DNA of 64,000 bases, taken from the IMG/VR virus record IMGVR_UViG_3300032086_002413, positions 1 to 64,000 of that record. One strand, written 5' to 3'. Origin of the DNA: a virus. The notes under the pieces were generated by a model. It saw only the letters and a list, made by a program, of their open reading frames with translations. It did no database searches and had not been told where the DNA came from. Shown here in pieces: positions 1 to 64,000 of this stretch; position 1 is the first letter of the stretch; each line of letters begins with the position of its first letter. The position numbers were made by a program, and so were the translations under genes.

Positions 1-173
1 AGACCAATAGATGCACTGATTGTACCTATAAGCATCATTACAACCTCTTTGTTTGTTTCTAATACAGGATATTGCATCAGAATAAAGATGATAGCCATAA
101 CAAGTAGGAAGATAAATAGACTACCGACATAGTGTCTAATTTCCTTGGCTACGCCGTTTTTGGGGAGCTTCAT
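1..173 (-). CDS. membrane protein, partial (runs off left edge)
   Basis: The ATG at 171-173 opens a leftward frame with no stop before base 1, giving at least 57 residues. It begins MKLPKNGVAKEIRHYV, then a hydrophobic stretch (about residues 17-34), a short polar linker and a second hydrophobic stretch cut by the window edge. The start overlaps the stop of the upstream gene in an ATGA junction, as elsewhere in this operon. Two predicted membrane segments make a holin or other small membrane protein possible, but there is no diagnostic motif and the C-terminus is missing. Confidence 0.65.
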   Translation of the reverse strand, partial: MKLPKNGVAKEIRHYVGSLFIFLLVMAIIFILMQYPVLETNKEVVMMLIGTISASIG

Positions 174-370
174 TGTTTATTTTGTTTTAATCGTTTATAT
201 ATTCCTATAGATGTGTAGACAATAGTCAATACTAATACTATAGTTTGAAGAACCGGATTAATCGGACTCATACTAGTCATAAGCGCTATAAAGTTTAGGC
301 CATATATTTTAAGATCTTCCACTTTTTGATTTGCTTGTAATTGGAACACAGTTAGGAACTTTTCTACCAC
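170..370 (-). CDS. small membrane protein
   Basis: This 66-residue protein has an amphipathic N-terminus (KVEDLKIYGLNFIALMTS) followed by one strong membrane segment (about residues 41-58, IVLVLTIVYTSIGIY) and a basic tail. Short proteins of this design occur at the end of structural operons in marine phages. A role in lysis or in membrane interaction is possible but only inferred. Its first 62 bases overlap the 41-aa gene upstream and its stop overlaps the next start (ATGA). Confidence 0.6.
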   Translation of the reverse strand: MVEKFLTVFQLQANQKVEDLKIYGLNFIALMTSMSPINPVLQTIVLVLTIVYTSIGIYKRLKQNKQ

Positions 371-434
371 CTTTGTTTTTCATACCGATAGGTTCGTAAC
401 CTTTCCAGCAAGTGTTTTTCATTTTCTTTGCCAT
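309..434 (-). CDS. 41-aa basic protein with CWKGYE...VPNCVP motif
   Basis: The frame from ATG 432-434 to TAA 309-311 encodes a lysine-rich peptide containing NTCWKGYEPIGMKNKGG and VPNCVP. A C-x-K-G-Y-E ... K-G-G-x-x-V-P-N-C-V-P pattern recurs in small proteins of marine phages, which supports a real gene despite its size. The two cysteines bracketing the motif could form a small metal or disulphide knuckle. It sits between the giant ejection-like protein and the 66-aa membrane gene, overlapping the latter by 62 bases. Function unknown. Confidence 0.6.
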   Translation of the reverse strand: MAKKMKNTCWKGYEPIGMKNKGGRKVPNCVPITSKSKSGRS

Positions 435-448
435 TTCTTTATCATTTA

Positions 449-3400
449 TTATTTAACAATCGTTTTTCTGGCACTACCTCTAGTGCTTTGTTTTCTACTA
501 CTTTTTCTATTGCTAGGTAAGGATGGTTTTTCTATACCTAGTGTCCATTTATCCCATCCACCAAGTAAACCCAATCTTTGCCATGGTGTTATATTTTCTG
601 TTGCCATAGTAGCTACATCATCAACAGTTCTTAACACTCTATCAGCAGGAAGATTAAATCCAGCACTAAGTAAATTAGCACCTGCTTCTATAGCTGGATT
701 ATCATATGTAAAACCTTTTTGTTTTATTTCATTTAAACTTTGTTTATACATAAAAGCGTCAACAACTTTTCCAGCTTTTCTTAGTTTACTATTTAAAGGT
801 GGAGATATAGATGTTGTTTGTATAAGTAGTTTATTTTTTTCCTCTGAAGTAATTGTACCATCTTCTAAAGCTTTCTCTAATTCCAACACTTGGTTTTTAA
901 TTGCAACAGCTATATTACCATATAAACCTATACCTCTTAAAAACCCATCTACTACACTATTTAAAGCTCTAATAGTCTGTCTTTCTTCAAACTCATCAAT
1001 GTCATCATCAAATAGCATATAATCTGTTAAATTCTGTAAGCCACTAAATAATAATGATTGTATAAAGCCATAATAAGCAATTTTACTTATATGTTCTTTT
1101 GCATCTCCTCTCTTCATTATAAGGTCTTGACTAGATCTTTTTATAATACGAGCGTACTGCATAGGTGTATTTGCAAAAGCTAAAATCAACCTAGATAGAG
1201 GAGATGTTTGTATTTTAGATATTCTATCAGGCCTAGCAGACTGTTGTGATTCTTCAGCATTTTCTTGAAAATCTAACATAGCACGCTCTTGTGCCTCCGC
1301 TTCACTAAAACCTTCTTTAATATACGTATTTATTCTATTTCTATAAAAAGTAGCTCCACCTAAAGCTATAGCAAATGAATCCGCAAACTTAGTAGGTATA
1401 TAACCAGCTTTTATAAGTTTATTAAATAGTTTGCGTATACCATTTTTACCAGCTGCAGCTCTAGCTATTTCATCAGCTTCTATATCAATCTCAACACCAT
1501 CACGTCTGTTGACTAAATAGTTACTGTTAAATAGAGCTTTAAAATCTTCAGAATATTGTTTTCTATTAGCAAAAGCTTTAGCCATTTGCCATGGGTTGTT
1601 ATCTTTCATGTTAACAAAGTTAACTGTAGATAATAATTGTAATACTGCTGATTTTCTATTAAAGAACATTATAGTACCAATAGATCCATTAATCCATGAA
1701 TTAACCATGTTTGTTTCTTTATCACCTGGTATTAAAATATTTTTACCAGCGTATTGTCTTTTTATGGAGTTTTCTAAACTGCTTAAAAAGTTCTTACCGT
1801 ATAGTTTTAATATTTTGTTTTTATTTGCATCAGTAAATATATTATCTACATTGTTTTTCCATTGTGTTAAGTAATGTTTGCGTCTGGCACCATTTGCATA
1901 ATTAATTAAATCTGTTGATATAGTACCACCTATCCAACCATCATAATAAGGTACGTAACCTTTATCATCTAAACTATATCTTTTAGTTAAAAGATCTAAG
2001 TGATCTGCAATAGTACGTAGTTTTTTATCTGACAAAACAGCTTTAACAACATCATCTATTTCTTTTGAGCTTAAAACTTGTGTGGCACCTGTTAAATCTA
2101 ATTTAGGTAATTCATCGTTGCGTTCCCACAGATAAAGTCTTATAGCTTGATCTCTTGTAATACCCGATTCACCTATTTTTTCGTTTAAATACTTATCTGT
2201 TATACCTTGGGTTTTTTTAAGCGCTTTGTAGTCTCTAAAAAGTGTTTGTTTATATATAGTTGAATTATATGTTGCTTTAGCATATTCTCTGAATATATTT
2301 TCATCAAACCACTTTTTTGCAGCATCACCTTTTTTTCCTTTAGGTAAAAACTTATATATTAATCCTTTAAAATCTTCTGCGCTAGAAGGTATAAAAAATT
2401 GAAACCTAGGAACTTTGGCAGAGTTGTGGGCTTCGTTATCTGAAAAAGTTTTATCAGCAGCAACACCAGATCTTTCTTCTAATATTTTATTAAATTCAAG
2501 ATCCATATCAGTTCTTTGAGCTTCAAAAATCTCTTTAGTAGCTTTAGCGTTTACTCTGTCGACATTAGCTAAAAAGTCCATTAGCTCACCTTTTTTCATT
2601 TTATTGTAATTAGGTGGTAAAGAATTATGTTCTCTTAATACATTTATAACTTGCTGTTTACTTAACGCATATAAGTCATCAGACAGTTCAGAATCATTTT
2701 GTGACATATAATACTCTTGAAAAGAATAATTTTTTTCTATATCAGCTTCTCCTTTTACGCCAGCATTTACAGCTTCATAAGCTTTTTTGTATAGATCTTT
2801 TAAAACAGATTTATCAATATTGCCTTTATTTTCTTCAGCATATATCATTAAATTCGATTGTGCCATAACTATGTTATGCGCGTCAACGTATTCGATACCT
2901 AGAGATTTTTTAATTAAATCATTAATCTCTAAGATATTCATGTTTTGATAGTTCGCTTTCTGCAGCTGCAGTATTGCTCTACTAAATCTTCTAAATCCAG
3001 ATGTTGTTCTAGCTTCAAGGCCTAGTATATTTAAATTTCTAATTTTGTCATTTAATACCTCTATAGTATTATTTATTATATCTGCATTTTTTAAAACAAG
3101 CACCGCCATTTTTCTTTCATTAGCAGCCTTTTGTTGCCCTTTCTCAAATAATTCTTGTACATCATTTTCACTAAGTAATATATCTTTTGCAGCTTCATAA
3201 CCAAGAGCATCTGCTATTTGACCGGCTAGTTGAGTTCTATGTTGTGTTTTTCTTTGTGGTGATATTTCGCCAGTAATTGTATTTCTAGGCCTAGTATAAT
3301 ACTCTATTAATTGATCTCTAACTTTTTCTAAAGGCTTTAAATTGTTGTTTGAGTCTAATAATAAAGGTCTTAAATCAGCAGCCGTTGAGGCTATAACTTT

Positions 3401-6400
3401 TTCTTTTGTAAAAGTTTCATATATACCATCAATATTATTGTTTACATATTCAGTCCATTTTAAAGTGCCTTTAGGTCTATTATCTACAGGAAAATCTTTT
3501 TTTACCCGATCAGCAAAAGCAGCTCTAAAATTATCTCTTAATACGGCTTTAAATTCTTTAGCATAATAAAGTGGTAAATCTTGTCTAATAAGTATTTCTT
3601 GTACTTTGCTTTTTACTGATTTAACTAATGATTTTTTTAATTCTAAATTTCTAGCTATACGTTCTGCATTTACATCTAATTCAAATTCAAAACTTTCGGC
3701 AAATTCTGTTGTTTCTATTATATCTGTTGATGCAGCTCCCTGTGTTGCTTTGTTTTTTAAACGTTGATCTAAAACTCTTTTACCTCTATCTTTCAAATAC
3801 TGCATTACCCACTGAGCTAATGCACCACCTCTTTCTGGCTTATAAGAATTAACAAGACCATATAATGAAGAAGCTGGTTGATTTGAAGTACCATTTATTA
3901 AATCAAACTTAAAGCCTTCCCTTGTAATAGCTTGCTCTTTTAAGTCAAATCTTTCTTTGTATAATTCATTTATTGTTTTTTCTATAAAAGGATCAAATTG
4001 TTCTACTATTTTGTAGAAAGCTTCCATTTTTTCTCTTTTAGACTTGCCCACATATTCGTTCATGTATATGTTTTGAGCCATTTCAGACATCTTAGCGCTT
4101 TTAGGATCAACACCTTCTATAGGTTGTGGTGTTTGTGCTTCATTTATTGATTTTATTTGATTTACATTAGAATCAAACTCAGTAGCTTGCTCTTCAGTCA
4201 TAGCGTCTTTACCACCAGCTTCTTTTAATATCTCTTTGTTTCTATCTATTAATTCTTGTTTAGTTATAGATAATCTATCTTCAATGTCATTTTGCAAATC
4301 TTCAGTAACACCTTTTTTACCAATTAATCTACCTTTAGCTCCTTCAGTTGCTATACGCTTAACAGAACGGTCAACATATCCTTTAGATATAGATTTATTA
4401 TAATCTTTTATAAAGTTTAACACGTCTGAAGAGTTGTTAAAGCTTCTGTTCATGCCAGCAGACATAAGCACCTGTCTTACTTTATCACCCATTTTTGTTA
4501 GACTACTTTCATTTAATCTAACATCTCCTTTAGCTAAAGCATCCGAAAATAAAGTTAAAAGCTCTTCACTTACTATTCGTCCTGACTTTTTATACTTATA
4601 CTTATAAGCCATTATTCTTGAATAAAGCTCTGTGTCAGCAAAATTTTCGTTTGACAAAACTTTATCTAATTCTGTCAAAATTGCATCACCTAACGTTTGT
4701 GCGGTGTCTCCGCCAGCTCTCATTGTTTTAGTTAAAACAGCATGCAAAAGCTCATGGCCAGCAACATTTATTTGTCTATTCTCAATAGATCTAGCTCTGT
4801 TTATTAATATTTCTCCACGATCACGCATGTACATACCATCAGGGCTACTATCTGGTTTTTTGCCTCTGACACTTTCTACATAATTTAGAAAATCAGTGTC
4901 GTTTTGAAACTCCTTAACTGTAACATTTAAGTTTTTAGCTTCTTCTTGTACTACACTAAGATTTTTTTCATATGAAGATTCTACAGACTGTTCTATTATA
5001 CTTGCGTTTTCAGCTTCTAATTGATTAATCCTAACCTGCGCATCTTTTTTTGTTTTATCAGATGTATCTTTTTGATTTAATGTATTCTTTAATGAAAGTA
5101 TTTCATCTTTATTAGTTGCGTAGTTATTTAAATCATCACCTTCTAAGGTTTCTAATTCAAAGTTAGATCTATTTTTAAGCTCTATAATAGCTTCTTCTTC
5201 TCTAGCTAATATATCGCCATATAATTTTTCTTCTTCTACTGTCTCGGCATTTTTAAGATCATATGCGGCTCTAGACATAATATCGGCTCTCTGTCTGAGT
5301 TCCAATTGTGTTTGACTGCTATATAGTACGTTTTCAGCCATAGATCTGTCTAATGATCTCTTAGGACCTAAAGAGCTTAAACTACTAACTCCACCACCCA
5401 TGACCATACCTATAGTACCAGCTTCAAAAATTCTGTGTATTACTTCTTTATTAGATATGTCTTTTCCTAATGTCCATTTATCAATTAAAATGTTCATTCC
5501 CTCTGTTGCTCCTTCTGATAAACCTTCACCAGCTGTTTTACCAGTAAATTTAAGAGCAGCATTAGTAAAACCTTTTCTTAAAAAATCAGCGGCCTCTTTA
5601 GCTAAACCTTTTTGTTTTAAGAATCCAGCTCCAAATAGTAACTTTCTAGTTACCATTTCAAAAGCCATTTCATTTGTACCCGACAATATACTGTTTATAC
5701 CAAGCTTTGTGAGTGATTGGTCTGGATCTGCTTCTAACTCTTCATCAAACTTATTACCGACTATACTACCGCCATATGCAACTATAGCACCTACACCACC
5801 ACCAGCAGCAGCTAAAGAAACAGCAGATTCAGCTGCACCCATAACCGCCATTTGAGCAGCATCAGTTACATTACCATTTTGTAATGCAGATAATATATCT
5901 TGATCTTCAAACTCTTTTACGCCTTTAGAAACATAATCTATAGCTTTTTGATACTGTGCTGTAGAAGGCCCTGTGCCTGGCACAATTCCACCCATCATAC
6001 CTATAACTTTCCTTTTAGCTATCCTTTCTTCAGGTGTTTTTGATGGATCATAAGCTTCAGAAGCTATAAACATTAAATTTTCTCCAAGAGCTGTAAATCC
6101 TTTAAAAGCAGTTAAACCACCTCTAGCAGCTACGTTAGCTACAGATCTTACAAAGCCTGGTTTTTCTTTATCAAGCTCTTCTTGTGTTTTTAATGTATCA
6201 GCAGTAGTGCCTGTTTTAGCTGTTGGTATTGATATTGATTGTATATCTTCCAAGCTTGAAGGTTCTGATAACTCGGGTGCTGTCATACCTCCCACAAGCG
6301 CACCCTGAGTTGTGGACTCCGGCTTTCCCACCGGTTCTTCTTTTTTAATTTCAATTTTATATTCCTTGATATATTCATCAAATGACATACCAAGGTTTTT

Positions 6401-6457
6401 TGCTGCTTGAGAAATTTGTTCTTCTGTAAACTCAGCTCCTTGATAAATATATAACAT
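449..6457 (-). CDS. giant internal virion / DNA-ejection-like protein with HELLH peptidase motif
   Basis: This 2002-residue protein is the last large gene of the virion block. It follows two smaller ejection-like proteins, the place occupied by T7 gp16. Gly/Ala-rich hydrophobic segments near residues 190-235 and 340-365 resemble membrane-penetrating stretches of such proteins. An AGHELLHAVL motif (His568-Glu-x-x-His572) is a zinc-metallopeptidase signature, where T7 gp16 instead carries a transglycosylase. The rest is charged and helical, ending in a basic Ser/Arg/Lys tail. I infer that it is packed in the capsid and ejected, with the peptidase perhaps acting on the cell envelope. Positional evidence is good; the catalytic role is untested. 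Confidence 0.7.
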   Translation of the reverse strand: MLYIYQGAEFTEEQISQAAKNLGMSFDEYIKEYKIEIKKEEPVGKPESTTQGALVGGMTAPELSEPSSLEDIQSISIPTAKTGTTADTLKTQEELDKEKPGFVRSVANVAARGGLTAFKGFTALGENLMFIASEAYDPSKTPEERIAKRKVIGMMGGIVPGTGPSTAQYQKAIDYVSKGVKEFEDQDILSALQNGNVTDAAQMAVMGAAESAVSLAAAGGGVGAIVAYGGSIVGNKFDEELEADPDQSLTKLGINSILSGTNEMAFEMVTRKLLFGAGFLKQKGLAKEAADFLRKGFTNAALKFTGKTAGEGLSEGATEGMNILIDKWTLGKDISNKEVIHRIFEAGTIGMVMGGGVSSLSSLGPKRSLDRSMAENVLYSSQTQLELRQRADIMSRAAYDLKNAETVEEEKLYGDILAREEEAIIELKNRSNFELETLEGDDLNNYATNKDEILSLKNTLNQKDTSDKTKKDAQVRINQLEAENASIIEQSVESSYEKNLSVVQEEAKNLNVTVKEFQNDTDFLNYVESVRGKKPDSSPDGMYMRDRGEILINRARSIENRQINVAGHELLHAVLTKTMRAGGDTAQTLGDAILTELDKVLSNENFADTELYSRIMAYKYKYKKSGRIVSEELLTLFSDALAKGDVRLNESSLTKMGDKVRQVLMSAGMNRSFNNSSDVLNFIKDYNKSISKGYVDRSVKRIATEGAKGRLIGKKGVTEDLQNDIEDRLSITKQELIDRNKEILKEAGGKDAMTEEQATEFDSNVNQIKSINEAQTPQPIEGVDPKSAKMSEMAQNIYMNEYVGKSKREKMEAFYKIVEQFDPFIEKTINELYKERFDLKEQAITREGFKFDLINGTSNQPASSLYGLVNSYKPERGGALAQWVMQYLKDRGKRVLDQRLKNKATQGAASTDIIETTEFAESFEFELDVNAERIARNLELKKSLVKSVKSKVQEILIRQDLPLYYAKEFKAVLRDNFRAAFADRVKKDFPVDNRPKGTLKWTEYVNNNIDGIYETFTKEKVIASTAADLRPLLLDSNNNLKPLEKVRDQLIEYYTRPRNTITGEISPQRKTQHRTQLAGQIADALGYEAAKDILLSENDVQELFEKGQQKAANERKMAVLVLKNADIINNTIEVLNDKIRNLNILGLEARTTSGFRRFSRAILQLQKANYQNMNILEINDLIKKSLGIEYVDAHNIVMAQSNLMIYAEENKGNIDKSVLKDLYKKAYEAVNAGVKGEADIEKNYSFQEYYMSQNDSELSDDLYALSKQQVINVLREHNSLPPNYNKMKKGELMDFLANVDRVNAKATKEIFEAQRTDMDLEFNKILEERSGVAADKTFSDNEAHNSAKVPRFQFFIPSSAEDFKGLIYKFLPKGKKGDAAKKWFDENIFREYAKATYNSTIYKQTLFRDYKALKKTQGITDKYLNEKIGESGITRDQAIRLYLWERNDELPKLDLTGATQVLSSKEIDDVVKAVLSDKKLRTIADHLDLLTKRYSLDDKGYVPYYDGWIGGTISTDLINYANGARRKHYLTQWKNNVDNIFTDANKNKILKLYGKNFLSSLENSIKRQYAGKNILIPGDKETNMVNSWINGSIGTIMFFNRKSAVLQLLSTVNFVNMKDNNPWQMAKAFANRKQYSEDFKALFNSNYLVNRRDGVEIDIEADEIARAAAGKNGIRKLFNKLIKAGYIPTKFADSFAIALGGATFYRNRINTYIKEGFSEAEAQERAMLDFQENAEESQQSARPDRISKIQTSPLSRLILAFANTPMQYARIIKRSSQDLIMKRGDAKEHISKIAYYGFIQSLLFSGLQNLTDYMLFDDDIDEFEERQTIRALNSVVDGFLRGIGLYGNIAVAIKNQVLELEKALEDGTITSEEKNKLLIQTTSISPPLNSKLRKAGKVVDAFMYKQSLNEIKQKGFTYDNPAIEAGANLLSAGFNLPADRVLRTVDDVATMATENITPWQRLGLLGGWDKWTLGIEKPSLPSNRKSSRKQSTRGSARKTIVK

Positions 6458-7887
6458 TATTCTTCTGTATTAATAATTGGTGCATTAAAGCCTGGTAGTA
6501 TCACCGGTTTAGGAAAATTTTGATCAAGTGGATATAACAACTCAACTTTGTCAAGACTCATGCCCGATGATACTAACATCATACGTTTAAGCCTAGCATC
6601 TGTTAATGTTTTCATACTTACTTGTTGTAACTCGTTTGTCGTGTTGTTTTTCAACGTAATAAACATGTCAGTTAAATTTCCTTTATCATCTAGTTCTTCT
6701 GAAATTTGACCTACTCTAGCAAATCCTAATTGATTCAACGTATTTGTAAAAATACTAGATCCAATATCCATAAAACCTTTTTCAGTTTTTGGTATTTCTC
6801 TGTTAAAATCAATATCCGCCAACGAAGTCATCAATGTTTCTTGCTGCACTAAAGCTTTTTGTTCTTTTGATAAAGTAGAATTATTATTAGTTGCTGCTTC
6901 TGATTCTGCCTTTTGTTTGTTATAAGCATTATGCAAGTTTTTCAACGTAGTTTGTACACCAGTGCGTAATTGATCTTTTATAAAAAAGTTTATGTCATCT
7001 AAAGTTCCAGATTCACCATCACCATCTAGATCTTTCATAATTTGGCCAGCATACTTCTCTTGTTCTAAACCTAAATAATCAACAGCTATAGATAACGCTT
7101 CGTCTTTAGTATACGTTTGCGCGTCAAGTATGCTTTCTATTTGTGCTATATTTTCAGGATCTTGTTCCCAACGTAAATCTCTTTTAGCAGTAGTTATTAA
7201 ATCGTCAAAATCAGATTGTGCTTGAACATATTTAGCAGTTTGTTTTTCTAAGGGCACATAATCAGTTGTCCAATTGTCAGCACTTAAAACTATAGGCTCT
7301 TCAAAAGATCCTCCTTCTACAGGATTAAACACAAAATGAGGCACACCATCAATATCGATAACTTCATCCCACTCTCTATTAGCTTTGCGTCTATCCATTT
7401 CTATAGTAACAGAATCATTTACATTGCTAATCCTTACACCTCCTTCTTGCTCAGAATCATATCTGTCTTTATAATCTTCTAAGTATGCACCAAATATTAG
7501 ATTTCTATTTTTAATAGTATCTATATCTTGATTTATAGTGTTTAGTGCTTTTTGTTTTTCAAAACCTTGTAAATTTTCAACAGCATATTTGTATTGAGAT
7601 TGCAAGTCAAAAAGTTCTTGACCAGCATAATCTCTATATTCTTCAACTAGAGTATTAGGATCAAAAGATTTCATGTTTCTAAAATCAGCTTGTTGATCAG
7701 CACGAATTTTTTCTTGTTGTCTCTCGTACTTTTCGGCCTCTTTTCTTTTTAATTCTTCTTGTTCCTTTAACTCTTGTACAAAAGGTTCAAACGCTTCATC
7801 AACACCAGTTTTAAAATCATAAACTTGTGGTTGATAAGCTCTAGCTAAATTTCTCGCTAAAATTGGATTGTAATATCTTGATGCCAT
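6457..7887 (-). CDS. internal virion protein (T7 gp15-like by position)
   Basis: The protein has 476 residues and starts MASRYYNPILARNLARAY. A long charged helical stretch (about 25-75) rich in E, K, Q and R follows, then mixed alpha/beta sequence. The middle contains DLDGDGESGTLDD (about residues 290-302), which resembles an EF-hand-type calcium loop. The gene lies between a Gly/Ala/Gln-rich protein and the 2002-aa protein, matching the T7 gp14-gp15-gp16 order, and its stop shares a base with the next start. I infer an ejection-apparatus component. Sequence similarity alone does not prove this. Confidence 0.55.
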   Translation of the reverse strand: MASRYYNPILARNLARAYQPQVYDFKTGVDEAFEPFVQELKEQEELKRKEAEKYERQQEKIRADQQADFRNMKSFDPNTLVEEYRDYAGQELFDLQSQYKYAVENLQGFEKQKALNTINQDIDTIKNRNLIFGAYLEDYKDRYDSEQEGGVRISNVNDSVTIEMDRRKANREWDEVIDIDGVPHFVFNPVEGGSFEEPIVLSADNWTTDYVPLEKQTAKYVQAQSDFDDLITTAKRDLRWEQDPENIAQIESILDAQTYTKDEALSIAVDYLGLEQEKYAGQIMKDLDGDGESGTLDDINFFIKDQLRTGVQTTLKNLHNAYNKQKAESEAATNNNSTLSKEQKALVQQETLMTSLADIDFNREIPKTEKGFMDIGSSIFTNTLNQLGFARVGQISEELDDKGNLTDMFITLKNNTTNELQQVSMKTLTDARLKRMMLVSSGMSLDKVELLYPLDQNFPKPVILPGFNAPIINTEE

Positions 7888-7899
7888 ATTTAATATTTT

Positions 7900-8715
7900 T
7901 TACATGCCTCCGGCTGCAAGACGCGCACCACCAACAGCTACGTTAGCAATACCACCTATTAAACCTTCAGTTGCTTTTTGTCTAGCCGCATCAGCAGCTG
8001 CTTTTCTCTGTGCCGCAGCATCTAACTGCGTTTCTACTCTACCAAATTCTCTTTCTTGTACATATTGAGCACCTTCAGCTCTTTGTGCTTCTAGAGCTTG
8101 CTGTCCTTGTGCTCTAGCCATTTGATTTCTACTTTCTTGCATACCAATACTAGCAGCAGATGCTTGTAAGTTGGAAGAAGATTGTTGTGCTAAGGTCTGT
8201 GCTAAACTTGCTATACCAGAACCACCCGCAGCACCTGTTAAACCAGATAATGTACCTGCTAAAGCTTGTTGCTGTTGTTGGGATTCAAATCTTGCTTGCT
8301 GCTGGTTAACTGTTAGATCTTCAAACGGATTAGTCATGTTGGCCGTAGGATCTTTAAACTCAAAAGCTTCGTATTCAGATTTACGTTGTTTCAATTCAGC
8401 TTCGGCTTGTCTTTGTTCTCTTCTTCTTTTTCTACCACCTACAATACCACCAGCAATACCAGCTAAACCTCCTGCTATCTGTCCAAAAGCACCAGCTTTA
8501 CCACTAGACATACCACCGCCTCCACCGCCTCCAGCTGAAGCAACAGCAGCGCCAGCACTAGCACCACCACCTGAAGGTAATGGTATAGGGCCTGCTGAAG
8601 CAGTAATAGGTACATTAAAAGGCTGATAACCTGTAGCTAAACTTTTATATTTGTTCGTGCCAAATACATCTACATCGCCAGCTCTAGCTGCATAAGGATT
8701 TGTTCCGTTTGACAT
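7900..8715 (-). CDS. Gly/Ala/Gln-rich internal virion protein (T7 gp14-like by position)
   Basis: This 271-residue protein has a glycine-rich linker near residues 48-70 (with a run of seven glycines), a hydrophobic glycine-zipper segment (IAGGLAGIAGGIVGG, about 78-92) and an RKRRRE basic patch. A long Ala/Gln/Glu helical region follows, and a second glycine-zipper closes the C-terminus. Two membrane-active glycine zippers around a coiled coil is the usual design of gp14-like proteins that form an outer-membrane pore during DNA ejection. Its position just upstream of the other two ejection-like genes supports this call. Confidence 0.55.
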   Translation of the reverse strand: MSNGTNPYAARAGDVDVFGTNKYKSLATGYQPFNVPITASAGPIPLPSGGGASAGAAVASAGGGGGGGMSSGKAGAFGQIAGGLAGIAGGIVGGRKRRREQRQAEAELKQRKSEYEAFEFKDPTANMTNPFEDLTVNQQQARFESQQQQQALAGTLSGLTGAAGGSGIASLAQTLAQQSSSNLQASAASIGMQESRNQMARAQGQQALEAQRAEGAQYVQEREFGRVETQLDAAAQRKAAADAARQKATEGLIGGIANVAVGGARLAAGGM

Positions 8716-8726
8716 AATTATTTTTT

Positions 8727-9050
8727 TTATTGACTACTAAATTGTGTTTCACTATTTACTGCAAATAACTCACAAAAATCAGTTGAGTCATTTTGCATTT
8801 TTACAGTAGCTTGATAACCAATCAGTCCACTACTGTTTATTGCATTATTTTTTGCAAACATAAAGTAATCACCAATAACTGGTCTTTGTGCTTGCGCGGG
8901 TACATTAACCACAAAACTTAATCTATCAGAAGCGACGGAAACACATTCGCCTAATTCTGTTAAATTTTCGTTTTTTAAAAAATATATAATATCTCCTTTT
9001 TGTAAAGAAGTGTTTAATTCTTCTCCAAAATTTACAGTTAAGTTAGCCAT
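8727..9050 (-). CDS. small structural protein, unknown
   Basis: This 107-residue protein is predicted to be mostly beta-strand. It starts MANLTVNFGEELNTSLQKGD and includes a GDxIYFLKN segment that looks like a small beta-barrel. It lies 2 bases after the giant tail-protein gene and just before the ejection-like trio, so it is probably a minor virion protein or an accessory to the nozzle. I recognise no family signature. Confidence 0.55.
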   Translation of the reverse strand: MANLTVNFGEELNTSLQKGDIIYFLKNENLTELGECVSVASDRLSFVVNVPAQAQRPVIGDYFMFAKNNAINSSGLIGYQATVKMQNDSTDFCELFAVNSETQFSSQ

Positions 9051-9052
9051 TT

Positions 9053-12000
9053 TTATTGATTTTTAGGTGGTAAAGGCATGTCTCCTTCATAAGGATTTTC
9101 CCACATTGTAGATTTTGCAGCCTCTACAGTTGCTCTATTATCTCCTATATTTACAGTGAATAATGTAGGATAATTTGAGTTTTCTGGGTAGTCTTTGTAT
9201 TTTTGGTACGTTCCTTTAAATACAAAGTCTGGGGGTTTTATACTATAATCTGCTAAATATACTGGTTCGGGTTGGTGTGTAATTGTTGAAAACAAAATAC
9301 CGCATTGATCCCACCAATTTATGCGATCATTTTGACTTAAGCTTTCAGCTTCTTGTAGTGTTCTTCCATTTTTGTCAACGAGTTGATCACTAAACAATGC
9401 AAGGCCATTTACAGAAATATTATTATACTGTTGAATTCCAAAATTAACTGTTGCATAACCATTTTTATCAAATTGAATTTTTGCTTGCCAAGTATTATTA
9501 ACTGGATCAACAACTTCCCACTCATGTGTTTCACAACTTTCTATAGCTACTTGTGCTGGAACTCCTTTAGGGTATTGGGTTGTTGTTACATTAAGAAGAT
9601 AGTTAGTACCGTTTCTGTTTTTATTATTTTGTACGTTTGCATAATTAGCATATCTTATATCAGCATAAGTACCTTTAAGTGTTACTTCTTTGTTTTTATA
9701 CGATGTATTTTTAAATGTAACAGTTTTGTTATAAATTACACCACCTTTATTTGAAGGAGTAGATTTTATCCAGTTTTGTATAGTATCAACTGTAATCTTA
9801 GGATTTTCATTAAACGGTGTTAAAGAACAATTTGTTTCTTCAAAAAACACAGGCATTTCACCTTGTATAAAACTATAATGCCCTGTCGGCACAGAGTTTT
9901 GCCCTCCATTTGATATTTCAGAATGATTACCATAAAGTATATTAGGGTTATCTTTAACATAAGTTGGGTTGTAATGTCCTACATAAAGTAAATCGCCATC
10001 AGGTGTTCTTTGATAAACAAAACTTCCTTTATTTATAGTATCATCAACACATAAAGCTTCTTCAAATTTAATTGCATCATCGTGTATTAAAGAACAAGGA
10101 TCATTTTTGTAACTGTAATCACCCTTCTTTATTAAAAACTTATTAAAAGCACCTGGATAGTCATTTTTAACAGTTAAAGTAAGTTCAGGTTTATAGTATG
10201 TGTTACCAACATCGGTATCGTTAAAATTAACTATCATGTTAATAGTTAATGTTTTTCCATCCGAGCTAATTTCAAAAGTATCAGTTATTGTTTTTTGATC
10301 TCCGAATATATCTGTATAGGTTCCTGCTGTAGCCTTAGTAAAATAACTACCTAAATTAGTAATATTATATTTAGAACTACTAGTGTTGTCAGTATCCCAC
10401 CAATAAAATAATTTATTAGGTAAAGTTAAAACGTGTTGTAGTAATTTATTAGAATTAGATCCGTCTAAAATATAATACATACCTGTTGTTCTATCACTAA
10501 AAGTACTACTAGTAGTGTTTTGCGATGCATAACCAGAAATAAAATTAGGCTGTCCTGAAGGTGATGAATTCTTTTGTGTTATTCCTTCTGCTCTAGCAAA
10601 TTTTTCAATATTATGTAATGCTCTTTGATTTGTGTTAGACATTTCAAAAGTAGCTCCTCCTACATGTGATTGGTACGAGTTAATATACCCAGCACCTGTT
10701 GATCCATTTATATATGTAAAACCAGAAGCTTTTAACTTAGTTGCAAATCTTATATGAGCTCTAATTTCAACCCCTACTTTTGCTGTAAATATTTCTTCTA
10801 AAGGCCTTATTGTATATGTTTGATTTGAAGTTGGTGCTGTGAAAGGTTTGTTTCTAAAACCTACAGTAACAGGGGAAATAGCCGCGAAAGAAACTTTATC
10901 GTTATTAGCAAATGTACTAGTTACGTCATTATTAGATGCATCGTATATTTTAAAAGGGATTAAATTAGTAAATGTAGTTTTGCTTTTGTATCCTGCTGCA
11001 GCGGTTAATGTAAAATAATAATTAGATATTCCTGTAAATGTTTTACCAGCCTTAGCTGTTAAAGTATAAGGTATTGTAGCACCATTATGACCCGCTATAG
11101 TGTAATTTGATGTTGCAGCACCACCTGCTATAGTGTTTGAATAAGCAAACGTAATAGTTACATTTTTATCTAATATTGAATCTATATCTAATTCAAAATT
11201 TTCATTTTGTATAAAATTATTAGAAGTTAGTTTACCCTTTATTAATAATGTATCATTGGTTGCTGTTGTAAGTGTAAATGTGTTAAAAGTTATATTAGTT
11301 TCAGTTTCATTGCTGTTTCTTATTATATCAGCCATTACAGGTACTTTGCTTAAAGAATATCCAGTACCGTCTAATGTATAAGAAAAAGTAAAATCAATAT
11401 TAGCTTCATCCTCACTATAACCACTTACAATCAACGGTTTATTTGTTGATGACTGTGCCGTTGTTATTTTATTTCCAAGGTTTACAGTAAAAATTATATC
11501 ATTAATAGTTCTCAATGGTCTATTAAGTGTTATAGTTTCATCCCCAAACGTATCTGAAAACACACTTCCTGATTTAGTTTTTAATTCAACTGTATATGTT
11601 TGTGCAGTGTCACCGGCTGGAAATATAAGATCACATGAGTATTTTAACGACGAAGGTGGTATAGACCCATCTATTTTTTTTATAACAGAAGAACCTTCTT
11701 TAAATATTAATTCAAACTCAGCTTCAGCTTCTCCACTTAAAGTAATAGTTCTAGTTTCTCCATCATTGCTTATTGGATCTACACTTAATTTTTTAGTAAA
11801 TATTACTTTATCCGGTATTATTATTTCATTAGCCGTAACTTTTATAGTGTAATCTAAATTAATAGTATCGTCATTTGGAACTACTAAACTTTCTACAACA
11901 TGGATATAACCTTTGCCTCGCTTATCTTTTGATATTGAAATTAGATTGTTATTTACAGTTACATCTTCTACATTTATATAATAACCATCATTAGGCTTTA

Positions 12001-15000
12001 TAATTCTAGTATTTATAATTTGCACTGTTTTTGGATCTTCTGTTATTGTATAACTACCATTACCAACAGTATCACTTATAAAGAATCCTTCAATAGTATA
12101 ATTACCACTTACTTTTATAGGTCTTAAAACAGTTTTACCAGATAAAGTTATATAAACTGTTTGACCATCTGATGGATTCAATGATTCTAAATATTCACCC
12201 TTGACTTTAACAACAACATTAGGATCAGAATTCTCGACAGTAATCAAATCACTTGGTGTTGTAAATTGTGTTTTTTCTATAATATAACCGTCATTTGGAA
12301 AAACAATAATCTGTATATCATCTATACTGCCATCTTGTTTTATTTCTATATTTTGTATAATGTTAGAACTCCAAGAAGTACCATCATTTATTTTTACATT
12401 AAAATCATCTAAATCTTGAGCGCCTACAGTAACGTCGTAATCAAGTTCATTTGGTTTTCTAATTGATCTACCTATTCCTTGTGTTGAAAAATTCTTTTGA
12501 TCTAAAGTGTTTATATTTTTATTTTCTTGCGTAATATTAGCAAAATATTTATTTTCTTTAGGCTCAAAAGTTGTTTCTTTACCCTTTACTTGATCTGTTT
12601 TTATTTCTTTTGCAACCCAACTGCTAGTACCCTCATAACCAAGTGTTCTGTATTTTTTTATAACGGATGGATCGTCGTTTATTATAAATTCTACTTGTGA
12701 GTTGTATTGTGTTCCATAAAAGTTGTTTCTAAAAACATTTTCGCTATCATGTCTCCACAACTCTCCGTTTAAATAGGTGTAATATATATTATTGAGATAT
12801 ACAGCATTTTCAGGTATAAAAGACGCTCTTGTAACCCAACCGCTAACATCTTCTGAAAAACAAACAGTATCTAAACCATCAAAAGAAATATTATATAATT
12901 TTTTTCTTGCATCGTAACTACCATAAAATGTTTCTGCACTAAAAAGTCTTTGACGAAAAAAACTATTCATGTAATGGCTTGATATAGGAGATATACCATC
13001 TTTTGAAAGTCTTATTACAACACCTCTCGATTTATCTGCAAAATAACATCTAAAACCGTGAGAAGCAAAAGATTCAGGATTTGTTGATATACCATAGTCA
13101 CCATTGTACTCGATAGGATCTCCAATAACTCTACTGTCAGATATTAAATTTGAAGATCCATTTGCATTATATAAAGCTGATTTATTTGCTAAAACTCTAA
13201 GTGTTTTATCTTCACATATAACAACCATAGAGTCATCCCAAGCGTGTAATTTTTGTACACTCCCGTAAGATGGTAAAAAATCTTTTGTTATAGGATTAGC
13301 CATGTTAAATTCATTAGACCTATTTACACCTGATCTTGAATTTATTATACCTGACCAAATTAAAGAGTTAAATTTTTGTTCTTCTCTATATGGTTCATCT
13401 AATACAGTAGACGCTTTAACTCCATTATCTATAAAAATAGCGTTAAAATCATCTCTAATTCTATTTGATTCTACGCCGTTGCCAAATGAAATACAGTTAT
13501 ACCAATTTAACTTATATTCACTCGCATGTTGATCTATTGGCAGTATGTCAGAAGCTTCGTAATATATATTTAATTCAGTTTTACTTTCAAGTGGCTCTGT
13601 TTCAAATATTGATGGTTCTTTTACAACTAGATTTTCTTCTACGCGCTCTTCTAATATTTCCATCCTTGGCTCGTTCTTCCAAGTGTCATCTCCTCTTTTT
13701 ACAACATCTTTTACTAATGGCTGAAACTCTCCATCTTCGTCTACAAATCTAAAATGTAATTCAGTATAACTTCTTCTTTTTGTAGCAAGATTACCGCCAT
13801 GTTTTGTAGCATATGCTGAAACTAAAGTTTGGCCAATTTCATATATTTTATCATGATGTGGAGTTCCATCTGGATTTACAAATCTAACAAAGTTTCCAAC
13901 TTTAGCTAACTTTGCTAATTTATCAACTTCGCTGTTTCTACGTCTAGTTGATGCTTCAACGGTTATATTATACTCTATACCGCCCGCTTCATGTCTTTTA
14001 CCGGTTTCATAGCTGCTGCCAGGAACAGCAGTACCTCCTTTACCAATAAGAAAATCATTTCTTGGATTATCAGACGCACTATCTTTACCTCTATTTACAT
14101 TTTTCCAAGTATTAGCTCCAGAACGACCAGTACCGTTAGCATCGTATTTAGAGTAAATACCGATCATGTTAAAATCAAACTTAACTAAATAACTTTTACC
14201 ACCTATTTCTTGTGTAATTATAGAGTTTACTAAAGTAGAGTTAGATTTTAATTTAATAAAAAATCTACCATCAAACTCTTTGTCTCCTGCTGCTGTATAT
14301 TCTTCTAATATATTCATTGCAACACCAGCATTTGTGCTTGGATCACCTAAATTACCAGTGGTTTTGTTATATATAATCTCTACATCATCGCCAAAAGGCT
14401 CTTGAAAAATAATTTTTATTTCATTAGAACCAGCCGGATCTTGTAATAACCTTTTTACCTCATACGGTTTAGATTCTTTACCTAAATATTCAAAGCTAAT
14501 AAACCTACCTGGTCTTATTTCTTTTGTCTCATTTAGTTCTACACCATCAGAGCTGCCATTAGCTTGCTTAATTTGTATTTCAGCACGGTCTTTTAACGGC
14601 GCGGCATTGCTGGCATCATCTTTATTTGTTATTGTAACTCCTCCACCAGATCCTTTGTAGTCGTCAGTAAATACTATATTACCTAGCGATCTTACAACTC
14701 TTTTTCTTGCTGTTATAAATTCTGGCGGCTCAGCTGATATATCAATTATTTTATATCTATTATCATCAGAAGTAACTGCTGTATTATCTCCATGGCTTTT
14801 CTTTAAAAGCAAATAGTTGTCTTCAGTGACTTTATTTCTTTCGGAAGAAGGAAAACTAATATACATAAAACCGTTTTCCACATCATTATAAAATCTGTCC
14901 GCTGCTAAATTGTAGTATTCGCCTGAAGTTTCCTTTATAAAATATCTATAATGTGTTGCCCATGCCGGGGGTGAAGATGTTATTGATGCTGATATTTTAT

Positions 15001-16828
15001 TTTGAGTTTGTGCTTTTGATTTAGGCACATTTAAAACACCAGTTTCATCGGAAAAAACAGGTGTCTGTCTATTATATTCATCAGAATATACTACACCTAA
15101 TTGATAGCTTCTATTTGATTTTACACTAGTTTTTCTATCGTTCTGTAAAGTGTTTAATTTTACATTAAAAGAAGGATTATTATAAACGTCATAACTCTGT
15201 GTGTAATTACCATACATTACTCTATTAGCTGTAACTTCTTGCGCTTTGGCTTTTCTTGGCACATTATCCCATTGTCTCAACAATTGGTCATTAGCTACTA
15301 AAGATTTAATTTGTTCTTTTTTTATTGTAAAAGAATTATCAAACTCTATTCTTTTTTTAGAGATTAAAATGTATATATTATTGTTTCTTGTTTCTTTAAA
15401 TATTATTTCAATGTCTTCTACCTCATCAGAACCTAAATCAAAATCCTCTAATAAAATTTTACGAACTTGATTTATCATGCCATAGTTGTATGCTTCTTTA
15501 CCGTCGTATTTAAACTCATTATCATTTACTTTAAAGTTTGGATAAAAAGCCGGTTGGGTAAAGGGAGAAAAAACAGAGTATTCGCCATTTTTATATTTCC
15601 ATCTATATGCAAATCTGACAAAAGCTAATTCATATATTGGATCTTCTTCTATTAAGTTTACAGTGAACAAGTAGCTTTGACCTATAATATCGTCAGAATC
15701 AATATTTGATATTGTTACAGTTATTTTATTACCTATATTATCTATAGTTTTTACTCTACATTCTAAAGATAAATCAGCGTCTTCTGTCACAAAACGTACA
15801 GACTGGCCTTCATCCCAATTAGGTAGATCGCCAAAATCACTTATTGTAACTTCATCTCCTACAATTTTATTACTAAAATTAACATTGACTGTTACAGTAG
15901 TATTGCCTATAAAGTTTGTATCAAATAAAGTTATTTTAGGCGCTCTTAACGGTGATTTTTTTATAACAGATATATCGTCTTCTAATATAGGTCTATAATC
16001 TATTTTTGTTGTACCTTCTGAGTCTTTGTATTTATAAGATATTTGAGTTTGGTTATCTATGTGCCGATAATTTTTAAATTCAGATATATTAATTCTTCTT
16101 GGTTGATTTATGCCATCAGTCCAAAATAATAAACCGTCAATTATATTTATACCTGTTATTAAGTTATTTTTAGAAAAATTTAAAAAACCAGATTCAGAAT
16201 AAGTAAATTTAACTTCTATATTACCGTAGTGTTTTCCGTTATATGGAATATTTTTAAATTCAATACTTTCATTGTTATTATTTAAAACAGTAGTGTTTTT
16301 AGGTACAGATATTTTTAAATTTAACTCTTCTACGCTTATGTCAACATTGCTATACACAAGGCCATATGTTTGTGTATTTTCACTTGTTGCTTTTAATAAT
16401 GGTTTACCTAGTATACTGTTAAATTCTAATTCTTTGTAGTTAAAAGAAAGTTCTCCTTCTGTGTTAGAATACAAAGACATGTTTTTTATAGTGCGTACAC
16501 TTGTTGTTTTTTCGTCTAGTAATATCGGTTTTACTTCTTGTGTTTTTTCATCATACTCGTATATAGCGTCTAGTATATCTGATGTTGTCAACCAATATAT
16601 TTTATTGTTCTTAGTATCAGATACACTTCCTAAAGTCTTAGCACCAGTTAAATTTAAATCAGATAAAAGCTCATTACCTAAAGTGTTTTCAATTGATCCT
16701 ACATCTGACCCTTCTGAAGAAGAAATTTGTATGTTTAATGCATCAATATACTCACCGTTAGGCACAAGACGATCATCAAGATCTTTGTTCATTCTGCCGG
16801 ATGTAAAAGTATGTTTGAGTTCCGCCAT
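9053..16828 (-). CDS. very large tail protein, nozzle/tail-tube-B-like N-terminus
   Basis: The protein has 2591 residues. Its N-terminus (GRMNKDLDDRLVPNGEYIDA, then LNIQISSSEGSDVGS) matches a start common in large virion proteins of marine podoviruses. The first 1250 residues or so are repeated beta-structure with many FDG/YNG-type turns, as in beta-propeller nozzle proteins (T7 gp12 analogue). The C-terminal half is Thr/Ser/Asn-rich beta-sandwich-like sequence. It follows two adaptor-like genes, which is the T7 gp11-gp12 order. It is more than three times the length of T7 gp12 (about 790 aa), so extra adhesion domains appear to have been appended. The start overlaps the upstream stop. Confidence 0.65.
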   Translation of the reverse strand: MAELKHTFTSGRMNKDLDDRLVPNGEYIDALNIQISSSEGSDVGSIENTLGNELLSDLNLTGAKTLGSVSDTKNNKIYWLTTSDILDAIYEYDEKTQEVKPILLDEKTTSVRTIKNMSLYSNTEGELSFNYKELEFNSILGKPLLKATSENTQTYGLVYSNVDISVEELNLKISVPKNTTVLNNNNESIEFKNIPYNGKHYGNIEVKFTYSESGFLNFSKNNLITGINIIDGLLFWTDGINQPRRINISEFKNYRHIDNQTQISYKYKDSEGTTKIDYRPILEDDISVIKKSPLRAPKITLFDTNFIGNTTVTVNVNFSNKIVGDEVTISDFGDLPNWDEGQSVRFVTEDADLSLECRVKTIDNIGNKITVTISNIDSDDIIGQSYLFTVNLIEEDPIYELAFVRFAYRWKYKNGEYSVFSPFTQPAFYPNFKVNDNEFKYDGKEAYNYGMINQVRKILLEDFDLGSDEVEDIEIIFKETRNNNIYILISKKRIEFDNSFTIKKEQIKSLVANDQLLRQWDNVPRKAKAQEVTANRVMYGNYTQSYDVYNNPSFNVKLNTLQNDRKTSVKSNRSYQLGVVYSDEYNRQTPVFSDETGVLNVPKSKAQTQNKISASITSSPPAWATHYRYFIKETSGEYYNLAADRFYNDVENGFMYISFPSSERNKVTEDNYLLLKKSHGDNTAVTSDDNRYKIIDISAEPPEFITARKRVVRSLGNIVFTDDYKGSGGGVTITNKDDASNAAPLKDRAEIQIKQANGSSDGVELNETKEIRPGRFISFEYLGKESKPYEVKRLLQDPAGSNEIKIIFQEPFGDDVEIIYNKTTGNLGDPSTNAGVAMNILEEYTAAGDKEFDGRFFIKLKSNSTLVNSIITQEIGGKSYLVKFDFNMIGIYSKYDANGTGRSGANTWKNVNRGKDSASDNPRNDFLIGKGGTAVPGSSYETGKRHEAGGIEYNITVEASTRRRNSEVDKLAKLAKVGNFVRFVNPDGTPHHDKIYEIGQTLVSAYATKHGGNLATKRRSYTELHFRFVDEDGEFQPLVKDVVKRGDDTWKNEPRMEILEERVEENLVVKEPSIFETEPLESKTELNIYYEASDILPIDQHASEYKLNWYNCISFGNGVESNRIRDDFNAIFIDNGVKASTVLDEPYREEQKFNSLIWSGIINSRSGVNRSNEFNMANPITKDFLPSYGSVQKLHAWDDSMVVICEDKTLRVLANKSALYNANGSSNLISDSRVIGDPIEYNGDYGISTNPESFASHGFRCYFADKSRGVVIRLSKDGISPISSHYMNSFFRQRLFSAETFYGSYDARKKLYNISFDGLDTVCFSEDVSGWVTRASFIPENAVYLNNIYYTYLNGELWRHDSENVFRNNFYGTQYNSQVEFIINDDPSVIKKYRTLGYEGTSSWVAKEIKTDQVKGKETTFEPKENKYFANITQENKNINTLDQKNFSTQGIGRSIRKPNELDYDVTVGAQDLDDFNVKINDGTSWSSNIIQNIEIKQDGSIDDIQIIVFPNDGYIIEKTQFTTPSDLITVENSDPNVVVKVKGEYLESLNPSDGQTVYITLSGKTVLRPIKVSGNYTIEGFFISDTVGNGSYTITEDPKTVQIINTRIIKPNDGYYINVEDVTVNNNLISISKDKRGKGYIHVVESLVVPNDDTINLDYTIKVTANEIIIPDKVIFTKKLSVDPISNDGETRTITLSGEAEAEFELIFKEGSSVIKKIDGSIPPSSLKYSCDLIFPAGDTAQTYTVELKTKSGSVFSDTFGDETITLNRPLRTINDIIFTVNLGNKITTAQSSTNKPLIVSGYSEDEANIDFTFSYTLDGTGYSLSKVPVMADIIRNSNETETNITFNTFTLTTATNDTLLIKGKLTSNNFIQNENFELDIDSILDKNVTITFAYSNTIAGGAATSNYTIAGHNGATIPYTLTAKAGKTFTGISNYYFTLTAAAGYKSKTTFTNLIPFKIYDASNNDVTSTFANNDKVSFAAISPVTVGFRNKPFTAPTSNQTYTIRPLEEIFTAKVGVEIRAHIRFATKLKASGFTYINGSTGAGYINSYQSHVGGATFEMSNTNQRALHNIEKFARAEGITQKNSSPSGQPNFISGYASQNTTSSTFSDRTTGMYYILDGSNSNKLLQHVLTLPNKLFYWWDTDNTSSSKYNITNLGSYFTKATAGTYTDIFGDQKTITDTFEISSDGKTLTINMIVNFNDTDVGNTYYKPELTLTVKNDYPGAFNKFLIKKGDYSYKNDPCSLIHDDAIKFEEALCVDDTINKGSFVYQRTPDGDLLYVGHYNPTYVKDNPNILYGNHSEISNGGQNSVPTGHYSFIQGEMPVFFEETNCSLTPFNENPKITVDTIQNWIKSTPSNKGGVIYNKTVTFKNTSYKNKEVTLKGTYADIRYANYANVQNNKNRNGTNYLLNVTTTQYPKGVPAQVAIESCETHEWEVVDPVNNTWQAKIQFDKNGYATVNFGIQQYNNISVNGLALFSDQLVDKNGRTLQEAESLSQNDRINWWDQCGILFSTITHQPEPVYLADYSIKPPDFVFKGTYQKYKDYPENSNYPTLFTVNIGDNRATVEAAKSTMWENPYEGDMPLPPKNQ

Positions 16829-17721
16829 TAGTGTTTAATTTGTTTTGATTTACCTCGCATAGTCTGCGTGAGATCCTCTATATTGATGTTTGCTAATCTA
16901 AGTTTAGCGCTGCGCATTGCAGCTCTTTTTTCTTTTTTAACTCTATTAACAATATATTCAGGTATGTTTGATTTAGCTGTGATAATACCGTGTGCAATAA
17001 ACTTATACACAGCTTCTTCAGCATATTTATGAACTTTCATGTCTTGTTCATTGTTTAACCCATCACTTACATATTTTATGATAATAACTTTATTTTTTAC
17101 CCCACTACTAAAAGATATGACACCTCTATGTTTATCTATAATGAAAACATCATTTTTACTAGCTGTAGATGGATCTATACCATATCTTTTACCATAATCA
17201 ACATTGTATCCATAACCTTCTTCTAAATAAGTTATTTCGGACGCATCTTGCAAGTTTGTTTTGTTATTATCACTTGATTTAAATCTTTTTATTGCTTCAG
17301 ACTCTTTACCAAGTAATAACTCACCTTTGTCATCGTACAAGTAGTTGTAATCTTCATCTTGTAATATAGGAGATGGTGCAGTTGTTAATGTAGATGGTTT
17401 TAAAGGTCTTTCTATACCAGCATCGTCTAAACAAGTTATTCTAACATAACTTACAAAATCATGTGGTATAGGTATAGACATAGAAGGAGGTATCTCTACC
17501 TCTATATGTTTGACTTCGTCTGTAGTATCATAACTGAGCTCTTGTATTGCTCTTTGTGCATGATATGATACTTCTAATCTTTTTGCTTGTTTTATAATTT
17601 TATCATCACCAACTTGTGACACCATAAAGTTAGCAACAATATCATCAAGAGTAATAAATTGATAATACCCATGATTTTTACTATTATAATATTCTTTCGG
17701 AGTGTATTGTTGTAGTGCCAT
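16828..17721 (-). CDS. head-tail connector / adaptor-like structural protein
   Basis: This 297-residue soluble protein has a helical N-terminus (ITLDDIVANFMVSQVGDD), a central beta-rich part and a helical basic C-terminus (VNRVKKEKRAAMRSAKLRLA). YHAQRAIQELSYD near residue 53 followed by a V/P-rich strand is a pattern typical of phage adaptor (gp11/gp6-like) proteins, in which N-terminal helices dock on the portal. It sits between a 225-aa helical protein and the giant nozzle-like protein, which fits a tail adaptor. No enzyme motif is seen. Confidence 0.5.
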   Translation of the reverse strand: MALQQYTPKEYYNSKNHGYYQFITLDDIVANFMVSQVGDDKIIKQAKRLEVSYHAQRAIQELSYDTTDEVKHIEVEIPPSMSIPIPHDFVSYVRITCLDDAGIERPLKPSTLTTAPSPILQDEDYNYLYDDKGELLLGKESEAIKRFKSSDNNKTNLQDASEITYLEEGYGYNVDYGKRYGIDPSTASKNDVFIIDKHRGVISFSSGVKNKVIIIKYVSDGLNNEQDMKVHKYAEEAVYKFIAHGIITAKSNIPEYIVNRVKKEKRAAMRSAKLRLANINIEDLTQTMRGKSKQIKH

Positions 17722-17724
17722 CTA

Positions 17725-18402
17725 TTATGATTTTTCTTTTTGTGTTTTTATAGTATCTTTTTGCTCTGCTACTTGACTTATATCAGCTTGTTTTATTACA
17801 AGACCTGCATAGCTAAGAACTTTATATACAACTGTTGTTTCATCAGATTCATGTAACTCAAAATTAGTAGAACTTGTAGAGTCATACTTAGCAATATTAG
17901 ATACGTTTACATAATTCCATTTTGCCTCAGATGGCTTTTTAATAAAACTACAAGAGACATTACTTAATGATGTCGGATATACTGTAAGCTGATTACCATT
18001 TCTAATGTAAACAGGTTTTTTAGTATCTGGTTTGGTTAGTTTTGAAGCATTTATATGTAGAAAGTCGTTTTGATCTATGGATTCAACTTCATGACTACCT
18101 GAATACACGGTACCTAAACGATATAAATTACTTGGCAATGTGAATACTGAGTTTGCCTTTGTTATAGAAGCGGTTGTTCTAAATAAATTTATTTTTTCTT
18201 TTATGTTGTTTACTATGTTAGCATATTCATTAGTTATCTCACCAGTTCTATTGAATTGATTAAGATCATAGAAATATTGTTCAAACACTTCTAATTGAGC
18301 CTGGTTTGCTAATAGGTTATATTCTTGTGGTGTCATATAACCTCTATTTTCCTTGTTCAATATAGCTTGAACTCTTTGATATACTGTATCTACGCTAATC
18401 AT
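17725..18402 (-). CDS. putative head-tail adaptor (tail tubular A-like)
   Basis: I choose the ATG at 18402 (MISVDTVYQRVQAILNKE), giving 225 residues. The upstream in-frame ATG at 18432 lies inside a stable hairpin, so it is an unlikely start. The N-terminal half is helical (YMTPQEYNLLANQAQLEVFEQ), followed by beta-strands with LPSNLYRLGTVY and a C-terminal helix. The helical domain that begins with a short helix and then an E-x-N-xx-A/L-x-x-A motif is typical of adaptor proteins bound beneath the portal. Position after capsid genes and before the nozzle supports this. Confidence 0.5.
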   Translation of the reverse strand: MISVDTVYQRVQAILNKENRGYMTPQEYNLLANQAQLEVFEQYFYDLNQFNRTGEITNEYANIVNNIKEKINLFRTTASITKANSVFTLPSNLYRLGTVYSGSHEVESIDQNDFLHINASKLTKPDTKKPVYIRNGNQLTVYPTSLSNVSCSFIKKPSEAKWNYVNVSNIAKYDSTSSTNFELHESDETTVVYKVLSYAGLVIKQADISQVAEQKDTIKTQKEKS

Positions 18403-18421
18403 AATATATTTTTTATAGAAG

Positions 18422-18445
18422 TTAAGCCGCATTATAGCGGCCTAA
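18422..18445 (-). other. intergenic RNA hairpin
   Basis: The bases 18422-18430 and 18437-18445 form a 9-bp stem (one G-U pair when read as leftward RNA) with a six-base loop. It sits between the stop at 18460 and the next start at 18402. No uridine run follows, so it is more likely an mRNA-stability or processing element, or a weak terminator, than a full intrinsic terminator. Confidence 0.55.
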
Positions 18446-18459
18446 CCACTATATTTAAG

Positions 18460-19227
18460 CTATTTAAGTTTTTTCTCAATAGACTTGTAAATATCTGTTC
18501 CTTCGTCTGTTTTGAAAAACGCTGCTAATGCAGAATATGGATTTTCATCATAAGGTACAGTCATTACTTTTTTGTTATTCTTTGGCCAAAAAAAGCTTCT
18601 TTGATCCTGTGATAACATTATAATACCAGCTTCAACGGCTTTAATACCGTGGTTTCTAAGCTGTACGTTTTCATCATTTACTAATTCTAAAAACAAAGAT
18701 GGTTGAGATTTAGCAAAAAGAAGTGTATCTCTTTTTATTTCAGCTGTAGTCATAGAAGAAACACTTGTTCCTTGTTCTACTCTTAAAACAGCTTCAGCGT
18801 GATCTATATCCATACTTTTAGCCATTATTAAAGCTTCAATCTCTTGTTCTAAATCTACTAAATCATCTTTAGCTTCTTCTTGTGGATCTAGTTCTTGATA
18901 TATAACGTTTTTTCCTGGATGATATAAGGATAACAGTTTTTGTAATCCTTGATCTGATTTAGGTACAAACAAAAAACCATCCCTAAAAACAATATGATTT
19001 AATGTTGATCTACCCTTTTGTTCGTCTCTAAAAGGAGACTTTTGATTTGAAGCATAACGCAGTTCTCGTGAGAAACCTTGCACTTCATCAAACCATAATA
19101 GCGGTGTTCTAGCATGGTGTCTAGACGCTAATGTAAATGTGATAGGTGTTTTATTACCTAGTAAAGCATAAGAGCGGTTTTTTAAAACCCACTCATCTTT
19201 TTTTTGAGTTATTTTTTTAGTTGCCAT
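18460..19227 (-). CDS. structural protein of unknown role, downstream of capsid gene
   Basis: This 255-residue protein starts MATKKITQKKDEWVLKNR. It contains a beta-rich N-terminal half (TPITFTLASRHHARTPLLWFD) and an acidic helical middle (DLVDLEQEIEALIMAK). It lies directly after the major capsid gene but is separated from it by a strong terminator, so it should be made at a lower level. The Tyr/Arg-rich N-terminus and this position suggest a head-completion or decoration-type protein. I recognise no family. Confidence 0.5.
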   Translation of the reverse strand: MATKKITQKKDEWVLKNRSYALLGNKTPITFTLASRHHARTPLLWFDEVQGFSRELRYASNQKSPFRDEQKGRSTLNHIVFRDGFLFVPKSDQGLQKLLSLYHPGKNVIYQELDPQEEAKDDLVDLEQEIEALIMAKSMDIDHAEAVLRVEQGTSVSSMTTAEIKRDTLLFAKSQPSLFLELVNDENVQLRNHGIKAVEAGIIMLSQDQRSFFWPKNNKKVMTVPYDENPYSALAAFFKTDEGTDIYKSIEKKLK

Positions 19228-19246
19228 AATATGATATAATATAATT

Positions 19247-19288
19247 AAAAAAAAGTAAGAATTACCCCTGAAAATACATCAGGGGTAA
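19247..19288 (-). terminator. intrinsic terminator after major capsid gene
   Basis: A perfect 10-bp stem pairs TTACCCCTGA at 19262-19271 with TCAGGGGTAA at 19279-19288 around a seven-base loop. In the leftward transcript it is followed, after a few bases, by a run of eight U (19247-19254). It lies between the capsid stop (19307) and the next start (19227). This mirrors the terminator that follows the capsid gene in T7-type phages. Confidence 0.85.
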
Positions 19289-19306
19289 ATCCTACAAAAA
19301 TAAATA

Positions 19307-20779
19307 TTAAGCTACTTGTGAAGCAGTCTTAAATAGTACGAAGTTATTAGCTCCTTGAACACACAAACATCTTTCAGACAAGAAGTGTACATTCATTTCA
19401 TCTACATCAGAAGTATAAACTCCACCTACAGATCCAGTGATCCAAGATTTCATTTTACGATCATCAGCTTCAGAAGCTCGATAACGTACGTGTAAGAATG
19501 GTCGCTTGATATTTTTACCAAGTGATTGATCATATACTGTAGAAGTACCAGCGGGTACAAGTACACCATCAATATTTCCACCTAAACCACGAGTCGTAGC
19601 ATCGTTAAGATATTTCCAGTCAGTTTTGTAGAAGTCATAAGAACCTCTGCGGAAACCGCTAAATCCTAAGTTAAGTGCCATATCTTCACTATTGTTGAAT
19701 ACACCAAAAGATGATCCACCATTATAATGAGCATTAACAGCTCCTAACATATCATCAAATGCTAGCGCAGTAGCACGATTTAAGAAAAGCATGTTTTCTT
19801 CAATAGCACCTTGCTTGTCTAGATTTTTTAGAATTTCATCAAAATCTTTTAATCCACTACGAGGACTACCATCAGAGTTATCTAATCCGTCTTCTCCAGA
19901 GTTAAAGTTTTGATAAATATTTCCTCTTGACTCAATAGCAGCAAACATACCTTCAGTACCTTTGAAACTAGCACCAATTGCGCCAGATCCAGAAGCTGCA
20001 AGCTCACCTTCAACCATTGACATTTCAAGATAATCTTCAAATCGTAAACGTGTTTCATGCTCAGATTTTAAGTACCATAGGTATCCTGATGCACCGTTTT
20101 CAGTAGTAACCTCAACCCAGCCAATTTGCGCAGCATCAGAACCAGAGATAGAATATTTATCTTTGATAATGATTGGCGAGTTACTGAATTGTTGGAAACC
20201 AGCATCTACAGATCCATCCATACCAGCTGTACCTTTTTTAAATTCTGAACCATATACAAATACTTTTACAGTAACAGCAGTTCCAGAAGTAAGTCCAGCA
20301 GCAGTAAGAGTAGCACCACCATAAGCAAGTACAGTAAATGTGTTAGTATCTACAGCAGATACAACACCTTTAACTACTTTATCAGCAGTCCAAGTTACAC
20401 CGTCATTAGGATGTGTACCTGCTTCAATAACAGAAACTGTTTGACCAACTCTAATAGAGTGATCATTTTGTGTAATAACACCAGTTGTAGTATTAGCAGA
20501 AGCAGCATCGTAAGCGATGTGTAATCTTCCTTGCTCTGACCAAATAACTTGATCTGAAGCAGAAGGAATCTCAGCTCCTACCATACGTAAAAATGAAGCT
20601 ACAGAACGATTTCCATATCGCTCAACTTCTTTTTCATATACGTCAGGTAAAAACTGTTGTGCAAAAGTACCTCCTCCTGAACCAGAGTCAAAAGTAAGGT
20701 AGTTAGTTCCAAATAATGATTTGGTGGGCGCAGGAGTAAGTCCCGCGGGGAACGATCCACCGGTTTTTAATAATCCCAT
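19307..20779 (-). CDS. major capsid protein
   Basis: This 490-residue protein follows a scaffold-like gene and a portal. The segment FAQQFLPDVYEKEVERYGNR (about residues 39-58), with the following SVASFLRMVGAEIP, looks like the N-arm and spine-helix start of HK97-fold capsid proteins in marine phages. Residues about 95-170 are Thr/Val/Ala-rich and look like an inserted beta-domain. The C-terminal half holds VRYRASEADDRKMKSWITGS and ends in beta-strands. Its own downstream terminator fits a product needed in several hundred copies. The Gly/Ser-rich stretch near residue 32 may be flexible or cleaved. Confidence 0.82.
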   Translation of the reverse strand: MGLLKTGGSFPAGLTPAPTKSLFGTNYLTFDSGSGGGTFAQQFLPDVYEKEVERYGNRSVASFLRMVGAEIPSASDQVIWSEQGRLHIAYDAASANTTTGVITQNDHSIRVGQTVSVIEAGTHPNDGVTWTADKVVKGVVSAVDTNTFTVLAYGGATLTAAGLTSGTAVTVKVFVYGSEFKKGTAGMDGSVDAGFQQFSNSPIIIKDKYSISGSDAAQIGWVEVTTENGASGYLWYLKSEHETRLRFEDYLEMSMVEGELAASGSGAIGASFKGTEGMFAAIESRGNIYQNFNSGEDGLDNSDGSPRSGLKDFDEILKNLDKQGAIEENMLFLNRATALAFDDMLGAVNAHYNGGSSFGVFNNSEDMALNLGFSGFRRGSYDFYKTDWKYLNDATTRGLGGNIDGVLVPAGTSTVYDQSLGKNIKRPFLHVRYRASEADDRKMKSWITGSVGGVYTSDVDEMNVHFLSERCLCVQGANNFVLFKTASQVA

Positions 20780-20799
20780 TTTTAAATGTTTTTAAATGT

Positions 20800-22053
20800 T
20801 TATTCTCTAATTTTAATTCTCAGTTTTGAAGTATCTTGACCACTAACTGCACGAACTTTTATACCGCTACTAGTAGTAACACCTTCGTGTTTACCTCTAG
20901 GATCTAAATCTATGTTTTTAGATTTTGCCATTTGTTGCTTTAGCGCATCGGCTTTACCTTGCTCATAGAAATGATTTGCAATATTATCAGCGTTCATAGC
21001 AGTAAATAATGCTTTATGATAACCAGCAGCATCAGACATCATTTTATTTTCATCAACAAACTTATTGACGAAAGTGTTAATGTCAACCTGGTTTTCTCTA
21101 ACAGAATTTACATCCTTGACCTTGTATCGATAACGATTATCACCAACTTTGAAATCAAAACCTTTGAAATCATTGTTAAATAGTTCATTTGTTTTGTCTT
21201 CGAATACAGATCTAGTTTTTTGTGCTAGTTCTTGATTAAGAGTTTCCTCCTTTTTATAATCCTCATAAAACGAAACCGCTTCCTTTTGTTCAGGCGTTAA
21301 CTTAGAACTTAACTTAAGTTCGTCGTAATATTTACCTTTCAAGCTATTAAGATGCGATTTAGCTTCAGCTATAGATTCTTTTAAATTTAGTTTTTTACGT
21401 TTTATGTCGCGTTCATCATCTATTGATTCATCATAACTAAAATTATCCTCCATTAAAAAAGAAACTTCTTCTTCATTAAGGTGTGGCTTTGTTTGTCTAT
21501 AATATTCTCTTAAAATATCATTATCAGACATGCCACTATAATCTTTATTAAGCTTAACGTAATCCTCTAGTGTTCCACCTGTTTCTTTCATGAAATCAAC
21601 AAGCTTCTCTATGTTTTCTGGAAGAGACATATCTTCCTGATTATTAGTTACATCTTCTTGTTCCTGTTTAAGTTTTTCAGGTATATTATTTATTTTTTCG
21701 GCTAATGTAGGTTGTTCTACATTTTCTTCTTGAACAAGCTCGAGTACTTGCTCTTCATTTTCTTCAGCGGCCCGTACTTCTCCGTCCACTTTTTCGCTAT
21801 CTGTGGTTTGTTCGCCCACATCCACGCTTGTTGTTTCTTGCTCTTGAACGGCATCTTCTTCTTGATTAAGTTTAGTAAAATCTACCTTTATTGTGCCATC
21901 TTCTTTTACAGTCGTTACACCTTCTGGTAAAGTGTTTTCTGAAGATTCTTCTACTACTTCTTCTTTAGTTTGTTCTACAGTTTCTTGTTGTTCTTGTTCA
22001 ACTTGTTGATCAGTAGTCTCTACTGCATCAACTTCTTTTACTTCTTCTTCCAT
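20800..22053 (-). CDS. scaffolding protein
   Basis: The protein has 417 residues. The first 140 are extremely acidic and low in complexity (E, V, Q, T repeats), followed by charged helices (DERDIKRKKLNLKESIAEAK) and a C-terminus that is more basic and conserved-looking (GVTTSSGIKVRAVSGQDTSK). Acidic, helical proteins of this size encoded between portal and capsid are scaffolds that guide capsid assembly and then leave the head. I infer that the C-terminal part binds the capsid protein. No protease motif is visible. Confidence 0.7.
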   Translation of the reverse strand: MEEEVKEVDAVETTDQQVEQEQQETVEQTKEEVVEESSENTLPEGVTTVKEDGTIKVDFTKLNQEEDAVQEQETTSVDVGEQTTDSEKVDGEVRAAEENEEQVLELVQEENVEQPTLAEKINNIPEKLKQEQEDVTNNQEDMSLPENIEKLVDFMKETGGTLEDYVKLNKDYSGMSDNDILREYYRQTKPHLNEEEVSFLMEDNFSYDESIDDERDIKRKKLNLKESIAEAKSHLNSLKGKYYDELKLSSKLTPEQKEAVSFYEDYKKEETLNQELAQKTRSVFEDKTNELFNNDFKGFDFKVGDNRYRYKVKDVNSVRENQVDINTFVNKFVDENKMMSDAAGYHKALFTAMNADNIANHFYEQGKADALKQQMAKSKNIDLDPRGKHEGVTTSSGIKVRAVSGQDTSKLRIKIRE

Positions 22054-22082
22054 GATAAAATATTATATAATTAATAAAAAAA

Positions 22083-24449
22083 TTATTTTGGTTCAAATTG
22101 TTCTAGGTTGAAACCACTACCCATTGTGTCATTTCCAGATGATTCAAACTTCATTTTGTCTCTCTGTGTTTGACTATTTTCTTTGTAAATATCTGTTTCT
22201 TTTTTAACATCAAACTCTCTATTTTTTATAGCCATATTTAATTCAAATTCATATTGCATTAAATCTTTCTTCAACTGTTTTTCAGTTTCCATTCTCCTAG
22301 TTTCAAGCTCAGCTTCTGTTTGTACTAATTGAAGTTTTTGCTCAGTAATAGCTTGTTGTTTTTGTATCTCAGCTTGCGCAGCAGCTTGTTGCGTTTGAGT
22401 ATTAGCATCAGCTTGTGCTCTTATATTAGCTTGCTGCATTTCCTGATCTGTTTGCTGCTTCTTTTTTCTTCTTACTTTTAGCAGTTGATTTGCTAATTTT
22501 AAATTCTTTATTTCACGTATATCTATAGCATCCTCAAGATATATTTGATCTTTACTAAGTGCAACTTGTATATTATTTTCCAACATTTGTTTTTCTTCTT
22601 CATCTGGAGCTAATTCAATAAAAATTCCAAAATCATACAAATGCATGTCTTTAATATCCTCTAAAGTTCCTACATTAAATCTACCTATAGAACTTATAAA
22701 CGCATCTCTAGTAGGCGAATATTCTAATATATCAGATATACGTAAACTAATACATTCAGCCGTTTGTGCTGTTAAATATAAAGCAGACTGTAATATATGT
22801 CTAGTTGCTGTGTTAGAATTAGCTGCTGCTAACTTTTGAACACCAACCAACGCTTTGGCATCAGGTAAACTTCCGTCTCTAGCTTCATTTAATCCTGTTA
22901 CATCTCTAATCATACCCATATAATAATTGTAAGTATTGATTAATGAAGATATTTTGTTATTGCCACCATTAGATGTCAACTCTGTAATAGGAATTTTTGC
23001 CGCATTCATATCACCATCTTGAGTGTATGATCTACCTATAACAGAACCTGTTTGGAAAAACATGTTTAATGCTTCTTGTGGATTATAATTTGTCCCGTTA
23101 CCTAAATCTATTTCAGCTAGACCATCAGCATCTAAATATACACCATCAGGAATGATACGAGATAATACTTGTTGTAATTTTAAATGTGTAAGCTGTATCA
23201 TATCAGCAAAACCAGTAATTCTACTAACAAGTGATTCTATTCTACCTTTATATATTCTAGGTGCAACTATATTGTAATTCAACATTACTTTAGTTGTATC
23301 GCTTTTAGGCCTAGTCATATTCTTAGCTAATTCCCATTTAAGCATTTTTTTTGTACCTAAAACAAAAACACCATCATAAACAACCTCTATAGATCTACTA
23401 ATTTTTTCAAAATTACTTCTTGGATCTTTTGGAGGATTAAACTGATCATCTTTTTCTAACGCTTTATCAGCACCAGTAGCTGTTTTTTTAATTTTAAAAA
23501 CCTCGTTATTATATGTTTTATAGTTAAAATATAATATTTGTATTGTGTTAGCATCTAAAACAGAATCTTCATTTATAAACCTATTATGTGATGCAGACGT
23601 TTGTACTCCTTGTTTTGTTAACTCTTTTAAATCCTCATCTGTAAGATCTGGAAACTGTTGTTTTAACTCGTTGATAGTAACACTTTTAACTTCACCAACA
23701 TAATAAATATCATCAAAATATGGCGAATGTGTGTATGAATAAACAATATCTGCTGGATCTACATACTCTACTTTTATACCTTCAGATTTAGTAAAAAAGT
23801 TTTTTACACAAGCAATACCTAAAACAGTTAGATCATAGTTAACTCTTTTTCTAGTTAAATCATATTTGTTTTGATTTAATATAGCGTTTATAGCTTGCTC
23901 TTCTGCTATTTCTATAGCTTGCTTATATTCAGTCTGCATGTGTAACGATAACTCTTCCTCTGTTTCAGGTAAAGTATTTTTATCGTTGCTATACATATTC
24001 ATACCTAGCTCACCTTCTACTCTATCATTAAAATCTTTTGCTTGCATGTCAGTAACAATAGATTCAACATAGCTTGTTCTTTCTTTTATAGAAGAAGGAT
24101 CTTGAGAATACGCTTTTATATCAAATAACCTATCAGACATGCCATTTACTACAATATCTACAAACTTTGGAATTATAGGAACTGGTTTCCAGTCTAAATT
24201 CAAATAAGATAAATCACCATTTATAGATAATTCATCTTTATATTTTTTAACAGATTGTTCACCTCTAGCATAAAGTCTTAACCTGTGATATTCATCACGA
24301 TTAGAATAAAAACGTGTAGCACCAGAATCTCTTTTGAACCATTCATGTTCAATAGCCCTAGCTACTTTTAGACCGTATTTAGATCCGGCCTTTTCAGCAT
24401 CACTTGCGATCTGACTAGGAAATGAACTTTTTAATATTGTTTCAGCCAT
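22083..24449 (-). CDS. portal protein
   Basis: This 788-residue protein sits between the large terminase and the scaffold, the canonical portal position. The N-terminal 450 residues are mixed alpha/beta with YxRGEQSVKKYKDE-like helix-turn segments. The clip/stem region lies around residues 470-590 (PDGVYLDADGLAEIDLG, GLNEARDGSLP). The last 130 residues are a long Gln/Glu/Lys coiled coil (about 660-760), resembling an extended barrel. It should form the dodecameric ring through which DNA is packaged and ejected. Confidence 0.8.
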   Translation of the reverse strand: MAETILKSSFPSQIASDAEKAGSKYGLKVARAIEHEWFKRDSGATRFYSNRDEYHRLRLYARGEQSVKKYKDELSINGDLSYLNLDWKPVPIIPKFVDIVVNGMSDRLFDIKAYSQDPSSIKERTSYVESIVTDMQAKDFNDRVEGELGMNMYSNDKNTLPETEEELSLHMQTEYKQAIEIAEEQAINAILNQNKYDLTRKRVNYDLTVLGIACVKNFFTKSEGIKVEYVDPADIVYSYTHSPYFDDIYYVGEVKSVTINELKQQFPDLTDEDLKELTKQGVQTSASHNRFINEDSVLDANTIQILYFNYKTYNNEVFKIKKTATGADKALEKDDQFNPPKDPRSNFEKISRSIEVVYDGVFVLGTKKMLKWELAKNMTRPKSDTTKVMLNYNIVAPRIYKGRIESLVSRITGFADMIQLTHLKLQQVLSRIIPDGVYLDADGLAEIDLGNGTNYNPQEALNMFFQTGSVIGRSYTQDGDMNAAKIPITELTSNGGNNKISSLINTYNYYMGMIRDVTGLNEARDGSLPDAKALVGVQKLAAANSNTATRHILQSALYLTAQTAECISLRISDILEYSPTRDAFISSIGRFNVGTLEDIKDMHLYDFGIFIELAPDEEEKQMLENNIQVALSKDQIYLEDAIDIREIKNLKLANQLLKVRRKKKQQTDQEMQQANIRAQADANTQTQQAAAQAEIQKQQAITEQKLQLVQTEAELETRRMETEKQLKKDLMQYEFELNMAIKNREFDVKKETDIYKENSQTQRDKMKFESSGNDTMGSGFNLEQFEPK

Positions 24450-24450
24450 G

Positions 24451-26661
24451 CTATTTTATTATTTGTGAGTGCGTACCTCTATTGTTATATTTGTTAATTC
24501 TTAAATTTAAAGATTGTTTTTCGTATCTTGGTTTAGGATGATATAAATGTCTATTGCAAGCCATTATAGCTAATCCGCTACTTATAGTAGCATCAAACTT
24601 TGTTCTTTTATTTATATCAAATCTAGCCCAATCATTTAGCGTTTTATTAAAATAAACGTTACCAGCTCCTTCTTCATTAAAACCTACATATTTATCTATA
24701 TATGTTTCTATAGCAGCCGCGTGTGCTTGTTTTATATATTCTGATGTGTTAGGTATACCGCCTATATCTCTTTCACTTACAGATAGTTTGTTGTAAACCT
24801 TATCTGGTCTATTCATTGAAAAGCCTCTATAACCTCTTCTCTTTATATAATACAATAATCTTGGTTTGTTGTTTTCAGCTAGTATTGGCATGCCATAATA
24901 AACTATAGCCATTAACACATCTTCAAAAAACATCTCTGCAGTTTGAGGTCTTGCAATATATTCTAAAAAAAATGCGTTTGGCGGTGCATCTTCCATAGAA
25001 AATGTTGTTAAACCGTGTAGTGATCCTTTTGAACCTTGACCATCTACAGTACCAGATATATCATACGAGTCACATCCGAAAGCACCAATATGCTCATTTC
25101 CAGGATATTTTATCCCGTTCTTTACTATTACATTGTTTTCTAGATTCTTAGGTGGTGTCCAGGATATTAAAAATCTACCATTTTTGTTTGGTTTAAAATA
25201 AACCTTAGTATCTTGAATACCGTTTTCCCATTGAAAACTACCTCTTGTTATAACACCTTGTCTTTCAACATCCGCATTATAATCTATTTGCTCGTATATT
25301 TTAGTTAAATTAAATATACTATTTTTTGCTTCATCTCTAAAAGCATGCTCCTCTGTTCTAGGAAACTGTCTATAAAATTCGTTTAAACCGTCAGAATCAT
25401 CTCTAAGTCCCTCTACTTCATTCTCCCAGTACTCTATTACTCCTGTATCAATTTCTTGTCCATCGATACCAAGTATGGGTTTTTCTGGCGTATCAAATAC
25501 AGGGTGTCCATAAGTATCAATGTATCCTTCGTAGTTCCACTCCATAGGTATGAACAAAGAATATAATCCTGAACTAGTCTGTCCATTGCGATTTCTTTTT
25601 GTAACATCTGAATTATAATAAAGTTTTTTATAGTTTTCGCCACCTTTATCATAAGCATTAGATGTTGATCCCATCATACACTTACCTATAATCTTACTAC
25701 CTAATCTTAATGTAGTTTTAGTAACTCTCCAGTTATTTAATATATTATCAGGTCTTTCCCATTTACCACTTTCATCATGTACTAAAAGTCGAAGCTTTTC
25801 CCCATCATAAGAGTTGTCACCTGTATTTTTCCAGTCAATGGTTGTATCAAGACCCTCTTGAACTCCAATCTCAGATTCCATGGTAGCCTTGAGGCTATTT
25901 CTTGTAAGCTTCGACGCCGGAACCCTGTAAGCAAGCTCTGTTTTGGGTCTGTCCATGCCGTCCTGTATTGGCTTAAAGAAAAACGGGTAATTAACTGATA
26001 TTGGGACGACTTTGTCGGTAAACATCTTTTTCGCATCAGCACCCGTCTTTGATAAGATACCGAATCTTGAATCTTTAGATATTGTAGCTTGGTTAACCGT
26101 TTCTCCAGAGGCCATGAAAGAAAATCCTGATCTTCTGTTTTTAAGATAACATATACCATATGATCTGTAATCGGCCTTGCAAGCTTCCCAAAATATAAAA
26201 AATATCCTATTGGCTTCACGATAATCTGGTCTTCCAACGTCAATCTTTGTCCATTGCAAATACATGTAGTGAGTACCAGTAATATAAGTAGGTTTTTCAT
26301 TGTTTTTGAACCAGTAACCACTATCACGTCTTTCAAACTCTTCATCAATATAGTTGTACCATTTATTTTTAAAATCTTCTGGATATGACTCCCAATCAAA
26401 TATTGTTTTTATATTTTTAAACTCTTTAGGTAGATCTTTAGCTTCCCACTTATTTAAGCTTTCATCTATTTTTGAAATTAAAGGTAAACCTATTTTCAGG
26501 TTTTGTATTTCTACAATTTCACCTAAAGTACCATCTTTACTTATAACAACAATATCATGTTCTTTATTGTAACCATATTTCCATTTTTTGTACCTATTGT
26601 TTTTTTTAAGTACATTTTGTTTTATAGGAGTTATGGTTTTTATTAAAGTTTGCTCGTACAT
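24451..26661 (-). CDS. terL: terminase large subunit
   Basis: This 736-residue protein is the packaging motor. The ATPase domain has a deviant Walker A loop (KNRRSGFSFMASGE, about residues 174-187) and a Walker B strand LLVHDE (about 292-297). The nuclease domain opens with AFGCDSYD (about 527-534), giving the first catalytic aspartates, with further acidic residues downstream (FFEDVLMA and FDATISSG). It lies between a small-terminase candidate and the portal gene. The missing classical GKS triplet is common in this phage terminase branch and does not suggest inactivity. Confidence 0.85.
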   Translation of the reverse strand: MYEQTLIKTITPIKQNVLKKNNRYKKWKYGYNKEHDIVVISKDGTLGEIVEIQNLKIGLPLISKIDESLNKWEAKDLPKEFKNIKTIFDWESYPEDFKNKWYNYIDEEFERRDSGYWFKNNEKPTYITGTHYMYLQWTKIDVGRPDYREANRIFFIFWEACKADYRSYGICYLKNRRSGFSFMASGETVNQATISKDSRFGILSKTGADAKKMFTDKVVPISVNYPFFFKPIQDGMDRPKTELAYRVPASKLTRNSLKATMESEIGVQEGLDTTIDWKNTGDNSYDGEKLRLLVHDESGKWERPDNILNNWRVTKTTLRLGSKIIGKCMMGSTSNAYDKGGENYKKLYYNSDVTKRNRNGQTSSGLYSLFIPMEWNYEGYIDTYGHPVFDTPEKPILGIDGQEIDTGVIEYWENEVEGLRDDSDGLNEFYRQFPRTEEHAFRDEAKNSIFNLTKIYEQIDYNADVERQGVITRGSFQWENGIQDTKVYFKPNKNGRFLISWTPPKNLENNVIVKNGIKYPGNEHIGAFGCDSYDISGTVDGQGSKGSLHGLTTFSMEDAPPNAFFLEYIARPQTAEMFFEDVLMAIVYYGMPILAENNKPRLLYYIKRRGYRGFSMNRPDKVYNKLSVSERDIGGIPNTSEYIKQAHAAAIETYIDKYVGFNEEGAGNVYFNKTLNDWARFDINKRTKFDATISSGLAIMACNRHLYHPKPRYEKQSLNLRINKYNNRGTHSQIIK

Positions 26662-26936
26662 TACTTAGATCTTCTTTCCGCAAAACCACCAAAATTTTTC
26701 TTTTCGTCAGTCTCTTTATTATCAATCATACTTTTTTCATTTTCAATACGTGATAATATTTCAAAAGCATCAAATATTGCTAACTTTTTAGTTGCAGCAG
26801 CATTTTTTAAACGATCAGCAGCTAACTCATCATCACCTCCTTCTACTATTATTTCTTCTTCTGCTACTCTTATTAATTCATGTACTGCTTTATAACCAGC
26901 TTGGATTATATTCGATTTCAGTTGTTTTGCTTCCAT
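26661..26936 (-). CDS. candidate terminase small subunit
   Basis: This 91-residue, largely helical protein holds ADRLKNAAATKKLAIFDAFE in its core and ends FGGFAERRSK. It is encoded directly upstream of the large terminase, sharing a base at the junction, which is the usual place for the DNA-recognition subunit. No clear helix-turn-helix can be assigned by eye, so the call rests on position, size and helix content. It overlaps the preceding gene by 47 bases. Confidence 0.5.
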   Translation of the reverse strand: MEAKQLKSNIIQAGYKAVHELIRVAEEEIIVEGGDDELAADRLKNAAATKKLAIFDAFEILSRIENEKSMIDNKETDEKKNFGGFAERRSK

Positions 26937-27492
26937 AATTTATAGATATTGAATTTAATTGTACTCTATATAATCTTTCACCATCTATAATAAACTCATA
27001 TTCACTATTAGGTGTAAAACCAACTATATCGTTATCTTGTATATTTTCAATACATTTTAATGTGTCGTTATTATACTTTAAAACACCTATTAGTGGTTTT
27101 TCTTTTTCTGTAGAAAATTTATCATTATTCTTTATTGGTTTAACGAAACAAAAACCAGGTGGTGTATACCACTTGTCATTTCTTTTGTAGAGAAAGATTT
27201 GATCTATATAACATAAATATTTATCTTCCATAAAATAGCTCATACTATTTTTTTCGTTTCCTCTAACATCATTAAAACGTCTAAAAACATTATGATGAAC
27301 AACAACTATATCTCCTTTTTTTAAATAATCAAACTCTTTGTTTAATGGCTCCTGTACTATAACACCAAGTCTATTAACATATTTATGATCTTCTATAGAT
27401 GTATTTAACAAAAGTGTAGTTTCACCAATTTTCTTTTTATTATTGTATCTACCATTTAAAGGTTCAACTATGTAAGCATATAAGTGCTTCAT
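26890..27492 (-). CDS. possible tandem GroES-like (Cpn10-fold) protein
   Basis: This 200-residue protein appears to contain two repeats of a small beta-barrel. The first (about 3-103) has KIGETTLLL, then NRLGVIVQEP, LKKGDIVVVHHNVF and a closing YLCYIDQIFLYK, in the same order as the strands of co-chaperonin GroES. The second (about 114-182) has FCFVKPIKNND, GVLKYNND and NDIVGFTPNSEYEFIIDGERLYRV. Proteins with the KGDxVxVHHNVFR motif are found near terminase genes in marine phages and are usually called hypothetical. The Cpn10 assignment is my inference from strand pattern, supported by the presence of a groEL/groES pair in the same genome. Confidence 0.45.
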   Translation of the reverse strand: MKHLYAYIVEPLNGRYNNKKKIGETTLLLNTSIEDHKYVNRLGVIVQEPLNKEFDYLKKGDIVVVHHNVFRRFNDVRGNEKNSMSYFMEDKYLCYIDQIFLYKRNDKWYTPPGFCFVKPIKNNDKFSTEKEKPLIGVLKYNNDTLKCIENIQDNDIVGFTPNSEYEFIIDGERLYRVQLNSISINYGSKTTEIEYNPSWL

Positions 27493-27710
27493 TAATAAGT
27501 TAAATTATATTCTACAGCTATAGCCATGTTTTTATTAAAATTTTTCCAAGGTAAAACCTCTTCATTTTTTTCTATAAATATATTATAACTATTTTCTTCT
27601 TCAATAATTTCAACTATGGTATGTCCTCCAAAAACCTCTTGACCTATACTATAGTGCATTGCATCGTTCTTGTAATCTCTACCAATGCTAATCTTTCTTA
27701 TTAGATTCAT
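27492..27710 (-). CDS. small conserved phage protein
   Basis: From the ATG at 27710 the product is 72 residues (MNLIRKISIGRDYKNDAMHY, then SIGQEVFGGHTIVEI). An upstream in-frame ATG at 27737 would add a lysine-rich LKKLKK extension and more than double the overlap with the preceding gene. I prefer 27710 because ISIGxDYKNxMHYxxGQ looks like the true conserved N-terminus. Predicted to be mainly beta-strand. Function unknown; it shares a base with the next gene. Confidence 0.55.
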   Translation of the reverse strand: MNLIRKISIGRDYKNDAMHYSIGQEVFGGHTIVEIIEEENSYNIFIEKNEEVLPWKNFNKNMAIAVEYNLTY

Positions 27711-27939
27711 TTTTTTTAGTTTTTTTAAAGCTACCATCTTTTACATCAATATCTACATCACCGTAGTTTTCTCGTAGCTCTTCTTTTAATTTAATTAATT
27801 CTTGACCTAATAAATCATGCTGATGCAATAATTTATGTTTTTTTAATTCTAAAACTCCTAGATCAGAAGATATTGTTTGCATTATTGTAATTAAATTCTG
27901 TAACTTACTTAATTCTTCTGTTTTTAATTGTTTACTCAT
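27688..27939 (-). CDS. coiled-coil small protein
   Basis: This 83-residue protein is dominated by heptad-like helix (KLQNLITIMQTISSDLGVLE and KHKLLHQHDLLGQELIKLKE) and ends in a basic, disordered tail. Short coiled-coil proteins occur in this position between adhesin and terminase genes of related phages. They may be assembly factors or terminase partners. No catalytic motif is seen. Confidence 0.55.
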   Translation of the reverse strand: MSKQLKTEELSKLQNLITIMQTISSDLGVLELKKHKLLHQHDLLGQELIKLKEELRENYGDVDIDVKDGSFKKTKKNESNKKD

Positions 27940-27973
27940 TTTATATAATTTGATTTATTAAATATACTAATTT

Positions 27974-30900
27974 TTATGCAAAGGCAATATATATAAACTC
28001 ATAAGCCGTACTATTATTCATTGAAGTTCCTCCTAAATAAAATCCTGTATCTGTTGAGTTTATTGCACTACTAAAATAACTTTCTACAGCATCTGCATCA
28101 GCACTCAAAAATTGTGCAGATGTATCTAATGGTCCCATACCTCTTTCTAAGTCAACCATAATCCAACTATAATTTTGATTAGTTGGTTTTACCATTATAA
28201 ATTTAGGTTTAAAACCTGTGTATACGTTTTGAGTATTCGATCCGTTACCTCGATAAACACCTATTTTTGAATAACCAGGAATAGATCTCCAGTTATAAGT
28301 TATATATCTTCCGTTATTAGCGTTTGTCCCGGTGTTTGTACCAAGTGTAATTATATTATTTTGAAAATTACCCCCGTTCCATACAGAAGTTCCAGCTGGT
28401 CCACCTAAGGAATAATTAAAATCAAGATACATATACTTGTCATTACCTGAAGTAACATCTTTAACCCAACCAAACCAGTTGCCTGTAGTATCTAAACGTT
28501 TCACAAGTGTAAATTCAGTATCATCACTTAAACCGTGAGCTACATTTTCATTTGCCCCTATACCTGTATAAGATGCAATACTAAATCCTGCTTTGTCATT
28601 TAAAGATACTTCACTGTGTATTAAAGGACTAAAAAACTGGGCTTTTGTCGCGTTGTAGTTAGCGCGTACTTGACTGCTTGTAATAGCACTAGTATATACA
28701 CGCGCTTGTGCACATCTCATATCTGCATACGCGCTAGCGTTTCTACCTATTCTAAAATTAATATCACCACTAGGATAAGCTATACTTCCAGTAACCTCGT
28801 AATACATTGTTTGTTTACCATTTTTGTAAAACTTCATCACTTTACCGTCATACGTAGCTGCTACGTGGATCCATTGATTAAGCTCAATATTTGCGCCTGA
28901 ATCTATACTATTCCAAGTACCGTTTACATTAACAGCAAAGCCAAAGTTATCTGCAGTGTGATGATTATATATCATCCAGCCACCATATGGACTTGTTGAG
29001 TTCATAGCACCTATAATTCCGTCAAAAGCACTAGGATGACTTTCCATATAAACCCAACCTTCAATAGTTACCGCTGTAGCACCACTAGAGATTATACTAC
29101 CAGCTGATGGTCCTTCAACGTAGTCATTTGTACCATCTAAAGATAAATATCTACCTATATTATTCTTTTGTGTTGATCCTCCATAAATATATCCACTATT
29201 GTTATTTGAAGTTTTGTCAGTTACTCTATTTGAAGTTATTGCACTATCTAAAGAAAGTGTTACGTTTGACTGCGATGCATTATAATTAGTAGATAAATCA
29301 TTATAGTTTCCATTAAAATTATAAGTTGCTACACATGATGTATCACCTAATATTTGTAACGTGTTATTTTGAGACTCTTTTTCACTAAATAATTTTTTTA
29401 TTTCAGTTGATGAAACTTGTTTATTAAACAATCGGACTTGATCTATAGTACCGTTTGCGTAATTATTAGAAACGTTTCTTTTACCAATATAAAAAGTTGG
29501 GTTTGTATTATATACTATATTAAATTGACTGCCTTGCGATGGTGATGATGATGCGGAAGAGCCATTAACATGTATGCTTGCACTTGAAGAAGTCTTAGTA
29601 GCTACAACATGATACCATTTTCCTTGCTCTAAAACAACATTGTTACTTATATAGTTTGACGTATTAGGAGATGAAGAGATAATCCAATATAAATACATTT
29701 TATTATCGGAACCTTGATAAACCATCCATCCATAAGCTACACCACCAGTTTCATCATATAACCCACCCATGGGTACTTGAAAAGTATTCATTAGGTTTGG
29801 TTTCCACCAAAAAGAAACACTAAAATTATTATTTAAAACAGTTTTAGGTATTGAAGATTGTATAATACCGTTACTCCCATTTAGTACAGCTGCTTTATTA
29901 TCACTACCCCAAGTTTTTTCAAATGTGTTAAAATCATCAAAATCATAATTTAATGCAAGGTTTGTTTGCAACACATTAGCTGTTGTACCTACACCTTGGT
30001 AAAGTGTTTTTGTAGCATTATAATTACTCCTAACTTGATCTTTTGTTAAAGCCGCGTTATAAAACCTTGCTTGACCAACTTGGCCATCAAACATATAATT
30101 ATTACTTATGTTTGAATACCATCTACCAATAGAAACAGCACTTGTTGTAGTTACTGGAGTTGCAGTAGTAGAATTAGTGCCAATTAATAAGCCGTTTTCA
30201 TAAAGCTTCATAGCTGTACCATCATACGTGCCGACAACATGATTCCAATAACCAACTTGTGGTGCACCGGCTTGTAAATTATTAGAACTATCAATACTAA
30301 ATTGATAAGAGCTTCCCCAAAATCCTAAAATCCAATCATCTTGTGCACCTGAAGCAACTTTTTTGCTAAATATTCCTTCCCCAAAGCTGCTTGATGGAAT
30401 AGAGTCCGCTTTGTACCAAATCTCAACAGTCATGCTTGTTGATGCTCTTAGATTTGCATTGTCAGGTATTGATATATAATCATTACTTCCATCAAAATCA
30501 ATATAATTTCCGTAAGCATTGTCTTTGAATGCTGCTCCATTAGTCAGAGTACCATTATTTGTATTTGTAGAAATGTCCGTTACGGTTGTACCACTACCAC
30601 TGTACGTATTTGAGTTAGCAAAGTTATAATGAAGTTGCAAGTTTGTAGCGTATATACCTGCATCTGTATATGTTGGTTTTTTAGTTTCAACAGTATCACC
30701 AGCTTTCCAGTTCCAAGAAACAAATGTGTCATTAAGTTCGTTAACACCAGCTGCAGTACCAATCTGATAACCATTACTAGTAATATTTGTTAACTCTGTT
30801 GAGTTTGTGCCTTCAGCGTCGCTTTTACTTGGGTATATTACATTTCCAGCACCTCTTAAAGAATCAAAAATTCTAGGATGTTTAGTATCATTTGTTCTTT

Positions 30901-33900
30901 TCTTATACCATATTAATCCTGGAGATAATTTTGTTTCAATAAATTTCTTTCCACCAGTACCTGTCCATAGATTAATTTTAAAATGTTCTTCTGGCACTAA
31001 ACTATTACCAGAACTATCAGCTTCTAAAAATTCTTGTGCTTTAAGACCACTTGTTGCTGTTCCTTGCGAGTATATAAAAGAATCCTCAGCTATAGCCCAG
31101 TATAAGTAAGTATTATTTGTGCTTGCATTTTTCGCTGCGCTACTTGTTATAAGTTTAAAACCATTACTTAAAAATTCAAATACAGTGTCCGGAGCTTCAC
31201 CATCTGTGGCGTTTAAATCAATACGCTGGCTCATTGTATTGGAACTTTCTCTTGCGGTGTCAAACACCATCCAATCACCTGCTTGGTCAACAGCTTTAAT
31301 TAAAACAAACTTAGGCTTAAAACCTGTATAAACAAAAGGCCCATTTGTATTTCCATTTCCTTTATAAGTGCCTATTTTACTATAACCTGGAACAGAATGC
31401 AAAGAGTACATTACATAAGTATTATTAACACCATTAACAAACCAATCATTTTTTAGTTTTACTACATCACTTGTAGCAGCACCATTCCAAAAATAGTTTA
31501 CCGCAGTGTAATATGCCGATGATGAATTTATGTACATACCACCATCCCAACCATTACCAAGTAAAGATGACCCAACTGTCCAACTACCTGCACCACCACT
31601 CTGACCTGTTCCTCCTGTTCCTTTTATAATAACTAGCTCAGGGGTTGAGTTTAATCCATGTCCTACTTCAGCCGTAGATGCATTAGGATAACCTACTCCA
31701 GTATAAGTAGCAACACTAAAACCCGCATCTGTATTTGCACTTACTTGACTTGTAATTGTACCTTCTGTATTAGAAACCGCATCACCTCCACCTTTGAAAC
31801 CATACATTACATATTCCTCGTCAGGTTCATTTATACCATTATGAGTTGTTGGAGGAAAAATAAAGTCTTTTTCTGATATAGCTGGTGCTAAATTCCCATT
31901 AGGATGCCCTGAATAATCGTATTGTGTACTGGTTGCTGATGAGTTTATATGATTATTAAAACCTCTTACAGAATCCATCCAAGCCCAGTGATTTCCTGAT
32001 TTTGACAATTGTTTTGTTATAACAAGATCAGGAGAAAAATTAAAAGGTTTAATAGATGTTTCTTTTGGAGAACCAGTATAAGTTATAACGTCAAAATGAT
32101 CATTTGGATTTTCTTGGTCAGCTGGGCTTATAGTAATTGCGGGTAGATTAGCTGTTGACATAGCTTTATATCCACTAGGTACAGTATAATTAAAACCTTC
32201 CGCACCAAAATAAAATTTACCTATATCATTTGAATCATATGCGTGAAATCCTATAGAATAATTTGTAAACCCAGATATATCTATACCTGTTGATGGGGTA
32301 GCAGGATCATGTGAATATTGCCAACTACCATTTTTAGAAATAAACCACCTATGGTTATCTAAATCTATTGCAAAACCTATTATATCGTTTGTAGTTGCTG
32401 TTACAGAACTTCCTGCTATGTTTGAATTATTATGATATATAGCGCCATTTGAACCCCACATCCATGAGTCATCAGTTGTACCACCATAACTATTTATATC
32501 AGAACGATCTGCTAATATTGCTGGACCAGTTCTAGCGCTACCGTAAGCACTCGAGCTTAAATATTTAAACTCAACATACCATTTGCCTGAACTAGGAGCT
32601 ATAGAGCTTCCAGTAGTATGATACCCTCCTACAGCGCTTGTTAATTTTGTACCGGCTTCGGTTATAGCAAACTTACTCGCCATAGCTGTATGGGGAGTAA
32701 AATTAGCATAGTTTTCAGCAGGTTGTGATTTAGAATGTGCTGCTCCTGTAAGTGCAGAACCACCAGCTAAAGCCTTCTTAGCATTAATAGATAAATCAAC
32801 TAAAGACAATTGATTGTAATGTCCTTGTGTAGCCGTGTAGTTTTGCGCAACTTCTTCAGGTGTAAGTATTTTATCATAATATCTAAACTGAGCTATCTTA
32901 CCATTAAATAAATTAGTTGGCGAACTACCTTGATTTCTAGCACCAATATACATTGTTTTTAAGGTATTAGAATCTACAGTAAGAGTAGAAAAGCTTGATG
33001 CTTCTAATTTTCCATTTACGTATATAAATTGTCTGGAATTTATACTATCACCTACAAATACTATGTGATGCCATTTAGCAGTTCCGCCCGACAACGGTTG
33101 TGAACTTGTGCTTAGGTTGTTTGCACTACCTATCTTAAGTGTCAAATCACCATCACTTTCAATATTTGCTGCAAATAATTTATTATTATTATTTCCTCTT
33201 TTTCCAAAAAGATCTCCAGCTAAAGAATCAGGATTTACCCAAAGTTCAACAGAGGCTAAAAGATTTAAAGGACTTGCGGGAATACCGGTATTAAAAAAAT
33301 TATTTGCGCCATCAAAATCAAAATAACCTCCATTAGTAGTACTCCAGGCAGGTGTATTGGTAGAACTAGCGTTGTTGCCATTACCACTTAAATCGTTCCA
33401 AGCAGAACCACTGTATGATGTTTCATCCACGCCGTCAGCATCCCAGTCTCCAGCATCATAATTTCCGGTTAAATTACTAGTAACAATACTTCCTTGATCA
33501 GTATTACCAAGTCGTAAATGAAAACCATTATATCCATAAGCATAATTATGCTTAGTGGCTTTATAATTATTTAATATTTCTGTTTCAGTAAGTAAATCAT
33601 CCCAATATCTTAGTTCTCCTATAGATCCATTTGAATAACCAGGACTAGAAACTCTAAATCTACCAAATTGTGGTGTAGAAGATGTGCCAGTTTGTGAAAT
33701 CCAATAGGTGAGATTTGATGCTCCATTTTTATCGTATTTTTCTCCATCTATATACCATTCTACATCAGTCCCTGTCCACTGTACGTGATAATGATGCCAA
33801 GCGTCATCAACGTCATAATTTATGGTAGCAGATAATCTATTAGCACCACCAACCCTAGATACTGCTTGTGGGCCAGTTCTATATATACCAATTAAAAAAT

Positions 33901-35011
33901 AAGTACTAGTAGTAGACCCAATGCTATACATAAATACTCTATCGTTTGAACTTGCGGACCCTAAAAGTTTAACCCAGCCAGATACACCTTTTATAGTATC
34001 AGATGCATTAAATGGTGATGATGTAGGAAGCAAAGCGTAGTCATTACCAGAAAATTCTATACTACCGCCATTATTCTGTACAAAGTCAGCAGTGCAAGTT
34101 CCTAGATCATTATTATTACTAGTTTCATCTAATTTACTACCATTTACAAATCTATAGTCAGCTAAAAGATGATCTGTCGTTAGTGCACTATTTGTGTCTG
34201 GTTTTGCTTTATCATAAGCTTTAGGTATCCATATACCATATTTTAATGAACCAAAATTAGTTGGATATAAAGCTTGCCCATGTATAAATTTAAAATCTGC
34301 ATATGTAGCATCCATCCCATACCCGCTAGAATAAAATAATTCATTGATTCTTTGGTTAGTTCCAAAAGATAATAATTGATTATTAGTTAAAGATGCTGTT
34401 TGAGCCCATCCTAATTCAATACCATTAATCCAATATCTTACTTTTGTATAGTTATTATCTCTAGTCGTATCTATAGAAACACAATGATGATACCAGCCAG
34501 CTTTATCAATAACTATATTTTCAGATTTATAACTACCAGTATTTATTGTAACATTGATAATACCATCTAGAGAACTACTTGAAGTTTGTTTTCTAAGCCA
34601 TATTCTATTACCTGAATCTGTACCTGAAGAATAATATGTAAGATCAGTAGCATGTTCCTCACTATGCTCTTTAACCCAAAAACTAAAAGTACCCTTTTTT
34701 GATGTAAAAACATCTGCTGTTGTACTACCAGGATCTGTTATTTTTATATAGTTATTGTTACTAGTAGGATTATCTAAATGTAAAGAATCTCCTAAAGCTC
34801 CTTCATCTTCTGATGTAGGAAATATTGAAAAAAGACTTTGCCCTCTAAGCTCTGACATAGATCTACCAGTAATAGTACTGCCTTCTGCAACAGTAGCAAA
34901 TTTTACAGCATTATTATCACCTAGCGAAACGTTTGTTTCATTAGTATCAGCCTGCAGTGTGCTATTTACATCGTCATTTAAACTTATTTGACCGCTATTA
35001 GGAATTGGCAT
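27974..35011 (-). CDS. giant LamG/SPRY-domain adhesin (tail fibre or receptor-binding protein)
   Basis: This 2345-residue protein is a chain of carbohydrate-binding-type beta-sandwiches. LamG/concanavalin-like domains lie at about 75-260, 300-500, 525-740, 1480-1690, 1710-1890 and 1920-2140, each with a WHH/WYH-V motif and a short Ile-Gly-Arg turn near its end. A SPRY-like domain occupies about 775-925 (KWYVEFKYL to YKAMSTANL). Between 930 and 1470 and again at the C-terminus are repeats of YxGxGxxN...VYTGFKPKFVxIK type, each with a tryptophan-containing IMVDxERG or MVFDTAR segment. Several such domains are seen in marine phage fibres. The role is inferred to be host surface recognition. It overlaps the upstream fibre gene by 14 bases. 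Confidence 0.75.
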   Translation of the reverse strand: MPIPNSGQISLNDDVNSTLQADTNETNVSLGDNNAVKFATVAEGSTITGRSMSELRGQSLFSIFPTSEDEGALGDSLHLDNPTSNNNYIKITDPGSTTADVFTSKKGTFSFWVKEHSEEHATDLTYYSSGTDSGNRIWLRKQTSSSSLDGIINVTINTGSYKSENIVIDKAGWYHHCVSIDTTRDNNYTKVRYWINGIELGWAQTASLTNNQLLSFGTNQRINELFYSSGYGMDATYADFKFIHGQALYPTNFGSLKYGIWIPKAYDKAKPDTNSALTTDHLLADYRFVNGSKLDETSNNNDLGTCTADFVQNNGGSIEFSGNDYALLPTSSPFNASDTIKGVSGWVKLLGSASSNDRVFMYSIGSTTSTYFLIGIYRTGPQAVSRVGGANRLSATINYDVDDAWHHYHVQWTGTDVEWYIDGEKYDKNGASNLTYWISQTGTSSTPQFGRFRVSSPGYSNGSIGELRYWDDLLTETEILNNYKATKHNYAYGYNGFHLRLGNTDQGSIVTSNLTGNYDAGDWDADGVDETSYSGSAWNDLSGNGNNASSTNTPAWSTTNGGYFDFDGANNFFNTGIPASPLNLLASVELWVNPDSLAGDLFGKRGNNNNKLFAANIESDGDLTLKIGSANNLSTSSQPLSGGTAKWHHIVFVGDSINSRQFIYVNGKLEASSFSTLTVDSNTLKTMYIGARNQGSSPTNLFNGKIAQFRYYDKILTPEEVAQNYTATQGHYNQLSLVDLSINAKKALAGGSALTGAAHSKSQPAENYANFTPHTAMASKFAITEAGTKLTSAVGGYHTTGSSIAPSSGKWYVEFKYLSSSAYGSARTGPAILADRSDINSYGGTTDDSWMWGSNGAIYHNNSNIAGSSVTATTNDIIGFAIDLDNHRWFISKNGSWQYSHDPATPSTGIDISGFTNYSIGFHAYDSNDIGKFYFGAEGFNYTVPSGYKAMSTANLPAITISPADQENPNDHFDVITYTGSPKETSIKPFNFSPDLVITKQLSKSGNHWAWMDSVRGFNNHINSSATSTQYDYSGHPNGNLAPAISEKDFIFPPTTHNGINEPDEEYVMYGFKGGGDAVSNTEGTITSQVSANTDAGFSVATYTGVGYPNASTAEVGHGLNSTPELVIIKGTGGTGQSGGAGSWTVGSSLLGNGWDGGMYINSSSAYYTAVNYFWNGAATSDVVKLKNDWFVNGVNNTYVMYSLHSVPGYSKIGTYKGNGNTNGPFVYTGFKPKFVLIKAVDQAGDWMVFDTARESSNTMSQRIDLNATDGEAPDTVFEFLSNGFKLITSSAAKNASTNNTYLYWAIAEDSFIYSQGTATSGLKAQEFLEADSSGNSLVPEEHFKINLWTGTGGKKFIETKLSPGLIWYKKRTNDTKHPRIFDSLRGAGNVIYPSKSDAEGTNSTELTNITSNGYQIGTAAGVNELNDTFVSWNWKAGDTVETKKPTYTDAGIYATNLQLHYNFANSNTYSGSGTTVTDISTNTNNGTLTNGAAFKDNAYGNYIDFDGSNDYISIPDNANLRASTSMTVEIWYKADSIPSSSFGEGIFSKKVASGAQDDWILGFWGSSYQFSIDSSNNLQAGAPQVGYWNHVVGTYDGTAMKLYENGLLIGTNSTTATPVTTTSAVSIGRWYSNISNNYMFDGQVGQARFYNAALTKDQVRSNYNATKTLYQGVGTTANVLQTNLALNYDFDDFNTFEKTWGSDNKAAVLNGSNGIIQSSIPKTVLNNNFSVSFWWKPNLMNTFQVPMGGLYDETGGVAYGWMVYQGSDNKMYLYWIISSSPNTSNYISNNVVLEQGKWYHVVATKTSSSASIHVNGSSASSSPSQGSQFNIVYNTNPTFYIGKRNVSNNYANGTIDQVRLFNKQVSSTEIKKLFSEKESQNNTLQILGDTSCVATYNFNGNYNDLSTNYNASQSNVTLSLDSAITSNRVTDKTSNNNSGYIYGGSTQKNNIGRYLSLDGTNDYVEGPSAGSIISSGATAVTIEGWVYMESHPSAFDGIIGAMNSTSPYGGWMIYNHHTADNFGFAVNVNGTWNSIDSGANIELNQWIHVAATYDGKVMKFYKNGKQTMYYEVTGSIAYPSGDINFRIGRNASAYADMRCAQARVYTSAITSSQVRANYNATKAQFFSPLIHSEVSLNDKAGFSIASYTGIGANENVAHGLSDDTEFTLVKRLDTTGNWFGWVKDVTSGNDKYMYLDFNYSLGGPAGTSVWNGGNFQNNIITLGTNTGTNANNGRYITYNWRSIPGYSKIGVYRGNGSNTQNVYTGFKPKFIMVKPTNQNYSWIMVDLERGMGPLDTSAQFLSADADAVESYFSSAINSTDTGFYLGGTSMNNSTAYEFIYIAFA

Positions 35012-38000
35012 CTTTTAATTGTTTTTCTAGGTTATTAACTTTGTTAGTAAGCTCTTTAACAGCTTCAATAAGTACTCCTGTGATTTTTTCATAATCAACA
35101 GTTTTTATTGATTCACCTTCAAGCATTTCTTTTTCGTGTACAATATCAGGTATAACTTTTTCTACTTCTTGTGCAACAACACCAATATCATGCTTTCCTT
35201 TTCTAGGCCCTGCATTCCAGTCAAATTCTACACCCCTAAGTTTATTTACTGTTTCTAGTGCATTAGGTATTGTTGATATATTATCTTTTAATGATTCATC
35301 TGAAGTAACAGTGGTAGAAAATGCAACTACATCACCTCTTGTAAGCAGCTCTCCATTTGCTTGTAATCTCATGTTAAGTTGAGCCGCAGATGATGATTCA
35401 GAATACCAGTTATGTACATCAGAAGATGTTATTTCATAGTAACCATTAGTATCTTGTCCTATTTTATTTATAACTCCTCTCTGATCGCTATCTACATCAA
35501 ACTGAGTACCAGTTAATGTTAAACCACTACCATCAGTATATGTCTGTGTTGCCGCTATTAAGTTAGCTTTTGTAATTTTTTTATGTAACGAAGCACTAGA
35601 ATCATAAAATAATAACACATCTCCATCGCCTAAAGAAGTTTCAGCATTAAGAGCATTTATGTCTAATCCAATATTACCAGTACTTGTAACAGTACCAGTA
35701 AGACCTGTTTGAGTACCTACAGATGTTACTGTACCTGTATTAGTTGTAAATCCGCTGTCGTTGTTAAACGCGGAAAGTTTTATTTCACTAGCTGCCTTTC
35801 GAGACTCTACATTGTTGTCTTGTAACACAAACTCTGTAGTACCTGATATATCAGCAGTCATATCAGTGAGCTCGTTAAAATCTAAAGCAAATGTTATTTC
35901 TTCATTTGCGTTTTGATCTGTAGTAAAATCACCACCTCCTGACAACCCTGTACCAGCTGTAAGAGTTATTGTAGCATCGTTAGCAGCAGATGGTATTGTA
36001 GGTGTATTAGTAAAATTGCTATAATTTAAATAATACGTTCCTTGGTAACCGTCTAAAGTATCAGCATCTAAACCATTACCTGTACCCTCGTCAGCTGTTG
36101 TAAGTATTTGTACCTCTGCACCAGCAAGACCTGCATACCATTTATCTTGTGCTTCATTCCATATTAAAGATGCATCTGTACCAGTACTACCTCGTTCCAC
36201 CTGTATACCACCGTCTGTACCAGTTGTAGCGTTTTTATTTAATAATATAATATTGTCATTAATTGTAACTGTTTCTGTGTTTACACTAGTTGTAGTACCA
36301 TTAACTGTTAAATCACCTGTTACAGTTAAACTACCAGCAGTAGTTACCGTAACATCTGTTGCATCACCTATTGTAAAGCTTTCTGTTATTTGTGGTAATC
36401 TAGCTGTTAAATTAGCTACTGAAACATCATCGTTTGTATCTGTATTAGTAGTGAACGTAAGGTTACTTTGCATGTATGTTTTTAAAACATCTATATCCAT
36501 GCGTTTTATAGTACCATCATCACTAACTAATAATTCGTCAGTACTAGCTAAGCCACTTGTTAATGCAGTTTGACCTGATATAACATTATTGTTAAGCATA
36601 GAACCTTCAATAGCAGTACTAGCTATAGTTGTAGCAATACTAGTAGTTCCAGATCCTGTTATATCACCAGTAAGTGTTATTGTTTGATTTGCGGAAAGAT
36701 AATTTTGACCTGTAACAAATTCATGTATTTGATCACCTGTAGCAAGAGCTAAAGAACCATCTGATATAGTACCAGTATTTATTGTAGTTGATGTTATACC
36801 TGTTACGTGACCATTGCTATCAAGAGTAAGATCTTGTATGTATGTAAGGCCAGAATTATCTGCTGATGTTGCACCTGATATATTAGGGTGAGATGATGCA
36901 ATGGTAAAATTAGGATATGTACCTGTAACAGATATGTTATCACCATTAGTAAAAGCTACTGTTTGATCAAAAAGATTTGTACTACCCTCTGTAATATTAT
37001 CTGTAGTTAAAGTAATATTTTCAAATCTACCGTCTGTAGCGTCGTACTGTAGTATTTGATTATTAGAAGGACTTGCTACGTGAACATCTGTTAAATCACT
37101 TAAATTAGAAGCCACGGAACTTCCTCCTATTGAAACAGCAGCTAAGCTTCTAAACACACCAGCTGTTAATATTTTAGCCTGCCCACTATCATTTAAAGTA
37201 GTTGCGTTTCCTCTTACTATTAAAGCTCCTAAATAAATAGCTTGCTCCGCAGTATTATCAGCTTCAATAAATTCTTCTAACAGATATTCTTTTTCTGCAA
37301 CTTCCATGCTGCTATAATGGGCTTTACCATAATAAGCCACTATAACATTTGTAAATCCTGGAAAATAATATAATCTTTGAACTGTAAAATGACCGCTAGA
37401 AACTGTTGCAAGAGTTCCTGATCCATCGTCATATTTAGTAGGATCAATAGTAGCATACCCAGCGCCCGCATTAGAATCTTTTGTATGTCCAGTTGATCCG
37501 TCAGAATAATACCTATGTATTAAACTTTCAGTTTTAGCAGCATCTGAAACAATAGAGGGATTATTAGGATCTTGACCATAATTTCTTCCTTGTGCCCAAG
37601 AAACACCTGACGCTCTATCTAACTTTAAATTTGTACCATTAGCAGTTAGCTTGTAACCAGACTTTTTTAATGCGCCAAATATTCTTGTAAATTCTTGTAT
37701 TTGTTTTGTAGCACTATACGCTGTAACTGGAAAAGTTCTAACAAAATCAATAGTACTATTAGATGTTATTACAGAACCAATAATTATTTTATTAGATTGC
37801 TGTGCATCTGTAAATGTTGTTGCTTGTTGTTGAACTGAACCATTTTCATCTACGTATATCCAAGTATTGTTTTGAGATGTTGTGCTACTAGCATACTGTA
37901 CTGAAATAGTCTGTTGTGCCCAAGAAATATGCTTTATCTCAGGATGCGGTACAGTTGCGCTACTTTCTTTATTTAAGTCATTTATAATACCTGTACCCGC

Positions 38001-39614
38001 AGCTATAGTAAATTGTGTTGTATTAGCAACAGATAAATTACCACCACTTGTAATACCAGTAGGCATATTTTCTGTAATATCATCTATTGCTACATCTTTA
38101 TTATTATATCTAAAATGTAACACACCTGCTCCATCAACAGATTTAACATATACAGCATTATTAGTGTTAGGTGCATTTGACTGTGCTGTTGTAAAAGCTA
38201 AAACATCATCTACAGTTATGTTATCTGTTGTGGTATCACCTTGTACAATCAAATCATCAGTTACAGTAAGATCATCACCTATAGTTACATCATCAGGTAA
38301 ACTAATAGTGAATGTTCTATTTTGTGAAAGATCTTGTGCTGTATTCGGAGTTACAGCTATTTCGTTAGCAGTGCCTGCAATAGTGATTGTAGTGTTTTGA
38401 TCAAGTATAACAGGTTTATTCTGTATAAAAGAATCTGCATTTGTATCTGTTTCAGTCCAGTTGCTCTGTACATTCTGTTCTGCATTAGCACTTATACCAC
38501 CAAGCTTTGATCTTTCAGCTGTAGTTATTATAGCACCAGATCCAGCAGAAGTTACATCGTTTAATCCTGTTACACTATGATTACTTAAAACAGTTAAGTC
38601 TGTAGGTTTATTTTGTATAAAGTTATCTGCATTAGTAGTTGATTGATTCCAGTCTGATTGTACATTAACTTCTGCATTTGCTTCTATATTGTTAAGCTTG
38701 TTTAATAAAGCGTCTGTAAAATCATTTGCAGATAATTCTTTACCTGTAACTTTATCAACTTTACCATCTAACGCGGTTTGTAGCCCAGCAATATTACTTA
38801 TGCTTAATGAATCTAAAGTTGCTTTATTTGCTTCTATATAATCTACAACTTCTTGTAATGAATCAAGATCAACATTATCTGATGTAAGTAAAGCATTTAT
38901 TGTATTTATATGCCCATTAAGTATTTTACCTTGCTCAGCTGATAAAGGCACAGCCGTGCCGCCAGAAGTAACATCGTTTACTATATCAGTATAAAGTATT
39001 CTGTCGTTAATTGTAGCTACACTAGTTCGCTCTGCGTCAGTAATTATCTGACCAGATCCAGCATGTGTAACATCATTTAATTCAGTTACAGAAAATGAGT
39101 TTAGGTTTTTTAAATTATTACCAAGTGTAGAAATGTAATATTCAGCATCTTTTGTAAGAAGACCAGATGCGTCTTGTACTGATACAGAAAGTATTTTATA
39201 TGTGCCATCAAGTGAATCAGTAACACTATCAACACGATATATACCAAAATTATTTGTATCACCTTTTTGTGTAATTCTTACATCATAACCAGCAAGTACA
39301 TCAATGTACTCTGCTACTGATTTGTTTTGTAAGTTTTTTGTAGATAAATAAAGGGTTTGTATAACAGAAAAATCGGTACTTGTATAAGCACCTGTTCCGG
39401 TTGTAATTATACCGAATTGATCACTATCAATATTATGATCTTGTGCTTTAAAAACAATACCATCAAACTGTTTAATAAAGTTTTCAGCATTAGCCAGCTC
39501 TAATAAGCTTTCTATAGAAAAGTTTTTTGTTACATTGTCACCAGAGTTAGATCCAATAACTTTGTCGTTCAAATTTAGATCAGCATCTTGATCATATGTA
39601 AATATTCTTGCCAT
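34998..39614 (-). CDS. long tail fibre with S74-type intramolecular chaperone
   Basis: This 1538-residue protein has an N-terminal MARIFTYDQDADLNLNDKVI segment shared with the 737-aa fibre. A long Thr/Asn/Gly beta-repeat shaft follows, containing the fibre repeat NADNFIQNKP and its copy NADSFIQNKP. A C-terminal S74 endosialidase-type chaperone (about 1430-1538) carries TSDESLKDNIS, GVEFDWNAG and DIGVVAQEVEKVIPDI, then a coiled coil. These chaperones trimerise the fibre and then cleave themselves off. The gene follows holin and precedes the LamG adhesin, so it belongs to the host-recognition cluster. Confidence 0.82.
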   Translation of the reverse strand: MARIFTYDQDADLNLNDKVIGSNSGDNVTKNFSIESLLELANAENFIKQFDGIVFKAQDHNIDSDQFGIITTGTGAYTSTDFSVIQTLYLSTKNLQNKSVAEYIDVLAGYDVRITQKGDTNNFGIYRVDSVTDSLDGTYKILSVSVQDASGLLTKDAEYYISTLGNNLKNLNSFSVTELNDVTHAGSGQIITDAERTSVATINDRILYTDIVNDVTSGGTAVPLSAEQGKILNGHINTINALLTSDNVDLDSLQEVVDYIEANKATLDSLSISNIAGLQTALDGKVDKVTGKELSANDFTDALLNKLNNIEANAEVNVQSDWNQSTTNADNFIQNKPTDLTVLSNHSVTGLNDVTSAGSGAIITTAERSKLGGISANAEQNVQSNWTETDTNADSFIQNKPVILDQNTTITIAGTANEIAVTPNTAQDLSQNRTFTISLPDDVTIGDDLTVTDDLIVQGDTTTDNITVDDVLAFTTAQSNAPNTNNAVYVKSVDGAGVLHFRYNNKDVAIDDITENMPTGITSGGNLSVANTTQFTIAAGTGIINDLNKESSATVPHPEIKHISWAQQTISVQYASSTTSQNNTWIYVDENGSVQQQATTFTDAQQSNKIIIGSVITSNSTIDFVRTFPVTAYSATKQIQEFTRIFGALKKSGYKLTANGTNLKLDRASGVSWAQGRNYGQDPNNPSIVSDAAKTESLIHRYYSDGSTGHTKDSNAGAGYATIDPTKYDDGSGTLATVSSGHFTVQRLYYFPGFTNVIVAYYGKAHYSSMEVAEKEYLLEEFIEADNTAEQAIYLGALIVRGNATTLNDSGQAKILTAGVFRSLAAVSIGGSSVASNLSDLTDVHVASPSNNQILQYDATDGRFENITLTTDNITEGSTNLFDQTVAFTNGDNISVTGTYPNFTIASSHPNISGATSADNSGLTYIQDLTLDSNGHVTGITSTTINTGTISDGSLALATGDQIHEFVTGQNYLSANQTITLTGDITGSGTTSIATTIASTAIEGSMLNNNVISGQTALTSGLASTDELLVSDDGTIKRMDIDVLKTYMQSNLTFTTNTDTNDDVSVANLTARLPQITESFTIGDATDVTVTTAGSLTVTGDLTVNGTTTSVNTETVTINDNIILLNKNATTGTDGGIQVERGSTGTDASLIWNEAQDKWYAGLAGAEVQILTTADEGTGNGLDADTLDGYQGTYYLNYSNFTNTPTIPSAANDATITLTAGTGLSGGGDFTTDQNANEEITFALDFNELTDMTADISGTTEFVLQDNNVESRKAASEIKLSAFNNDSGFTTNTGTVTSVGTQTGLTGTVTSTGNIGLDINALNAETSLGDGDVLLFYDSSASLHKKITKANLIAATQTYTDGSGLTLTGTQFDVDSDQRGVINKIGQDTNGYYEITSSDVHNWYSESSSAAQLNMRLQANGELLTRGDVVAFSTTVTSDESLKDNISTIPNALETVNKLRGVEFDWNAGPRKGKHDIGVVAQEVEKVIPDIVHEKEMLEGESIKTVDYEKITGVLIEAVKELTNKVNNLEKQLKDANS

Positions 39615-39616
39615 TT

Positions 39617-40030
39617 TTATTTATGTTTATTGTTTCCGAACACCTTTTCTACGCCGCGTGAACCAAAATAGCCTCCAATAACGATTGTTAAAAGCCCGGT
39701 AATATCATCTAAAGGATAACCCATGTACCAACCAGATACATAACTAATTACTAAAAATACTAAAGTTAAAGGCCGCACATTAGCCGCAAGCCACGAACCT
39801 GATCTAGCGTCAGCAACCCAACGTCTTGTTGTGCCATCTATCTCTGCTCTTTCAAGTTCTAATTTTTTTAATGCTATTTCTTTATCAGCATCACTCATAT
39901 CACTGCCGCCAATAATAGCTTCAATAACAGAACCAACAGGTGTATCGCCAGCTATTTTGCCGACGATATTAGGAATTTTATCAAGAAGAAATTTTCCTAC
40001 ACCAGTGTCCTTAAACTTTTTTTTACTCAC
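39617..40030 (-). CDS. holin (3-TM type)
   Basis: This 137-residue protein has a soluble N-terminal half and a C-terminal membrane region. WVADARSGSWLAANVRPLTL (about 71-90) followed by VFLVISYVSGWYMGY and a final hydrophobic VIGGYFGSRG match the three-transmembrane holin family first named from gene-transfer agents. Holins open the inner membrane so that endolysin can reach peptidoglycan. The endolysin gene lies about 500 bases upstream in the same operon. Confidence 0.72.
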   Translation of the reverse strand: MSKKKFKDTGVGKFLLDKIPNIVGKIAGDTPVGSVIEAIIGGSDMSDADKEIALKKLELERAEIDGTTRRWVADARSGSWLAANVRPLTLVFLVISYVSGWYMGYPLDDITGLLTIVIGGYFGSRGVEKVFGNNKHK

Positions 40031-40031
40031 T

Positions 40032-40205
40032 TTATTTTTTCTTTTTAAGTGACTCTAATTCTGATTTTAAATCTTGAAATTTATCTTCAAGTATGTCTGC
40101 AATACCGTCACCATCTCTATCTTTAAGTACCTTAGTTGCAACTAAAACACAAAAAATTACAGCGATAAATAACAATATTGATAAAATAATAATTATAGTT
40201 TCCAT
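40032..40205 (-). CDS. 57-aa single-pass membrane protein with DxDxDG loop
   Basis: The frame from ATG 40205 to TAA 40032 gives METIIIILSILLFIAVIFCV, then a short polar part with KDRDGDGIADILEDK and a Lys-rich C-terminus. There is one N-terminal membrane segment (3-23). The DRDGDGIAD motif is an EF-hand-like calcium loop. Position next to holin and endolysin suggests a lysis accessory such as a spanin or pinholin, but this is inference. Its stop is next to the holin start. Confidence 0.6.
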   Translation of the reverse strand: METIIIILSILLFIAVIFCVLVATKVLKDRDGDGIADILEDKFQDLKSELESLKKKK

Positions 40206-40219
40206 TTTTCAATTTACGA

Positions 40220-40540
40220 TTAACAGTTCCATCTTCTTCTAGCGGCTCGTCCGCGTTCGCCCGTCCATCCTTTTGATCTTGCACAAAACGATTTTCTTCT
40301 TTTTGCAGCTTTACTGCCAGGTTTAAGCTTACTAGGCGGGGTTGTTACCGCTGTTTGTAGTTTGCTACCAGGATTCTTACTTTTATACTCATCAACACCT
40401 CTTTGTGTCATACCACCACCAGCAGCTGCGCCCGTACCAGTTGGGTTTGCTTTATTAAAATTTTTACCAGGACCAATAGTACGTCTAGGTTCAGCTTTCT
40501 TAAATGGTGCATTTGCTGCAAATGGAAGTGGTCTACTCAT
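40220..40540 (-). CDS. basic protein with C-terminal RRKSFCARS...RWNC motif
   Basis: This 106-residue, strongly basic protein is Pro/Gly/Lys-rich. Its C-terminus (KRRKSFCARSKGWTGERG, then ARRRWNC) matches a short motif, K-S-F-C-A-R-x ... R-x-W-N-C, seen in small proteins of many marine phages. The paired cysteines may bind metal. The high positive charge is compatible with DNA or RNA binding inside the head. Function is not known to me. It overlaps the endolysin gene by 8 bases. Confidence 0.6.
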   Translation of the reverse strand: MSRPLPFAANAPFKKAEPRRTIGPGKNFNKANPTGTGAAAGGGMTQRGVDEYKSKNPGSKLQTAVTTPPSKLKPGSKAAKRRKSFCARSKGWTGERGRAARRRWNC

Positions 40541-41003
40541 CGTAATAAGAATATGTTGTTTTACCGTTTATTTTTTCAGCCTTAAGTACTTCACCTCTGT
40601 TTTCTTCTTCTTGTCTAAAACTAACATGTACCCAAGCTGGATTATGCTCTGATCCAAACTCCCAGATAAGTTTATCAAAGTCTAAATTATATCTTATATA
40701 ATCAAACATCTCTTTGTTTGTGGCATTACCTAGTACGTCATCTAAATCAATAGCTTGGCCTAAGCAATGTTGTGAACGTGTGCTTCCACCTATAGCTTTA
40801 TTTAACTCAGGACTTCTATAGAAACTAGTTATATATATAGGACCGCCAACAAAGTTTCTAAGTGGCTCAAATATGTTTTCAGCCAAAGCTTGCATATTAA
40901 CAAGCGTAGGGCTGTCTGGAAAATTTTCAATACCTAACCTTTCTGCGGTATTAGATTTAATTGCCTCTTTTAATGATATATGATCGCTAATAACGAACTT
41001 CAT
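40533..41003 (-). CDS. M15-type peptidoglycan endopeptidase (endolysin)
   Basis: This 156-residue protein has the zinc D-Ala-D-Ala/L-Ala-D-Glu peptidase signature SQHCLGQAIDLDD (His79 and Asp86 as metal ligands), a YITSFYRSPELN strand-loop before it (about 57-68), and a third histidine in WVHVSF (His126). It lacks a signal peptide, so it needs the downstream holin to reach its substrate. It should cut peptide cross-bridges of the cell wall at lysis. Similar small M15 lysins are common in marine phages. Confidence 0.85.
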   Translation of the reverse strand: MKFVISDHISLKEAIKSNTAERLGIENFPDSPTLVNMQALAENIFEPLRNFVGGPIYITSFYRSPELNKAIGGSTRSQHCLGQAIDLDDVLGNATNKEMFDYIRYNLDFDKLIWEFGSEHNPAWVHVSFRQEEENRGEVLKAEKINGKTTYSYYDE

Positions 41004-41154
41004 TACTACGTTTTATTTTTTTACCACCTCTCATTTTACAACCACAACCTTGAGCGATTGGCATCATACAAGATGGACAAATTGGATGTGGCGCTTTCTT
41101 TTGTGCGTGCGCTATTTTTGTAATCGGTATAGCCGTAGGCCCTGCTTTTCCCAT
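40987..41154 (-). CDS. 55-aa Cys-rich zinc-ribbon-like protein
   Basis: The frame from ATG 41154 to TAG 40987 encodes 55 residues with CPSCMMPIAQGCGCK (about 26-40), a C-x-x-C ... C-x-C set that could bind one zinc ion, followed by a basic tail. The 17-base overlap with the endolysin gene is the same style as its neighbours. The coding case is supported by the cysteine pattern. Function unknown. Confidence 0.5.
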   Translation of the reverse strand: MGKAGPTAIPITKIAHAQKKAPHPICPSCMMPIAQGCGCKMRGGKKIKRSNEVRY

Positions 41155-41157
41155 AAT

Positions 41158-41481
41158 TTATTTTTTTAATTGTTTTTTATACGCTTCTTTTTCCCAAGCT
41201 AATTTCTTTGATCCTTCTTTCATTAAAACTCTTGGGTGTTTCTGACCTTTCCAATAAACGTTATTTTCATCATAAGAAAGATCTCCTCTTATAATTTGAT
41301 CTCTATGAACTCTTTCATGGCTTTCAGCTATATCTTTTTTCTTCTTAGAAAGCTTTGAATTAATTACAATTGTACCGTCATTCAGAGTAACGCCTTCAGC
41401 TTTACCCATATCACTGCTTTCTGTAACTAAACCATGATCCATTATTAATCTCTTAATATTGGTTTTCATTTTATATCCCAT
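41158..41481 (-). CDS. putative small metallopeptidase (HERVH)
   Basis: This 107-residue protein contains IAESHERVHRDQII (His55-Glu56-x-x-His59), a classical zinc-peptidase helix, and a downstream WEKEAY segment (about 98-103) that could supply a third ligand. The rest is small and basic. It lies in the lysis cluster between the GroES side of the operon and the endolysin, so a role in maturation or in envelope/peptide cleavage is possible. Active-site chemistry is inferred from the motif only. The start shares a base with the previous gene. Confidence 0.5.
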   Translation of the reverse strand: MGYKMKTNIKRLIMDHGLVTESSDMGKAEGVTLNDGTIVINSKLSKKKKDIAESHERVHRDQIIRGDLSYDENNVYWKGQKHPRVLMKEGSKKLAWEKEAYKKQLKK

Positions 41482-41906
41482 TATCTTGTATTGTCTTTAT
41501 TCATATAATCTAAAGCGGTACTCATTACCTTTGAAGTGTAAGAATCTTGTTCTTTTAAATGCTGTAAATCTTCTTGGCCTAACAGCACTTTGTAAAGTCT
41601 ATTTATCATTAACTTACACTTAGTACTAACCTTGTACGTATTATATTTAACGGTAGTTCTATTTCTTTTGCTATACACAACTATCCAACCGTCTCTGACT
41701 AAACGCTCCCATCTATGTTTATCCCACGAGTAAACGTATGTGCCATTTATATAGTCTTGCCTTGAAAATATACCTATACAATCAAAATATATCAAAAGCT
41801 CAAGGTCGGCTTCCATTATATCATAATTTTTACAAAACCACTTTCTAGCTAACCTATAGTATTTAAATATTTTAAGCTCACGTATATCGTTTGCCTCTAT
41901 CCTCAT
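41481..41906 (-). CDS. hypothetical protein, possible winged-helix fold
   Basis: This 141-residue basic protein has helices at the N-terminus (YRLARKWFCKNYDIMEADLE), a middle segment with RWERLVRDGWIVVYSKRNR that looks like a recognition helix plus beta-wing, and a C-terminal helix. This is consistent with a winged-helix DNA- or RNA-binding protein, but I cannot assign a family. It is co-transcribed with groES through a 4-base overlap. Confidence 0.5.
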   Translation of the reverse strand: MRIEANDIRELKIFKYYRLARKWFCKNYDIMEADLELLIYFDCIGIFSRQDYINGTYVYSWDKHRWERLVRDGWIVVYSKRNRTTVKYNTYKVSTKCKLMINRLYKVLLGQEDLQHLKEQDSYTSKVMSTALDYMNKDNTR

Positions 41907-42163
41907 AATACAGCAATGACATCTTGTTCTTTAATTACATGAAAAAATTCATCATTGAACTCTATGCCATACCCAGCATGTTTGTCGTAGTATATTTCAT
42001 TTTCAGGTTCTAAACCCTCAATAAGATTACCTACCGATATAACTTTTGCTTTTCTATATCTAACATCTTCTTGATGTTTTTCATTAAGTATTAAACCACT
42101 TTTATTTGGTTTAACCTCTTCTTTTATACGACTAATTATTATGTACTTATTTACAGCTTTCAT
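41903..42163 (-). CDS. groES: co-chaperonin GroES (Cpn10)
   Basis: I use the ATG at 42163 (MKAVNKYIIISRIKEEVKPN), which overlaps the groEL stop as ATGA; the upstream in-frame ATG would begin inside groEL. The 86-residue product has the Cpn10 pattern: a first strand, a short mobile loop (NKSGLILNE), a KAKVISVGNLIEG strand, a charged EIYYDKHAG turn and a closing FHVIKEQDVIAVL. It should cap the phage GroEL ring, or the host's, during folding. The order groEL then groES is reversed from most bacteria. Confidence 0.85.
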   Translation of the reverse strand: MKAVNKYIIISRIKEEVKPNKSGLILNEKHQEDVRYRKAKVISVGNLIEGLEPENEIYYDKHAGYGIEFNDEFFHVIKEQDVIAVL

Positions 42164-43713
42164 TGTTCTCTCACGTTTGAAATTACACAATCAGCTGACA
42201 TAATAGTAGTTGCCACGCTTACAGCGTTTGTTAAGGCTGTTTTAGTTACAAGAACAGGATCTATAATTCCTGCTTTAACCATATTTACGTCTTTGCCAGA
42301 AACAACGTCTAAACCAACACCTTTTCTGTTTGGATAAACTTCAGCTATATTAGCATTTTTTAGTATAGTTAGATAAGGTGATTTAACAGCATCAAGAAGC
42401 AACTGATCCTCTTTGTTCTTTGGTGTTATACTTATTGCTGCGTTTAACAGTGCAACTCCTCCACCTGGTACAATACCTTCTTTTAATGCTGCTTTTACAG
42501 CGTATATGGCATCTTCAATTCGGTCTTTCTTTTCTTTTAATTCAATCTTTGAATCAGCACCTACTTTAATAATACCAACCGAGCCGGAAAGCATAGCTCT
42601 TCGCTGTTCTAATTTCTTTTTTAAATATGGATTTTGCTCTTCATCTAGTCTTTCTTCTATTTGTAAAATCCTATCTTTAATCTCTTGTGTTTGCTCACCA
42701 ACAGTTATAACAGTGTTGTTATCATCCGTTACTGCTTTTACAGCTTCGCCTAAAAATGTTTCATCTATTAAATCTAAATCGTCTCCTAAATCTTCATTAA
42801 TAACTCTAGCACCGGTTATAATAGATAAATCTTCAAGCATATCTTTTTTAATAGTAGAAAAACCAGGAGAATCTATAATGTTGACTTTTATATTACCCTT
42901 TGCTTTATTCATAACTAAAGCACTCATTGGTTGAGCAGCAACATTACCTACTATCAATATAGCTCTATCATTTTTTATAGCGTACTCTAAAACACTTTGT
43001 ATTCTTCTTATACTATTTATCTCTGACTCAATCAAAAGTATAAGTGGGTTTTGTAATTCACATTTCCCTTTTTCAGTGTTAGTAACAAAGTGTGGTGATT
43101 TTAAACCTGAATCAAACTGCACTCCATCTACGATTTCAACGTACGTTTTATCATCGTCAGATTCTTCCATCAGAACCACACCATTCTTACCAACTTTATT
43201 GTAAGCATCGGCTATTATACAACCTAATACAGTATCATTGTTTGTAGATATTCTAGCTACGTTTTCTAGCATTTTATCTTTAACAGATATAGAATTTTTT
43301 TCAAGGTATTTTAATATTTTATCTTTTATATTAAAAATACTATTTTTTACATCCCTTAAACTTATATCCTTATATTTAGAATAATACTGATTAAGTATAG
43401 CGTGAGCTAAAACAGTTGAGGTCGTAGTACCATCACCTGCTTCTTTAACGGTGTTTTGTGCTGCTTCTTTTATTAATGTAGCTCCAATGTTTTCAACTGG
43501 ATCCATCAATATAACACTTTGTGCAACAGTAACACCATCTTTAGTAATTATAGGTCTTCCAAGCCCGTCTTCGTATATAACACACTTTCCTGAAGCACCT
43601 AATGTTGATGATACCGCGGAGTTTAGTTTATCTACTCCACGCATGATTTTAGTTTGAGCATTATCGCTAAAGGTTAAATCCTTTACGATTTCACTCGGTT
43701 GATTAAATTCCAT
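42160..43713 (-). CDS. groEL: chaperonin GroEL (Cpn60)
   Basis: This 517-residue protein spans a full chaperonin. Near the N-terminus are STLGASGKCVIYED and ITKDGVTVAQSV. The ATP-binding AGDGTTTSTVLAHAI motif lies about residues 91-105, the apical domain covers about 190-370, and the ATPase aspartate occurs in DRIEDAIYAVKAALKEGIVP (Asp-equivalent to E. coli D398). It lacks the Gly-Gly-Met C-terminal repeat usual in bacterial GroEL and is about 30 residues shorter. Its place between a tail-fibre gene and the lysis genes suggests late expression, probably to fold phage structural proteins. Confidence 0.9.
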   Translation of the reverse strand: MEFNQPSEIVKDLTFSDNAQTKIMRGVDKLNSAVSSTLGASGKCVIYEDGLGRPIITKDGVTVAQSVILMDPVENIGATLIKEAAQNTVKEAGDGTTTSTVLAHAILNQYYSKYKDISLRDVKNSIFNIKDKILKYLEKNSISVKDKMLENVARISTNNDTVLGCIIADAYNKVGKNGVVLMEESDDDKTYVEIVDGVQFDSGLKSPHFVTNTEKGKCELQNPLILLIESEINSIRRIQSVLEYAIKNDRAILIVGNVAAQPMSALVMNKAKGNIKVNIIDSPGFSTIKKDMLEDLSIITGARVINEDLGDDLDLIDETFLGEAVKAVTDDNNTVITVGEQTQEIKDRILQIEERLDEEQNPYLKKKLEQRRAMLSGSVGIIKVGADSKIELKEKKDRIEDAIYAVKAALKEGIVPGGGVALLNAAISITPKNKEDQLLLDAVKSPYLTILKNANIAEVYPNRKGVGLDVVSGKDVNMVKAGIIDPVLVTKTALTNAVSVATTIMSADCVISNVREQ

Positions 43714-43736
43714 AAAATTATATTTATTTGACTATA

Positions 43737-45950
43737 CTAAGATAACTGTTTTTTCAGTTCATCTATTTGATTTTGCTGTTCTTTTACTGTTTCTATTAAT
43801 AAACCGATAACACCATTGTAATCAACAGCAAGGTGTGATGATGTATCTTTTAGTTCTTTAACTTCTGATACTAGTGAAGGCATTACTTTTTGTACATCTT
43901 GCGCTATAATACCTCCAGATTCTTTTCCATTTCTAGCCCAATTAAAAGTAACACCATCTAGTTGTTTAATTTTATTTATTGGATCTTTAATTACTTGTAT
44001 GTTATTTTTAAGATTTCTATCAGAAGCAATAGTAGTAGAGAAAGCTAGTACATCACCATCAACGTGTAACGTACCATCTGCTAAAAGTCTCATTTCATTA
44101 CTATTGTTTACATACCAATCAATTTTTGTATTACCAGAAGTGTCCCAGTCAGTTCTAGTGTTAGCAGCGTTTGGAAGTGCCGAAAGTGTAACATCTGTAG
44201 CTAACTTAGAAAGCGTAACATTAGCATCTAATATTTTAGCAGTGGTAACAGCGTTTGTACCTATTTTATTAGCTGTTACAGCACCTGTACCAATTTTTCC
44301 TTCTAATACAGCACCTGTATTTAGCTGATTACTACCTACAGCATTATCCGCGATATTGTAAGTAACTATAGCATCTTCAGCTATATTACCCGTGGAACCA
44401 CCCGTAACGGTTCCATCGGCAATCATAACATTAGTAATTAAGTTATTAGCTATATGATTTGCATCTAATGCTCTATACTCTAAAGCAGAACCACCCGCGT
44501 TAACTGTTAAAAGCTGATGTGCAGAACCAATACTAGAAGGCGTGTCTGTTAAACCCGTAAATGTTGTAGCACCAACCGTATCAGTATCAACCCACTTTAA
44601 TCCTTTATAACTGGTAGATCCGTCATTATTTACATCAACAGCTAAAACCTTACCAGGCGTTCCGCTGTTAACTGTAGTGAAATTATTTGTATTACTAACT
44701 TTAAATGCAGTAAACTCCATACCATTTTGTGCAGAGTTTATAACCATAATATCACCAGCGTTTGCATAAGAACTTGGTGTATCAGATAGAGACAGCATGT
44801 TAGCAGCTCCACCACCGGCCGCAGTCCATTCTAAATTCAAACTAGAGTTTAAAGATAAAACTTGGCCAGAAACACCTGTAGACGCAGAAAGCTTACCAGC
44901 GGTAATAGCACTGTTATCTATATCACCTGTACCAACAGTTGTTTTAGTAGCTAAAGCACCAGCATCTGTTACATGTGCCATTTCATGCGTATGATTAGCC
45001 ATAGCTATTCTAGCAGCATTACGATCTGTTACAGTAGTCTGTTTATCTAAAAATGCTCCTTGTCCAAACTGAAAAGTAACATCAGTACCGCCACCACCTA
45101 AGCTAAATGTAACAACTTCGTTATTTCTACTTACACCATCTAGAAAATAATTACTTGCTGAATTAGCAGCCCAAGTAAATCCAGTAGTACCGTCAGAAGT
45201 TAATACATAACCAGATGTAGGATTATTAGATACATTTAGTTTTTCCTCTGTAATTGCTTCAGGTTTTACTTTTAATGAAGTAACAGCATTTGTGTTTATC
45301 TCATTAGTACCTACAGCATCTAAGTAAGCTAGACTTTTTAATGACGATGTATCAATATCTGATAAAGATAATGTAGAGGCAAGTTGACTGATTATAGAAT
45401 CAACGCTTTCAAAAGCTGCAGAACCAAAAGTTAGTGATTGATTATTTGTTCCGTTTACAGAAAAAGTAACAACATTACCATTTCTAGTAACACCATCTAA
45501 AAAGTAATTAGTGTCAGCAATATTAGCAGCGTCTACCCAAGAAAATGATCCGTCTCCATCAGATGACAATAGCTGTCCAGAGGTACCGTTGCCTGATACA
45601 TTTAAATAATAAGCTGTTATATCGTTTTCAGAAACTACAGCCGCTGTATTGAATGTGGCATCAGAAGCCATAAAACTACTAGCCGCAGAAAACGCCGCTG
45701 TGCCTAAAGTTAATTCTTGATTATCTGTGCCATCTACTACAAACGTAATAACGCCTGAGGTTTGATCAGCTGTTATAGAGCTTAAGTAATAATTAGTGTC
45801 GACAACTCCATCTGATGATAGAGCTATAAAGTCTATCAAAGATCCAACTGAGTAGTTTTTAGTAACACTACTATTTTCTGCATCTGATCCTATTAATATA
45901 TCATCTCTTGATAAAACTAGGTCTCTATCGTATGTGGATATTCTTGCCAT
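43737..45950 (-). CDS. tail fibre with S74-type intramolecular chaperone (short form)
   Basis: This 737-residue protein begins MARISTYDRDLVLSRDDILI, homologous to the start of the 1538-aa fibre. It has a beta-helical shaft with repeated NYFLDGVTRNGNVVTFSV and NYFLDGVSRNNEVVTFSL modules and TANKIGTNAVTTAKILD-type repeats. It ends in an S74-like chaperone (about 640-737; SDRNLKNNIQVI, GGIIAQDVQKVMPSL) and a short coiled coil. It should be a second trimeric fibre docked on the same virion attachment point. It lies right next to groEL. Confidence 0.8.
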   Translation of the reverse strand: MARISTYDRDLVLSRDDILIGSDAENSSVTKNYSVGSLIDFIALSSDGVVDTNYYLSSITADQTSGVITFVVDGTDNQELTLGTAAFSAASSFMASDATFNTAAVVSENDITAYYLNVSGNGTSGQLLSSDGDGSFSWVDAANIADTNYFLDGVTRNGNVVTFSVNGTNNQSLTFGSAAFESVDSIISQLASTLSLSDIDTSSLKSLAYLDAVGTNEINTNAVTSLKVKPEAITEEKLNVSNNPTSGYVLTSDGTTGFTWAANSASNYFLDGVSRNNEVVTFSLGGGGTDVTFQFGQGAFLDKQTTVTDRNAARIAMANHTHEMAHVTDAGALATKTTVGTGDIDNSAITAGKLSASTGVSGQVLSLNSSLNLEWTAAGGGAANMLSLSDTPSSYANAGDIMVINSAQNGMEFTAFKVSNTNNFTTVNSGTPGKVLAVDVNNDGSTSYKGLKWVDTDTVGATTFTGLTDTPSSIGSAHQLLTVNAGGSALEYRALDANHIANNLITNVMIADGTVTGGSTGNIAEDAIVTYNIADNAVGSNQLNTGAVLEGKIGTGAVTANKIGTNAVTTAKILDANVTLSKLATDVTLSALPNAANTRTDWDTSGNTKIDWYVNNSNEMRLLADGTLHVDGDVLAFSTTIASDRNLKNNIQVIKDPINKIKQLDGVTFNWARNGKESGGIIAQDVQKVMPSLVSEVKELKDTSSHLAVDYNGVIGLLIETVKEQQNQIDELKKQLS

Positions 45951-46195
45951 TACTTGTTTTTAGTGTTGTTAATTCTAGTTCCTTTACCAAAGCCGCTGCG
46001 GTTGCGTGATGCTGACACAAAGCTGTTAGTGGTGTGATCATAATCCATACCATCTACATTGCGCCCAGAATTTTTCGCCGCTCGTCGTTTTCGTTGATTC
46101 TCAGCTTTCATTTTACGACGCCGAGGTGTTTTGGCATACGCCAAATCTCTTTTTTTCTTAGCAGCAGCAGCTTTTGGTGATAGTTTATAAGACAT
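45950..46195 (-). CDS. very basic small protein
   Basis: This 81-residue Lys/Arg/Ala-rich protein (LSPKAAAAKKKRDLAYAK, then RRRKMKAENQRKRRAA) has a C-terminal half with Gly/Asn/Ser residues. Highly basic proteins of this type near fibre genes occur in many marine phages and could bind DNA in the capsid or act late in infection. It starts one base from the gene above and shares its last base with the fibre's first. Function unknown. Confidence 0.55.
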   Translation of the reverse strand: MSYKLSPKAAAAKKKRDLAYAKTPRRRKMKAENQRKRRAAKNSGRNVDGMDYDHTTNSFVSASRNRSGFGKGTRINNTKNK

Positions 46196-46914
46196 TATTT
46201 CTTACAACCGTATTTCTTAATAGGCTTTGAACCGTACTTTTTAAGAGCAGCTTTTTTAAGTCCTTTTACGCCTTTCTTTTTTACTGGAGTAATAGCACTT
46301 GCTGTTTTTACTTTTCTACGTGGAGCCTTTTCCTTTAAATCCTTAGATATATCAGTCTTTTTAATTTTAGCAGTTTGAACACCTTTTGCTTTTGGAGCTT
46401 CGCCTCTTTCTTTTAACGATGCTTCTACAACTACTTTAGATCCGTCGGCTAACTTTCTATACTGAGTTCTACCGCCTTTTGTTTTAGTACCAGCAGTATC
46501 AGATCCCATCATAGTATATTTACCTTTTTGGCCTTTTACACGTTGATATGTCTTTTTAGCCATACGTCCTGCTCCTTGACGATCAGACATTGTAGTACCG
46601 CGTTGTGCTTTACTTCCTTTTTGTACAGTTTGAGTTACTTGTTCAAAGTCTCTTGCTCCTGTGTTCTTGCTATCGCGTCTACGTACTGTAGATTCTTTTT
46701 CTGAGATAACAACATCTTTACCACCTCTACCTACTTCTTTTCGGTTTTTATCTGTGATTTTTTTAACAGGTGCGTCTTTAATGCCTTTTTCAATAGCATC
46801 AGCTTGAGCTGTTTTACCAGACTCTCTCATAGACTTGATCATACCTTGTTGACCAGCGGTTAGTGTTTTCATAAGAGCAGGTACTCCCTTATGCTTCATT
46901 TTAAAGTTTGACAT
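46195..46914 (-). CDS. basic, Lys-rich protein, unknown
   Basis: This 239-residue protein is about one-quarter Lys and Arg, with helical N-terminal MRESGKTAQADAIEKGIK and low-complexity basic stretches near the C-terminus (VKGLKKAALKKYGSKPIK, then KKYGCKK). The sequence fits a DNA-binding or virion-internal protein. Proteins of this composition are repeatedly found beside fibres in marine phages. No enzyme motif seen. Confidence 0.55.
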   Translation of the reverse strand: MSNFKMKHKGVPALMKTLTAGQQGMIKSMRESGKTAQADAIEKGIKDAPVKKITDKNRKEVGRGGKDVVISEKESTVRRRDSKNTGARDFEQVTQTVQKGSKAQRGTTMSDRQGAGRMAKKTYQRVKGQKGKYTMMGSDTAGTKTKGGRTQYRKLADGSKVVVEASLKERGEAPKAKGVQTAKIKKTDISKDLKEKAPRRKVKTASAITPVKKKGVKGLKKAALKKYGSKPIKKYGCKK

Positions 46915-46919
46915 GTTTT

Positions 46920-47114
46920 CTATTTATTTACGGGTTTTAACATTTGTGTATATAACAGTTGTGCTAGTAGCACTTCGTTTGGACTGTCTAAACAGACGTC
47001 TTTAGTTATTTCTTTAAACTCACTTATTCTCTTTTGTCGCTGTGCGACGAGATTTTTTTGACTCGTGCAACTCATCATCGTTGCTACAAGTACAAAGCTT
47101 AGCATTGTTTTCAT
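46920..47114 (-). CDS. small putative lipoprotein
   Basis: From the ATG at 47114 the 64-residue product starts MKTMLSFVLVATMMSC and has a hydrophobic signal followed by a Cys that fits a lipobox. The mature part is short and helical. The 3 upstream in-frame codons from 47147 belong to a different possible start with no signal-like properties. Its 5' part overlaps, in another frame, the preceding 72-aa gene. Nested lipoprotein genes resemble spanin pairs, but here the partner lacks a membrane segment, so a surface or exclusion protein is an alternative. Confidence 0.55.
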   Translation of the reverse strand: MKTMLSFVLVATMMSCTSQKNLVAQRQKRISEFKEITKDVCLDSPNEVLLAQLLYTQMLKPVNK

Positions 47115-47238
47115 AGTGTGTGTTTGTTTGTGCGAGATGTATCTCAATCATCGCGTTCGTTAGTTTGTCGATACTTTTGCGTATCTCCTTTAACTCATTT
47201 CTGAGTCCGTTTGATTTAATTTTAAGTTCTTTACTCAT
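47020..47238 (-). CDS. first gene of leftward arm, small charged protein
   Basis: This 72-residue protein (MSKELKIKSNGLRNELKEIR then a helix ending KLTNAMIEIHL) is charged and helical with a Cys-containing loop (KLCTCSNDDE). It starts 18 bases downstream of the -7 box of a Bacteroidota-type promoter, so it leads the arm. It overlaps the lipoprotein gene by 95 bases in another frame. Function unknown. Confidence 0.5.
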   Translation of the reverse strand: MSKELKIKSNGLRNELKEIRKSIDKLTNAMIEIHLAQTNTHYENNAKLCTCSNDDELHESKKSRRTATKENK

Positions 47239-47255
47239 ATTAAAGTTATTACATT

Positions 47256-47285
47256 CAAATATAGTTATTTAAGATCAAGTGACAA
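47256..47285 (-). promoter_or_regulatory. Bacteroidota-type promoter for leftward arm
   Basis: On the leftward strand a TTG (-33 element, 47283-47285) lies 19 bases upstream of TATATTTG (47256-47263), matching the Bacteroidota consensus TTTG-N17-23-TAnnTTTG. The first gene begins 18 bases downstream of the -7 box. It is the only such match I found at the head of the left arm, supporting both host class and a single main start of the virion operon. Confidence 0.7.
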
Positions 47286-47365
47286 TAGCCTTTTATTATA
47301 TATATCCTAGGCCTTATGTCACCCTTTTTTATATTAGATATTTTGGGGGATTGTATTGCACTATA
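47279..47365. repeat. regulatory repeat, copy A (contains dyad GTGACA/TGTCAC)
   Basis: The first 44 bases (47279-47322) begin GTGACAATAG and end TTATGTCAC, giving a GTGACA...TGTCAC inverted repeat. The -33 element of the leftward promoter sits inside the left half. The next 43 bases include CTTTTTTATA and GGATTGTATT. The whole block aligns with 48613-48698 in the same orientation. It is a candidate binding site for a repressor or activator of the leftward arm. Confidence 0.6.
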
Positions 47366-47505
47366 CGAGGCAGGTAAGGCTACCCTAGGAAAACTCAACT
47401 TTTTAGCCCAGCCCCCACTTGCTCTCACACAGGCTAGAAAACACAAGATGCCTGGCCTGGCCCCACAACCCTATGTAATTTGTACTGATACGGGTATGTA
47501 TAGCA

Positions 47506-47538
47506 TACGAGGCAGTTTCATTTTAATTGTGATATTAT
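47506..47538 (+). promoter_or_regulatory. bipartite early promoter-like motif, copy 1
   Basis: TACGA (47506-47510) is followed, after 18 bases, by GTGATATTAT (47529-47538). It lies 42 bases upstream of the start at 47581. The upstream TGTATAGCA and the following GCAGTTTC match copy 2 closely. See copies at 47893, 48542, 48959, 49856, 50431, 50624, 53160 and 57761. Confidence 0.65.
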
Positions 47539-47580
47539 ACTTGATTATTAACTTAAATTTATAACTTAAAATTTATTATT

Positions 47581-47829
47581 ATGAGTGCAAAAACTAAAGA
47601 AGTAAAAGTAGTGAAAAGATTTGTGTTATCTAAGAATAACATCAAAGACAAAAACCTAGTGTTATCATTCACTACAGCCAAAGGCGAAACAGTAGAGTAT
47701 TCACCTTCAAAAGTGTACGAACAGTTAAAAGATAAGTTCGAACCTATGCCCTGCTGGAACAAGTATGGTAACTACACTAACAGACTTAATCTACCAAAGT
47801 TTGTACGTGAGCTTGACACACTCGTCTAA
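47581..47829 (+). CDS. small early protein, paralogue 1
   Basis: This 82-residue, lysine-rich, beta/alpha protein (KEVKVVKRFVLSKNNIKDK near the N-terminus, then PSKVYEQLKDKFEPMPCW, then GNYTN) is about 80% identical to the next gene. It is the first rightward gene, transcribed from motif copy 1 and ended by a strong terminator. Compact size and likely high early expression suggest a host-directed or regulatory role; I recognise no family. Confidence 0.7.
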   Translation: MSAKTKEVKVVKRFVLSKNNIKDKNLVLSFTTAKGETVEYSPSKVYEQLKDKFEPMPCWNKYGNYTNRLNLPKFVRELDTLV

Positions 47830-47840
47830 GCAATCAATCA

Positions 47841-47868
47841 AGGGCACCTTCGGGTGTCCTTTTTTTTT
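47841..47868 (+). terminator. intrinsic terminator after paralogue 1
   Basis: AGGGCACC (47841-47848), a TTCG tetraloop and GGTGTCCT (47853-47860) form an 8-bp stem with one G-U pair, followed by an 8-9 T run to 47868. It is a textbook intrinsic terminator separating paralogue 1 from its duplicate. Confidence 0.92.
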
Positions 47869-47892
47869 GACTATATACTATGTGTATAGCAA

Positions 47893-47925
47893 TACGAGGC
47901 ACTTTGCTTTTAGTTGTGATATTAT
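47893..47925 (+). promoter_or_regulatory. bipartite early promoter-like motif, copy 2
   Basis: TACGA (47893-47897), 18 bases, GTGATATTAT (47916-47925), 40 bases before the start at 47966. The surrounding 80 bases, including the untranslated leader, resemble copy 1, so promoter and gene were duplicated together. Confidence 0.65.
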
Positions 47926-47965
47926 ATTCGATTATTAACTTATATATTAACTTAAATTTATTATT

Positions 47966-48211
47966 ATGTCAAAAAGTAAAGAAGTAAAAGTAGTAAAGCG
48001 ATTTGTACTAAGTAAAAACAACATCAAAGACAAGTCACTTGTATTAGAGTACACAAACAAGAAAGGTGAAACATTTCAATACAAACCTTCAAAGGTGTAT
48101 GAGCAACTAAAGGATAAGTTCGAAGCAATGCCTTGTTGGGAAAAGTATGGTAATTACACTAACTCAGTTAACTTACCAAAGTTTGTTAGAGAATTAAAAA
48201 CAATAGTTTAA
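47966..48211 (+). CDS. small early protein, paralogue 2
   Basis: This 81-residue tandem duplicate of the previous gene keeps KEVKVVKRFVLSKNNIKDK and PSKVYEQLKDKF and differs mainly in residues 28-41 and near the C-terminus. It has its own copy of the early motif. It is not followed directly by a terminator; the downstream 53-aa gene ends before one, so the two are probably one transcript. Conservation after duplication argues that both are functional. Confidence 0.7.
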   Translation: MSKSKEVKVVKRFVLSKNNIKDKSLVLEYTNKKGETFQYKPSKVYEQLKDKFEAMPCWEKYGNYTNSVNLPKFVRELKTIV

Positions 48212-48276
48212 CTTAAACCAAATGACCTAAGCAAGTCAATAAACTGCTTTATTAATTAACCTTAAAATTAAACATT

Positions 48277-48438
48277 ATGCATTTAAAATTCGAGTACGAG
48301 ATTTGGTTTTTTGAAGGTCAAGAGCCTTTATATATAACCACAGAGAAAAACACATTACAAGAAATTATAAAATCCTTAGATGAACTTGATTTACCATCTG
48401 AAGATATAGAATCTATTAAAACCACAAAACTAAAATAA
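48277..48438 (+). CDS. 53-aa acidic protein
   Basis: ATG 48277 to TAA 48438 encodes MHLKFEYEIWFFEGQEPLYI and an acidic helical C-terminus (LQEIIKSLDELDLPSEDIES). It ends 20 bases before an intrinsic terminator, so it closes the transcript that starts at motif copy 2. The codon choice resembles its neighbours. No family recognised. Confidence 0.6.
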   Translation: MHLKFEYEIWFFEGQEPLYITTEKNTLQEIIKSLDELDLPSEDIESIKTTKLK

Positions 48439-48458
48439 ATTAAATATTTCACTAACAA

Positions 48459-48487
48459 AGGCTGCCTATATGGTGGCCTTTTTTTTT
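48459..48487 (+). terminator. intrinsic terminator
   Basis: AGGCTGCC (48459-48466), loop TATAT, and GGTGGCCT (48472-48479) form an 8-bp stem with two G-U type pairs, followed by a T run to 48487. It closes the transcript of paralogue 2 and the 53-aa gene. Confidence 0.88.
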
Positions 48488-48541
48488 AAATGTATAGCAA
48501 GGTGAGGTAAAGAAGAGTCGCTACGGCTAAGTGTATAGCAA

Positions 48542-48575
48542 TACGAAGCACTTCGATATGACTTAGTGATATTAT
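48542..48575 (+). promoter_or_regulatory. bipartite early promoter-like motif, copy 3
   Basis: TACGA (48542-48546), 19 bases, GTGATATTAT (48566-48575). Preceding TGTATAGCAA also appears at 48490-48499, suggesting a partial duplication. The transcript would run through the second regulatory repeat (48613-48698) into the gene at 48743, leaving a leader of about 160 bases. The interval 48439-48742 otherwise holds only the terminator above and this repeat; an 11-codon ATG frame at 48603 is too weak to call. Confidence 0.6.
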
Positions 48576-48612
48576 ATATGAATTTAAAACACAGAGTATA
48601 ACATGAAAAACT

Positions 48613-48698
48613 ATGACATTAGCCCCTTACTATATTAATCTTAGTACCTATTGTCACACTTTTTATAAATACACTGACTTTGAGGTATTGTATTATAC
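48613..48698. repeat. regulatory repeat, copy B
   Basis: The block begins ATGACATTAGCC, has a TATTGTCAC at 48649-48657 closing an imperfect dyad, continues ACTTTTTATA and ends GGTATTGTATTATACCC. It aligns over about 86 bases with 47279-47365 in the same orientation. It lies within the predicted leader of the 67-aa gene, so it could act as an operator or an RNA control element. Confidence 0.6.
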
Positions 48699-48742
48699 CC
48701 TAACCATATTTTTAACCAATAAACTATTAATCCACCTTAACT

Positions 48743-48946
48743 ATGGAAATTACTAGACTAAAACAAGAGATCGGAGAAGTAACTATAGAACACTTCCAAA
48801 CATTAGAAGACAACATTGAAGATGGTGTTCAGACAGGTACTAACTATGTAATGATAGAAGATGCCTATGGTAACCAAATAACCATTGAAGATGGCATGGT
48901 AAAACATGTTACACTTAACAATGAAGAATATCATAACCACAACTAA
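48743..48946 (+). CDS. small acidic protein (67 aa)
   Basis: This 67-residue protein (MEITRLKQEIGEVTIEHFQT, then DDAYGNQITIEDG-like acidic strands: EDAYGNQITIEDGMVKHV) is acidic with a helix followed by beta-hairpin character. It is preceded by the long leader from motif copy 3. No family recognised; the small size, acidity and early position are typical of phage host-takeover factors, which is inference only. Confidence 0.6.
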   Translation: MEITRLKQEIGEVTIEHFQTLEDNIEDGVQTGTNYVMIEDAYGNQITIEDGMVKHVTLNNEEYHNHN

Positions 48947-48958
48947 CTTTAGACATTA

Positions 48959-48991
48959 TTCGATTCACTTTTAAACAACCTAGTGATATTA
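48959..48991 (+). promoter_or_regulatory. bipartite early promoter-like motif, copy 4
   Basis: TTCGA (48959-48963) followed by TTCACTTTT, then 19 bases from CGA to GTGATATTA (48983-48991), 33 bases before the start at 49025. Confidence 0.62.
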
Positions 48992-49024
48992 ACTACAAAT
49001 AATTTAACCACTAAATAAAATAAC

Positions 49025-49219
49025 ATGTCACACTTAAAAACTATTATGACTATCGAGTACAATGCAAGCACAAATGTTTACATCTGCTCAGACGGCACTT
49101 TCACAGGTGAGTACGATTCTTTACAAGAAATATTCGACATCGATGACTCAGATTACTTATCAAACCTCGAAAAAGAATGCCAAGAATTTAGACAAGAATA
49201 TAATAACCAAAACAACTAA
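49025..49219 (+). CDS. small acidic protein (64 aa)
   Basis: The 64-residue product has N-terminal beta-type sequence (TIEYNASTNVYICSDGTF) and a very acidic helical C-terminus (EIFDIDDSDYLSNLEKECQE). Its start lies 33 bases after motif copy 4 and it is followed 11 bases later by another small gene. No recognised family. Confidence 0.6.
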   Translation: MSHLKTIMTIEYNASTNVYICSDGTFTGEYDSLQEIFDIDDSDYLSNLEKECQEFRQEYNNQNN

Positions 49220-49230
49220 AAACTACAACT

Positions 49231-49440
49231 ATGAAGATTAGATTTTCCTCAGTAACCAAACGCCCTTACATTAAAATTAACAATACTAGACATTACGGTT
49301 TTCGCATCGATCTTTTACCAAAAAGGTTTGCAGATGTAAACTCAAAAGAGCCAATAACATCTTGGTTCAACCACAAAGGCTTTACATTTATGTCAGAGCA
49401 AAACTGGTTAGACATGTTCGGTAATATAACAATACATTAA
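49231..49440 (+). CDS. small protein (69 aa)
   Basis: This 69-residue basic protein starts MKIRFSSVTKRPYIKINNTR and ends with WLDMFGNITIH. It contrasts with the acidic proteins around it. It probably belongs to the transcript from motif copy 4. No recognised family. Confidence 0.6.
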   Translation: MKIRFSSVTKRPYIKINNTRHYGFRIDLLPKRFADVNSKEPITSWFNHKGFTFMSEQNWLDMFGNITIH

Positions 49441-49441
49441 A

Positions 49442-49621
49442 ATGGAACAGCAGTTACATAACACAGCTAGATACTACATGATGGTAATGGCTCAACAGTA
49501 CCCAAAAGTAGATCCTTACAAGTATTCACTAGATGAGTTCATTAATGAGTACACATTAAAACTAACAATGCAGGATCTTTATTTAGGTCAAAGTATATTA
49601 AACTTATTCGAAAAGCTATGA
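49442..49621 (+). CDS. small protein (59 aa)
   Basis: ATG 49442 lies 1 base after the previous stop; the TGA at 49619-49621 overlaps the next start. The product is helical (MEQQLHNTARYYMMVMAQQY, then LDEFINEYTLKLTMQDLYLG). The tight spacing with both neighbours supports translation. Function unknown. Confidence 0.62.
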   Translation: MEQQLHNTARYYMMVMAQQYPKVDPYKYSLDEFINEYTLKLTMQDLYLGQSILNLFEKL

Positions 49622-49734
49622 AAAAAGAAGATATGAATTTAGATTTCACTTATGAGCAATTAAGAGAATGGAAAGAAGGTGATTTAATTCACTTAATACT
49701 AGAGCTACAAGATATAATTATAAAAGAGCTATAA
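49618..49734 (+). CDS. very small protein (38 aa)
   Basis: MKKEDMNLDFTYEQLREWKE then GDLIHLILELQDIIIKEL: an amphipathic helical peptide translationally coupled to the upstream gene by ATGA. Too short for family assignment, but its coupling and acidic, helical content fit the surrounding genes. Confidence 0.5.
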   Translation: MKKEDMNLDFTYEQLREWKEGDLIHLILELQDIIIKEL

Positions 49735-49737
49735 TAT

Positions 49738-49875
49738 ATGGACAAGCATTTATTAATACTAGCACTTGAAACACTACTCGAACAGTTAGAGTGTAGTGAT
49801 AGAGACACAGAAACTCTCGAAAGACAAGCAAGAGTTCAAGAACAGATCGACATTATTCGAATCGCTTTAAAATAA
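49738..49875 (+). CDS. very small helical protein (45 aa)
   Basis: MDKHLLILALETLLEQLECS then DRDTETLERQARVQEQIDII: one long amphipathic helix. Starts 3 bases after the previous stop. The gene end overlaps the upstream part of motif copy 5 (49856). Function unknown. Confidence 0.5.
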   Translation: MDKHLLILALETLLEQLECSDRDTETLERQARVQEQIDIIRIALK

Positions 49876-49889
49876 CCCAGTGATATTAT
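49856..49889 (+). promoter_or_regulatory. bipartite early promoter-like motif, copy 5
   Basis: TTCGA (49856-49860), then ATCGCTTTA, 19 bases to GTGATATTAT (49880-49889), only 15 bases before the ATG at 49905, so the leader is very short. Confidence 0.6.
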
Positions 49890-49904
49890 TATAAATTAAT
49901 TATT

Positions 49905-50117
49905 ATGAGTATATGTAAATGTGGTAGTAGTATACCAAAAGGTCGTACAGATCTCGGTTATAAAGTATGTGTCAATTGCAGTGATGTAGAAGTTTACGGC
50001 TGTGTGCCTGTAACTAATCACAAAACAGGCAATGCTATACACGTTTTGCCGCGATCACAAGCAGCAGTAATTAACAAGGCATTTCGCCGCAAAGGTTATG
50101 GCACATGTCTAAGATAA
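49905..50117 (+). CDS. zinc-ribbon-like small protein (70 aa)
   Basis: MSICKCGSSIPKGRTDLGYK carries a C-x-C pair, followed by VCVNCSD (C-x-x-C), so four cysteines could bind one zinc. C-terminal half has THKTGN-like NHKTGNAIHVLPRSQAA and a basic FRRKGYG. The pattern resembles small zinc-binding proteins in other phages that may bind DNA or RNA polymerase. The gene overlaps the next by 13 bases. Confidence 0.6.
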   Translation: MSICKCGSSIPKGRTDLGYKVCVNCSDVEVYGCVPVTNHKTGNAIHVLPRSQAAVINKAFRRKGYGTCLR

Positions 50118-50311
50118 ATAAATACCATTGGAATAAAGATACGTTAGATTACTTCCATGATTTGTACAACGAGTCAGAAGATAAATTCTACAATAAGATA
50201 ATAGAGTTTGTTAAATACGAGTGTGATCTTGAAGATGGCGAAACATACGAAGATCTTATGGTAGACTTAATAGATCAAGCAAAAAATTATAAACAGGATA
50301 GTTTAAAATAG
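50105..50311 (+). CDS. small acidic protein (68 aa)
   Basis: MSKINKYHWNKDTLDYFHDL then acidic stretch DLEDGETYEDLMVDLIDQA. It starts in the end of the zinc-ribbon gene (13-base overlap, different frame) and ends at 50311 before the structured RNA region. Helical acidic protein with no recognised family. Confidence 0.6.
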   Translation: MSKINKYHWNKDTLDYFHDLYNESEDKFYNKIIEFVKYECDLEDGETYEDLMVDLIDQAKNYKQDSLK

Positions 50312-50411
50312 GTAAAACACTTGTCATCGATTGAGCACGAGCACTCAAGTAGCGCTTACGAGTGTGAGAGGTTAGATGACAGAGATGCAGGTTCGAGGCC
50401 TGCTCCTGAAG
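50291..50411 (+). ncRNA. tRNA-like structured RNA A
   Basis: GCAGG-TTCGAGG-CCTGC (50387-50403) is a perfect T-arm: 5-bp stem and a TTCGA loop. The 3' strand TCCTG (50404-50408) can pair with CAGGA at 50293-50297, followed by TA and a D-arm-like hairpin GTTT-AAAATAGGTA-AAAC (50300-50317) with a GG in the loop. An anticodon-like stem ACTTG (50318-50322)/CAAGT (50346-50350) encloses 23 bases. Total length 121 instead of about 75, and the 5' end overlaps the upstream gene's stop. I cannot build a standard cloverleaf, so this may be a tRNA remnant, tRNA with extra sequence, or tRNA mimic. Confidence 0.4.
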
Positions 50412-50430
50412 AAATAGTTTGAAGACATAA

Positions 50431-50460
50431 ATCGAGGTGCACTTATTAAAGTAGTGATAA
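50431..50460 (+). promoter_or_regulatory. bipartite early promoter-like motif, copy 6
   Basis: ATCGA (50431-50435), then GGTGCACTTA, 18 bases from CGA to GTGATAA (50454-50460). It lies upstream of RNA B rather than of a protein gene; variant in the last two positions of the -10-like half. Confidence 0.5.
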
Positions 50461-50486
50461 CACGGCGTAGTTCTGATAACATAACA

Positions 50487-50606
50487 AAGCGAGTGCTGTC
50501 GTGGCGACCGGAGTGGGTTTTTTAGACTGCATCAGTTAATGGTGAGTCTTAATTTTTGACACATACGTTAGGTTAATAAACAGAGGTTCGAATCCTCGCT
50601 CGCTTT
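50487..50606 (+). ncRNA. tRNA-like structured RNA B
   Basis: AAGCGAG (50487-50493) pairs perfectly with CTCGCTT (50599-50605), as an acceptor stem would. Just inside the 3' strand is a T-arm: AGAGG-TTCGAAT-CCTCG (50582-50598), four of five pairs. The total, about 120 bases, is too long for a normal tRNA. Internal structure includes GTCG-TGG-CGAC (50498-50508) and a hairpin with U-run (50524-50557). It lies 24 bases after motif copy 6, so it may be its own transcript. No plausible anticodon arm of standard length was found. Confidence 0.42.
50524..50557 (+). terminator. possible terminator inside RNA B
   Basis: AGACT, a bulged G, CATC, loop AGTTAAT, GGTG and AGTCT (50524-50549) form a nine-pair stem followed by TAATTTTT. 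If active, the RNA from motif copy 6 would end near 50557 and the downstream T-arm would not be in it; this is a competing reading of the region. Confidence 0.45.
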
Positions 50607-50623
50607 CAACTATATAAACTATA

Positions 50624-50657
50624 TACGATACAAGTATATAAAAGTCAGTGATATTAA
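50624..50657 (+). promoter_or_regulatory. bipartite early promoter-like motif, copy 7
   Basis: TACGA (50624-50628), 19 bases, GTGATATTAA (50648-50657), 18 bases upstream of the start at 50675. Confidence 0.62.
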
Positions 50658-50674
50658 TTTTAAACAATAACAAC

Positions 50675-50800
50675 ATGAATCATTTAACTATTTACACATC
50701 AGATTTTATTACAGGTCTTGCTTATGCAATACCATTTACTTTGTGCATTGTCGCTTTTGCTATACACCGCGCAAATAAACTTTTAAAAGAATTATCATGA
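50675..50800 (+). CDS. small membrane protein (41 aa)
   Basis: ATG 50675 to TGA 50800. MNHLTIYTSDFITGLAYAIP then FTLCIVAFAIHRANKLLKEL: one membrane segment (about 11-31), with a basic cytoplasmic tail. It follows motif copy 7 closely and overlaps the next start (ATGA). A single-pass inner-membrane peptide expressed early could be an exclusion or host-membrane factor. Not tested. Confidence 0.58.
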   Translation: MNHLTIYTSDFITGLAYAIPFTLCIVAFAIHRANKLLKELS

Positions 50801-51018
50801 AGATTATACTAGAAGCAACAGACATTACACAAGATTTTATTATTGATCTTTACAAAGCTAAAGTACGTATAATAGATGCTGTAGAATCACCTAACGGTTG
50901 GATCGACATTACACTAGAAGGTAGCGAGATAAATTTATTACAAGTATATGCTATTCACTGGTGTGAGCCAGCAGTTAAAAACTGCGTAGAAGACTTTAAA
51001 CATCAAATATTTAAATAA
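50797..51018 (+). CDS. small protein (73 aa)
   Basis: MKIILEATDITQDFIIDLYK then beta-hairpin-like NGWIDITLEGSEINLLQVY, C-terminal helix. Looks like a small alpha/beta domain. Translationally coupled to the membrane-protein gene. No family recognised. Confidence 0.58.
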   Translation: MKIILEATDITQDFIIDLYKAKVRIIDAVESPNGWIDITLEGSEINLLQVYAIHWCEPAVKNCVEDFKHQIFK

Positions 51019-51022
51019 ACAT

Positions 51023-51178
51023 ATGGCAACAACAAAAGAACAAGCAGCTTGGCTGCATCAGACCTTAGACATATTCGCTGAAGAGTTTGGCGAGTTTGGC
51101 TACAATACTTGTGATGAAAATTTGCAGAAGTATATATTACAAGAAATAATTGAAAAAGAATTAATAACCCTTAAATAA
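51023..51178 (+). CDS. very small helical protein (51 aa)
   Basis: ATG 51023 to TAA 51178: MATTKEQAAWLHQTLDIFAE then EFGEFGYNTCDENLQKYILQ. Acidic, helical. Starts 4 bases after the preceding stop. Function unknown. Confidence 0.5.
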   Translation: MATTKEQAAWLHQTLDIFAEEFGEFGYNTCDENLQKYILQEIIEKELITLK

Positions 51179-51186
51179 CAACAACT

Positions 51187-51402
51187 ATGACTAAAATGAC
51201 AAACTTACAATTTATCGAAGAGCTATGTAAGCTACTAGGTAATGACAATTTTTTCTACCGTGACTTATATGATCAAGATGATCTATTTGAAATGCAAGAC
51301 AGTGTAGCTAAACTACTAGTAGAACAAACTAATGCAGGTCTTGGCATTGCAAAATACATGGTAAAACAATTTCCTAATGTATTTAAAACTGAAGAAGTAT
51401 GA
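51187..51402 (+). CDS. small acidic protein (71 aa)
   Basis: MTKMTNLQFIEELCKLLGND then helical acidic sequence (DLYDQDDLFEMQDSVAKLLV). Overlaps the next start by 4 bases (ATGA). No recognised family. Confidence 0.58.
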   Translation: MTKMTNLQFIEELCKLLGNDNFFYRDLYDQDDLFEMQDSVAKLLVEQTNAGLGIAKYMVKQFPNVFKTEEV

Positions 51403-51791
51403 TGTATATAGATCAAGACGAGTTTGATAAAGAAAATAAAAAAGATATGAGTTCACCAAACGCAACACTTAACGCACGTGAGTGGGTACTAATGCACTAC
51501 GATGTTACTATACACACCGAGTGGAAAGAGTTTTCTGACTATGTGTATACTATTGAACCTTATTGTACTGCAGATGGCTATGATGTCTACGTGGCTAAAT
51601 GGGCTAATGAGTCTATACTTATCGAAGAAAACGTATTCTACTATGATCACGACTTCGAACAATTACTAGCAGATATGCTACCTAATTTCAACAGAGGCGA
51701 TAAAATATATATATCTGAAGACTGTTTAGATCTAGACACCTGTGAGTGGGAAGAATGGAAACAACAAATACAAGAAGAAGAATATGAGTAA
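51399..51791 (+). CDS. acidic protein (130 aa)
   Basis: MMYIDQDEFDKENKKDMSSP then beta-rich middle (YTIEPYCTADGYDVYVAKWA) and Trp/Glu-rich C-terminus (WEEWKQQIQEEEYE). Very acidic, with many Tyr/Trp residues. Such acidic early proteins can mimic DNA in anti-restriction phage proteins, but no specific motif supports this here. Overlaps the next gene by 8 bases. Confidence 0.55.
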   Translation: MMYIDQDEFDKENKKDMSSPNATLNAREWVLMHYDVTIHTEWKEFSDYVYTIEPYCTADGYDVYVAKWANESILIEENVFYYDHDFEQLLADMLPNFNRGDKIYISEDCLDLDTCEWEEWKQQIQEEEYE

Positions 51792-52014
51792 TATGAGCTA
51801 CTGCATGTGGGAAAACACAAGCAAAGATCTCTACGATGCTAGAGAAAAAATAGAGTTATATCTATATATGTCACAAGAAGACAGAAACGAGAATTGTCCA
51901 TCAACTTACGAAGTATCTGCTTTAAAATCATTACTAGACGAAGCACGTATGATAGTTGAAATGGAAGAAGATATAGAAGATTTATATAAAGATTTAATTA
52001 AAATATCAAGATGA
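51784..52014 (+). CDS. small protein (76 aa)
   Basis: I start at the ATG at 51784 (MSNMSYCMWENTSKDLYDAR), which gives an 8-base overlap with the upstream gene; a second start at 51793 is equally possible. The product is acidic and helical and its last base overlaps the next start. No family recognised. Confidence 0.55.
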   Translation: MSNMSYCMWENTSKDLYDAREKIELYLYMSQEDRNENCPSTYEVSALKSLLDEARMIVEMEEDIEDLYKDLIKISR

Positions 52015-52151
52015 CAGAACAAGAGAATAAAATATACTGGAAAGGCTTTTACGAAGGTTTAAAGCACGCACGCGATTGGTGTAAAAGCAACGAGACTTAT
52101 ATACAAGAAGAAATAGACGAACTAAATGAAGAATATAACTATGAAGATTAG
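52011..52151 (+). CDS. very small protein (46 aa)
   Basis: ATG 52011 to TAG 52151: MTEQENKIYWKGFYEGLKHA then RDWCKSNETYIQEEIDELNE. Mixed aromatic helix with an acidic tail. Coupled to both neighbours by short overlaps. Function unknown. Confidence 0.5.
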   Translation: MTEQENKIYWKGFYEGLKHARDWCKSNETYIQEEIDELNEEYNYED

Positions 52152-52257
52152 TAACTGTTGTGGCGCCGGTGATTTGGTTTACGAAGACTACGGTATATGC
52201 CCAGATTGTAAAGAACATTGTGAATTTGAAGACGAAGACTTATGGCAAGAAGATTAG
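52141..52257 (+). CDS. very small Cys-rich protein (38 aa)
   Basis: ATG 52141 to TAG 52257: MKISNCCGAGDLVYEDYGIC followed by PDCKEHCEFEDEDLWQED. Cys6-Cys7 and CxxC-x-x-x-C suggest a zinc-binding knuckle. It overlaps the 46-aa gene by 11 bases and the next by 16 bases, both in other frames. It resembles short rubredoxin-like or zinc-ribbon fragments in phage genomes. Confidence 0.5.
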   Translation: MKISNCCGAGDLVYEDYGICPDCKEHCEFEDEDLWQED

Positions 52258-52463
52258 TAAAAAATAGAATAACAGACATAACTGCTGAGTTTGACAGCAT
52301 AAGAGCATTTGGTGATTTTATGTTTCCATATTTAAGCAAAGATCCTCACGACAACTGGTTTTATCAAAACTTAAGCAATATATCTCAAGAAGAATATATA
52401 AGGTCTGAAAACAAAGATGATTTAATTTTTGAGTTTCACGAATACATTATAAGCAAATTATGA
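52242..52463 (+). CDS. small protein (73 aa)
   Basis: MARRLVKNRITDITAEFDSI then DFMFPYLSKDPHDNWFYQNL. A basic N-terminus is followed by an aromatic-rich helix and acidic C-terminus. Overlaps the next start (ATGA). No recognised family. Confidence 0.55.
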   Translation: MARRLVKNRITDITAEFDSIRAFGDFMFPYLSKDPHDNWFYQNLSNISQEEYIRSENKDDLIFEFHEYIISKL

Positions 52464-52804
52464 ATATTATAATAAAACATAATGGTGACAAATATGAGCT
52501 AGAGTGGCAGTATAAAGACAAATGTTTTACTACTGAACACGAAACTAGAGAACAAGCTCTACTGCAAGTAGAAGAAAACAACAAGAATAGAGACATATAC
52601 GAAGAGAAACAAAAAATACTCAAGAAAATGGGTGAACTTGGTAAATCTGATTATATGCGAACTATGCGTAATGCTATAGAAAAAATGCTTGATCCTGTTT
52701 ACAGACAACGCGAAGCTTCTTTCCGTTGTGCGACAGCAAATTCTATGGCAGGCTATGAAAAGTATGAATTAAAACAAGTAACAAATAAAATAGTAGAAAA
52801 ATGA
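52460..52804 (+). CDS. small protein with coiled helices (114 aa)
   Basis: MNIIIKHNGDKYELEWQYKD forms beta-type N-terminus, then Glu/Lys/Asn-rich helices (EEKQKILKKMGELGKSDYMR). Overlaps the next start by 4 bases. No recognised family; the charge pattern suggests a soluble regulatory or partner-binding protein. Confidence 0.55.
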   Translation: MNIIIKHNGDKYELEWQYKDKCFTTEHETREQALLQVEENNKNRDIYEEKQKILKKMGELGKSDYMRTMRNAIEKMLDPVYRQREASFRCATANSMAGYEKYELKQVTNKIVEK

Positions 52805-53187
52805 AACAACATGAAGCATTTGAATTCTTGCGCAATCTGCCTTATGATCGTAAACCATGTAGTATTGATGATGTACATAGTTATGTAATATTCAATCATT
52901 ACTCTGTTGCTATACAAGCTATGATCAAGCGTTTGCCACAGGTAGATATAAAAAGGTTTATTGTAAAAGAAGTAAACAAAGATGTTGATTGGTTTACAGA
53001 CGCTTTTGAAATGTATAACAAAGTTGATGCTGCAGGTAGATATATATATGGCCCTCAGTTTTGGCTTACTAACCAAAATAATGATTGGTTCTTGATAAAC
53101 AATGAAGGTTATAACTATGCCAGATACGTAGTTAAATTACTAGGTTTCGTCAATGTAGATACGACGCAACATTGCGTGCCTGTGTGA
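52801..53187 (+). CDS. hypothetical protein (128 aa)
   Basis: This 128-residue alpha/beta protein begins MKQHEAFEFLRNLPYDRKPC and includes HYSVAIQAMIKRLPQVDIKR and VNKDVDWFTDAFEMYNKVDA, with a C-terminal aromatic strand pair. Its 3' end contains the TACGA half of motif copy 8 and the stop TGA is part of GTGATAA. No family recognised. Confidence 0.55.
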   Translation: MKQHEAFEFLRNLPYDRKPCSIDDVHSYVIFNHYSVAIQAMIKRLPQVDIKRFIVKEVNKDVDWFTDAFEMYNKVDAAGRYIYGPQFWLTNQNNDWFLINNEGYNYARYVVKLLGFVNVDTTQHCVPV

Positions 53188-53190
53188 TAA
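53160..53190 (+). promoter_or_regulatory. bipartite early promoter-like motif, copy 8
   Basis: TACGA (53160-53164), 19 bases, GTGATAA (53184-53190), overlapping the end of the upstream gene. It is followed by RNA C rather than a protein gene; the -10-like half is a variant. Confidence 0.5.
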
Positions 53191-53230
53191 TAATATTGTC
53201 CGTGTATTCATAATGTTTAAGTTTAATCCT

Positions 53231-53298
53231 GTTTGCAAGCCTGGTGGCATATATTATTTACGGACGTAATATAGAAGGTTCGATTCCTTCAAGCAGAC
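53231..53298 (+). ncRNA. tRNA-like structured RNA C
   Basis: GAAGG-TTCGATT-CCTTC (53274-53290) is a perfect T-arm. Two bases later GCAGAC (53293-53298) pairs with GTTTGC (53231-53236), one wobble. Between lie GCC-TGGT-GGC (53239-53248) and TTAcGGACG (53258-53266). The 68-base span is shorter than a tRNA, the anticodon stem is not resolved, and GTCCGT (53198-53203) can alternatively pair with ACGGAC (53260-53265). Promoter motif copy 8 lies just upstream. With A and B this is a third T-arm in a non-coding gap. Confidence 0.4.
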
Positions 53299-53316
53299 TT
53301 AATAAAATAAAATAAA

Positions 53317-53526
53317 ATGCAAATATCAAAACTCACAAAAAAATACTTCTGTGGTTTACACGAGACTAGAGATCTTGACGAGATGCTAGATCTTGTAGAA
53401 TCGTGGCTAGATGTACACTATGAACATTACGATATATCGTTGAAACAATGGATATACAACAAAGGAACATATGTTAACGAATTTTATGATGCAATAGAAT
53501 ATGGGACGTACAAAAAAACTATTTAA
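53317..53526 (+). CDS. small protein (69 aa)
   Basis: MQISKLTKKYFCGLHETRDL then acidic helix DEMLDLVESWLDVHYEHYDI and a C-terminal aromatic stretch. Starts downstream of RNA C. No recognised family. Confidence 0.58.
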   Translation: MQISKLTKKYFCGLHETRDLDEMLDLVESWLDVHYEHYDISLKQWIYNKGTYVNEFYDAIEYGTYKKTI

Positions 53527-53530
53527 TCAC

Positions 53531-53641
53531 ATGAGAGAATCTGAACTGCACAAACAACTACATTTTGAAGAGCAAGAATATTTACACTATGTACGATACA
53601 AGCAGATAGAAGATCGTGATAATAAAAATAAACAACAATGA
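53531..53641 (+). CDS. very small protein (36 aa)
   Basis: ATG 53531 to TGA 53641: MRESELHKQLHFEEQEYLHY then VRYKQIEDRDNKNKQQ. Charged, helical. Its stop overlaps the next start (ATGA), which supports translation. Function unknown. Confidence 0.48.
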   Translation: MRESELHKQLHFEEQEYLHYVRYKQIEDRDNKNKQQ

Positions 53642-53850
53642 ATATTACAGCACAAGTAATCGAGTATGAAACAGGTATGATGAACGAGGTAGACGTAGTC
53701 AACTTTTTTGCGCATCTTATCAGAACTAAGTTAGCGTGGCAATTACAAGGTCATTACGGCCGTACCGCTAGCTCATTTATTCAAGATGGTCTTATAGACG
53801 AGTTTGGAAATTTAACACCTAAAACAATTGACATTTTAAACGCTTACTAA
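53638..53850 (+). CDS. small protein (70 aa)
   Basis: MNITAQVIEYETGMMNEVDV then FAHLIRTKLAWQLQGHYGRT. Looks like a small helical domain with a His-x-x-Arg-rich centre. Coupled to the previous gene. No family recognised. Confidence 0.58.
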   Translation: MNITAQVIEYETGMMNEVDVVNFFAHLIRTKLAWQLQGHYGRTASSFIQDGLIDEFGNLTPKTIDILNAY

Positions 53851-53852
53851 TT

Positions 53853-54068
53853 ATGACACAAGAACAATTAAACAATTACTTTGAGATCAACGCCAAAGTA
53901 TTACGCATGACAAACCTGATCAATAGCTTTGAGCTATCATACTTTCAAGAAAAAATGCAAGAGAAAATTATTGCACCATTACTTGATGATGGCTTTCAGC
54001 AAGACGACGTAGAATTATTTTTTCAAGTATTAATAACAGCTGCCTTTGCAGACCAAAAAGTAGAATAA
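53853..54068 (+). CDS. small helical protein (71 aa)
   Basis: MTQEQLNNYFEINAKVLRMT then acidic helix EKIIAPLLDDGFQQDDVELF. Probably all helical. Two bases separate it from the preceding stop. No recognised family. Confidence 0.58.
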   Translation: MTQEQLNNYFEINAKVLRMTNLINSFELSYFQEKMQEKIIAPLLDDGFQQDDVELFFQVLITAAFADQKVE

Positions 54069-54072
54069 CAAC

Positions 54073-54339
54073 ATGACAACAACAGAATTACCAAAGTGGT
54101 TCGATGGCCACGTAGGCACAAAACACCAAACAGTTCACAATCCTTATTCAGGTCAAAAATACAAGCTCAATCCTGAAGAGTTAGCTATGTATGATTATCT
54201 GATGGGTTTACAATTTATTATAGAACGCAAAGGCGGACTGCTTAATCCTAAAACTGCTAAGTGGCAAAAAGAAATGCGCAAAGGCTTAGATTGGTTTCGT
54301 AAAGCTAATGCTGAAGCTTATATGGTGTTATTAGACTAA
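54073..54339 (+). CDS. small conserved phage protein (88 aa)
   Basis: MTTTELPKWFDGHVGTKHQT, then NPYSGQKYKLNPEELAMYDY and LLNPKTAKWQKEMRKGLDWF: a globular helical protein with a conserved-looking Asn-Pro-Tyr-Ser-Gly turn. Similar proteins occur in marine phage replication regions, but I cannot name a function. Its last base is the first of the next gene. Confidence 0.6.
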   Translation: MTTTELPKWFDGHVGTKHQTVHNPYSGQKYKLNPEELAMYDYLMGLQFIIERKGGLLNPKTAKWQKEMRKGLDWFRKANAEAYMVLLD

Positions 54340-54503
54340 TGACCGAAAAACAACGTAAATATATAATAACAAAGTTCTGTGGCGGCGGCGCTAATATGCC
54401 GCCAGCTAAGAACATAGAGATCGAATTTGTAGAAGGCTACGGCTTTGGCGAAAAAGATCATTTTGGCAAAAAATCAACTTCAATAATTAAACTTAAAAAA
54501 TGA
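54339..54503 (+). CDS. small protein (54 aa)
   Basis: ATG 54339 to TGA 54503: MTEKQRKYIITKFCGGGANM then glycine-containing beta strands (EIEFVEGYGFGEKDHFGKK). Overlaps the previous stop (TAATG) and the next start (ATGA). Function unknown. Confidence 0.52.
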   Translation: MTEKQRKYIITKFCGGGANMPPAKNIEIEFVEGYGFGEKDHFGKKSTSIIKLKK

Positions 54504-54649
54504 AAGAAATATTTTCAGCAGGTGTAATGATCAATAGTATATACATAACACCTTCACTAGTAGTACTTTACGAAAAAAATAATTACTTAATATTCTCTAT
54601 AAGATTTATAAAATATTTTATAGACATAACTGTATTTGACAAAGAGTAA
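54500..54649 (+). CDS. small hydrophobic protein (49 aa)
   Basis: ATG 54500 to TAA 54649: MKEIFSAGVMINSIYITPSL, then VVLYEKNNYLIFSIRFIKYF. Rich in Ile, Tyr, Phe; weakly membrane-like. Its stop shares a base with the start of the GP88-like gene. Function unknown. Confidence 0.5.
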   Translation: MKEIFSAGVMINSIYITPSLVVLYEKNNYLIFSIRFIKYFIDITVFDKE

Positions 54650-55266
54650 TGAGACTGTTAACACAAAATACAAAGTTAAAGCGGACAAGCAAAATTGAAG
54701 GTGAACGCGTACTCAATTTTAGTATTCCCGCTTACAAGTCAGCTACGGGTAAAATTACTTGCCCGTATGCTGGTCCTTGTAAAGAGTTCTGTTACGCTAA
54801 ACAGAAATTTTACAAAATGCCTAACGTTAAAAAATCTCACGAGCAAAAGTTGCTATACACACTTCGCCCAGACTTTGCAGAGCTTATGATAGCCGAGCTA
54901 AAGCTAGAAAGACCCACATATGTACGTATACATGACGGCGGTGACTTTTACAGTAAAGAGTATATACACAAGTGGTTTGATGTTATGAATACTATGAAAG
55001 ATATTAAGTTTTATGCTTATACTAATAGTATACGCTTCTTTGAAGCTGATGATGTAAAACCTTTTATACCAGATAATTTTGATCTAATATACTCAACATC
55101 CGGTGTCGATGCAGATCGCATTGATTATAAACGCCACAGGCATGCTAAAATATTTGATAACAAATTAACACTTTGGGAATCAGGCTACGTATCTGCTTCA
55201 AAATCAGATCTTAAAGCAACAAGATGGTTTACAAAAACAAATAAAATAGGTTTAATATTTCACTAA
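54649..55266 (+). CDS. GP88-like family protein
   Basis: This 205-residue protein carries ITCPYAGPCKEFCYAKQKFY, with Cys38, Cys44 and Cys48, a metal- or iron-sulphur-type cluster motif found in phage GP88-like proteins. A later VRIHDGGDFYSKEYIHKWFD matches a second conserved block of this family. The family function is not established; a C-x5-C-x3-C motif and a barrel-like beta-alpha pattern hint at a radical-SAM-like fold. It begins the second, better-recognised part of the right arm. Confidence 0.65.
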   Translation: MRLLTQNTKLKRTSKIEGERVLNFSIPAYKSATGKITCPYAGPCKEFCYAKQKFYKMPNVKKSHEQKLLYTLRPDFAELMIAELKLERPTYVRIHDGGDFYSKEYIHKWFDVMNTMKDIKFYAYTNSIRFFEADDVKPFIPDNFDLIYSTSGVDADRIDYKRHRHAKIFDNKLTLWESGYVSASKSDLKATRWFTKTNKIGLIFH

Positions 55267-55706
55267 TGATAGAATTAAAATTACTAGTTGATCTAGTACA
55301 AAAAGAGTTTAACATATTAGATATAAGCTCAAAAAAACGAGGTAGAGATAGAGTACACGCAAGATGGGTTTATTTCAAACTTGCAAGAACATATACTCGT
55401 CATTCTTATTCTCTTATAGGCAAAACAGTAAATAGAGATCATGCTACTGTGCTACATGGTTTAAAATATATCGATGTTGATATGAAAGACAAGCGCTTTT
55501 ATTACTTGTTAGAGATATATAACAAAATAGAAAAGTTTTTAATAACAGGCCAAGAGATATTACATGATGAGAATTTAGTAGATTTACGTAGCTTACTTGA
55601 CAGAATAAAGAAACTAGAAAAAAGAGTAAGCGTGCTAGAATATGAAAAAAGTCAACATAATAAGGTGGGACAAGATCAAAACGCAATGGCAAATGTTACA
55701 AGCTAG
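55266..55706 (+). CDS. stand-alone DnaA domain IV-like DNA-binding protein
   Basis: This 146-residue protein has an N-terminal domain matching the C-terminal, origin-binding domain of DnaA: SKKRGRDRVHARWVYFKLAR (about 22-41), then SLIGKTVNRDHATVLHGL (about 49-66). RDHATVLHG is the DnaA signature for binding DnaA boxes. No AAA+ ATPase domain is present. The C-terminus is a basic coiled coil (KLEKRVSVLEYEKSQ). It likely binds DnaA-box-like sites in phage or host DNA, either starting phage replication or interfering with the host's. Overlaps next gene by 65 bases. Confidence 0.75.
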   Translation: MIELKLLVDLVQKEFNILDISSKKRGRDRVHARWVYFKLARTYTRHSYSLIGKTVNRDHATVLHGLKYIDVDMKDKRFYYLLEIYNKIEKFLITGQEILHDENLVDLRSLLDRIKKLEKRVSVLEYEKSQHNKVGQDQNAMANVTS

Positions 55707-55971
55707 TGCAATAAAAATAATAATAGAAGAAACTACAAACAACGGTATGGATTTTCACACAACACACACACAGAGAGATATATTTGGTAATGTATCATAT
55801 TCATTTGAATCAGAGCATGGACAGTCGAAATCTAAAGCAGAACTTATAATTGAACGTGTACAGCAATTGCGTGTAGATGAAATAGCGGCTGTTGAAAAAG
55901 AAGATTACGAGAAAGCAGCAGAGATAAAAACTAAAATAGATATTTTAATTAATTTATATAAGAAAATATAA
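55642..55971 (+). CDS. small protein with UVR-motif-like C-terminus
   Basis: This 109-residue protein starts inside the preceding gene (65-base overlap; a later ATG near 55693 is possible). Its C-terminus EKEDYEKAAEIKTKIDIL resembles the UVR motif used by UvrB, UvrC and Clp proteins for protein contacts. The N-terminal part is a basic helix followed by polar sequence. It could be an adaptor to a host repair or protease system. Weak evidence. Confidence 0.5.
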   Translation: MKKVNIIRWDKIKTQWQMLQASAIKIIIEETTNNGMDFHTTHTQRDIFGNVSYSFESEHGQSKSKAELIIERVQQLRVDEIAAVEKEDYEKAAEIKTKIDILINLYKKI

Positions 55972-56201
55972 TGAATATAGCGAAAGAAAAAATAACAGTA
56001 AATTCAAGCGCAATTATTTCTATACTATATAGTTATGATGAAAAAGAACTAACTGTTCAGTTTGTTAATAACAAAAGGTATTTGTTCAAAGAGGTGAACA
56101 TTAACGATTTTATAAGTCTTAAATATGCTGAAAGTATAGGGAAATACTTTAATCGTCACATAAAAAACAACTACAACTATGAACTATTACAACAACATTA
56201 A
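55971..56201 (+). CDS. KTSC-domain protein
   Basis: This 76-residue protein fits the KTSC domain: VNSSAIISILYSYDEKELTV, NNKRYLFKEVNINDFISLKY and an AESIGKYFNRHIKNNY end. The domain is named for a Lys-Thr-Ser-Cys type motif; here the first block has Ser-Ser. Its function is unknown, though it is often near nuclease or replication genes. Overlaps next by 23 bases. Confidence 0.6.
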   Translation: MNIAKEKITVNSSAIISILYSYDEKELTVQFVNNKRYLFKEVNINDFISLKYAESIGKYFNRHIKNNYNYELLQQH

Positions 56202-56406
56202 AGACAAATTAACCACAAGAAAAGCAAAACACATAAACTACGTAGTAAAAGAAATATTTGATTTAAGATACTCTATCATAAACATATCATTAGCTTTCGG
56301 GAGAGATAAAATGACTGAAGAAACTTTTCATAGAAAGATAAAAAACAGAGCATCATTATTAGTAAAAAGAGAAAGATACAGAAGGCGTTTGCGTACTTGG
56401 ATGTGA
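56179..56406 (+). CDS. small basic protein (75 aa)
   Basis: MNYYNNIKDKLTTRKAKHIN then a helical part with a strongly basic C-terminus (LLVKRERYRRRLRTWM). It resembles a small nucleic-acid-binding protein. It overlaps both neighbours (23 and 10 bases) in other frames. No recognised family. Confidence 0.55.
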   Translation: MNYYNNIKDKLTTRKAKHINYVVKEIFDLRYSIINISLAFGRDKMTEETFHRKIKNRASLLVKRERYRRRLRTWM

Positions 56407-57050
56407 GAAATTTTAAATACATAGAGAGAAACAAAATAATTTACAGGAGAGATCCAATAACAGATATACCAGATGTAGTAACAAAAGATTATGTTTATTT
56501 TATAAATGGAACTTATCAGTGTTATGATCTATTTAGATCAAAAGCATTAATCACAACACACAGGTCATTAGTTTGGCATTTAACTGTTTTGTGGTATCTA
56601 AATCCTAACATGACCCTTGATCAGTTTGTAGATTTATCAGAAAATATAACAAAAAAAGAAAATAATTTTATTACATTTACTATTAACAAGAAAGCTCTCA
56701 ATGACATTATCAATGTTGTTTACTCGCAAGATCTTGATAGGCCACCAAAAAACAAGTTAAGAAAAATAATATTTAAAGACACTTGTTTGCTTAGCGTCAA
56801 CGATAAATTAAAAATAGTTGGCTCTCTAATTGGTAAACAAAAGAAAATAGAAGAACAAGATATATACGAAGCTATGATCTTGATAAATGATAAGAGAGAA
56901 AAAATAACGATAAGCAAACTAAGTAAAGAGCTTAACGTAACAACTAGAACAATTTACAGAAACATAAACGAACAATTAAAACAGGAAAAAACCATAATGA
57001 ACGAAAGCTTAAATGAAAAAGTACAACGTACAAAATTACATACGTTATAA
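56397..57050 (+). CDS. helix-turn-helix DNA-binding protein
   Basis: This 217-residue protein has an N-terminal domain of unknown fold with aromatic residues (VYFINGTYQCYDLFRSKALI). Its C-terminus carries KITISKLSKELNVTTRTIYR (about 170-189), a helix-turn-helix in which the second helix (TTRTIYRNIN) would recognise DNA. This architecture resembles replication initiator or regulatory proteins. It overlaps the sigma-factor gene by 38 bases, so the two are likely made together. Confidence 0.6.
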   Translation: MDVRNFKYIERNKIIYRRDPITDIPDVVTKDYVYFINGTYQCYDLFRSKALITTHRSLVWHLTVLWYLNPNMTLDQFVDLSENITKKENNFITFTINKKALNDIINVVYSQDLDRPPKNKLRKIIFKDTCLLSVNDKLKIVGSLIGKQKKIEEQDIYEAMILINDKREKITISKLSKELNVTTRTIYRNINEQLKQEKTIMNESLNEKVQRTKLHTL

Positions 57051-57759
57051 AAAAGACTTAGAACAAGCAACAAAAATTAATGATGCAAAATTTGAAGATC
57101 AGGATTTAGTTGTAAAGTATCTACCTTTAGTAGAATCAATAGCAAGAAGATTCTCTACAGAAGGTAAATATATTGGTATATTAACAATAAATGATTTGAT
57201 ACAAGAAGGAAGTATAGGTTTGATAAACGGGTTAAAAAATGTAGACCAAGAAATATTAATGAGCTCTATTGATCCAGATGCAACATTACATAGCTTTCTT
57301 AGCAAAAGAATAAAAGGAACCATTAGAAGAGCTATAAACACATATAGAAACAACATGAGAATACCTGAGTCAGAGATGAACAGGTTAAAAAAAAAATCTA
57401 AAGAAACAGATTCAGATGAAGAAATAATAAATCAATTTCTACAAGCTATTTTCTTGCAACTAGATAACACAAATGAAAATGGAGAAAGCTATGCTAATAA
57501 TGTAGCTTATGAAGAAGACGAATATTTGCACAATGATGAGTTAATTAAAATGATAAACCTTTTTTTAAATGACAAAGAGCAAATAGTGGTAAAACGTAGT
57601 TTTGGAATAGACTGCGATAAAGCTAAAGCAAAGGAAATAGCTGTAGAAATAGGTTTAAAAGGCGAAAACTCACAAGTTAGAGTTTCAGAAATAAAAAGAG
57701 CCGCTATATTTAAACTTTGTAACAACTTAAATAAAAATCAATTTATAAAGTTTATGTAA
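57013..57759 (+). CDS. phage sigma-70-family sigma factor
   Basis: This 248-residue protein has region 2-like sequence from about 30 to 116: LVVKYLPLVESIARRF, then INDLIQEGSIGLINGLKN (core-binding region 2.1-2.2) and SFLSKRIKGTIRRAINTYRN (2.3-2.4). Region 4-like sequence lies around 180-240 (KAKAKEIAVEIG, then VRVSEIKRAAIFKLCNNL). Regions 1 and 3 are reduced. It should redirect host RNA polymerase to phage promoters. The bipartite motif upstream of several rightward genes is a candidate target; copy 9 lies immediately downstream of this gene. Confidence 0.78.
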   Translation: MKKYNVQNYIRYKKDLEQATKINDAKFEDQDLVVKYLPLVESIARRFSTEGKYIGILTINDLIQEGSIGLINGLKNVDQEILMSSIDPDATLHSFLSKRIKGTIRRAINTYRNNMRIPESEMNRLKKKSKETDSDEEIINQFLQAIFLQLDNTNENGESYANNVAYEEDEYLHNDELIKMINLFLNDKEQIVVKRSFGIDCDKAKAKEIAVEIGLKGENSQVRVSEIKRAAIFKLCNNLNKNQFIKFM

Positions 57760-57760
57760 A

Positions 57761-57790
57761 TACGACGCGACAACAACAACACAGTGATAA
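57761..57790 (+). promoter_or_regulatory. bipartite early promoter-like motif, copy 9
   Basis: TACGA (57761-57765), 18 bases, GTGATAATC (57784-57792), 22-24 bases before the start at 57814. It is the only motif copy in the DNA-metabolism block and could boost the recombination and replication genes. Confidence 0.5.
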
Positions 57791-57813
57791 TCTATTAAAT
57801 TAAATTAAATACA

Positions 57814-58224
57814 ATGAGCACAAACAAAGCAGACATTCTAAACACTTTGTACAAGAAGTACAAACTAACTAAAGAAGACACATTCAAAAGTCCACAAGGA
57901 TGGACTATTATTACACGATCAGGTATCGATAAGATACAAGCTGAAGCTAAAATCGATATTGAATACAATGTTATCGAGTATACCCCAGGTAAATCAGCTG
58001 CTGTAAAAGCTATAACAGTATGGAATGATCGTCCACTAGAAACATTTGGCGAGGCCAACGAAAAGAACTGTAGACAAAGCTATGTGTTAGCTATGGCTGA
58101 GAAGCGTGCTATGTCACGTGTTGTTCTTAAGCTTACTGGTTTTTACGCTTTAGGTGTCTTCGGACAAGACGAATCAGAAGATTTTGTAGATTCAAGCAAA
58201 TATGTTAAGAAACAAACTTTATAA
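57814..58224 (+). CDS. putative single-strand annealing / recombination protein
   Basis: This 136-residue protein has conserved-looking KSPQGWTIITRSGIDKIQAE and the C-terminal block EANEKNCRQSYVLAMAEKRA followed by MSRVVLKLTGFYALGVFGQD. The AMAEKRAxxRxxLKLxG pattern resembles phage Rad52/Erf-like annealing proteins. The next gene is a RecE-like exonuclease, and an SSB-like protein follows, making an exonuclease-annealing-SSB set. The annealing role is inferred mainly from this context. Confidence 0.58.
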   Translation: MSTNKADILNTLYKKYKLTKEDTFKSPQGWTIITRSGIDKIQAEAKIDIEYNVIEYTPGKSAAVKAITVWNDRPLETFGEANEKNCRQSYVLAMAEKRAMSRVVLKLTGFYALGVFGQDESEDFVDSSKYVKKQTL

Positions 58225-59009
58225 TGAATAAAAAAGAAATAATTGAAAAGCTTAGAGATGATGAGCAATACTATGGTAAATTTGGAAAACAATACTTTTC
58301 ATATAGTGACATAAACACTTTGATAAATAATCCTGAAGCTTATGGTATACCATCAGTAAACAACATCAACTTTGTGCTTGGCGGTTATTTTCACACTTGC
58401 ATACTAGAGCCTCACAAGTTAGATAAGTTTAAAATAATTAAATCTAGTAGCAGAAATACTAAAGCATACAAGGAATTATCTGATGGTGAAATATGCATGT
58501 TAGAGCAAGAAGCTGACATGATGCAAGTATTAAAAGAAAAAGTTTTAAGTAATGATTTTATAAGAGAGCTTATACAAGATAAAGATGCCGAATACGAAGT
58601 GCCAAATATAGGCGAGATTGAAGGTAAAACATTCAAGTGTAAAGCTGATATAGTAAATCACAAGCATAAACTTATAATTGATCTTAAAACTACAGGTAAA
58701 TCTATAGATGAATTTAAGTATTCTGCAAGAAACTTTTATTATAATTCACAAGCGTATATATATAGTAAAATATTTGGTTATGACTTTGCGTTTGTAGTCG
58801 TAACTAAACCGACAATAAAAGCTTATCAAGAAGCTTTACAGAAAGGCGTAGATCCTATGAGTTTAGTGAAACTAGGATACTTCGACTGTTCTGATGACTT
58901 TTTATCATACGGTCTTGACAATATACGTCAGGCCTTAGATAATTATGAGTTGTATTACAATACACCTAACTTTAAACCTGAAAATTTTATAATCACTAAA
59001 ACACTTTAA
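58224..59009 (+). CDS. PD-(D/E)XK exonuclease (RecE/DUF3799-like)
   Basis: This 261-residue protein shows an exonuclease core. FSYSDINTLINNPEAYG near residue 25 and FHTCILEP (His56) precede the catalytic blocks: Asp142 in KADIV, IIDLKTTGKS (Asp153, Lys155) and the Q-motif YYNSQAYIYSK (Gln176). Such enzymes chew 5' ends to give single strands for annealing proteins. It shares a base with the upstream annealing-protein gene and precedes an SSB-like gene, consistent with a recombination module. Confidence 0.75.
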   Translation: MNKKEIIEKLRDDEQYYGKFGKQYFSYSDINTLINNPEAYGIPSVNNINFVLGGYFHTCILEPHKLDKFKIIKSSSRNTKAYKELSDGEICMLEQEADMMQVLKEKVLSNDFIRELIQDKDAEYEVPNIGEIEGKTFKCKADIVNHKHKLIIDLKTTGKSIDEFKYSARNFYYNSQAYIYSKIFGYDFAFVVVTKPTIKAYQEALQKGVDPMSLVKLGYFDCSDDFLSYGLDNIRQALDNYELYYNTPNFKPENFIITKTL

Positions 59010-59011
59010 TT

Positions 59012-59317
59012 ATGGCAGTTATTATTAATGGCTCAATAAACTTGAGCAAAATCCCAAAAGACAAAATCATCGATGGTAAAAAAGGTAAATACTTACCTAT
59101 AAGTATTACCGTTAATGACGAACTTGACAACTTTGGTAATCAAGGTCCTATTACAGTTGCACAAAGCAAAGAAGAGAGAGAAAGTAAAACCGAAAAAGTA
59201 TTCTTAGGAAATATCAGTGTTGCTTGGACTAACAATAAAATAGAAAAATTAGATAAACAACAAACATCTACACCTGTAACAGCTCAAGCAAGCAGCGATA
59301 CAGATTTACCGTTTTAA
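59012..59317 (+). CDS. SSB-like protein
   Basis: This 101-residue protein looks like a compact beta-barrel (SINLSKIPKDKIIDGKKGKY, then LPISITVNDELDNFG), a disordered linker and the C-terminal tip DTDLPF, which is the typical acidic SSB tail that recruits partner proteins. It is encoded between the exonuclease and primase-helicase. The barrel cannot be matched in detail by eye, so OB-fold identity is inferred. Confidence 0.65.
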   Translation: MAVIINGSINLSKIPKDKIIDGKKGKYLPISITVNDELDNFGNQGPITVAQSKEERESKTEKVFLGNISVAWTNNKIEKLDKQQTSTPVTAQASSDTDLPF

Positions 59318-59320
59318 TTT

Positions 59321-61018
59321 ATGCAAGAGATCAATGGTTTTACTATAGATAAGTATAATCAATATGATCTTGATAAAGGGAAGAAAGAGGGTATATGCCC
59401 TCTTTGTTCTCATGAACGACAACAACACAACAAGAAGAAAAAATGTGCTTCATACGACTGGGACAGAGGTTTAGGCACGTGCCACAACTGTGATCAAGTA
59501 TTTCAACTGCACACGTATTTAAGAAAAGGTGATGTATATAAAGAGTATACAAAACCTGTTTTTCAAAACAATACTGATCTTTCTGACAATGTTGTAAAGT
59601 GGTTTTCATCAAGAGGTATTGAACAGCATGTACTTAATAAAATGAAAATATCAGAAGGTATAGAGTATATGCCTCAGCTGAATAAAGAAGTAAATACAAT
59701 ACAGTTTAATTATTTTATTAATGACGAATTAATTAATGTAAAGTATAGAGATGGACAAAAGAATTTTAAATTATACAAAGGAGCAGAAAAAGTATTCTAT
59801 AACATTGATAGTGTTATTAATCATGACTGGTGTGTTATTGTCGAAGGAGAAATTGATGCTCTATCTGTTATACAATGTGGGATCAATAATGTGGTATCTG
59901 TTCCAAACGGAGCTACTACTAATAGGAACAATTTGGATTACCTTGATAATTGTATTGAATATTTTGAAAACAAAAATAAGATCATTATCGCGGTTGATCA
60001 AGATGAAGCTGGAGAAGCGCTTAAACAAGAGCTTATTAGAAGACTTGGTGCTGAAAACTGTTATACGGTTGAATTTGGCAATTACAAAGATGCAAACGAT
60101 TACCTTGTTAATAATGACTCCAATAGTCTTAGGTCTGTCATTAATAATGCTAATCCTGTTCCCCTTGAATACGTTATAACATTAAATGATGTTGAAAAAG
60201 ATCTTGAAGATTTTGTTGAAAATGGTTTCAAGCCGGGTTATCAAATCGGTCTTGAAAACTTTGACAGCATCTTCTCCACTTATACTGGACAGTTCATCAC
60301 AGTTACCGGCGTTCCTAGTAGTGGTAAGTCTGACTTTGTTGATAGAATGGTGTTGGGATACAACTTGAAATATGGTTGGAAAACAGCATACGCATCACCA
60401 GAAAATCAACCAGTATTTTTACATGGTCATAAGCTTGTAAGAAAAATGTGGGGTGACATGCCTACAAAAAACGATATTAATAGCGAAAAATGGAATAACA
60501 TAACATCACATATTAATGATAATTTTTATTTTATTGATATGGAAAGGTATGATCTAGATGCTGTATTAAAAAAAGGTGCTGAACTTGTAAAAAGAAAAGG
60601 CATTAAATGCCTTGTTATAGATCCTTTTAATAAAGTTAAAATGTTAGACGGTACATCATTAAGTGTAGTTGATTATACTATGGAGTATCTGACACGTATA
60701 GATGCATTTTGTAAGAAATATGATGTGCTAGTTATAATAGTAGCTCATCCAACTAAAATGTTTAAAAAAGAAGATGGAGAAATTGAAGAACCAAATATGT
60801 ATAATATTAAAGGCGGTGGCGAATGGTATGACGCTAGTTATCATGGCCTTCTTGTTCACCGTAATTACTCTTTGGGAACTGTTAAGGTTAAAGTTCTCAA
60901 GGTTAAATTCCAAAACTTAGGTGAAAATCAAGCTGAAGCGTTTTTTAAATGGGAACCTACATCAGGTAATTACATACCTAATGAGCAAAGTCAGACAAAT
61001 GATATACCTTGGCAGTAG
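59321..61018 (+). CDS. primase-helicase (Toprim/DnaB, T7 gp4/Twinkle type)
   Basis: This 565-residue protein combines an N-terminal zinc ribbon (Cys26, Cys29, Cys54, Cys57), a Toprim domain with VIVEGEIDALS (Glu175) and AVDQDEAG (Asp226, Asp228), and a DnaB-type RecA helicase from about 300 with Walker A GVPSSGKS (330-337). It should unwind DNA at the fork and make RNA primers. T7 gp4 has the same domain order and a similar length. A matching DNA polymerase is not in this window and is expected further right. Confidence 0.88.
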   Translation: MQEINGFTIDKYNQYDLDKGKKEGICPLCSHERQQHNKKKKCASYDWDRGLGTCHNCDQVFQLHTYLRKGDVYKEYTKPVFQNNTDLSDNVVKWFSSRGIEQHVLNKMKISEGIEYMPQLNKEVNTIQFNYFINDELINVKYRDGQKNFKLYKGAEKVFYNIDSVINHDWCVIVEGEIDALSVIQCGINNVVSVPNGATTNRNNLDYLDNCIEYFENKNKIIIAVDQDEAGEALKQELIRRLGAENCYTVEFGNYKDANDYLVNNDSNSLRSVINNANPVPLEYVITLNDVEKDLEDFVENGFKPGYQIGLENFDSIFSTYTGQFITVTGVPSSGKSDFVDRMVLGYNLKYGWKTAYASPENQPVFLHGHKLVRKMWGDMPTKNDINSEKWNNITSHINDNFYFIDMERYDLDAVLKKGAELVKRKGIKCLVIDPFNKVKMLDGTSLSVVDYTMEYLTRIDAFCKKYDVLVIIVAHPTKMFKKEDGEIEEPNMYNIKGGGEWYDASYHGLLVHRNYSLGTVKVKVLKVKFQNLGENQAEAFFKWEPTSGNYIPNEQSQTNDIPWQ

Positions 61019-61299
61019 TGTCTAAGTACAAAAAAAACAACTGGATGCCTGAACATAATCCTAGCGAGGAAGATATGAAAGCTAGTGTCTGGTGTATTAA
61101 GAATGATATTAGAATATCACCAATGGGTATAAATGGTGAACAAAATAAATGGAGAATATGTATTAATGTTGGCCCATACGTCAAGGGTGAAAAACAAAAC
61201 ATATCACCACACATCTATGATAAAGATACTATATGGATAGAATACTTTAATTTTTGCAAATACTACTATAATAAAAGAAATGATCGAAAAACCAATTGA
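61018..61299 (+). CDS. conserved small phage protein
   Basis: I start at the GTG at 61018, which overlaps the helicase stop (TAGTG); a TTG at 61009 in the same frame is less likely. The 93-residue product has ASVWCIKNDIRISPMGING and WRICINVGPYVKGE plus Lys/Tyr-rich ends. It overlaps the next gene by 20 bases. Function unknown; neighbours suggest a replication or nucleotide role. Confidence 0.55.
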   Translation: MSKYKKNNWMPEHNPSEEDMKASVWCIKNDIRISPMGINGEQNKWRICINVGPYVKGEKQNISPHIYDKDTIWIEYFNFCKYYYNKRNDRKTN

Positions 61300-61951
61300 A
61301 CCAATAAAAACAATACATTACAATGCTAGGTTTGCATTTGAATATCTTTACGATTATATCTCTGAACATGGAGAAGATTTTTCTGATACAAAAGCTATAT
61401 TTGATGTAGGCATCACATTGTTACATCCAAATAAAAATGAAATAAACACTGCTTGGCGTGGTTGGAATTTAACATACGCAAGACGTGAATGGGATTGGTA
61501 TTTATCAGGAAATCCTAATGCTGAAGATATAGCTAAAAAAGCTCCTATATGGTACAAAATGATGGATTCAGATGGAAATGTTAGAAGTAATTATGGTTGG
61601 CAATGGCAACGAGAGCATCAGCTTGATAAAGTTGTGGCTATGCTTAGAGATAATCCTGACACCAGGCAAGCTTGTATTTCTATTTATGATGGAAAAGAAA
61701 TTAGTACGTATCGCAATGATACTCCTTGTACTTACTCTATACAGTTCACTGTACGCGATAATTTGCTATACATGAGCGTTTATATGAGGTCTAATGATCT
61801 TTGGTATGGATTTTGTAATGATCAATATTGTTTTAGTGAATTATTTTCTTTAGTTTCGAAAGAAACAGGTTATAAAATGGGTTACTATTATCACCACGTA
61901 CACAACATGCATATATATAATGATTTTTTAAATAGAAACAATCAAACCTGA
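61280..61951 (+). CDS. thymidylate-synthase-family dCMP hydroxymethylase-like enzyme
   Basis: This 223-residue protein is a ThyA-fold enzyme: SNYGWQWQREHQL (103-115), catalytic Cys150 in DTPCTYSIQF, MRSNDLWYGFCNDQYCF (169-185) and YHHVHNMHIY (204-213). In thymidylate synthase the residue at position 181 is Asn and selects dUMP; here it is Asp, as in T4 dCMP hydroxymethylase, whose MRSND-GF-ND motif it shares. It probably converts dCMP to 5-hydroxymethyl-dCMP with methylene-tetrahydrofolate, which would yield modified cytosine in phage DNA. Confidence 0.78.
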   Translation: MIEKPIEPIKTIHYNARFAFEYLYDYISEHGEDFSDTKAIFDVGITLLHPNKNEINTAWRGWNLTYARREWDWYLSGNPNAEDIAKKAPIWYKMMDSDGNVRSNYGWQWQREHQLDKVVAMLRDNPDTRQACISIYDGKEISTYRNDTPCTYSIQFTVRDNLLYMSVYMRSNDLWYGFCNDQYCFSELFSLVSKETGYKMGYYYHHVHNMHIYNDFLNRNNQT

Positions 61952-61956
61952 AAATA

Positions 61957-62712
61957 ATGTATTACATTTATCATATCCCTGGTATAAAAAAAATAGGTTG
62001 TACCAACAATTTAGAAAGACGTGTTGAAAAACAACAAGGATGGAGCAAGGAGGAATATCAAGTACTCTTCGCCACTTCAGATGTAAAAAAAGCATCTGAT
62101 GTAGAACATGATCTACAACGAGTATACGGCTACAAAGTAGATTTAAATAGATACGAAACTTTAATAAACATGAAAATAAACACTACACCACAAACAACAA
62201 CTTTTTACTGCAGTAAAGAACAATTAGATGAAAAACTATTAAGAGATAAGAAAATAGATCTTATAGATGAAACACTAAGTCTTGATGAAGACTGGAAGAT
62301 ACAATGGGTATTAAAAAACTCAGTTGTCTCTATGTTTGATAAAGACAAATGTTTTGTTTATAATAAAGCTATGAAAATGGCATTTGAAGAGCCACTATTT
62401 GATAAACCGGATATGTTTACTATGTTTGACAATATTAGAAAATGGGCCAAAGACAGGGGTATATACGAAAAAGGAGATCCTAAAACACAATTAATAAAGC
62501 TATATGAAGAAACCGGAGAACTATCGCAATCATTACTTAAAAATGATAAACCTGGTGTTATCGACGCTATTGGTGATAGTGTTGTTGTGCTTACTAATCT
62601 TGCCCACTTGGTCGATGTCGACATTGAAACTTGTATTCAGTCTGCTTATGATGAAATATCTAATAGAACTGGCAAAATGAAAAACGGAACTTTTGTAAAA
62701 GATCAATTATAA
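61957..62712 (+). CDS. GIY-YIG / MazG fusion protein
   Basis: This 251-residue protein has a GIY-YIG nuclease-like N-terminus (MYYIYHI, KKIGCTNNLERRV, with Arg21 and Glu50 as catalytic candidates). A linker joins it to a MazG-type nucleotide pyrophosphohydrolase domain at about 155-250, with KLYEETGELSQSL (Glu184, Glu188) and VIDAIGDSVV (Asp203, Asp207). MazG hydrolyses NTPs or dNTPs and, in some phages, is linked to (p)ppGpp lowering. The fusion partner may be a DNA-cutting or protein-interaction module. It follows the dCMP-modifying enzyme, fitting nucleotide-pool control. Confidence 0.7.
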   Translation: MYYIYHIPGIKKIGCTNNLERRVEKQQGWSKEEYQVLFATSDVKKASDVEHDLQRVYGYKVDLNRYETLINMKINTTPQTTTFYCSKEQLDEKLLRDKKIDLIDETLSLDEDWKIQWVLKNSVVSMFDKDKCFVYNKAMKMAFEEPLFDKPDMFTMFDNIRKWAKDRGIYEKGDPKTQLIKLYEETGELSQSLLKNDKPGVIDAIGDSVVVLTNLAHLVDVDIETCIQSAYDEISNRTGKMKNGTFVKDQL

Positions 62713-62729
62713 TTTAATATTCAACAACT

Positions 62730-63152
62730 ATGAGAAATTTAATTTTATTTTTATTACCTGCAATTACATTTGCACAATTAGAGATTGATAATCTAAACAG
62801 AGATTATTCAGAAGCTTTAGACTTAACTAATGTTATCAGATCATACTACGATTATCCTAGTTTAAAGCATAGTGATAGTTTATCTATTATTGCTAAAGAA
62901 GCTGCCATTGCATTTTTAAAAGAAGAAGAAACAATTGGCACAAACACTGTGTTTTATTATGTAGATAAACATCAGTTTGTTTTAAGAGACACATACATGA
63001 GAGATGCTGTTGTAGCTTGGTCTGTTGATACAGATTTGATTACTAGACAAGAAACATTTACACAGATGATTAATGATGAAACAACGCATGTAGGTTTTGC
63101 TATTGAAGAAAAAAATGGATTTGTTTGTGTAACAGCTAAATTTAATAAATAA
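62730..63152 (+). CDS. secreted CAP (SCP/PR-1)-like protein
   Basis: This 140-residue protein starts with a signal peptide (MRNLILFLLPAITFAQ, cleavage after Ala15). The rest resembles a CAP domain: an N-terminal helical block (SDSLSIIAKEAAIAFLKEE) and a C-terminal block with TTHVGFAIEEKNGFVCVTAK. The usual CAP histidine pair is only partly present. A secreted protein in the replication region is unusual. It could act in the periplasm on the host envelope or on competitor phages. Confidence 0.5.
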   Translation: MRNLILFLLPAITFAQLEIDNLNRDYSEALDLTNVIRSYYDYPSLKHSDSLSIIAKEAAIAFLKEEETIGTNTVFYYVDKHQFVLRDTYMRDAVVAWSVDTDLITRQETFTQMINDETTHVGFAIEEKNGFVCVTAKFNK

Positions 63153-63409
63153 TGAATATAAAGCTAGAATCAAAAGATAAAGTCGTACACGACGTTGTAA
63201 AACAATTTGATAACAGATCAGCTGTCGGTTATGCTAAATACGGACAAACACTACAAGATGAACAAACTAGTGGTGTAAAAGATTTAGGTATGTATCTACA
63301 AGACGTTAAAGAAGAGTTGATGGACGCTATATTATATATACAAGCAGCTCAAAATTCTTTACGAGATGAAATAGAAGAATGCTACATTAATGATGCGAAG
63401 AAAGAGTAA
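63152..63409 (+). CDS. dATP/dGTP-diphosphohydrolase-N-like small protein
   Basis: This 85-residue protein contains AVGYAKYGQTL followed by LGMYLQDVKEELMDAILYIQ. The KYGxTL ... L-x-H/Q-x-x-EE-x-x-D-A pattern is widespread in phage proteins linked to nucleotide diphosphohydrolases. Here only this small domain is present, so it may be a partner or remnant. The start shares a base with the CAP-like stop. Confidence 0.55.
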   Translation: MNIKLESKDKVVHDVVKQFDNRSAVGYAKYGQTLQDEQTSGVKDLGMYLQDVKEELMDAILYIQAAQNSLRDEIEECYINDAKKE

Positions 63410-63839
63410 AAAAAAAGGGCCTGTACAGTCAAAGAAAATATCCTATGATGGTATAAAATTTGCTTCAGGCCTAGAACGTTATATGTATATGGCTTTAAAA
63501 AAAGCTAAAATTAAAGCTAAATACGAAGGTGAAACTTTTGTTTTATTAAATGGTTTTCATTTTCAAAATGACGTGTACGAAAGACAAGCCAATAGTAAAG
63601 GAGAATTTACAAATAGAGGCTGTAAACGTATTCTGCCTATAAAGTATACACCAGATTTTATAGGAGAAGATTTTATAATAGAGACTAAGGGTAGACCTAA
63701 TGAGTCTTTTCCTATGAGATGGAAGTTATTCAAAAAACTAGTAAGCGAACAATTTCCTAATTACACTCTTTTTAAACCACAGAATCAAAAAGAATGTGAT
63801 AGAGTTATACAGATAATTAAAGATATGAGACATGGCTAA
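63390..63839 (+). CDS. PD-(D/E)XK endonuclease (DUF1064-like)
   Basis: This 149-residue protein has Glu29 in FASGLERYMYMAL and a YTPDFIGEDFIIETKG core (Asp89, Glu98, Lys100), the nuclease fold of DUF1064 and T7 endonuclease I relatives. A role in resolving branched DNA before packaging is likely. The N-terminus is strongly basic. Starts 20 bases inside the end of the previous gene in another frame. Confidence 0.7.
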   Translation: MMRRKSKKKGPVQSKKISYDGIKFASGLERYMYMALKKAKIKAKYEGETFVLLNGFHFQNDVYERQANSKGEFTNRGCKRILPIKYTPDFIGEDFIIETKGRPNESFPMRWKLFKKLVSEQFPNYTLFKPQNQKECDRVIQIIKDMRHG

Positions 63840-63969
63840 AAATATACAAATAGGTAAAATAGTTAAGCACAAAATAAAAAGAAAAGGAGTGCACGCGAAA
63901 ACTAAAACGTCTAAGCTTAAGTCTAGTAAGAATTATGTAAAAAGATATAACTCACAGGGAAGAATATGA
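63832..63969 (+). CDS. small very basic protein (45 aa)
   Basis: ATG 63832 to TGA 63969: MAKNIQIGKIVKHKIKRKGV then HAKTKTSKLKSSKNYVKRYN. A KHKIKRKGVHAKTKxSKLKSSKNYxKRY pattern recurs in small phage proteins of Bacteroidota and marine phages. Highly basic, likely nucleic-acid associated. It overlaps the preceding and following genes. Confidence 0.6.
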   Translation: MAKNIQIGKIVKHKIKRKGVHAKTKTSKLKSSKNYVKRYNSQGRI

Positions 63970-64000
63970 GCGGTTTTGAGATACATTTAGGTCTATACCC
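63966..64000 (+). CDS. gene start, runs off right edge
   Basis: ATG at 63966-63968 overlaps the preceding stop (ATGA) and opens a frame MSGFEIHLGLYP that continues past the window end. Too short to identify. Confidence 0.5.
   Translation, partial: MSGFEIHLGLY

Follow-up and report, generated by a model that had tools for sequence, protein, structure and literature searches.

The phage sigma factors SPO1 gp28 and T4 gp55 redirect the host core RNA polymerase; their promoter sequences and hosts are unrelated to those of the phage analysed here, and we set them apart by description only. Among the closest described systems is that of the phiEco32-like enterobacterial phage 7-11, whose sigma factor SaPh711_gp47 is proven to bind the host core polymerase and whose late promoters, about eight sites across the genome, have the form GTAAtg-(16)-aCTA (PMC8948821). 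The middle and late promoters of phiEco32 consist of a single box, tAATGTAtA, and its sigma factor, phi32_gp36, lacks region 4 (PMC8948821). Promoters of the Bacteroidota primary sigma factor, sigma-ABfr, carry TTTG around -33 and TAnnTTTG at -7 (PMC7366714).

The locus described here is like that of phage 7-11 in having a putative phage-encoded sigma factor, a bipartite promoter element and a similar number of sites, but the element is TACGA/TACAA-N18 to N20-GATAWT and lies on the replication and small-gene arm of a phage that probably infects Bacteroidota, whereas the phage 7-11 sites serve late genes. As in phiEco32, a phage sigma factor would take the host polymerase to phage genes, although this one has a region 4 and its predicted promoters have a -35 box. 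Sigma-ABfr represents the probable host polymerase type of this phage group, and its consensus differs from the phage element, which is closer to the classical TATAAT type.

The window, the whole 64,000-nucleotide stretch that was analysed, comprises bases 1-64000 of a 67,429-base IMG/VR virus record with a podovirus-like genome layout. The leftward arm holds the virion genes, including the portal (22083-24449) and terminase (24451-26661) genes, and also encodes giant virion proteins and GroEL. The rightward arm is composed of small genes together with those for the sigma factor, an exonuclease, a primase/helicase and thymidylate synthase, with ribonucleotide reductase just beyond the window. 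Compared by terminase, the closest named records are those of MW202828 (63% identity), the Flavobacterium elemo phages (45%) and Cellulophaga/Tenacibaculum phages (32-38%), and a crAss muzzle domain forms the C-terminal part of a 2591-aa protein (9053-16828). A bacterium of the Bacteroidota is therefore the probable host. Eight contigs from metagenome-assembled genomes carried mixed labels (Aliivibrio, Lewinella, Halieaceae, Flavobacteriaceae and others) and are probably misbinned phage, uninformative as to host.

The original prediction was of nine copies of a bipartite promoter-like motif in the rightward arm, each just before a gene or a tRNA-like RNA. All nine are present on the + strand at the positions given for them, and a tenth, absent from that prediction, is found at 53592 (TACGATACAAGCAGATAGAAGATC-GTGATAATAA); all ten are on the + strand within 47.5-57.8 kb, and we number them as predicted promoters 1 to 10. 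Predicted promoter 1 (47506..47537; TACGA-N18-GTGATATTA, predicted -12 G at 47531) precedes the ORF at 47581-47829, and predicted promoter 2 (47893..47924; TACGA-N18-GTGATATTA) precedes that at 47966-48211. Predicted promoter 3 (48542..48574; TACGA-N19-GTGATATTA) has its -12 G 45 nt ahead of the ATG at 48613. Intrinsic terminator-like hairpins with T runs lie on the + strand between units 1 and 2 (47840..47861) and between units 2 and 3 (48457..48481), and the order ahead of predicted promoters 2 and 3 is promoter, gene, terminator, promoter. Predicted promoters 4 (48959..48991) and 5 (49856..49888), both TTCGA-N19-GTGATATTA, stand before the ORFs at 49025-49219 and 49905-50117 respectively, and predicted promoter 7 (50624..50656; TACGA-N19-GTGATATTA) stands before that at 50675-50800.

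Predicted promoter 6 (50431..50462; ATCGA-N18-GTGATAACA), the weakest at 20 bits, precedes a tRNA-like RNA of about 120 nt (50487..50607, + strand) with an 8-bp closing stem and a T-arm (fold z -0.8; uncalled by ARAGORN). Predicted promoter 8 (53160..53192; TACGA-N19-GTGATAATA) precedes both a tRNA-like cloverleaf RNA (53232..53298, + strand; fold z -2.3), which scores 20.5 bits against Rfam tRNA-Sec, below the cut-off of 47, and is likewise uncalled by ARAGORN, and the ORF at 53317-53526. Predicted promoter 9 (53592..53624; TACGA-N19-GTGATAATA), which of all the sites upstream of the sigma gene lies closest to it, has its -12 G 20 nt before the ATG of the ORF at 53638-53850. Predicted promoter 10 (57761..57792; TACGA-N18-GTGATAATC) directly follows the stop codon of the sigma-factor gene and precedes the ORF at 57814-58224 and the replication genes. 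Eight sites lie 20-50 nt (from the -12 G) ahead of an ORF start and the remaining two, at 50431 and 53160, each lie ahead of a tRNA-like RNA.

The proposed gap of 18 or 19 bases between CGA and GTGATA is found as 18 in four sites and 19 in six. Chance is an unlikely source, as was argued at the outset: the pattern WWCGA-N18/19-GTGATA occurs ten times on the + strand and not at all on the - strand, whereas 200 Markov-resampled windows contain 0.15 on average and 2 at most (both strands), and at every other gap from 0 to 44 the pair occurs at most once per strand. The ten sites score 20.2-35.5 bits with a weight matrix, whereas elsewhere the top score on the two strands is 14.8, a circular comparison in that the matrix was built from the same ten sites. 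A CACTTT-like run after CGA, said to be present in most copies, is clear in only about half of them.

The mismatch that had been noted to the Bacteroidota consensus is confirmed, with TAnnTTTG as the -10 box in none of the ten sites, while that to classical sigma-70 is half right, since the downstream box contains GATAWT, a hexamer of the -10 type. GATAWT is present in nine of the ten sites (50431 has GATAAC), with A-11 and T-7; it departs from TATAAT at -12, and the TATTA copies depart from it at -8 too. A second box, TACGA, occupies the -35 position N18/19 from GTGATA, a spacer of near-fixed length. As judged from its bases, the window element is inside the sigma70 world, and we read its downstream box as a sigma70-class -10 in which T-12 is changed to G.

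The sigma-factor gene (57013..57759, + strand) encodes a 248-aa protein with sigma70 regions 2, 3.0 and 4. It matches phrog_351 (E 6e-18) and Pfam Sigma70_r2 above the cut-off, and a 26-sequence profile matches SigA in the PDB (E 1.5e-11) through regions 2 to 3.0 and then region 4; both region 2 and region 4 homology, as in phage sigma70-family members, are thus present. An AlphaFold model has a mean pLDDT of 73, and its best Foldseek matches are sigma subunits, at low TM-scores because domain placement is loose. No close relative of this protein is encoded among 50,697 phage collection records. The helix-turn-helix protein gene (56397..57050, + strand; HTH_11 at residues 160-191) overlaps the sigma gene and is a candidate partner.

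The window sigma protein recovered 77 loci from IMG/VR. The window's own matrix gave many good matches only in locus L090, which has the nearest sigma (60% identity). Counting all spaced word pairs in these loci without a starting motif revealed one dominant element, with ACAA-N20-GATAA 324 times on the sigma strand versus 7 on the other, as well as GATAA/ATAAT. The family consensus is TTACAAAc-n-AAATACGA-N8-gGATAATATAA, and fits neither tAATGTAtA nor GTAAtg-(16)-aCTA of the phiEco32 and 7-11 systems. A family matrix gave 364 matches on the sigma strand versus 1 on the other, and a fixed pattern scanned over both strands 373 versus 3. Each of the 360 strongest matches to this matrix, which places a small score penalty on other gaps, has 20 bases between TACAA and GATA, and the invariance of GATAWT in the matrix is partly by construction, its seed having demanded it. 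With GATAWT set at -12 to -7, the upstream box spans about -38 to -31; family sites keep A-11 and T-7 and have G, not T, at -12. A-11 and T-7 are the bases captured by sigma region 2 in known structures.

In the relatives the median distance from site to next ATG is 33 nt versus 189 nt from random positions, and 80% of sites lie 10-100 nt ahead of an ATG versus 24% of random positions. In both the window and its relatives the motif lies almost wholly on one strand and mostly ahead of starts, which supports the promoter-like element originally proposed. The window form differs in having TACGA in place of TACAA and GATAWTA in place of GATAATA, and we take it to be the local form of a family-wide promoter. 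Scanning viral contigs for the window-form pattern with loose spacing returned nearly all single matches, with several confirmed sites only in the L090 contig.

Sigma gene and motif occur together in both directions of search. Of 27 contigs of 55 kb or more that were selected through the DNA motif only, 25 carry the sigma gene, and the other two end just ahead of its place in the gene order of relatives. Of the 57 loci that were selected by sigma and extend 5 kb or more upstream, 55 have at least three sites. Among related named phages, MW202828, elemoE (a record labelled partial) and phi38:1, each searched whole, have neither sigma nor motif, and phi46:3 and Gundel_1 have no sigma over their whole length and no motif in the first 50 kb. 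The co-occurrence supports a functional link, although shared ancestry could by itself give rise to it as well. One sigma locus, L103, is without the motif; its upstream DNA is of opposite A/T skew, and it is therefore probably rearranged or chimeric.

The predicted change at -12 has a counterpart in the protein. The sigma70 segment WWIRQAITR is replaced by KRIKGAIRR in the phage family, so that Q437 and T440, the residues of sigma70 that read base -12, are both changed, as is the base itself; the replacement fits the base change. The window and L090 sigma factors share further changes, PESEM for PEHKL in region 3.0 and SQVRV for the usual YVRV in region 4.2, and all of their collected sites have T at -13 and TACGA for TACAA. 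This pairing is suggestive only, because it comes from a single clade.

In most loci a helix-turn-helix gene adjoins the sigma gene or overlaps it, and a homologue is present in 73 of the 78 loci searched (window included). Its product may act as a co-regulator, for which AATACGA, the spacer box found in most relatives, would be a natural target; the window has no AATACGA box at the corresponding place. Promoter classes also vary. A second class, AAAAACGAY-N8-TATAATA without a -35 box, extends over about the first 3 kb of L117 and L164, where GTTGCAG-N20-GATAATA stands ahead of most later units, yet only one sigma gene was found per locus. Region 2.4 of the L117 sigma does not mirror the T-12/G-12 difference, and in L164 the reading frame of the sigma gene is broken. 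Their relative L151 has second-class sites only, 11 in all (AAAAACGAC/TATAATA), and a rebuilt sigma region 4.2. Corresponding sites, followed by the same sequence, differ in class between relatives. These features may, though less probably than not, combine into a new sigma subfamily with a long three-box promoter (-35, spacer box AATACGA, G-12 -10), a coupled helix-turn-helix protein reading the spacer box, and classes switched at matching places between close relatives alongside sigma changes (L151; L117 and L164 being mixed).

From the strand and position of the sites, their conservation across the family, the sigma homology and the co-occurrence we infer binding, start points, timing and use of the host core polymerase as follows. 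The ten sites are likely promoters for host core RNA polymerase carrying the phage sigma factor. Its region 2 would recognise and open the -10 box, G(-12)ATAWT(-7)A, and its region 4 would recognise a box at about -37 to -33, which is TACGA here and TACAA in most relatives; the spacer could vary by 1 bp. Transcription would begin about 12 nt past the -12 G, giving short leaders. Jointly the promoters would drive the rightward arm, with its small genes of unknown function, tRNA-like RNAs, sigma operon (read from 53592) and replication genes (read from 57761). As they would drive the sigma operon itself, the sigma factor would reinforce its own supply through the promoter at 53592.

Host polymerase commonly reads early phage genes, and the motif is spread over the entire rightward arm, where even the sigma operon lies under it and needs transcription before any phage sigma exists; the sites could thus be promoters of a host holoenzyme with a primary or alternative sigma, leaving the phage sigma to serve other sites, for example on the late arm. 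We consider this unlikely, as the element does not match the primary consensus TTTG / TAnnTTTG of Bacteroidota (PMC7366714), the phylum presumed for the host, and follows the sigma gene across genomes while being absent from related sigma-less Flavobacteriia phages. No host-type promoter stood out ahead of the sigma operon as a source of the first sigma, a generic sigma70 scan showed no excess over shuffles, and TAnnTTTG formed no clear set in the window, with one leftward candidate (47263, - strand). In late-arm intergenic DNA of relatives TAnnTTTG occurs 79 times versus 30, 35 and 51 for three permuted patterns; near the first promoter it shows no build-up, and word-pair counting for a late-arm motif returned A-rich codon-like noise only. 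Several points count against a reading by the phage sigma: its co-occurrence with the motif could reflect common descent rather than function, no source of the first sigma stood out, the second class in L117 and L164 stands beside a single sigma gene, and the L117 sigma does not mirror the difference at -12.

Promoters for a phage-encoded RNA polymerase, virion-carried or made early, are suggested by the relation to crAss-like phages, which have their own polymerase, through the muzzle domain, and by the giant virion proteins without assigned function. This is very improbable given that no polymerase match was found in the large and many smaller proteins encoded by the window and the next 3.4 kb, and that the giant virion proteins examined showed no DxDxD motif convincing as a catalytic site; two boxes, 1 bp of spacer play and a TATAAT-like -10 also suit a sigma factor better than a single-subunit polymerase. 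Least probable is that these repeated and conserved sites, in a genome with a helix-turn-helix gene coupled to the sigma gene, are operators or replication or packaging sites, since they have a single orientation, mostly lie 20-50 nt ahead of starts, contain a -10-like box and have terminators between units. Conservation on the sigma strand, position before starts, the terminators and the co-occurrence with sigma all argue for the promoter-like character first proposed.

We found no earlier description of this sigma/promoter pair in a search of open papers. A large, mostly marine group of uncultured bacterial viruses encodes its own sigma factor together with about ten matching predicted start signals on one arm, and probably redirects the host polymerase to the virus genes. 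This would provide a concrete gene-control model for a widespread uncultured phage group, and a promoter signal by which its transcription units could be annotated from sequence alone. The more than 360 sites and 77 sigma relatives offer natural variants in which to follow the joint change of sigma factors and promoters, position -12 included. If working, the pair would be a candidate orthogonal transcription tool for Bacteroidota, whose promoters differ from those of sigma70.

The second promoter class, AAAAACGAY-N8-TATAATA, has no -35 box and occurs in a subclade of three relatives (L117, L151 and L164), within which the class switch is seen at orthologous promoters. In L151 every promoter has switched to the second class and region 4.2 of the sigma factor is rebuilt, and in L164 the sigma reading frame is broken. 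A gene coding for a helix-turn-helix protein (56397–57050, + strand) is conserved together with the sigma gene, the two being kept together in 73 of 78 loci; a tblastn search of the protein against the phage collection gave no match.

The leftward arm is directly preceded by a candidate host-type promoter at 47258–47285 (- strand; TATATTTG, with TTG 18 bases upstream). On the + strand, an adjacent pair of small genes (47581–47829 and 47966–48211) each have their own promoter before them and their own terminator after them; judged by eye they look like paralogues, and neither has a match in a PHROG search. The rightward arm also includes three tRNA-like RNAs (+ strand), at 50294–50408, at 50487–50607 downstream of promoter 6 and at 53232–53298 downstream of promoter 8 (two of the proposed phage sigma targets), all with a T-arm-like hairpin and a closing stem, for which ARAGORN makes no call. 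The RNA at 53232–53298 has a cloverleaf fold (z -2.3) and a weak, sub-cut-off score of 20.5 bits against Rfam tRNA-Sec. Ordinary tRNA-Gln, -Met or -Arg are present in the corresponding arm of some relatives.

An over-represented and polar octamer reads on the + strand as TGCTATAC at 4349, 8209, 16348, 23987, 33922, 41669, 50033, 50758, 52908, 54851 and 61764, and as GTATAGCA at 47498, 47884, 48492 and 48533. The relatives' DNA (1.3 Mb) contains 203 copies of TGCTATAC and 95 of GTATAGCA, and there the octamer ranks first by count among 1,680 8-mers of the same composition (mean 17). Its orientation is uniform across the window save for four copies adjoining promoters 1–3; these exceptional copies sit close to the point from which both arms diverge.

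The virion genes include one for a 2591-aa protein (9053–16828, - strand) that contains a Crassvirales muzzle C-terminal domain, a hint that this phage group is distantly linked to the crAss-like phages.
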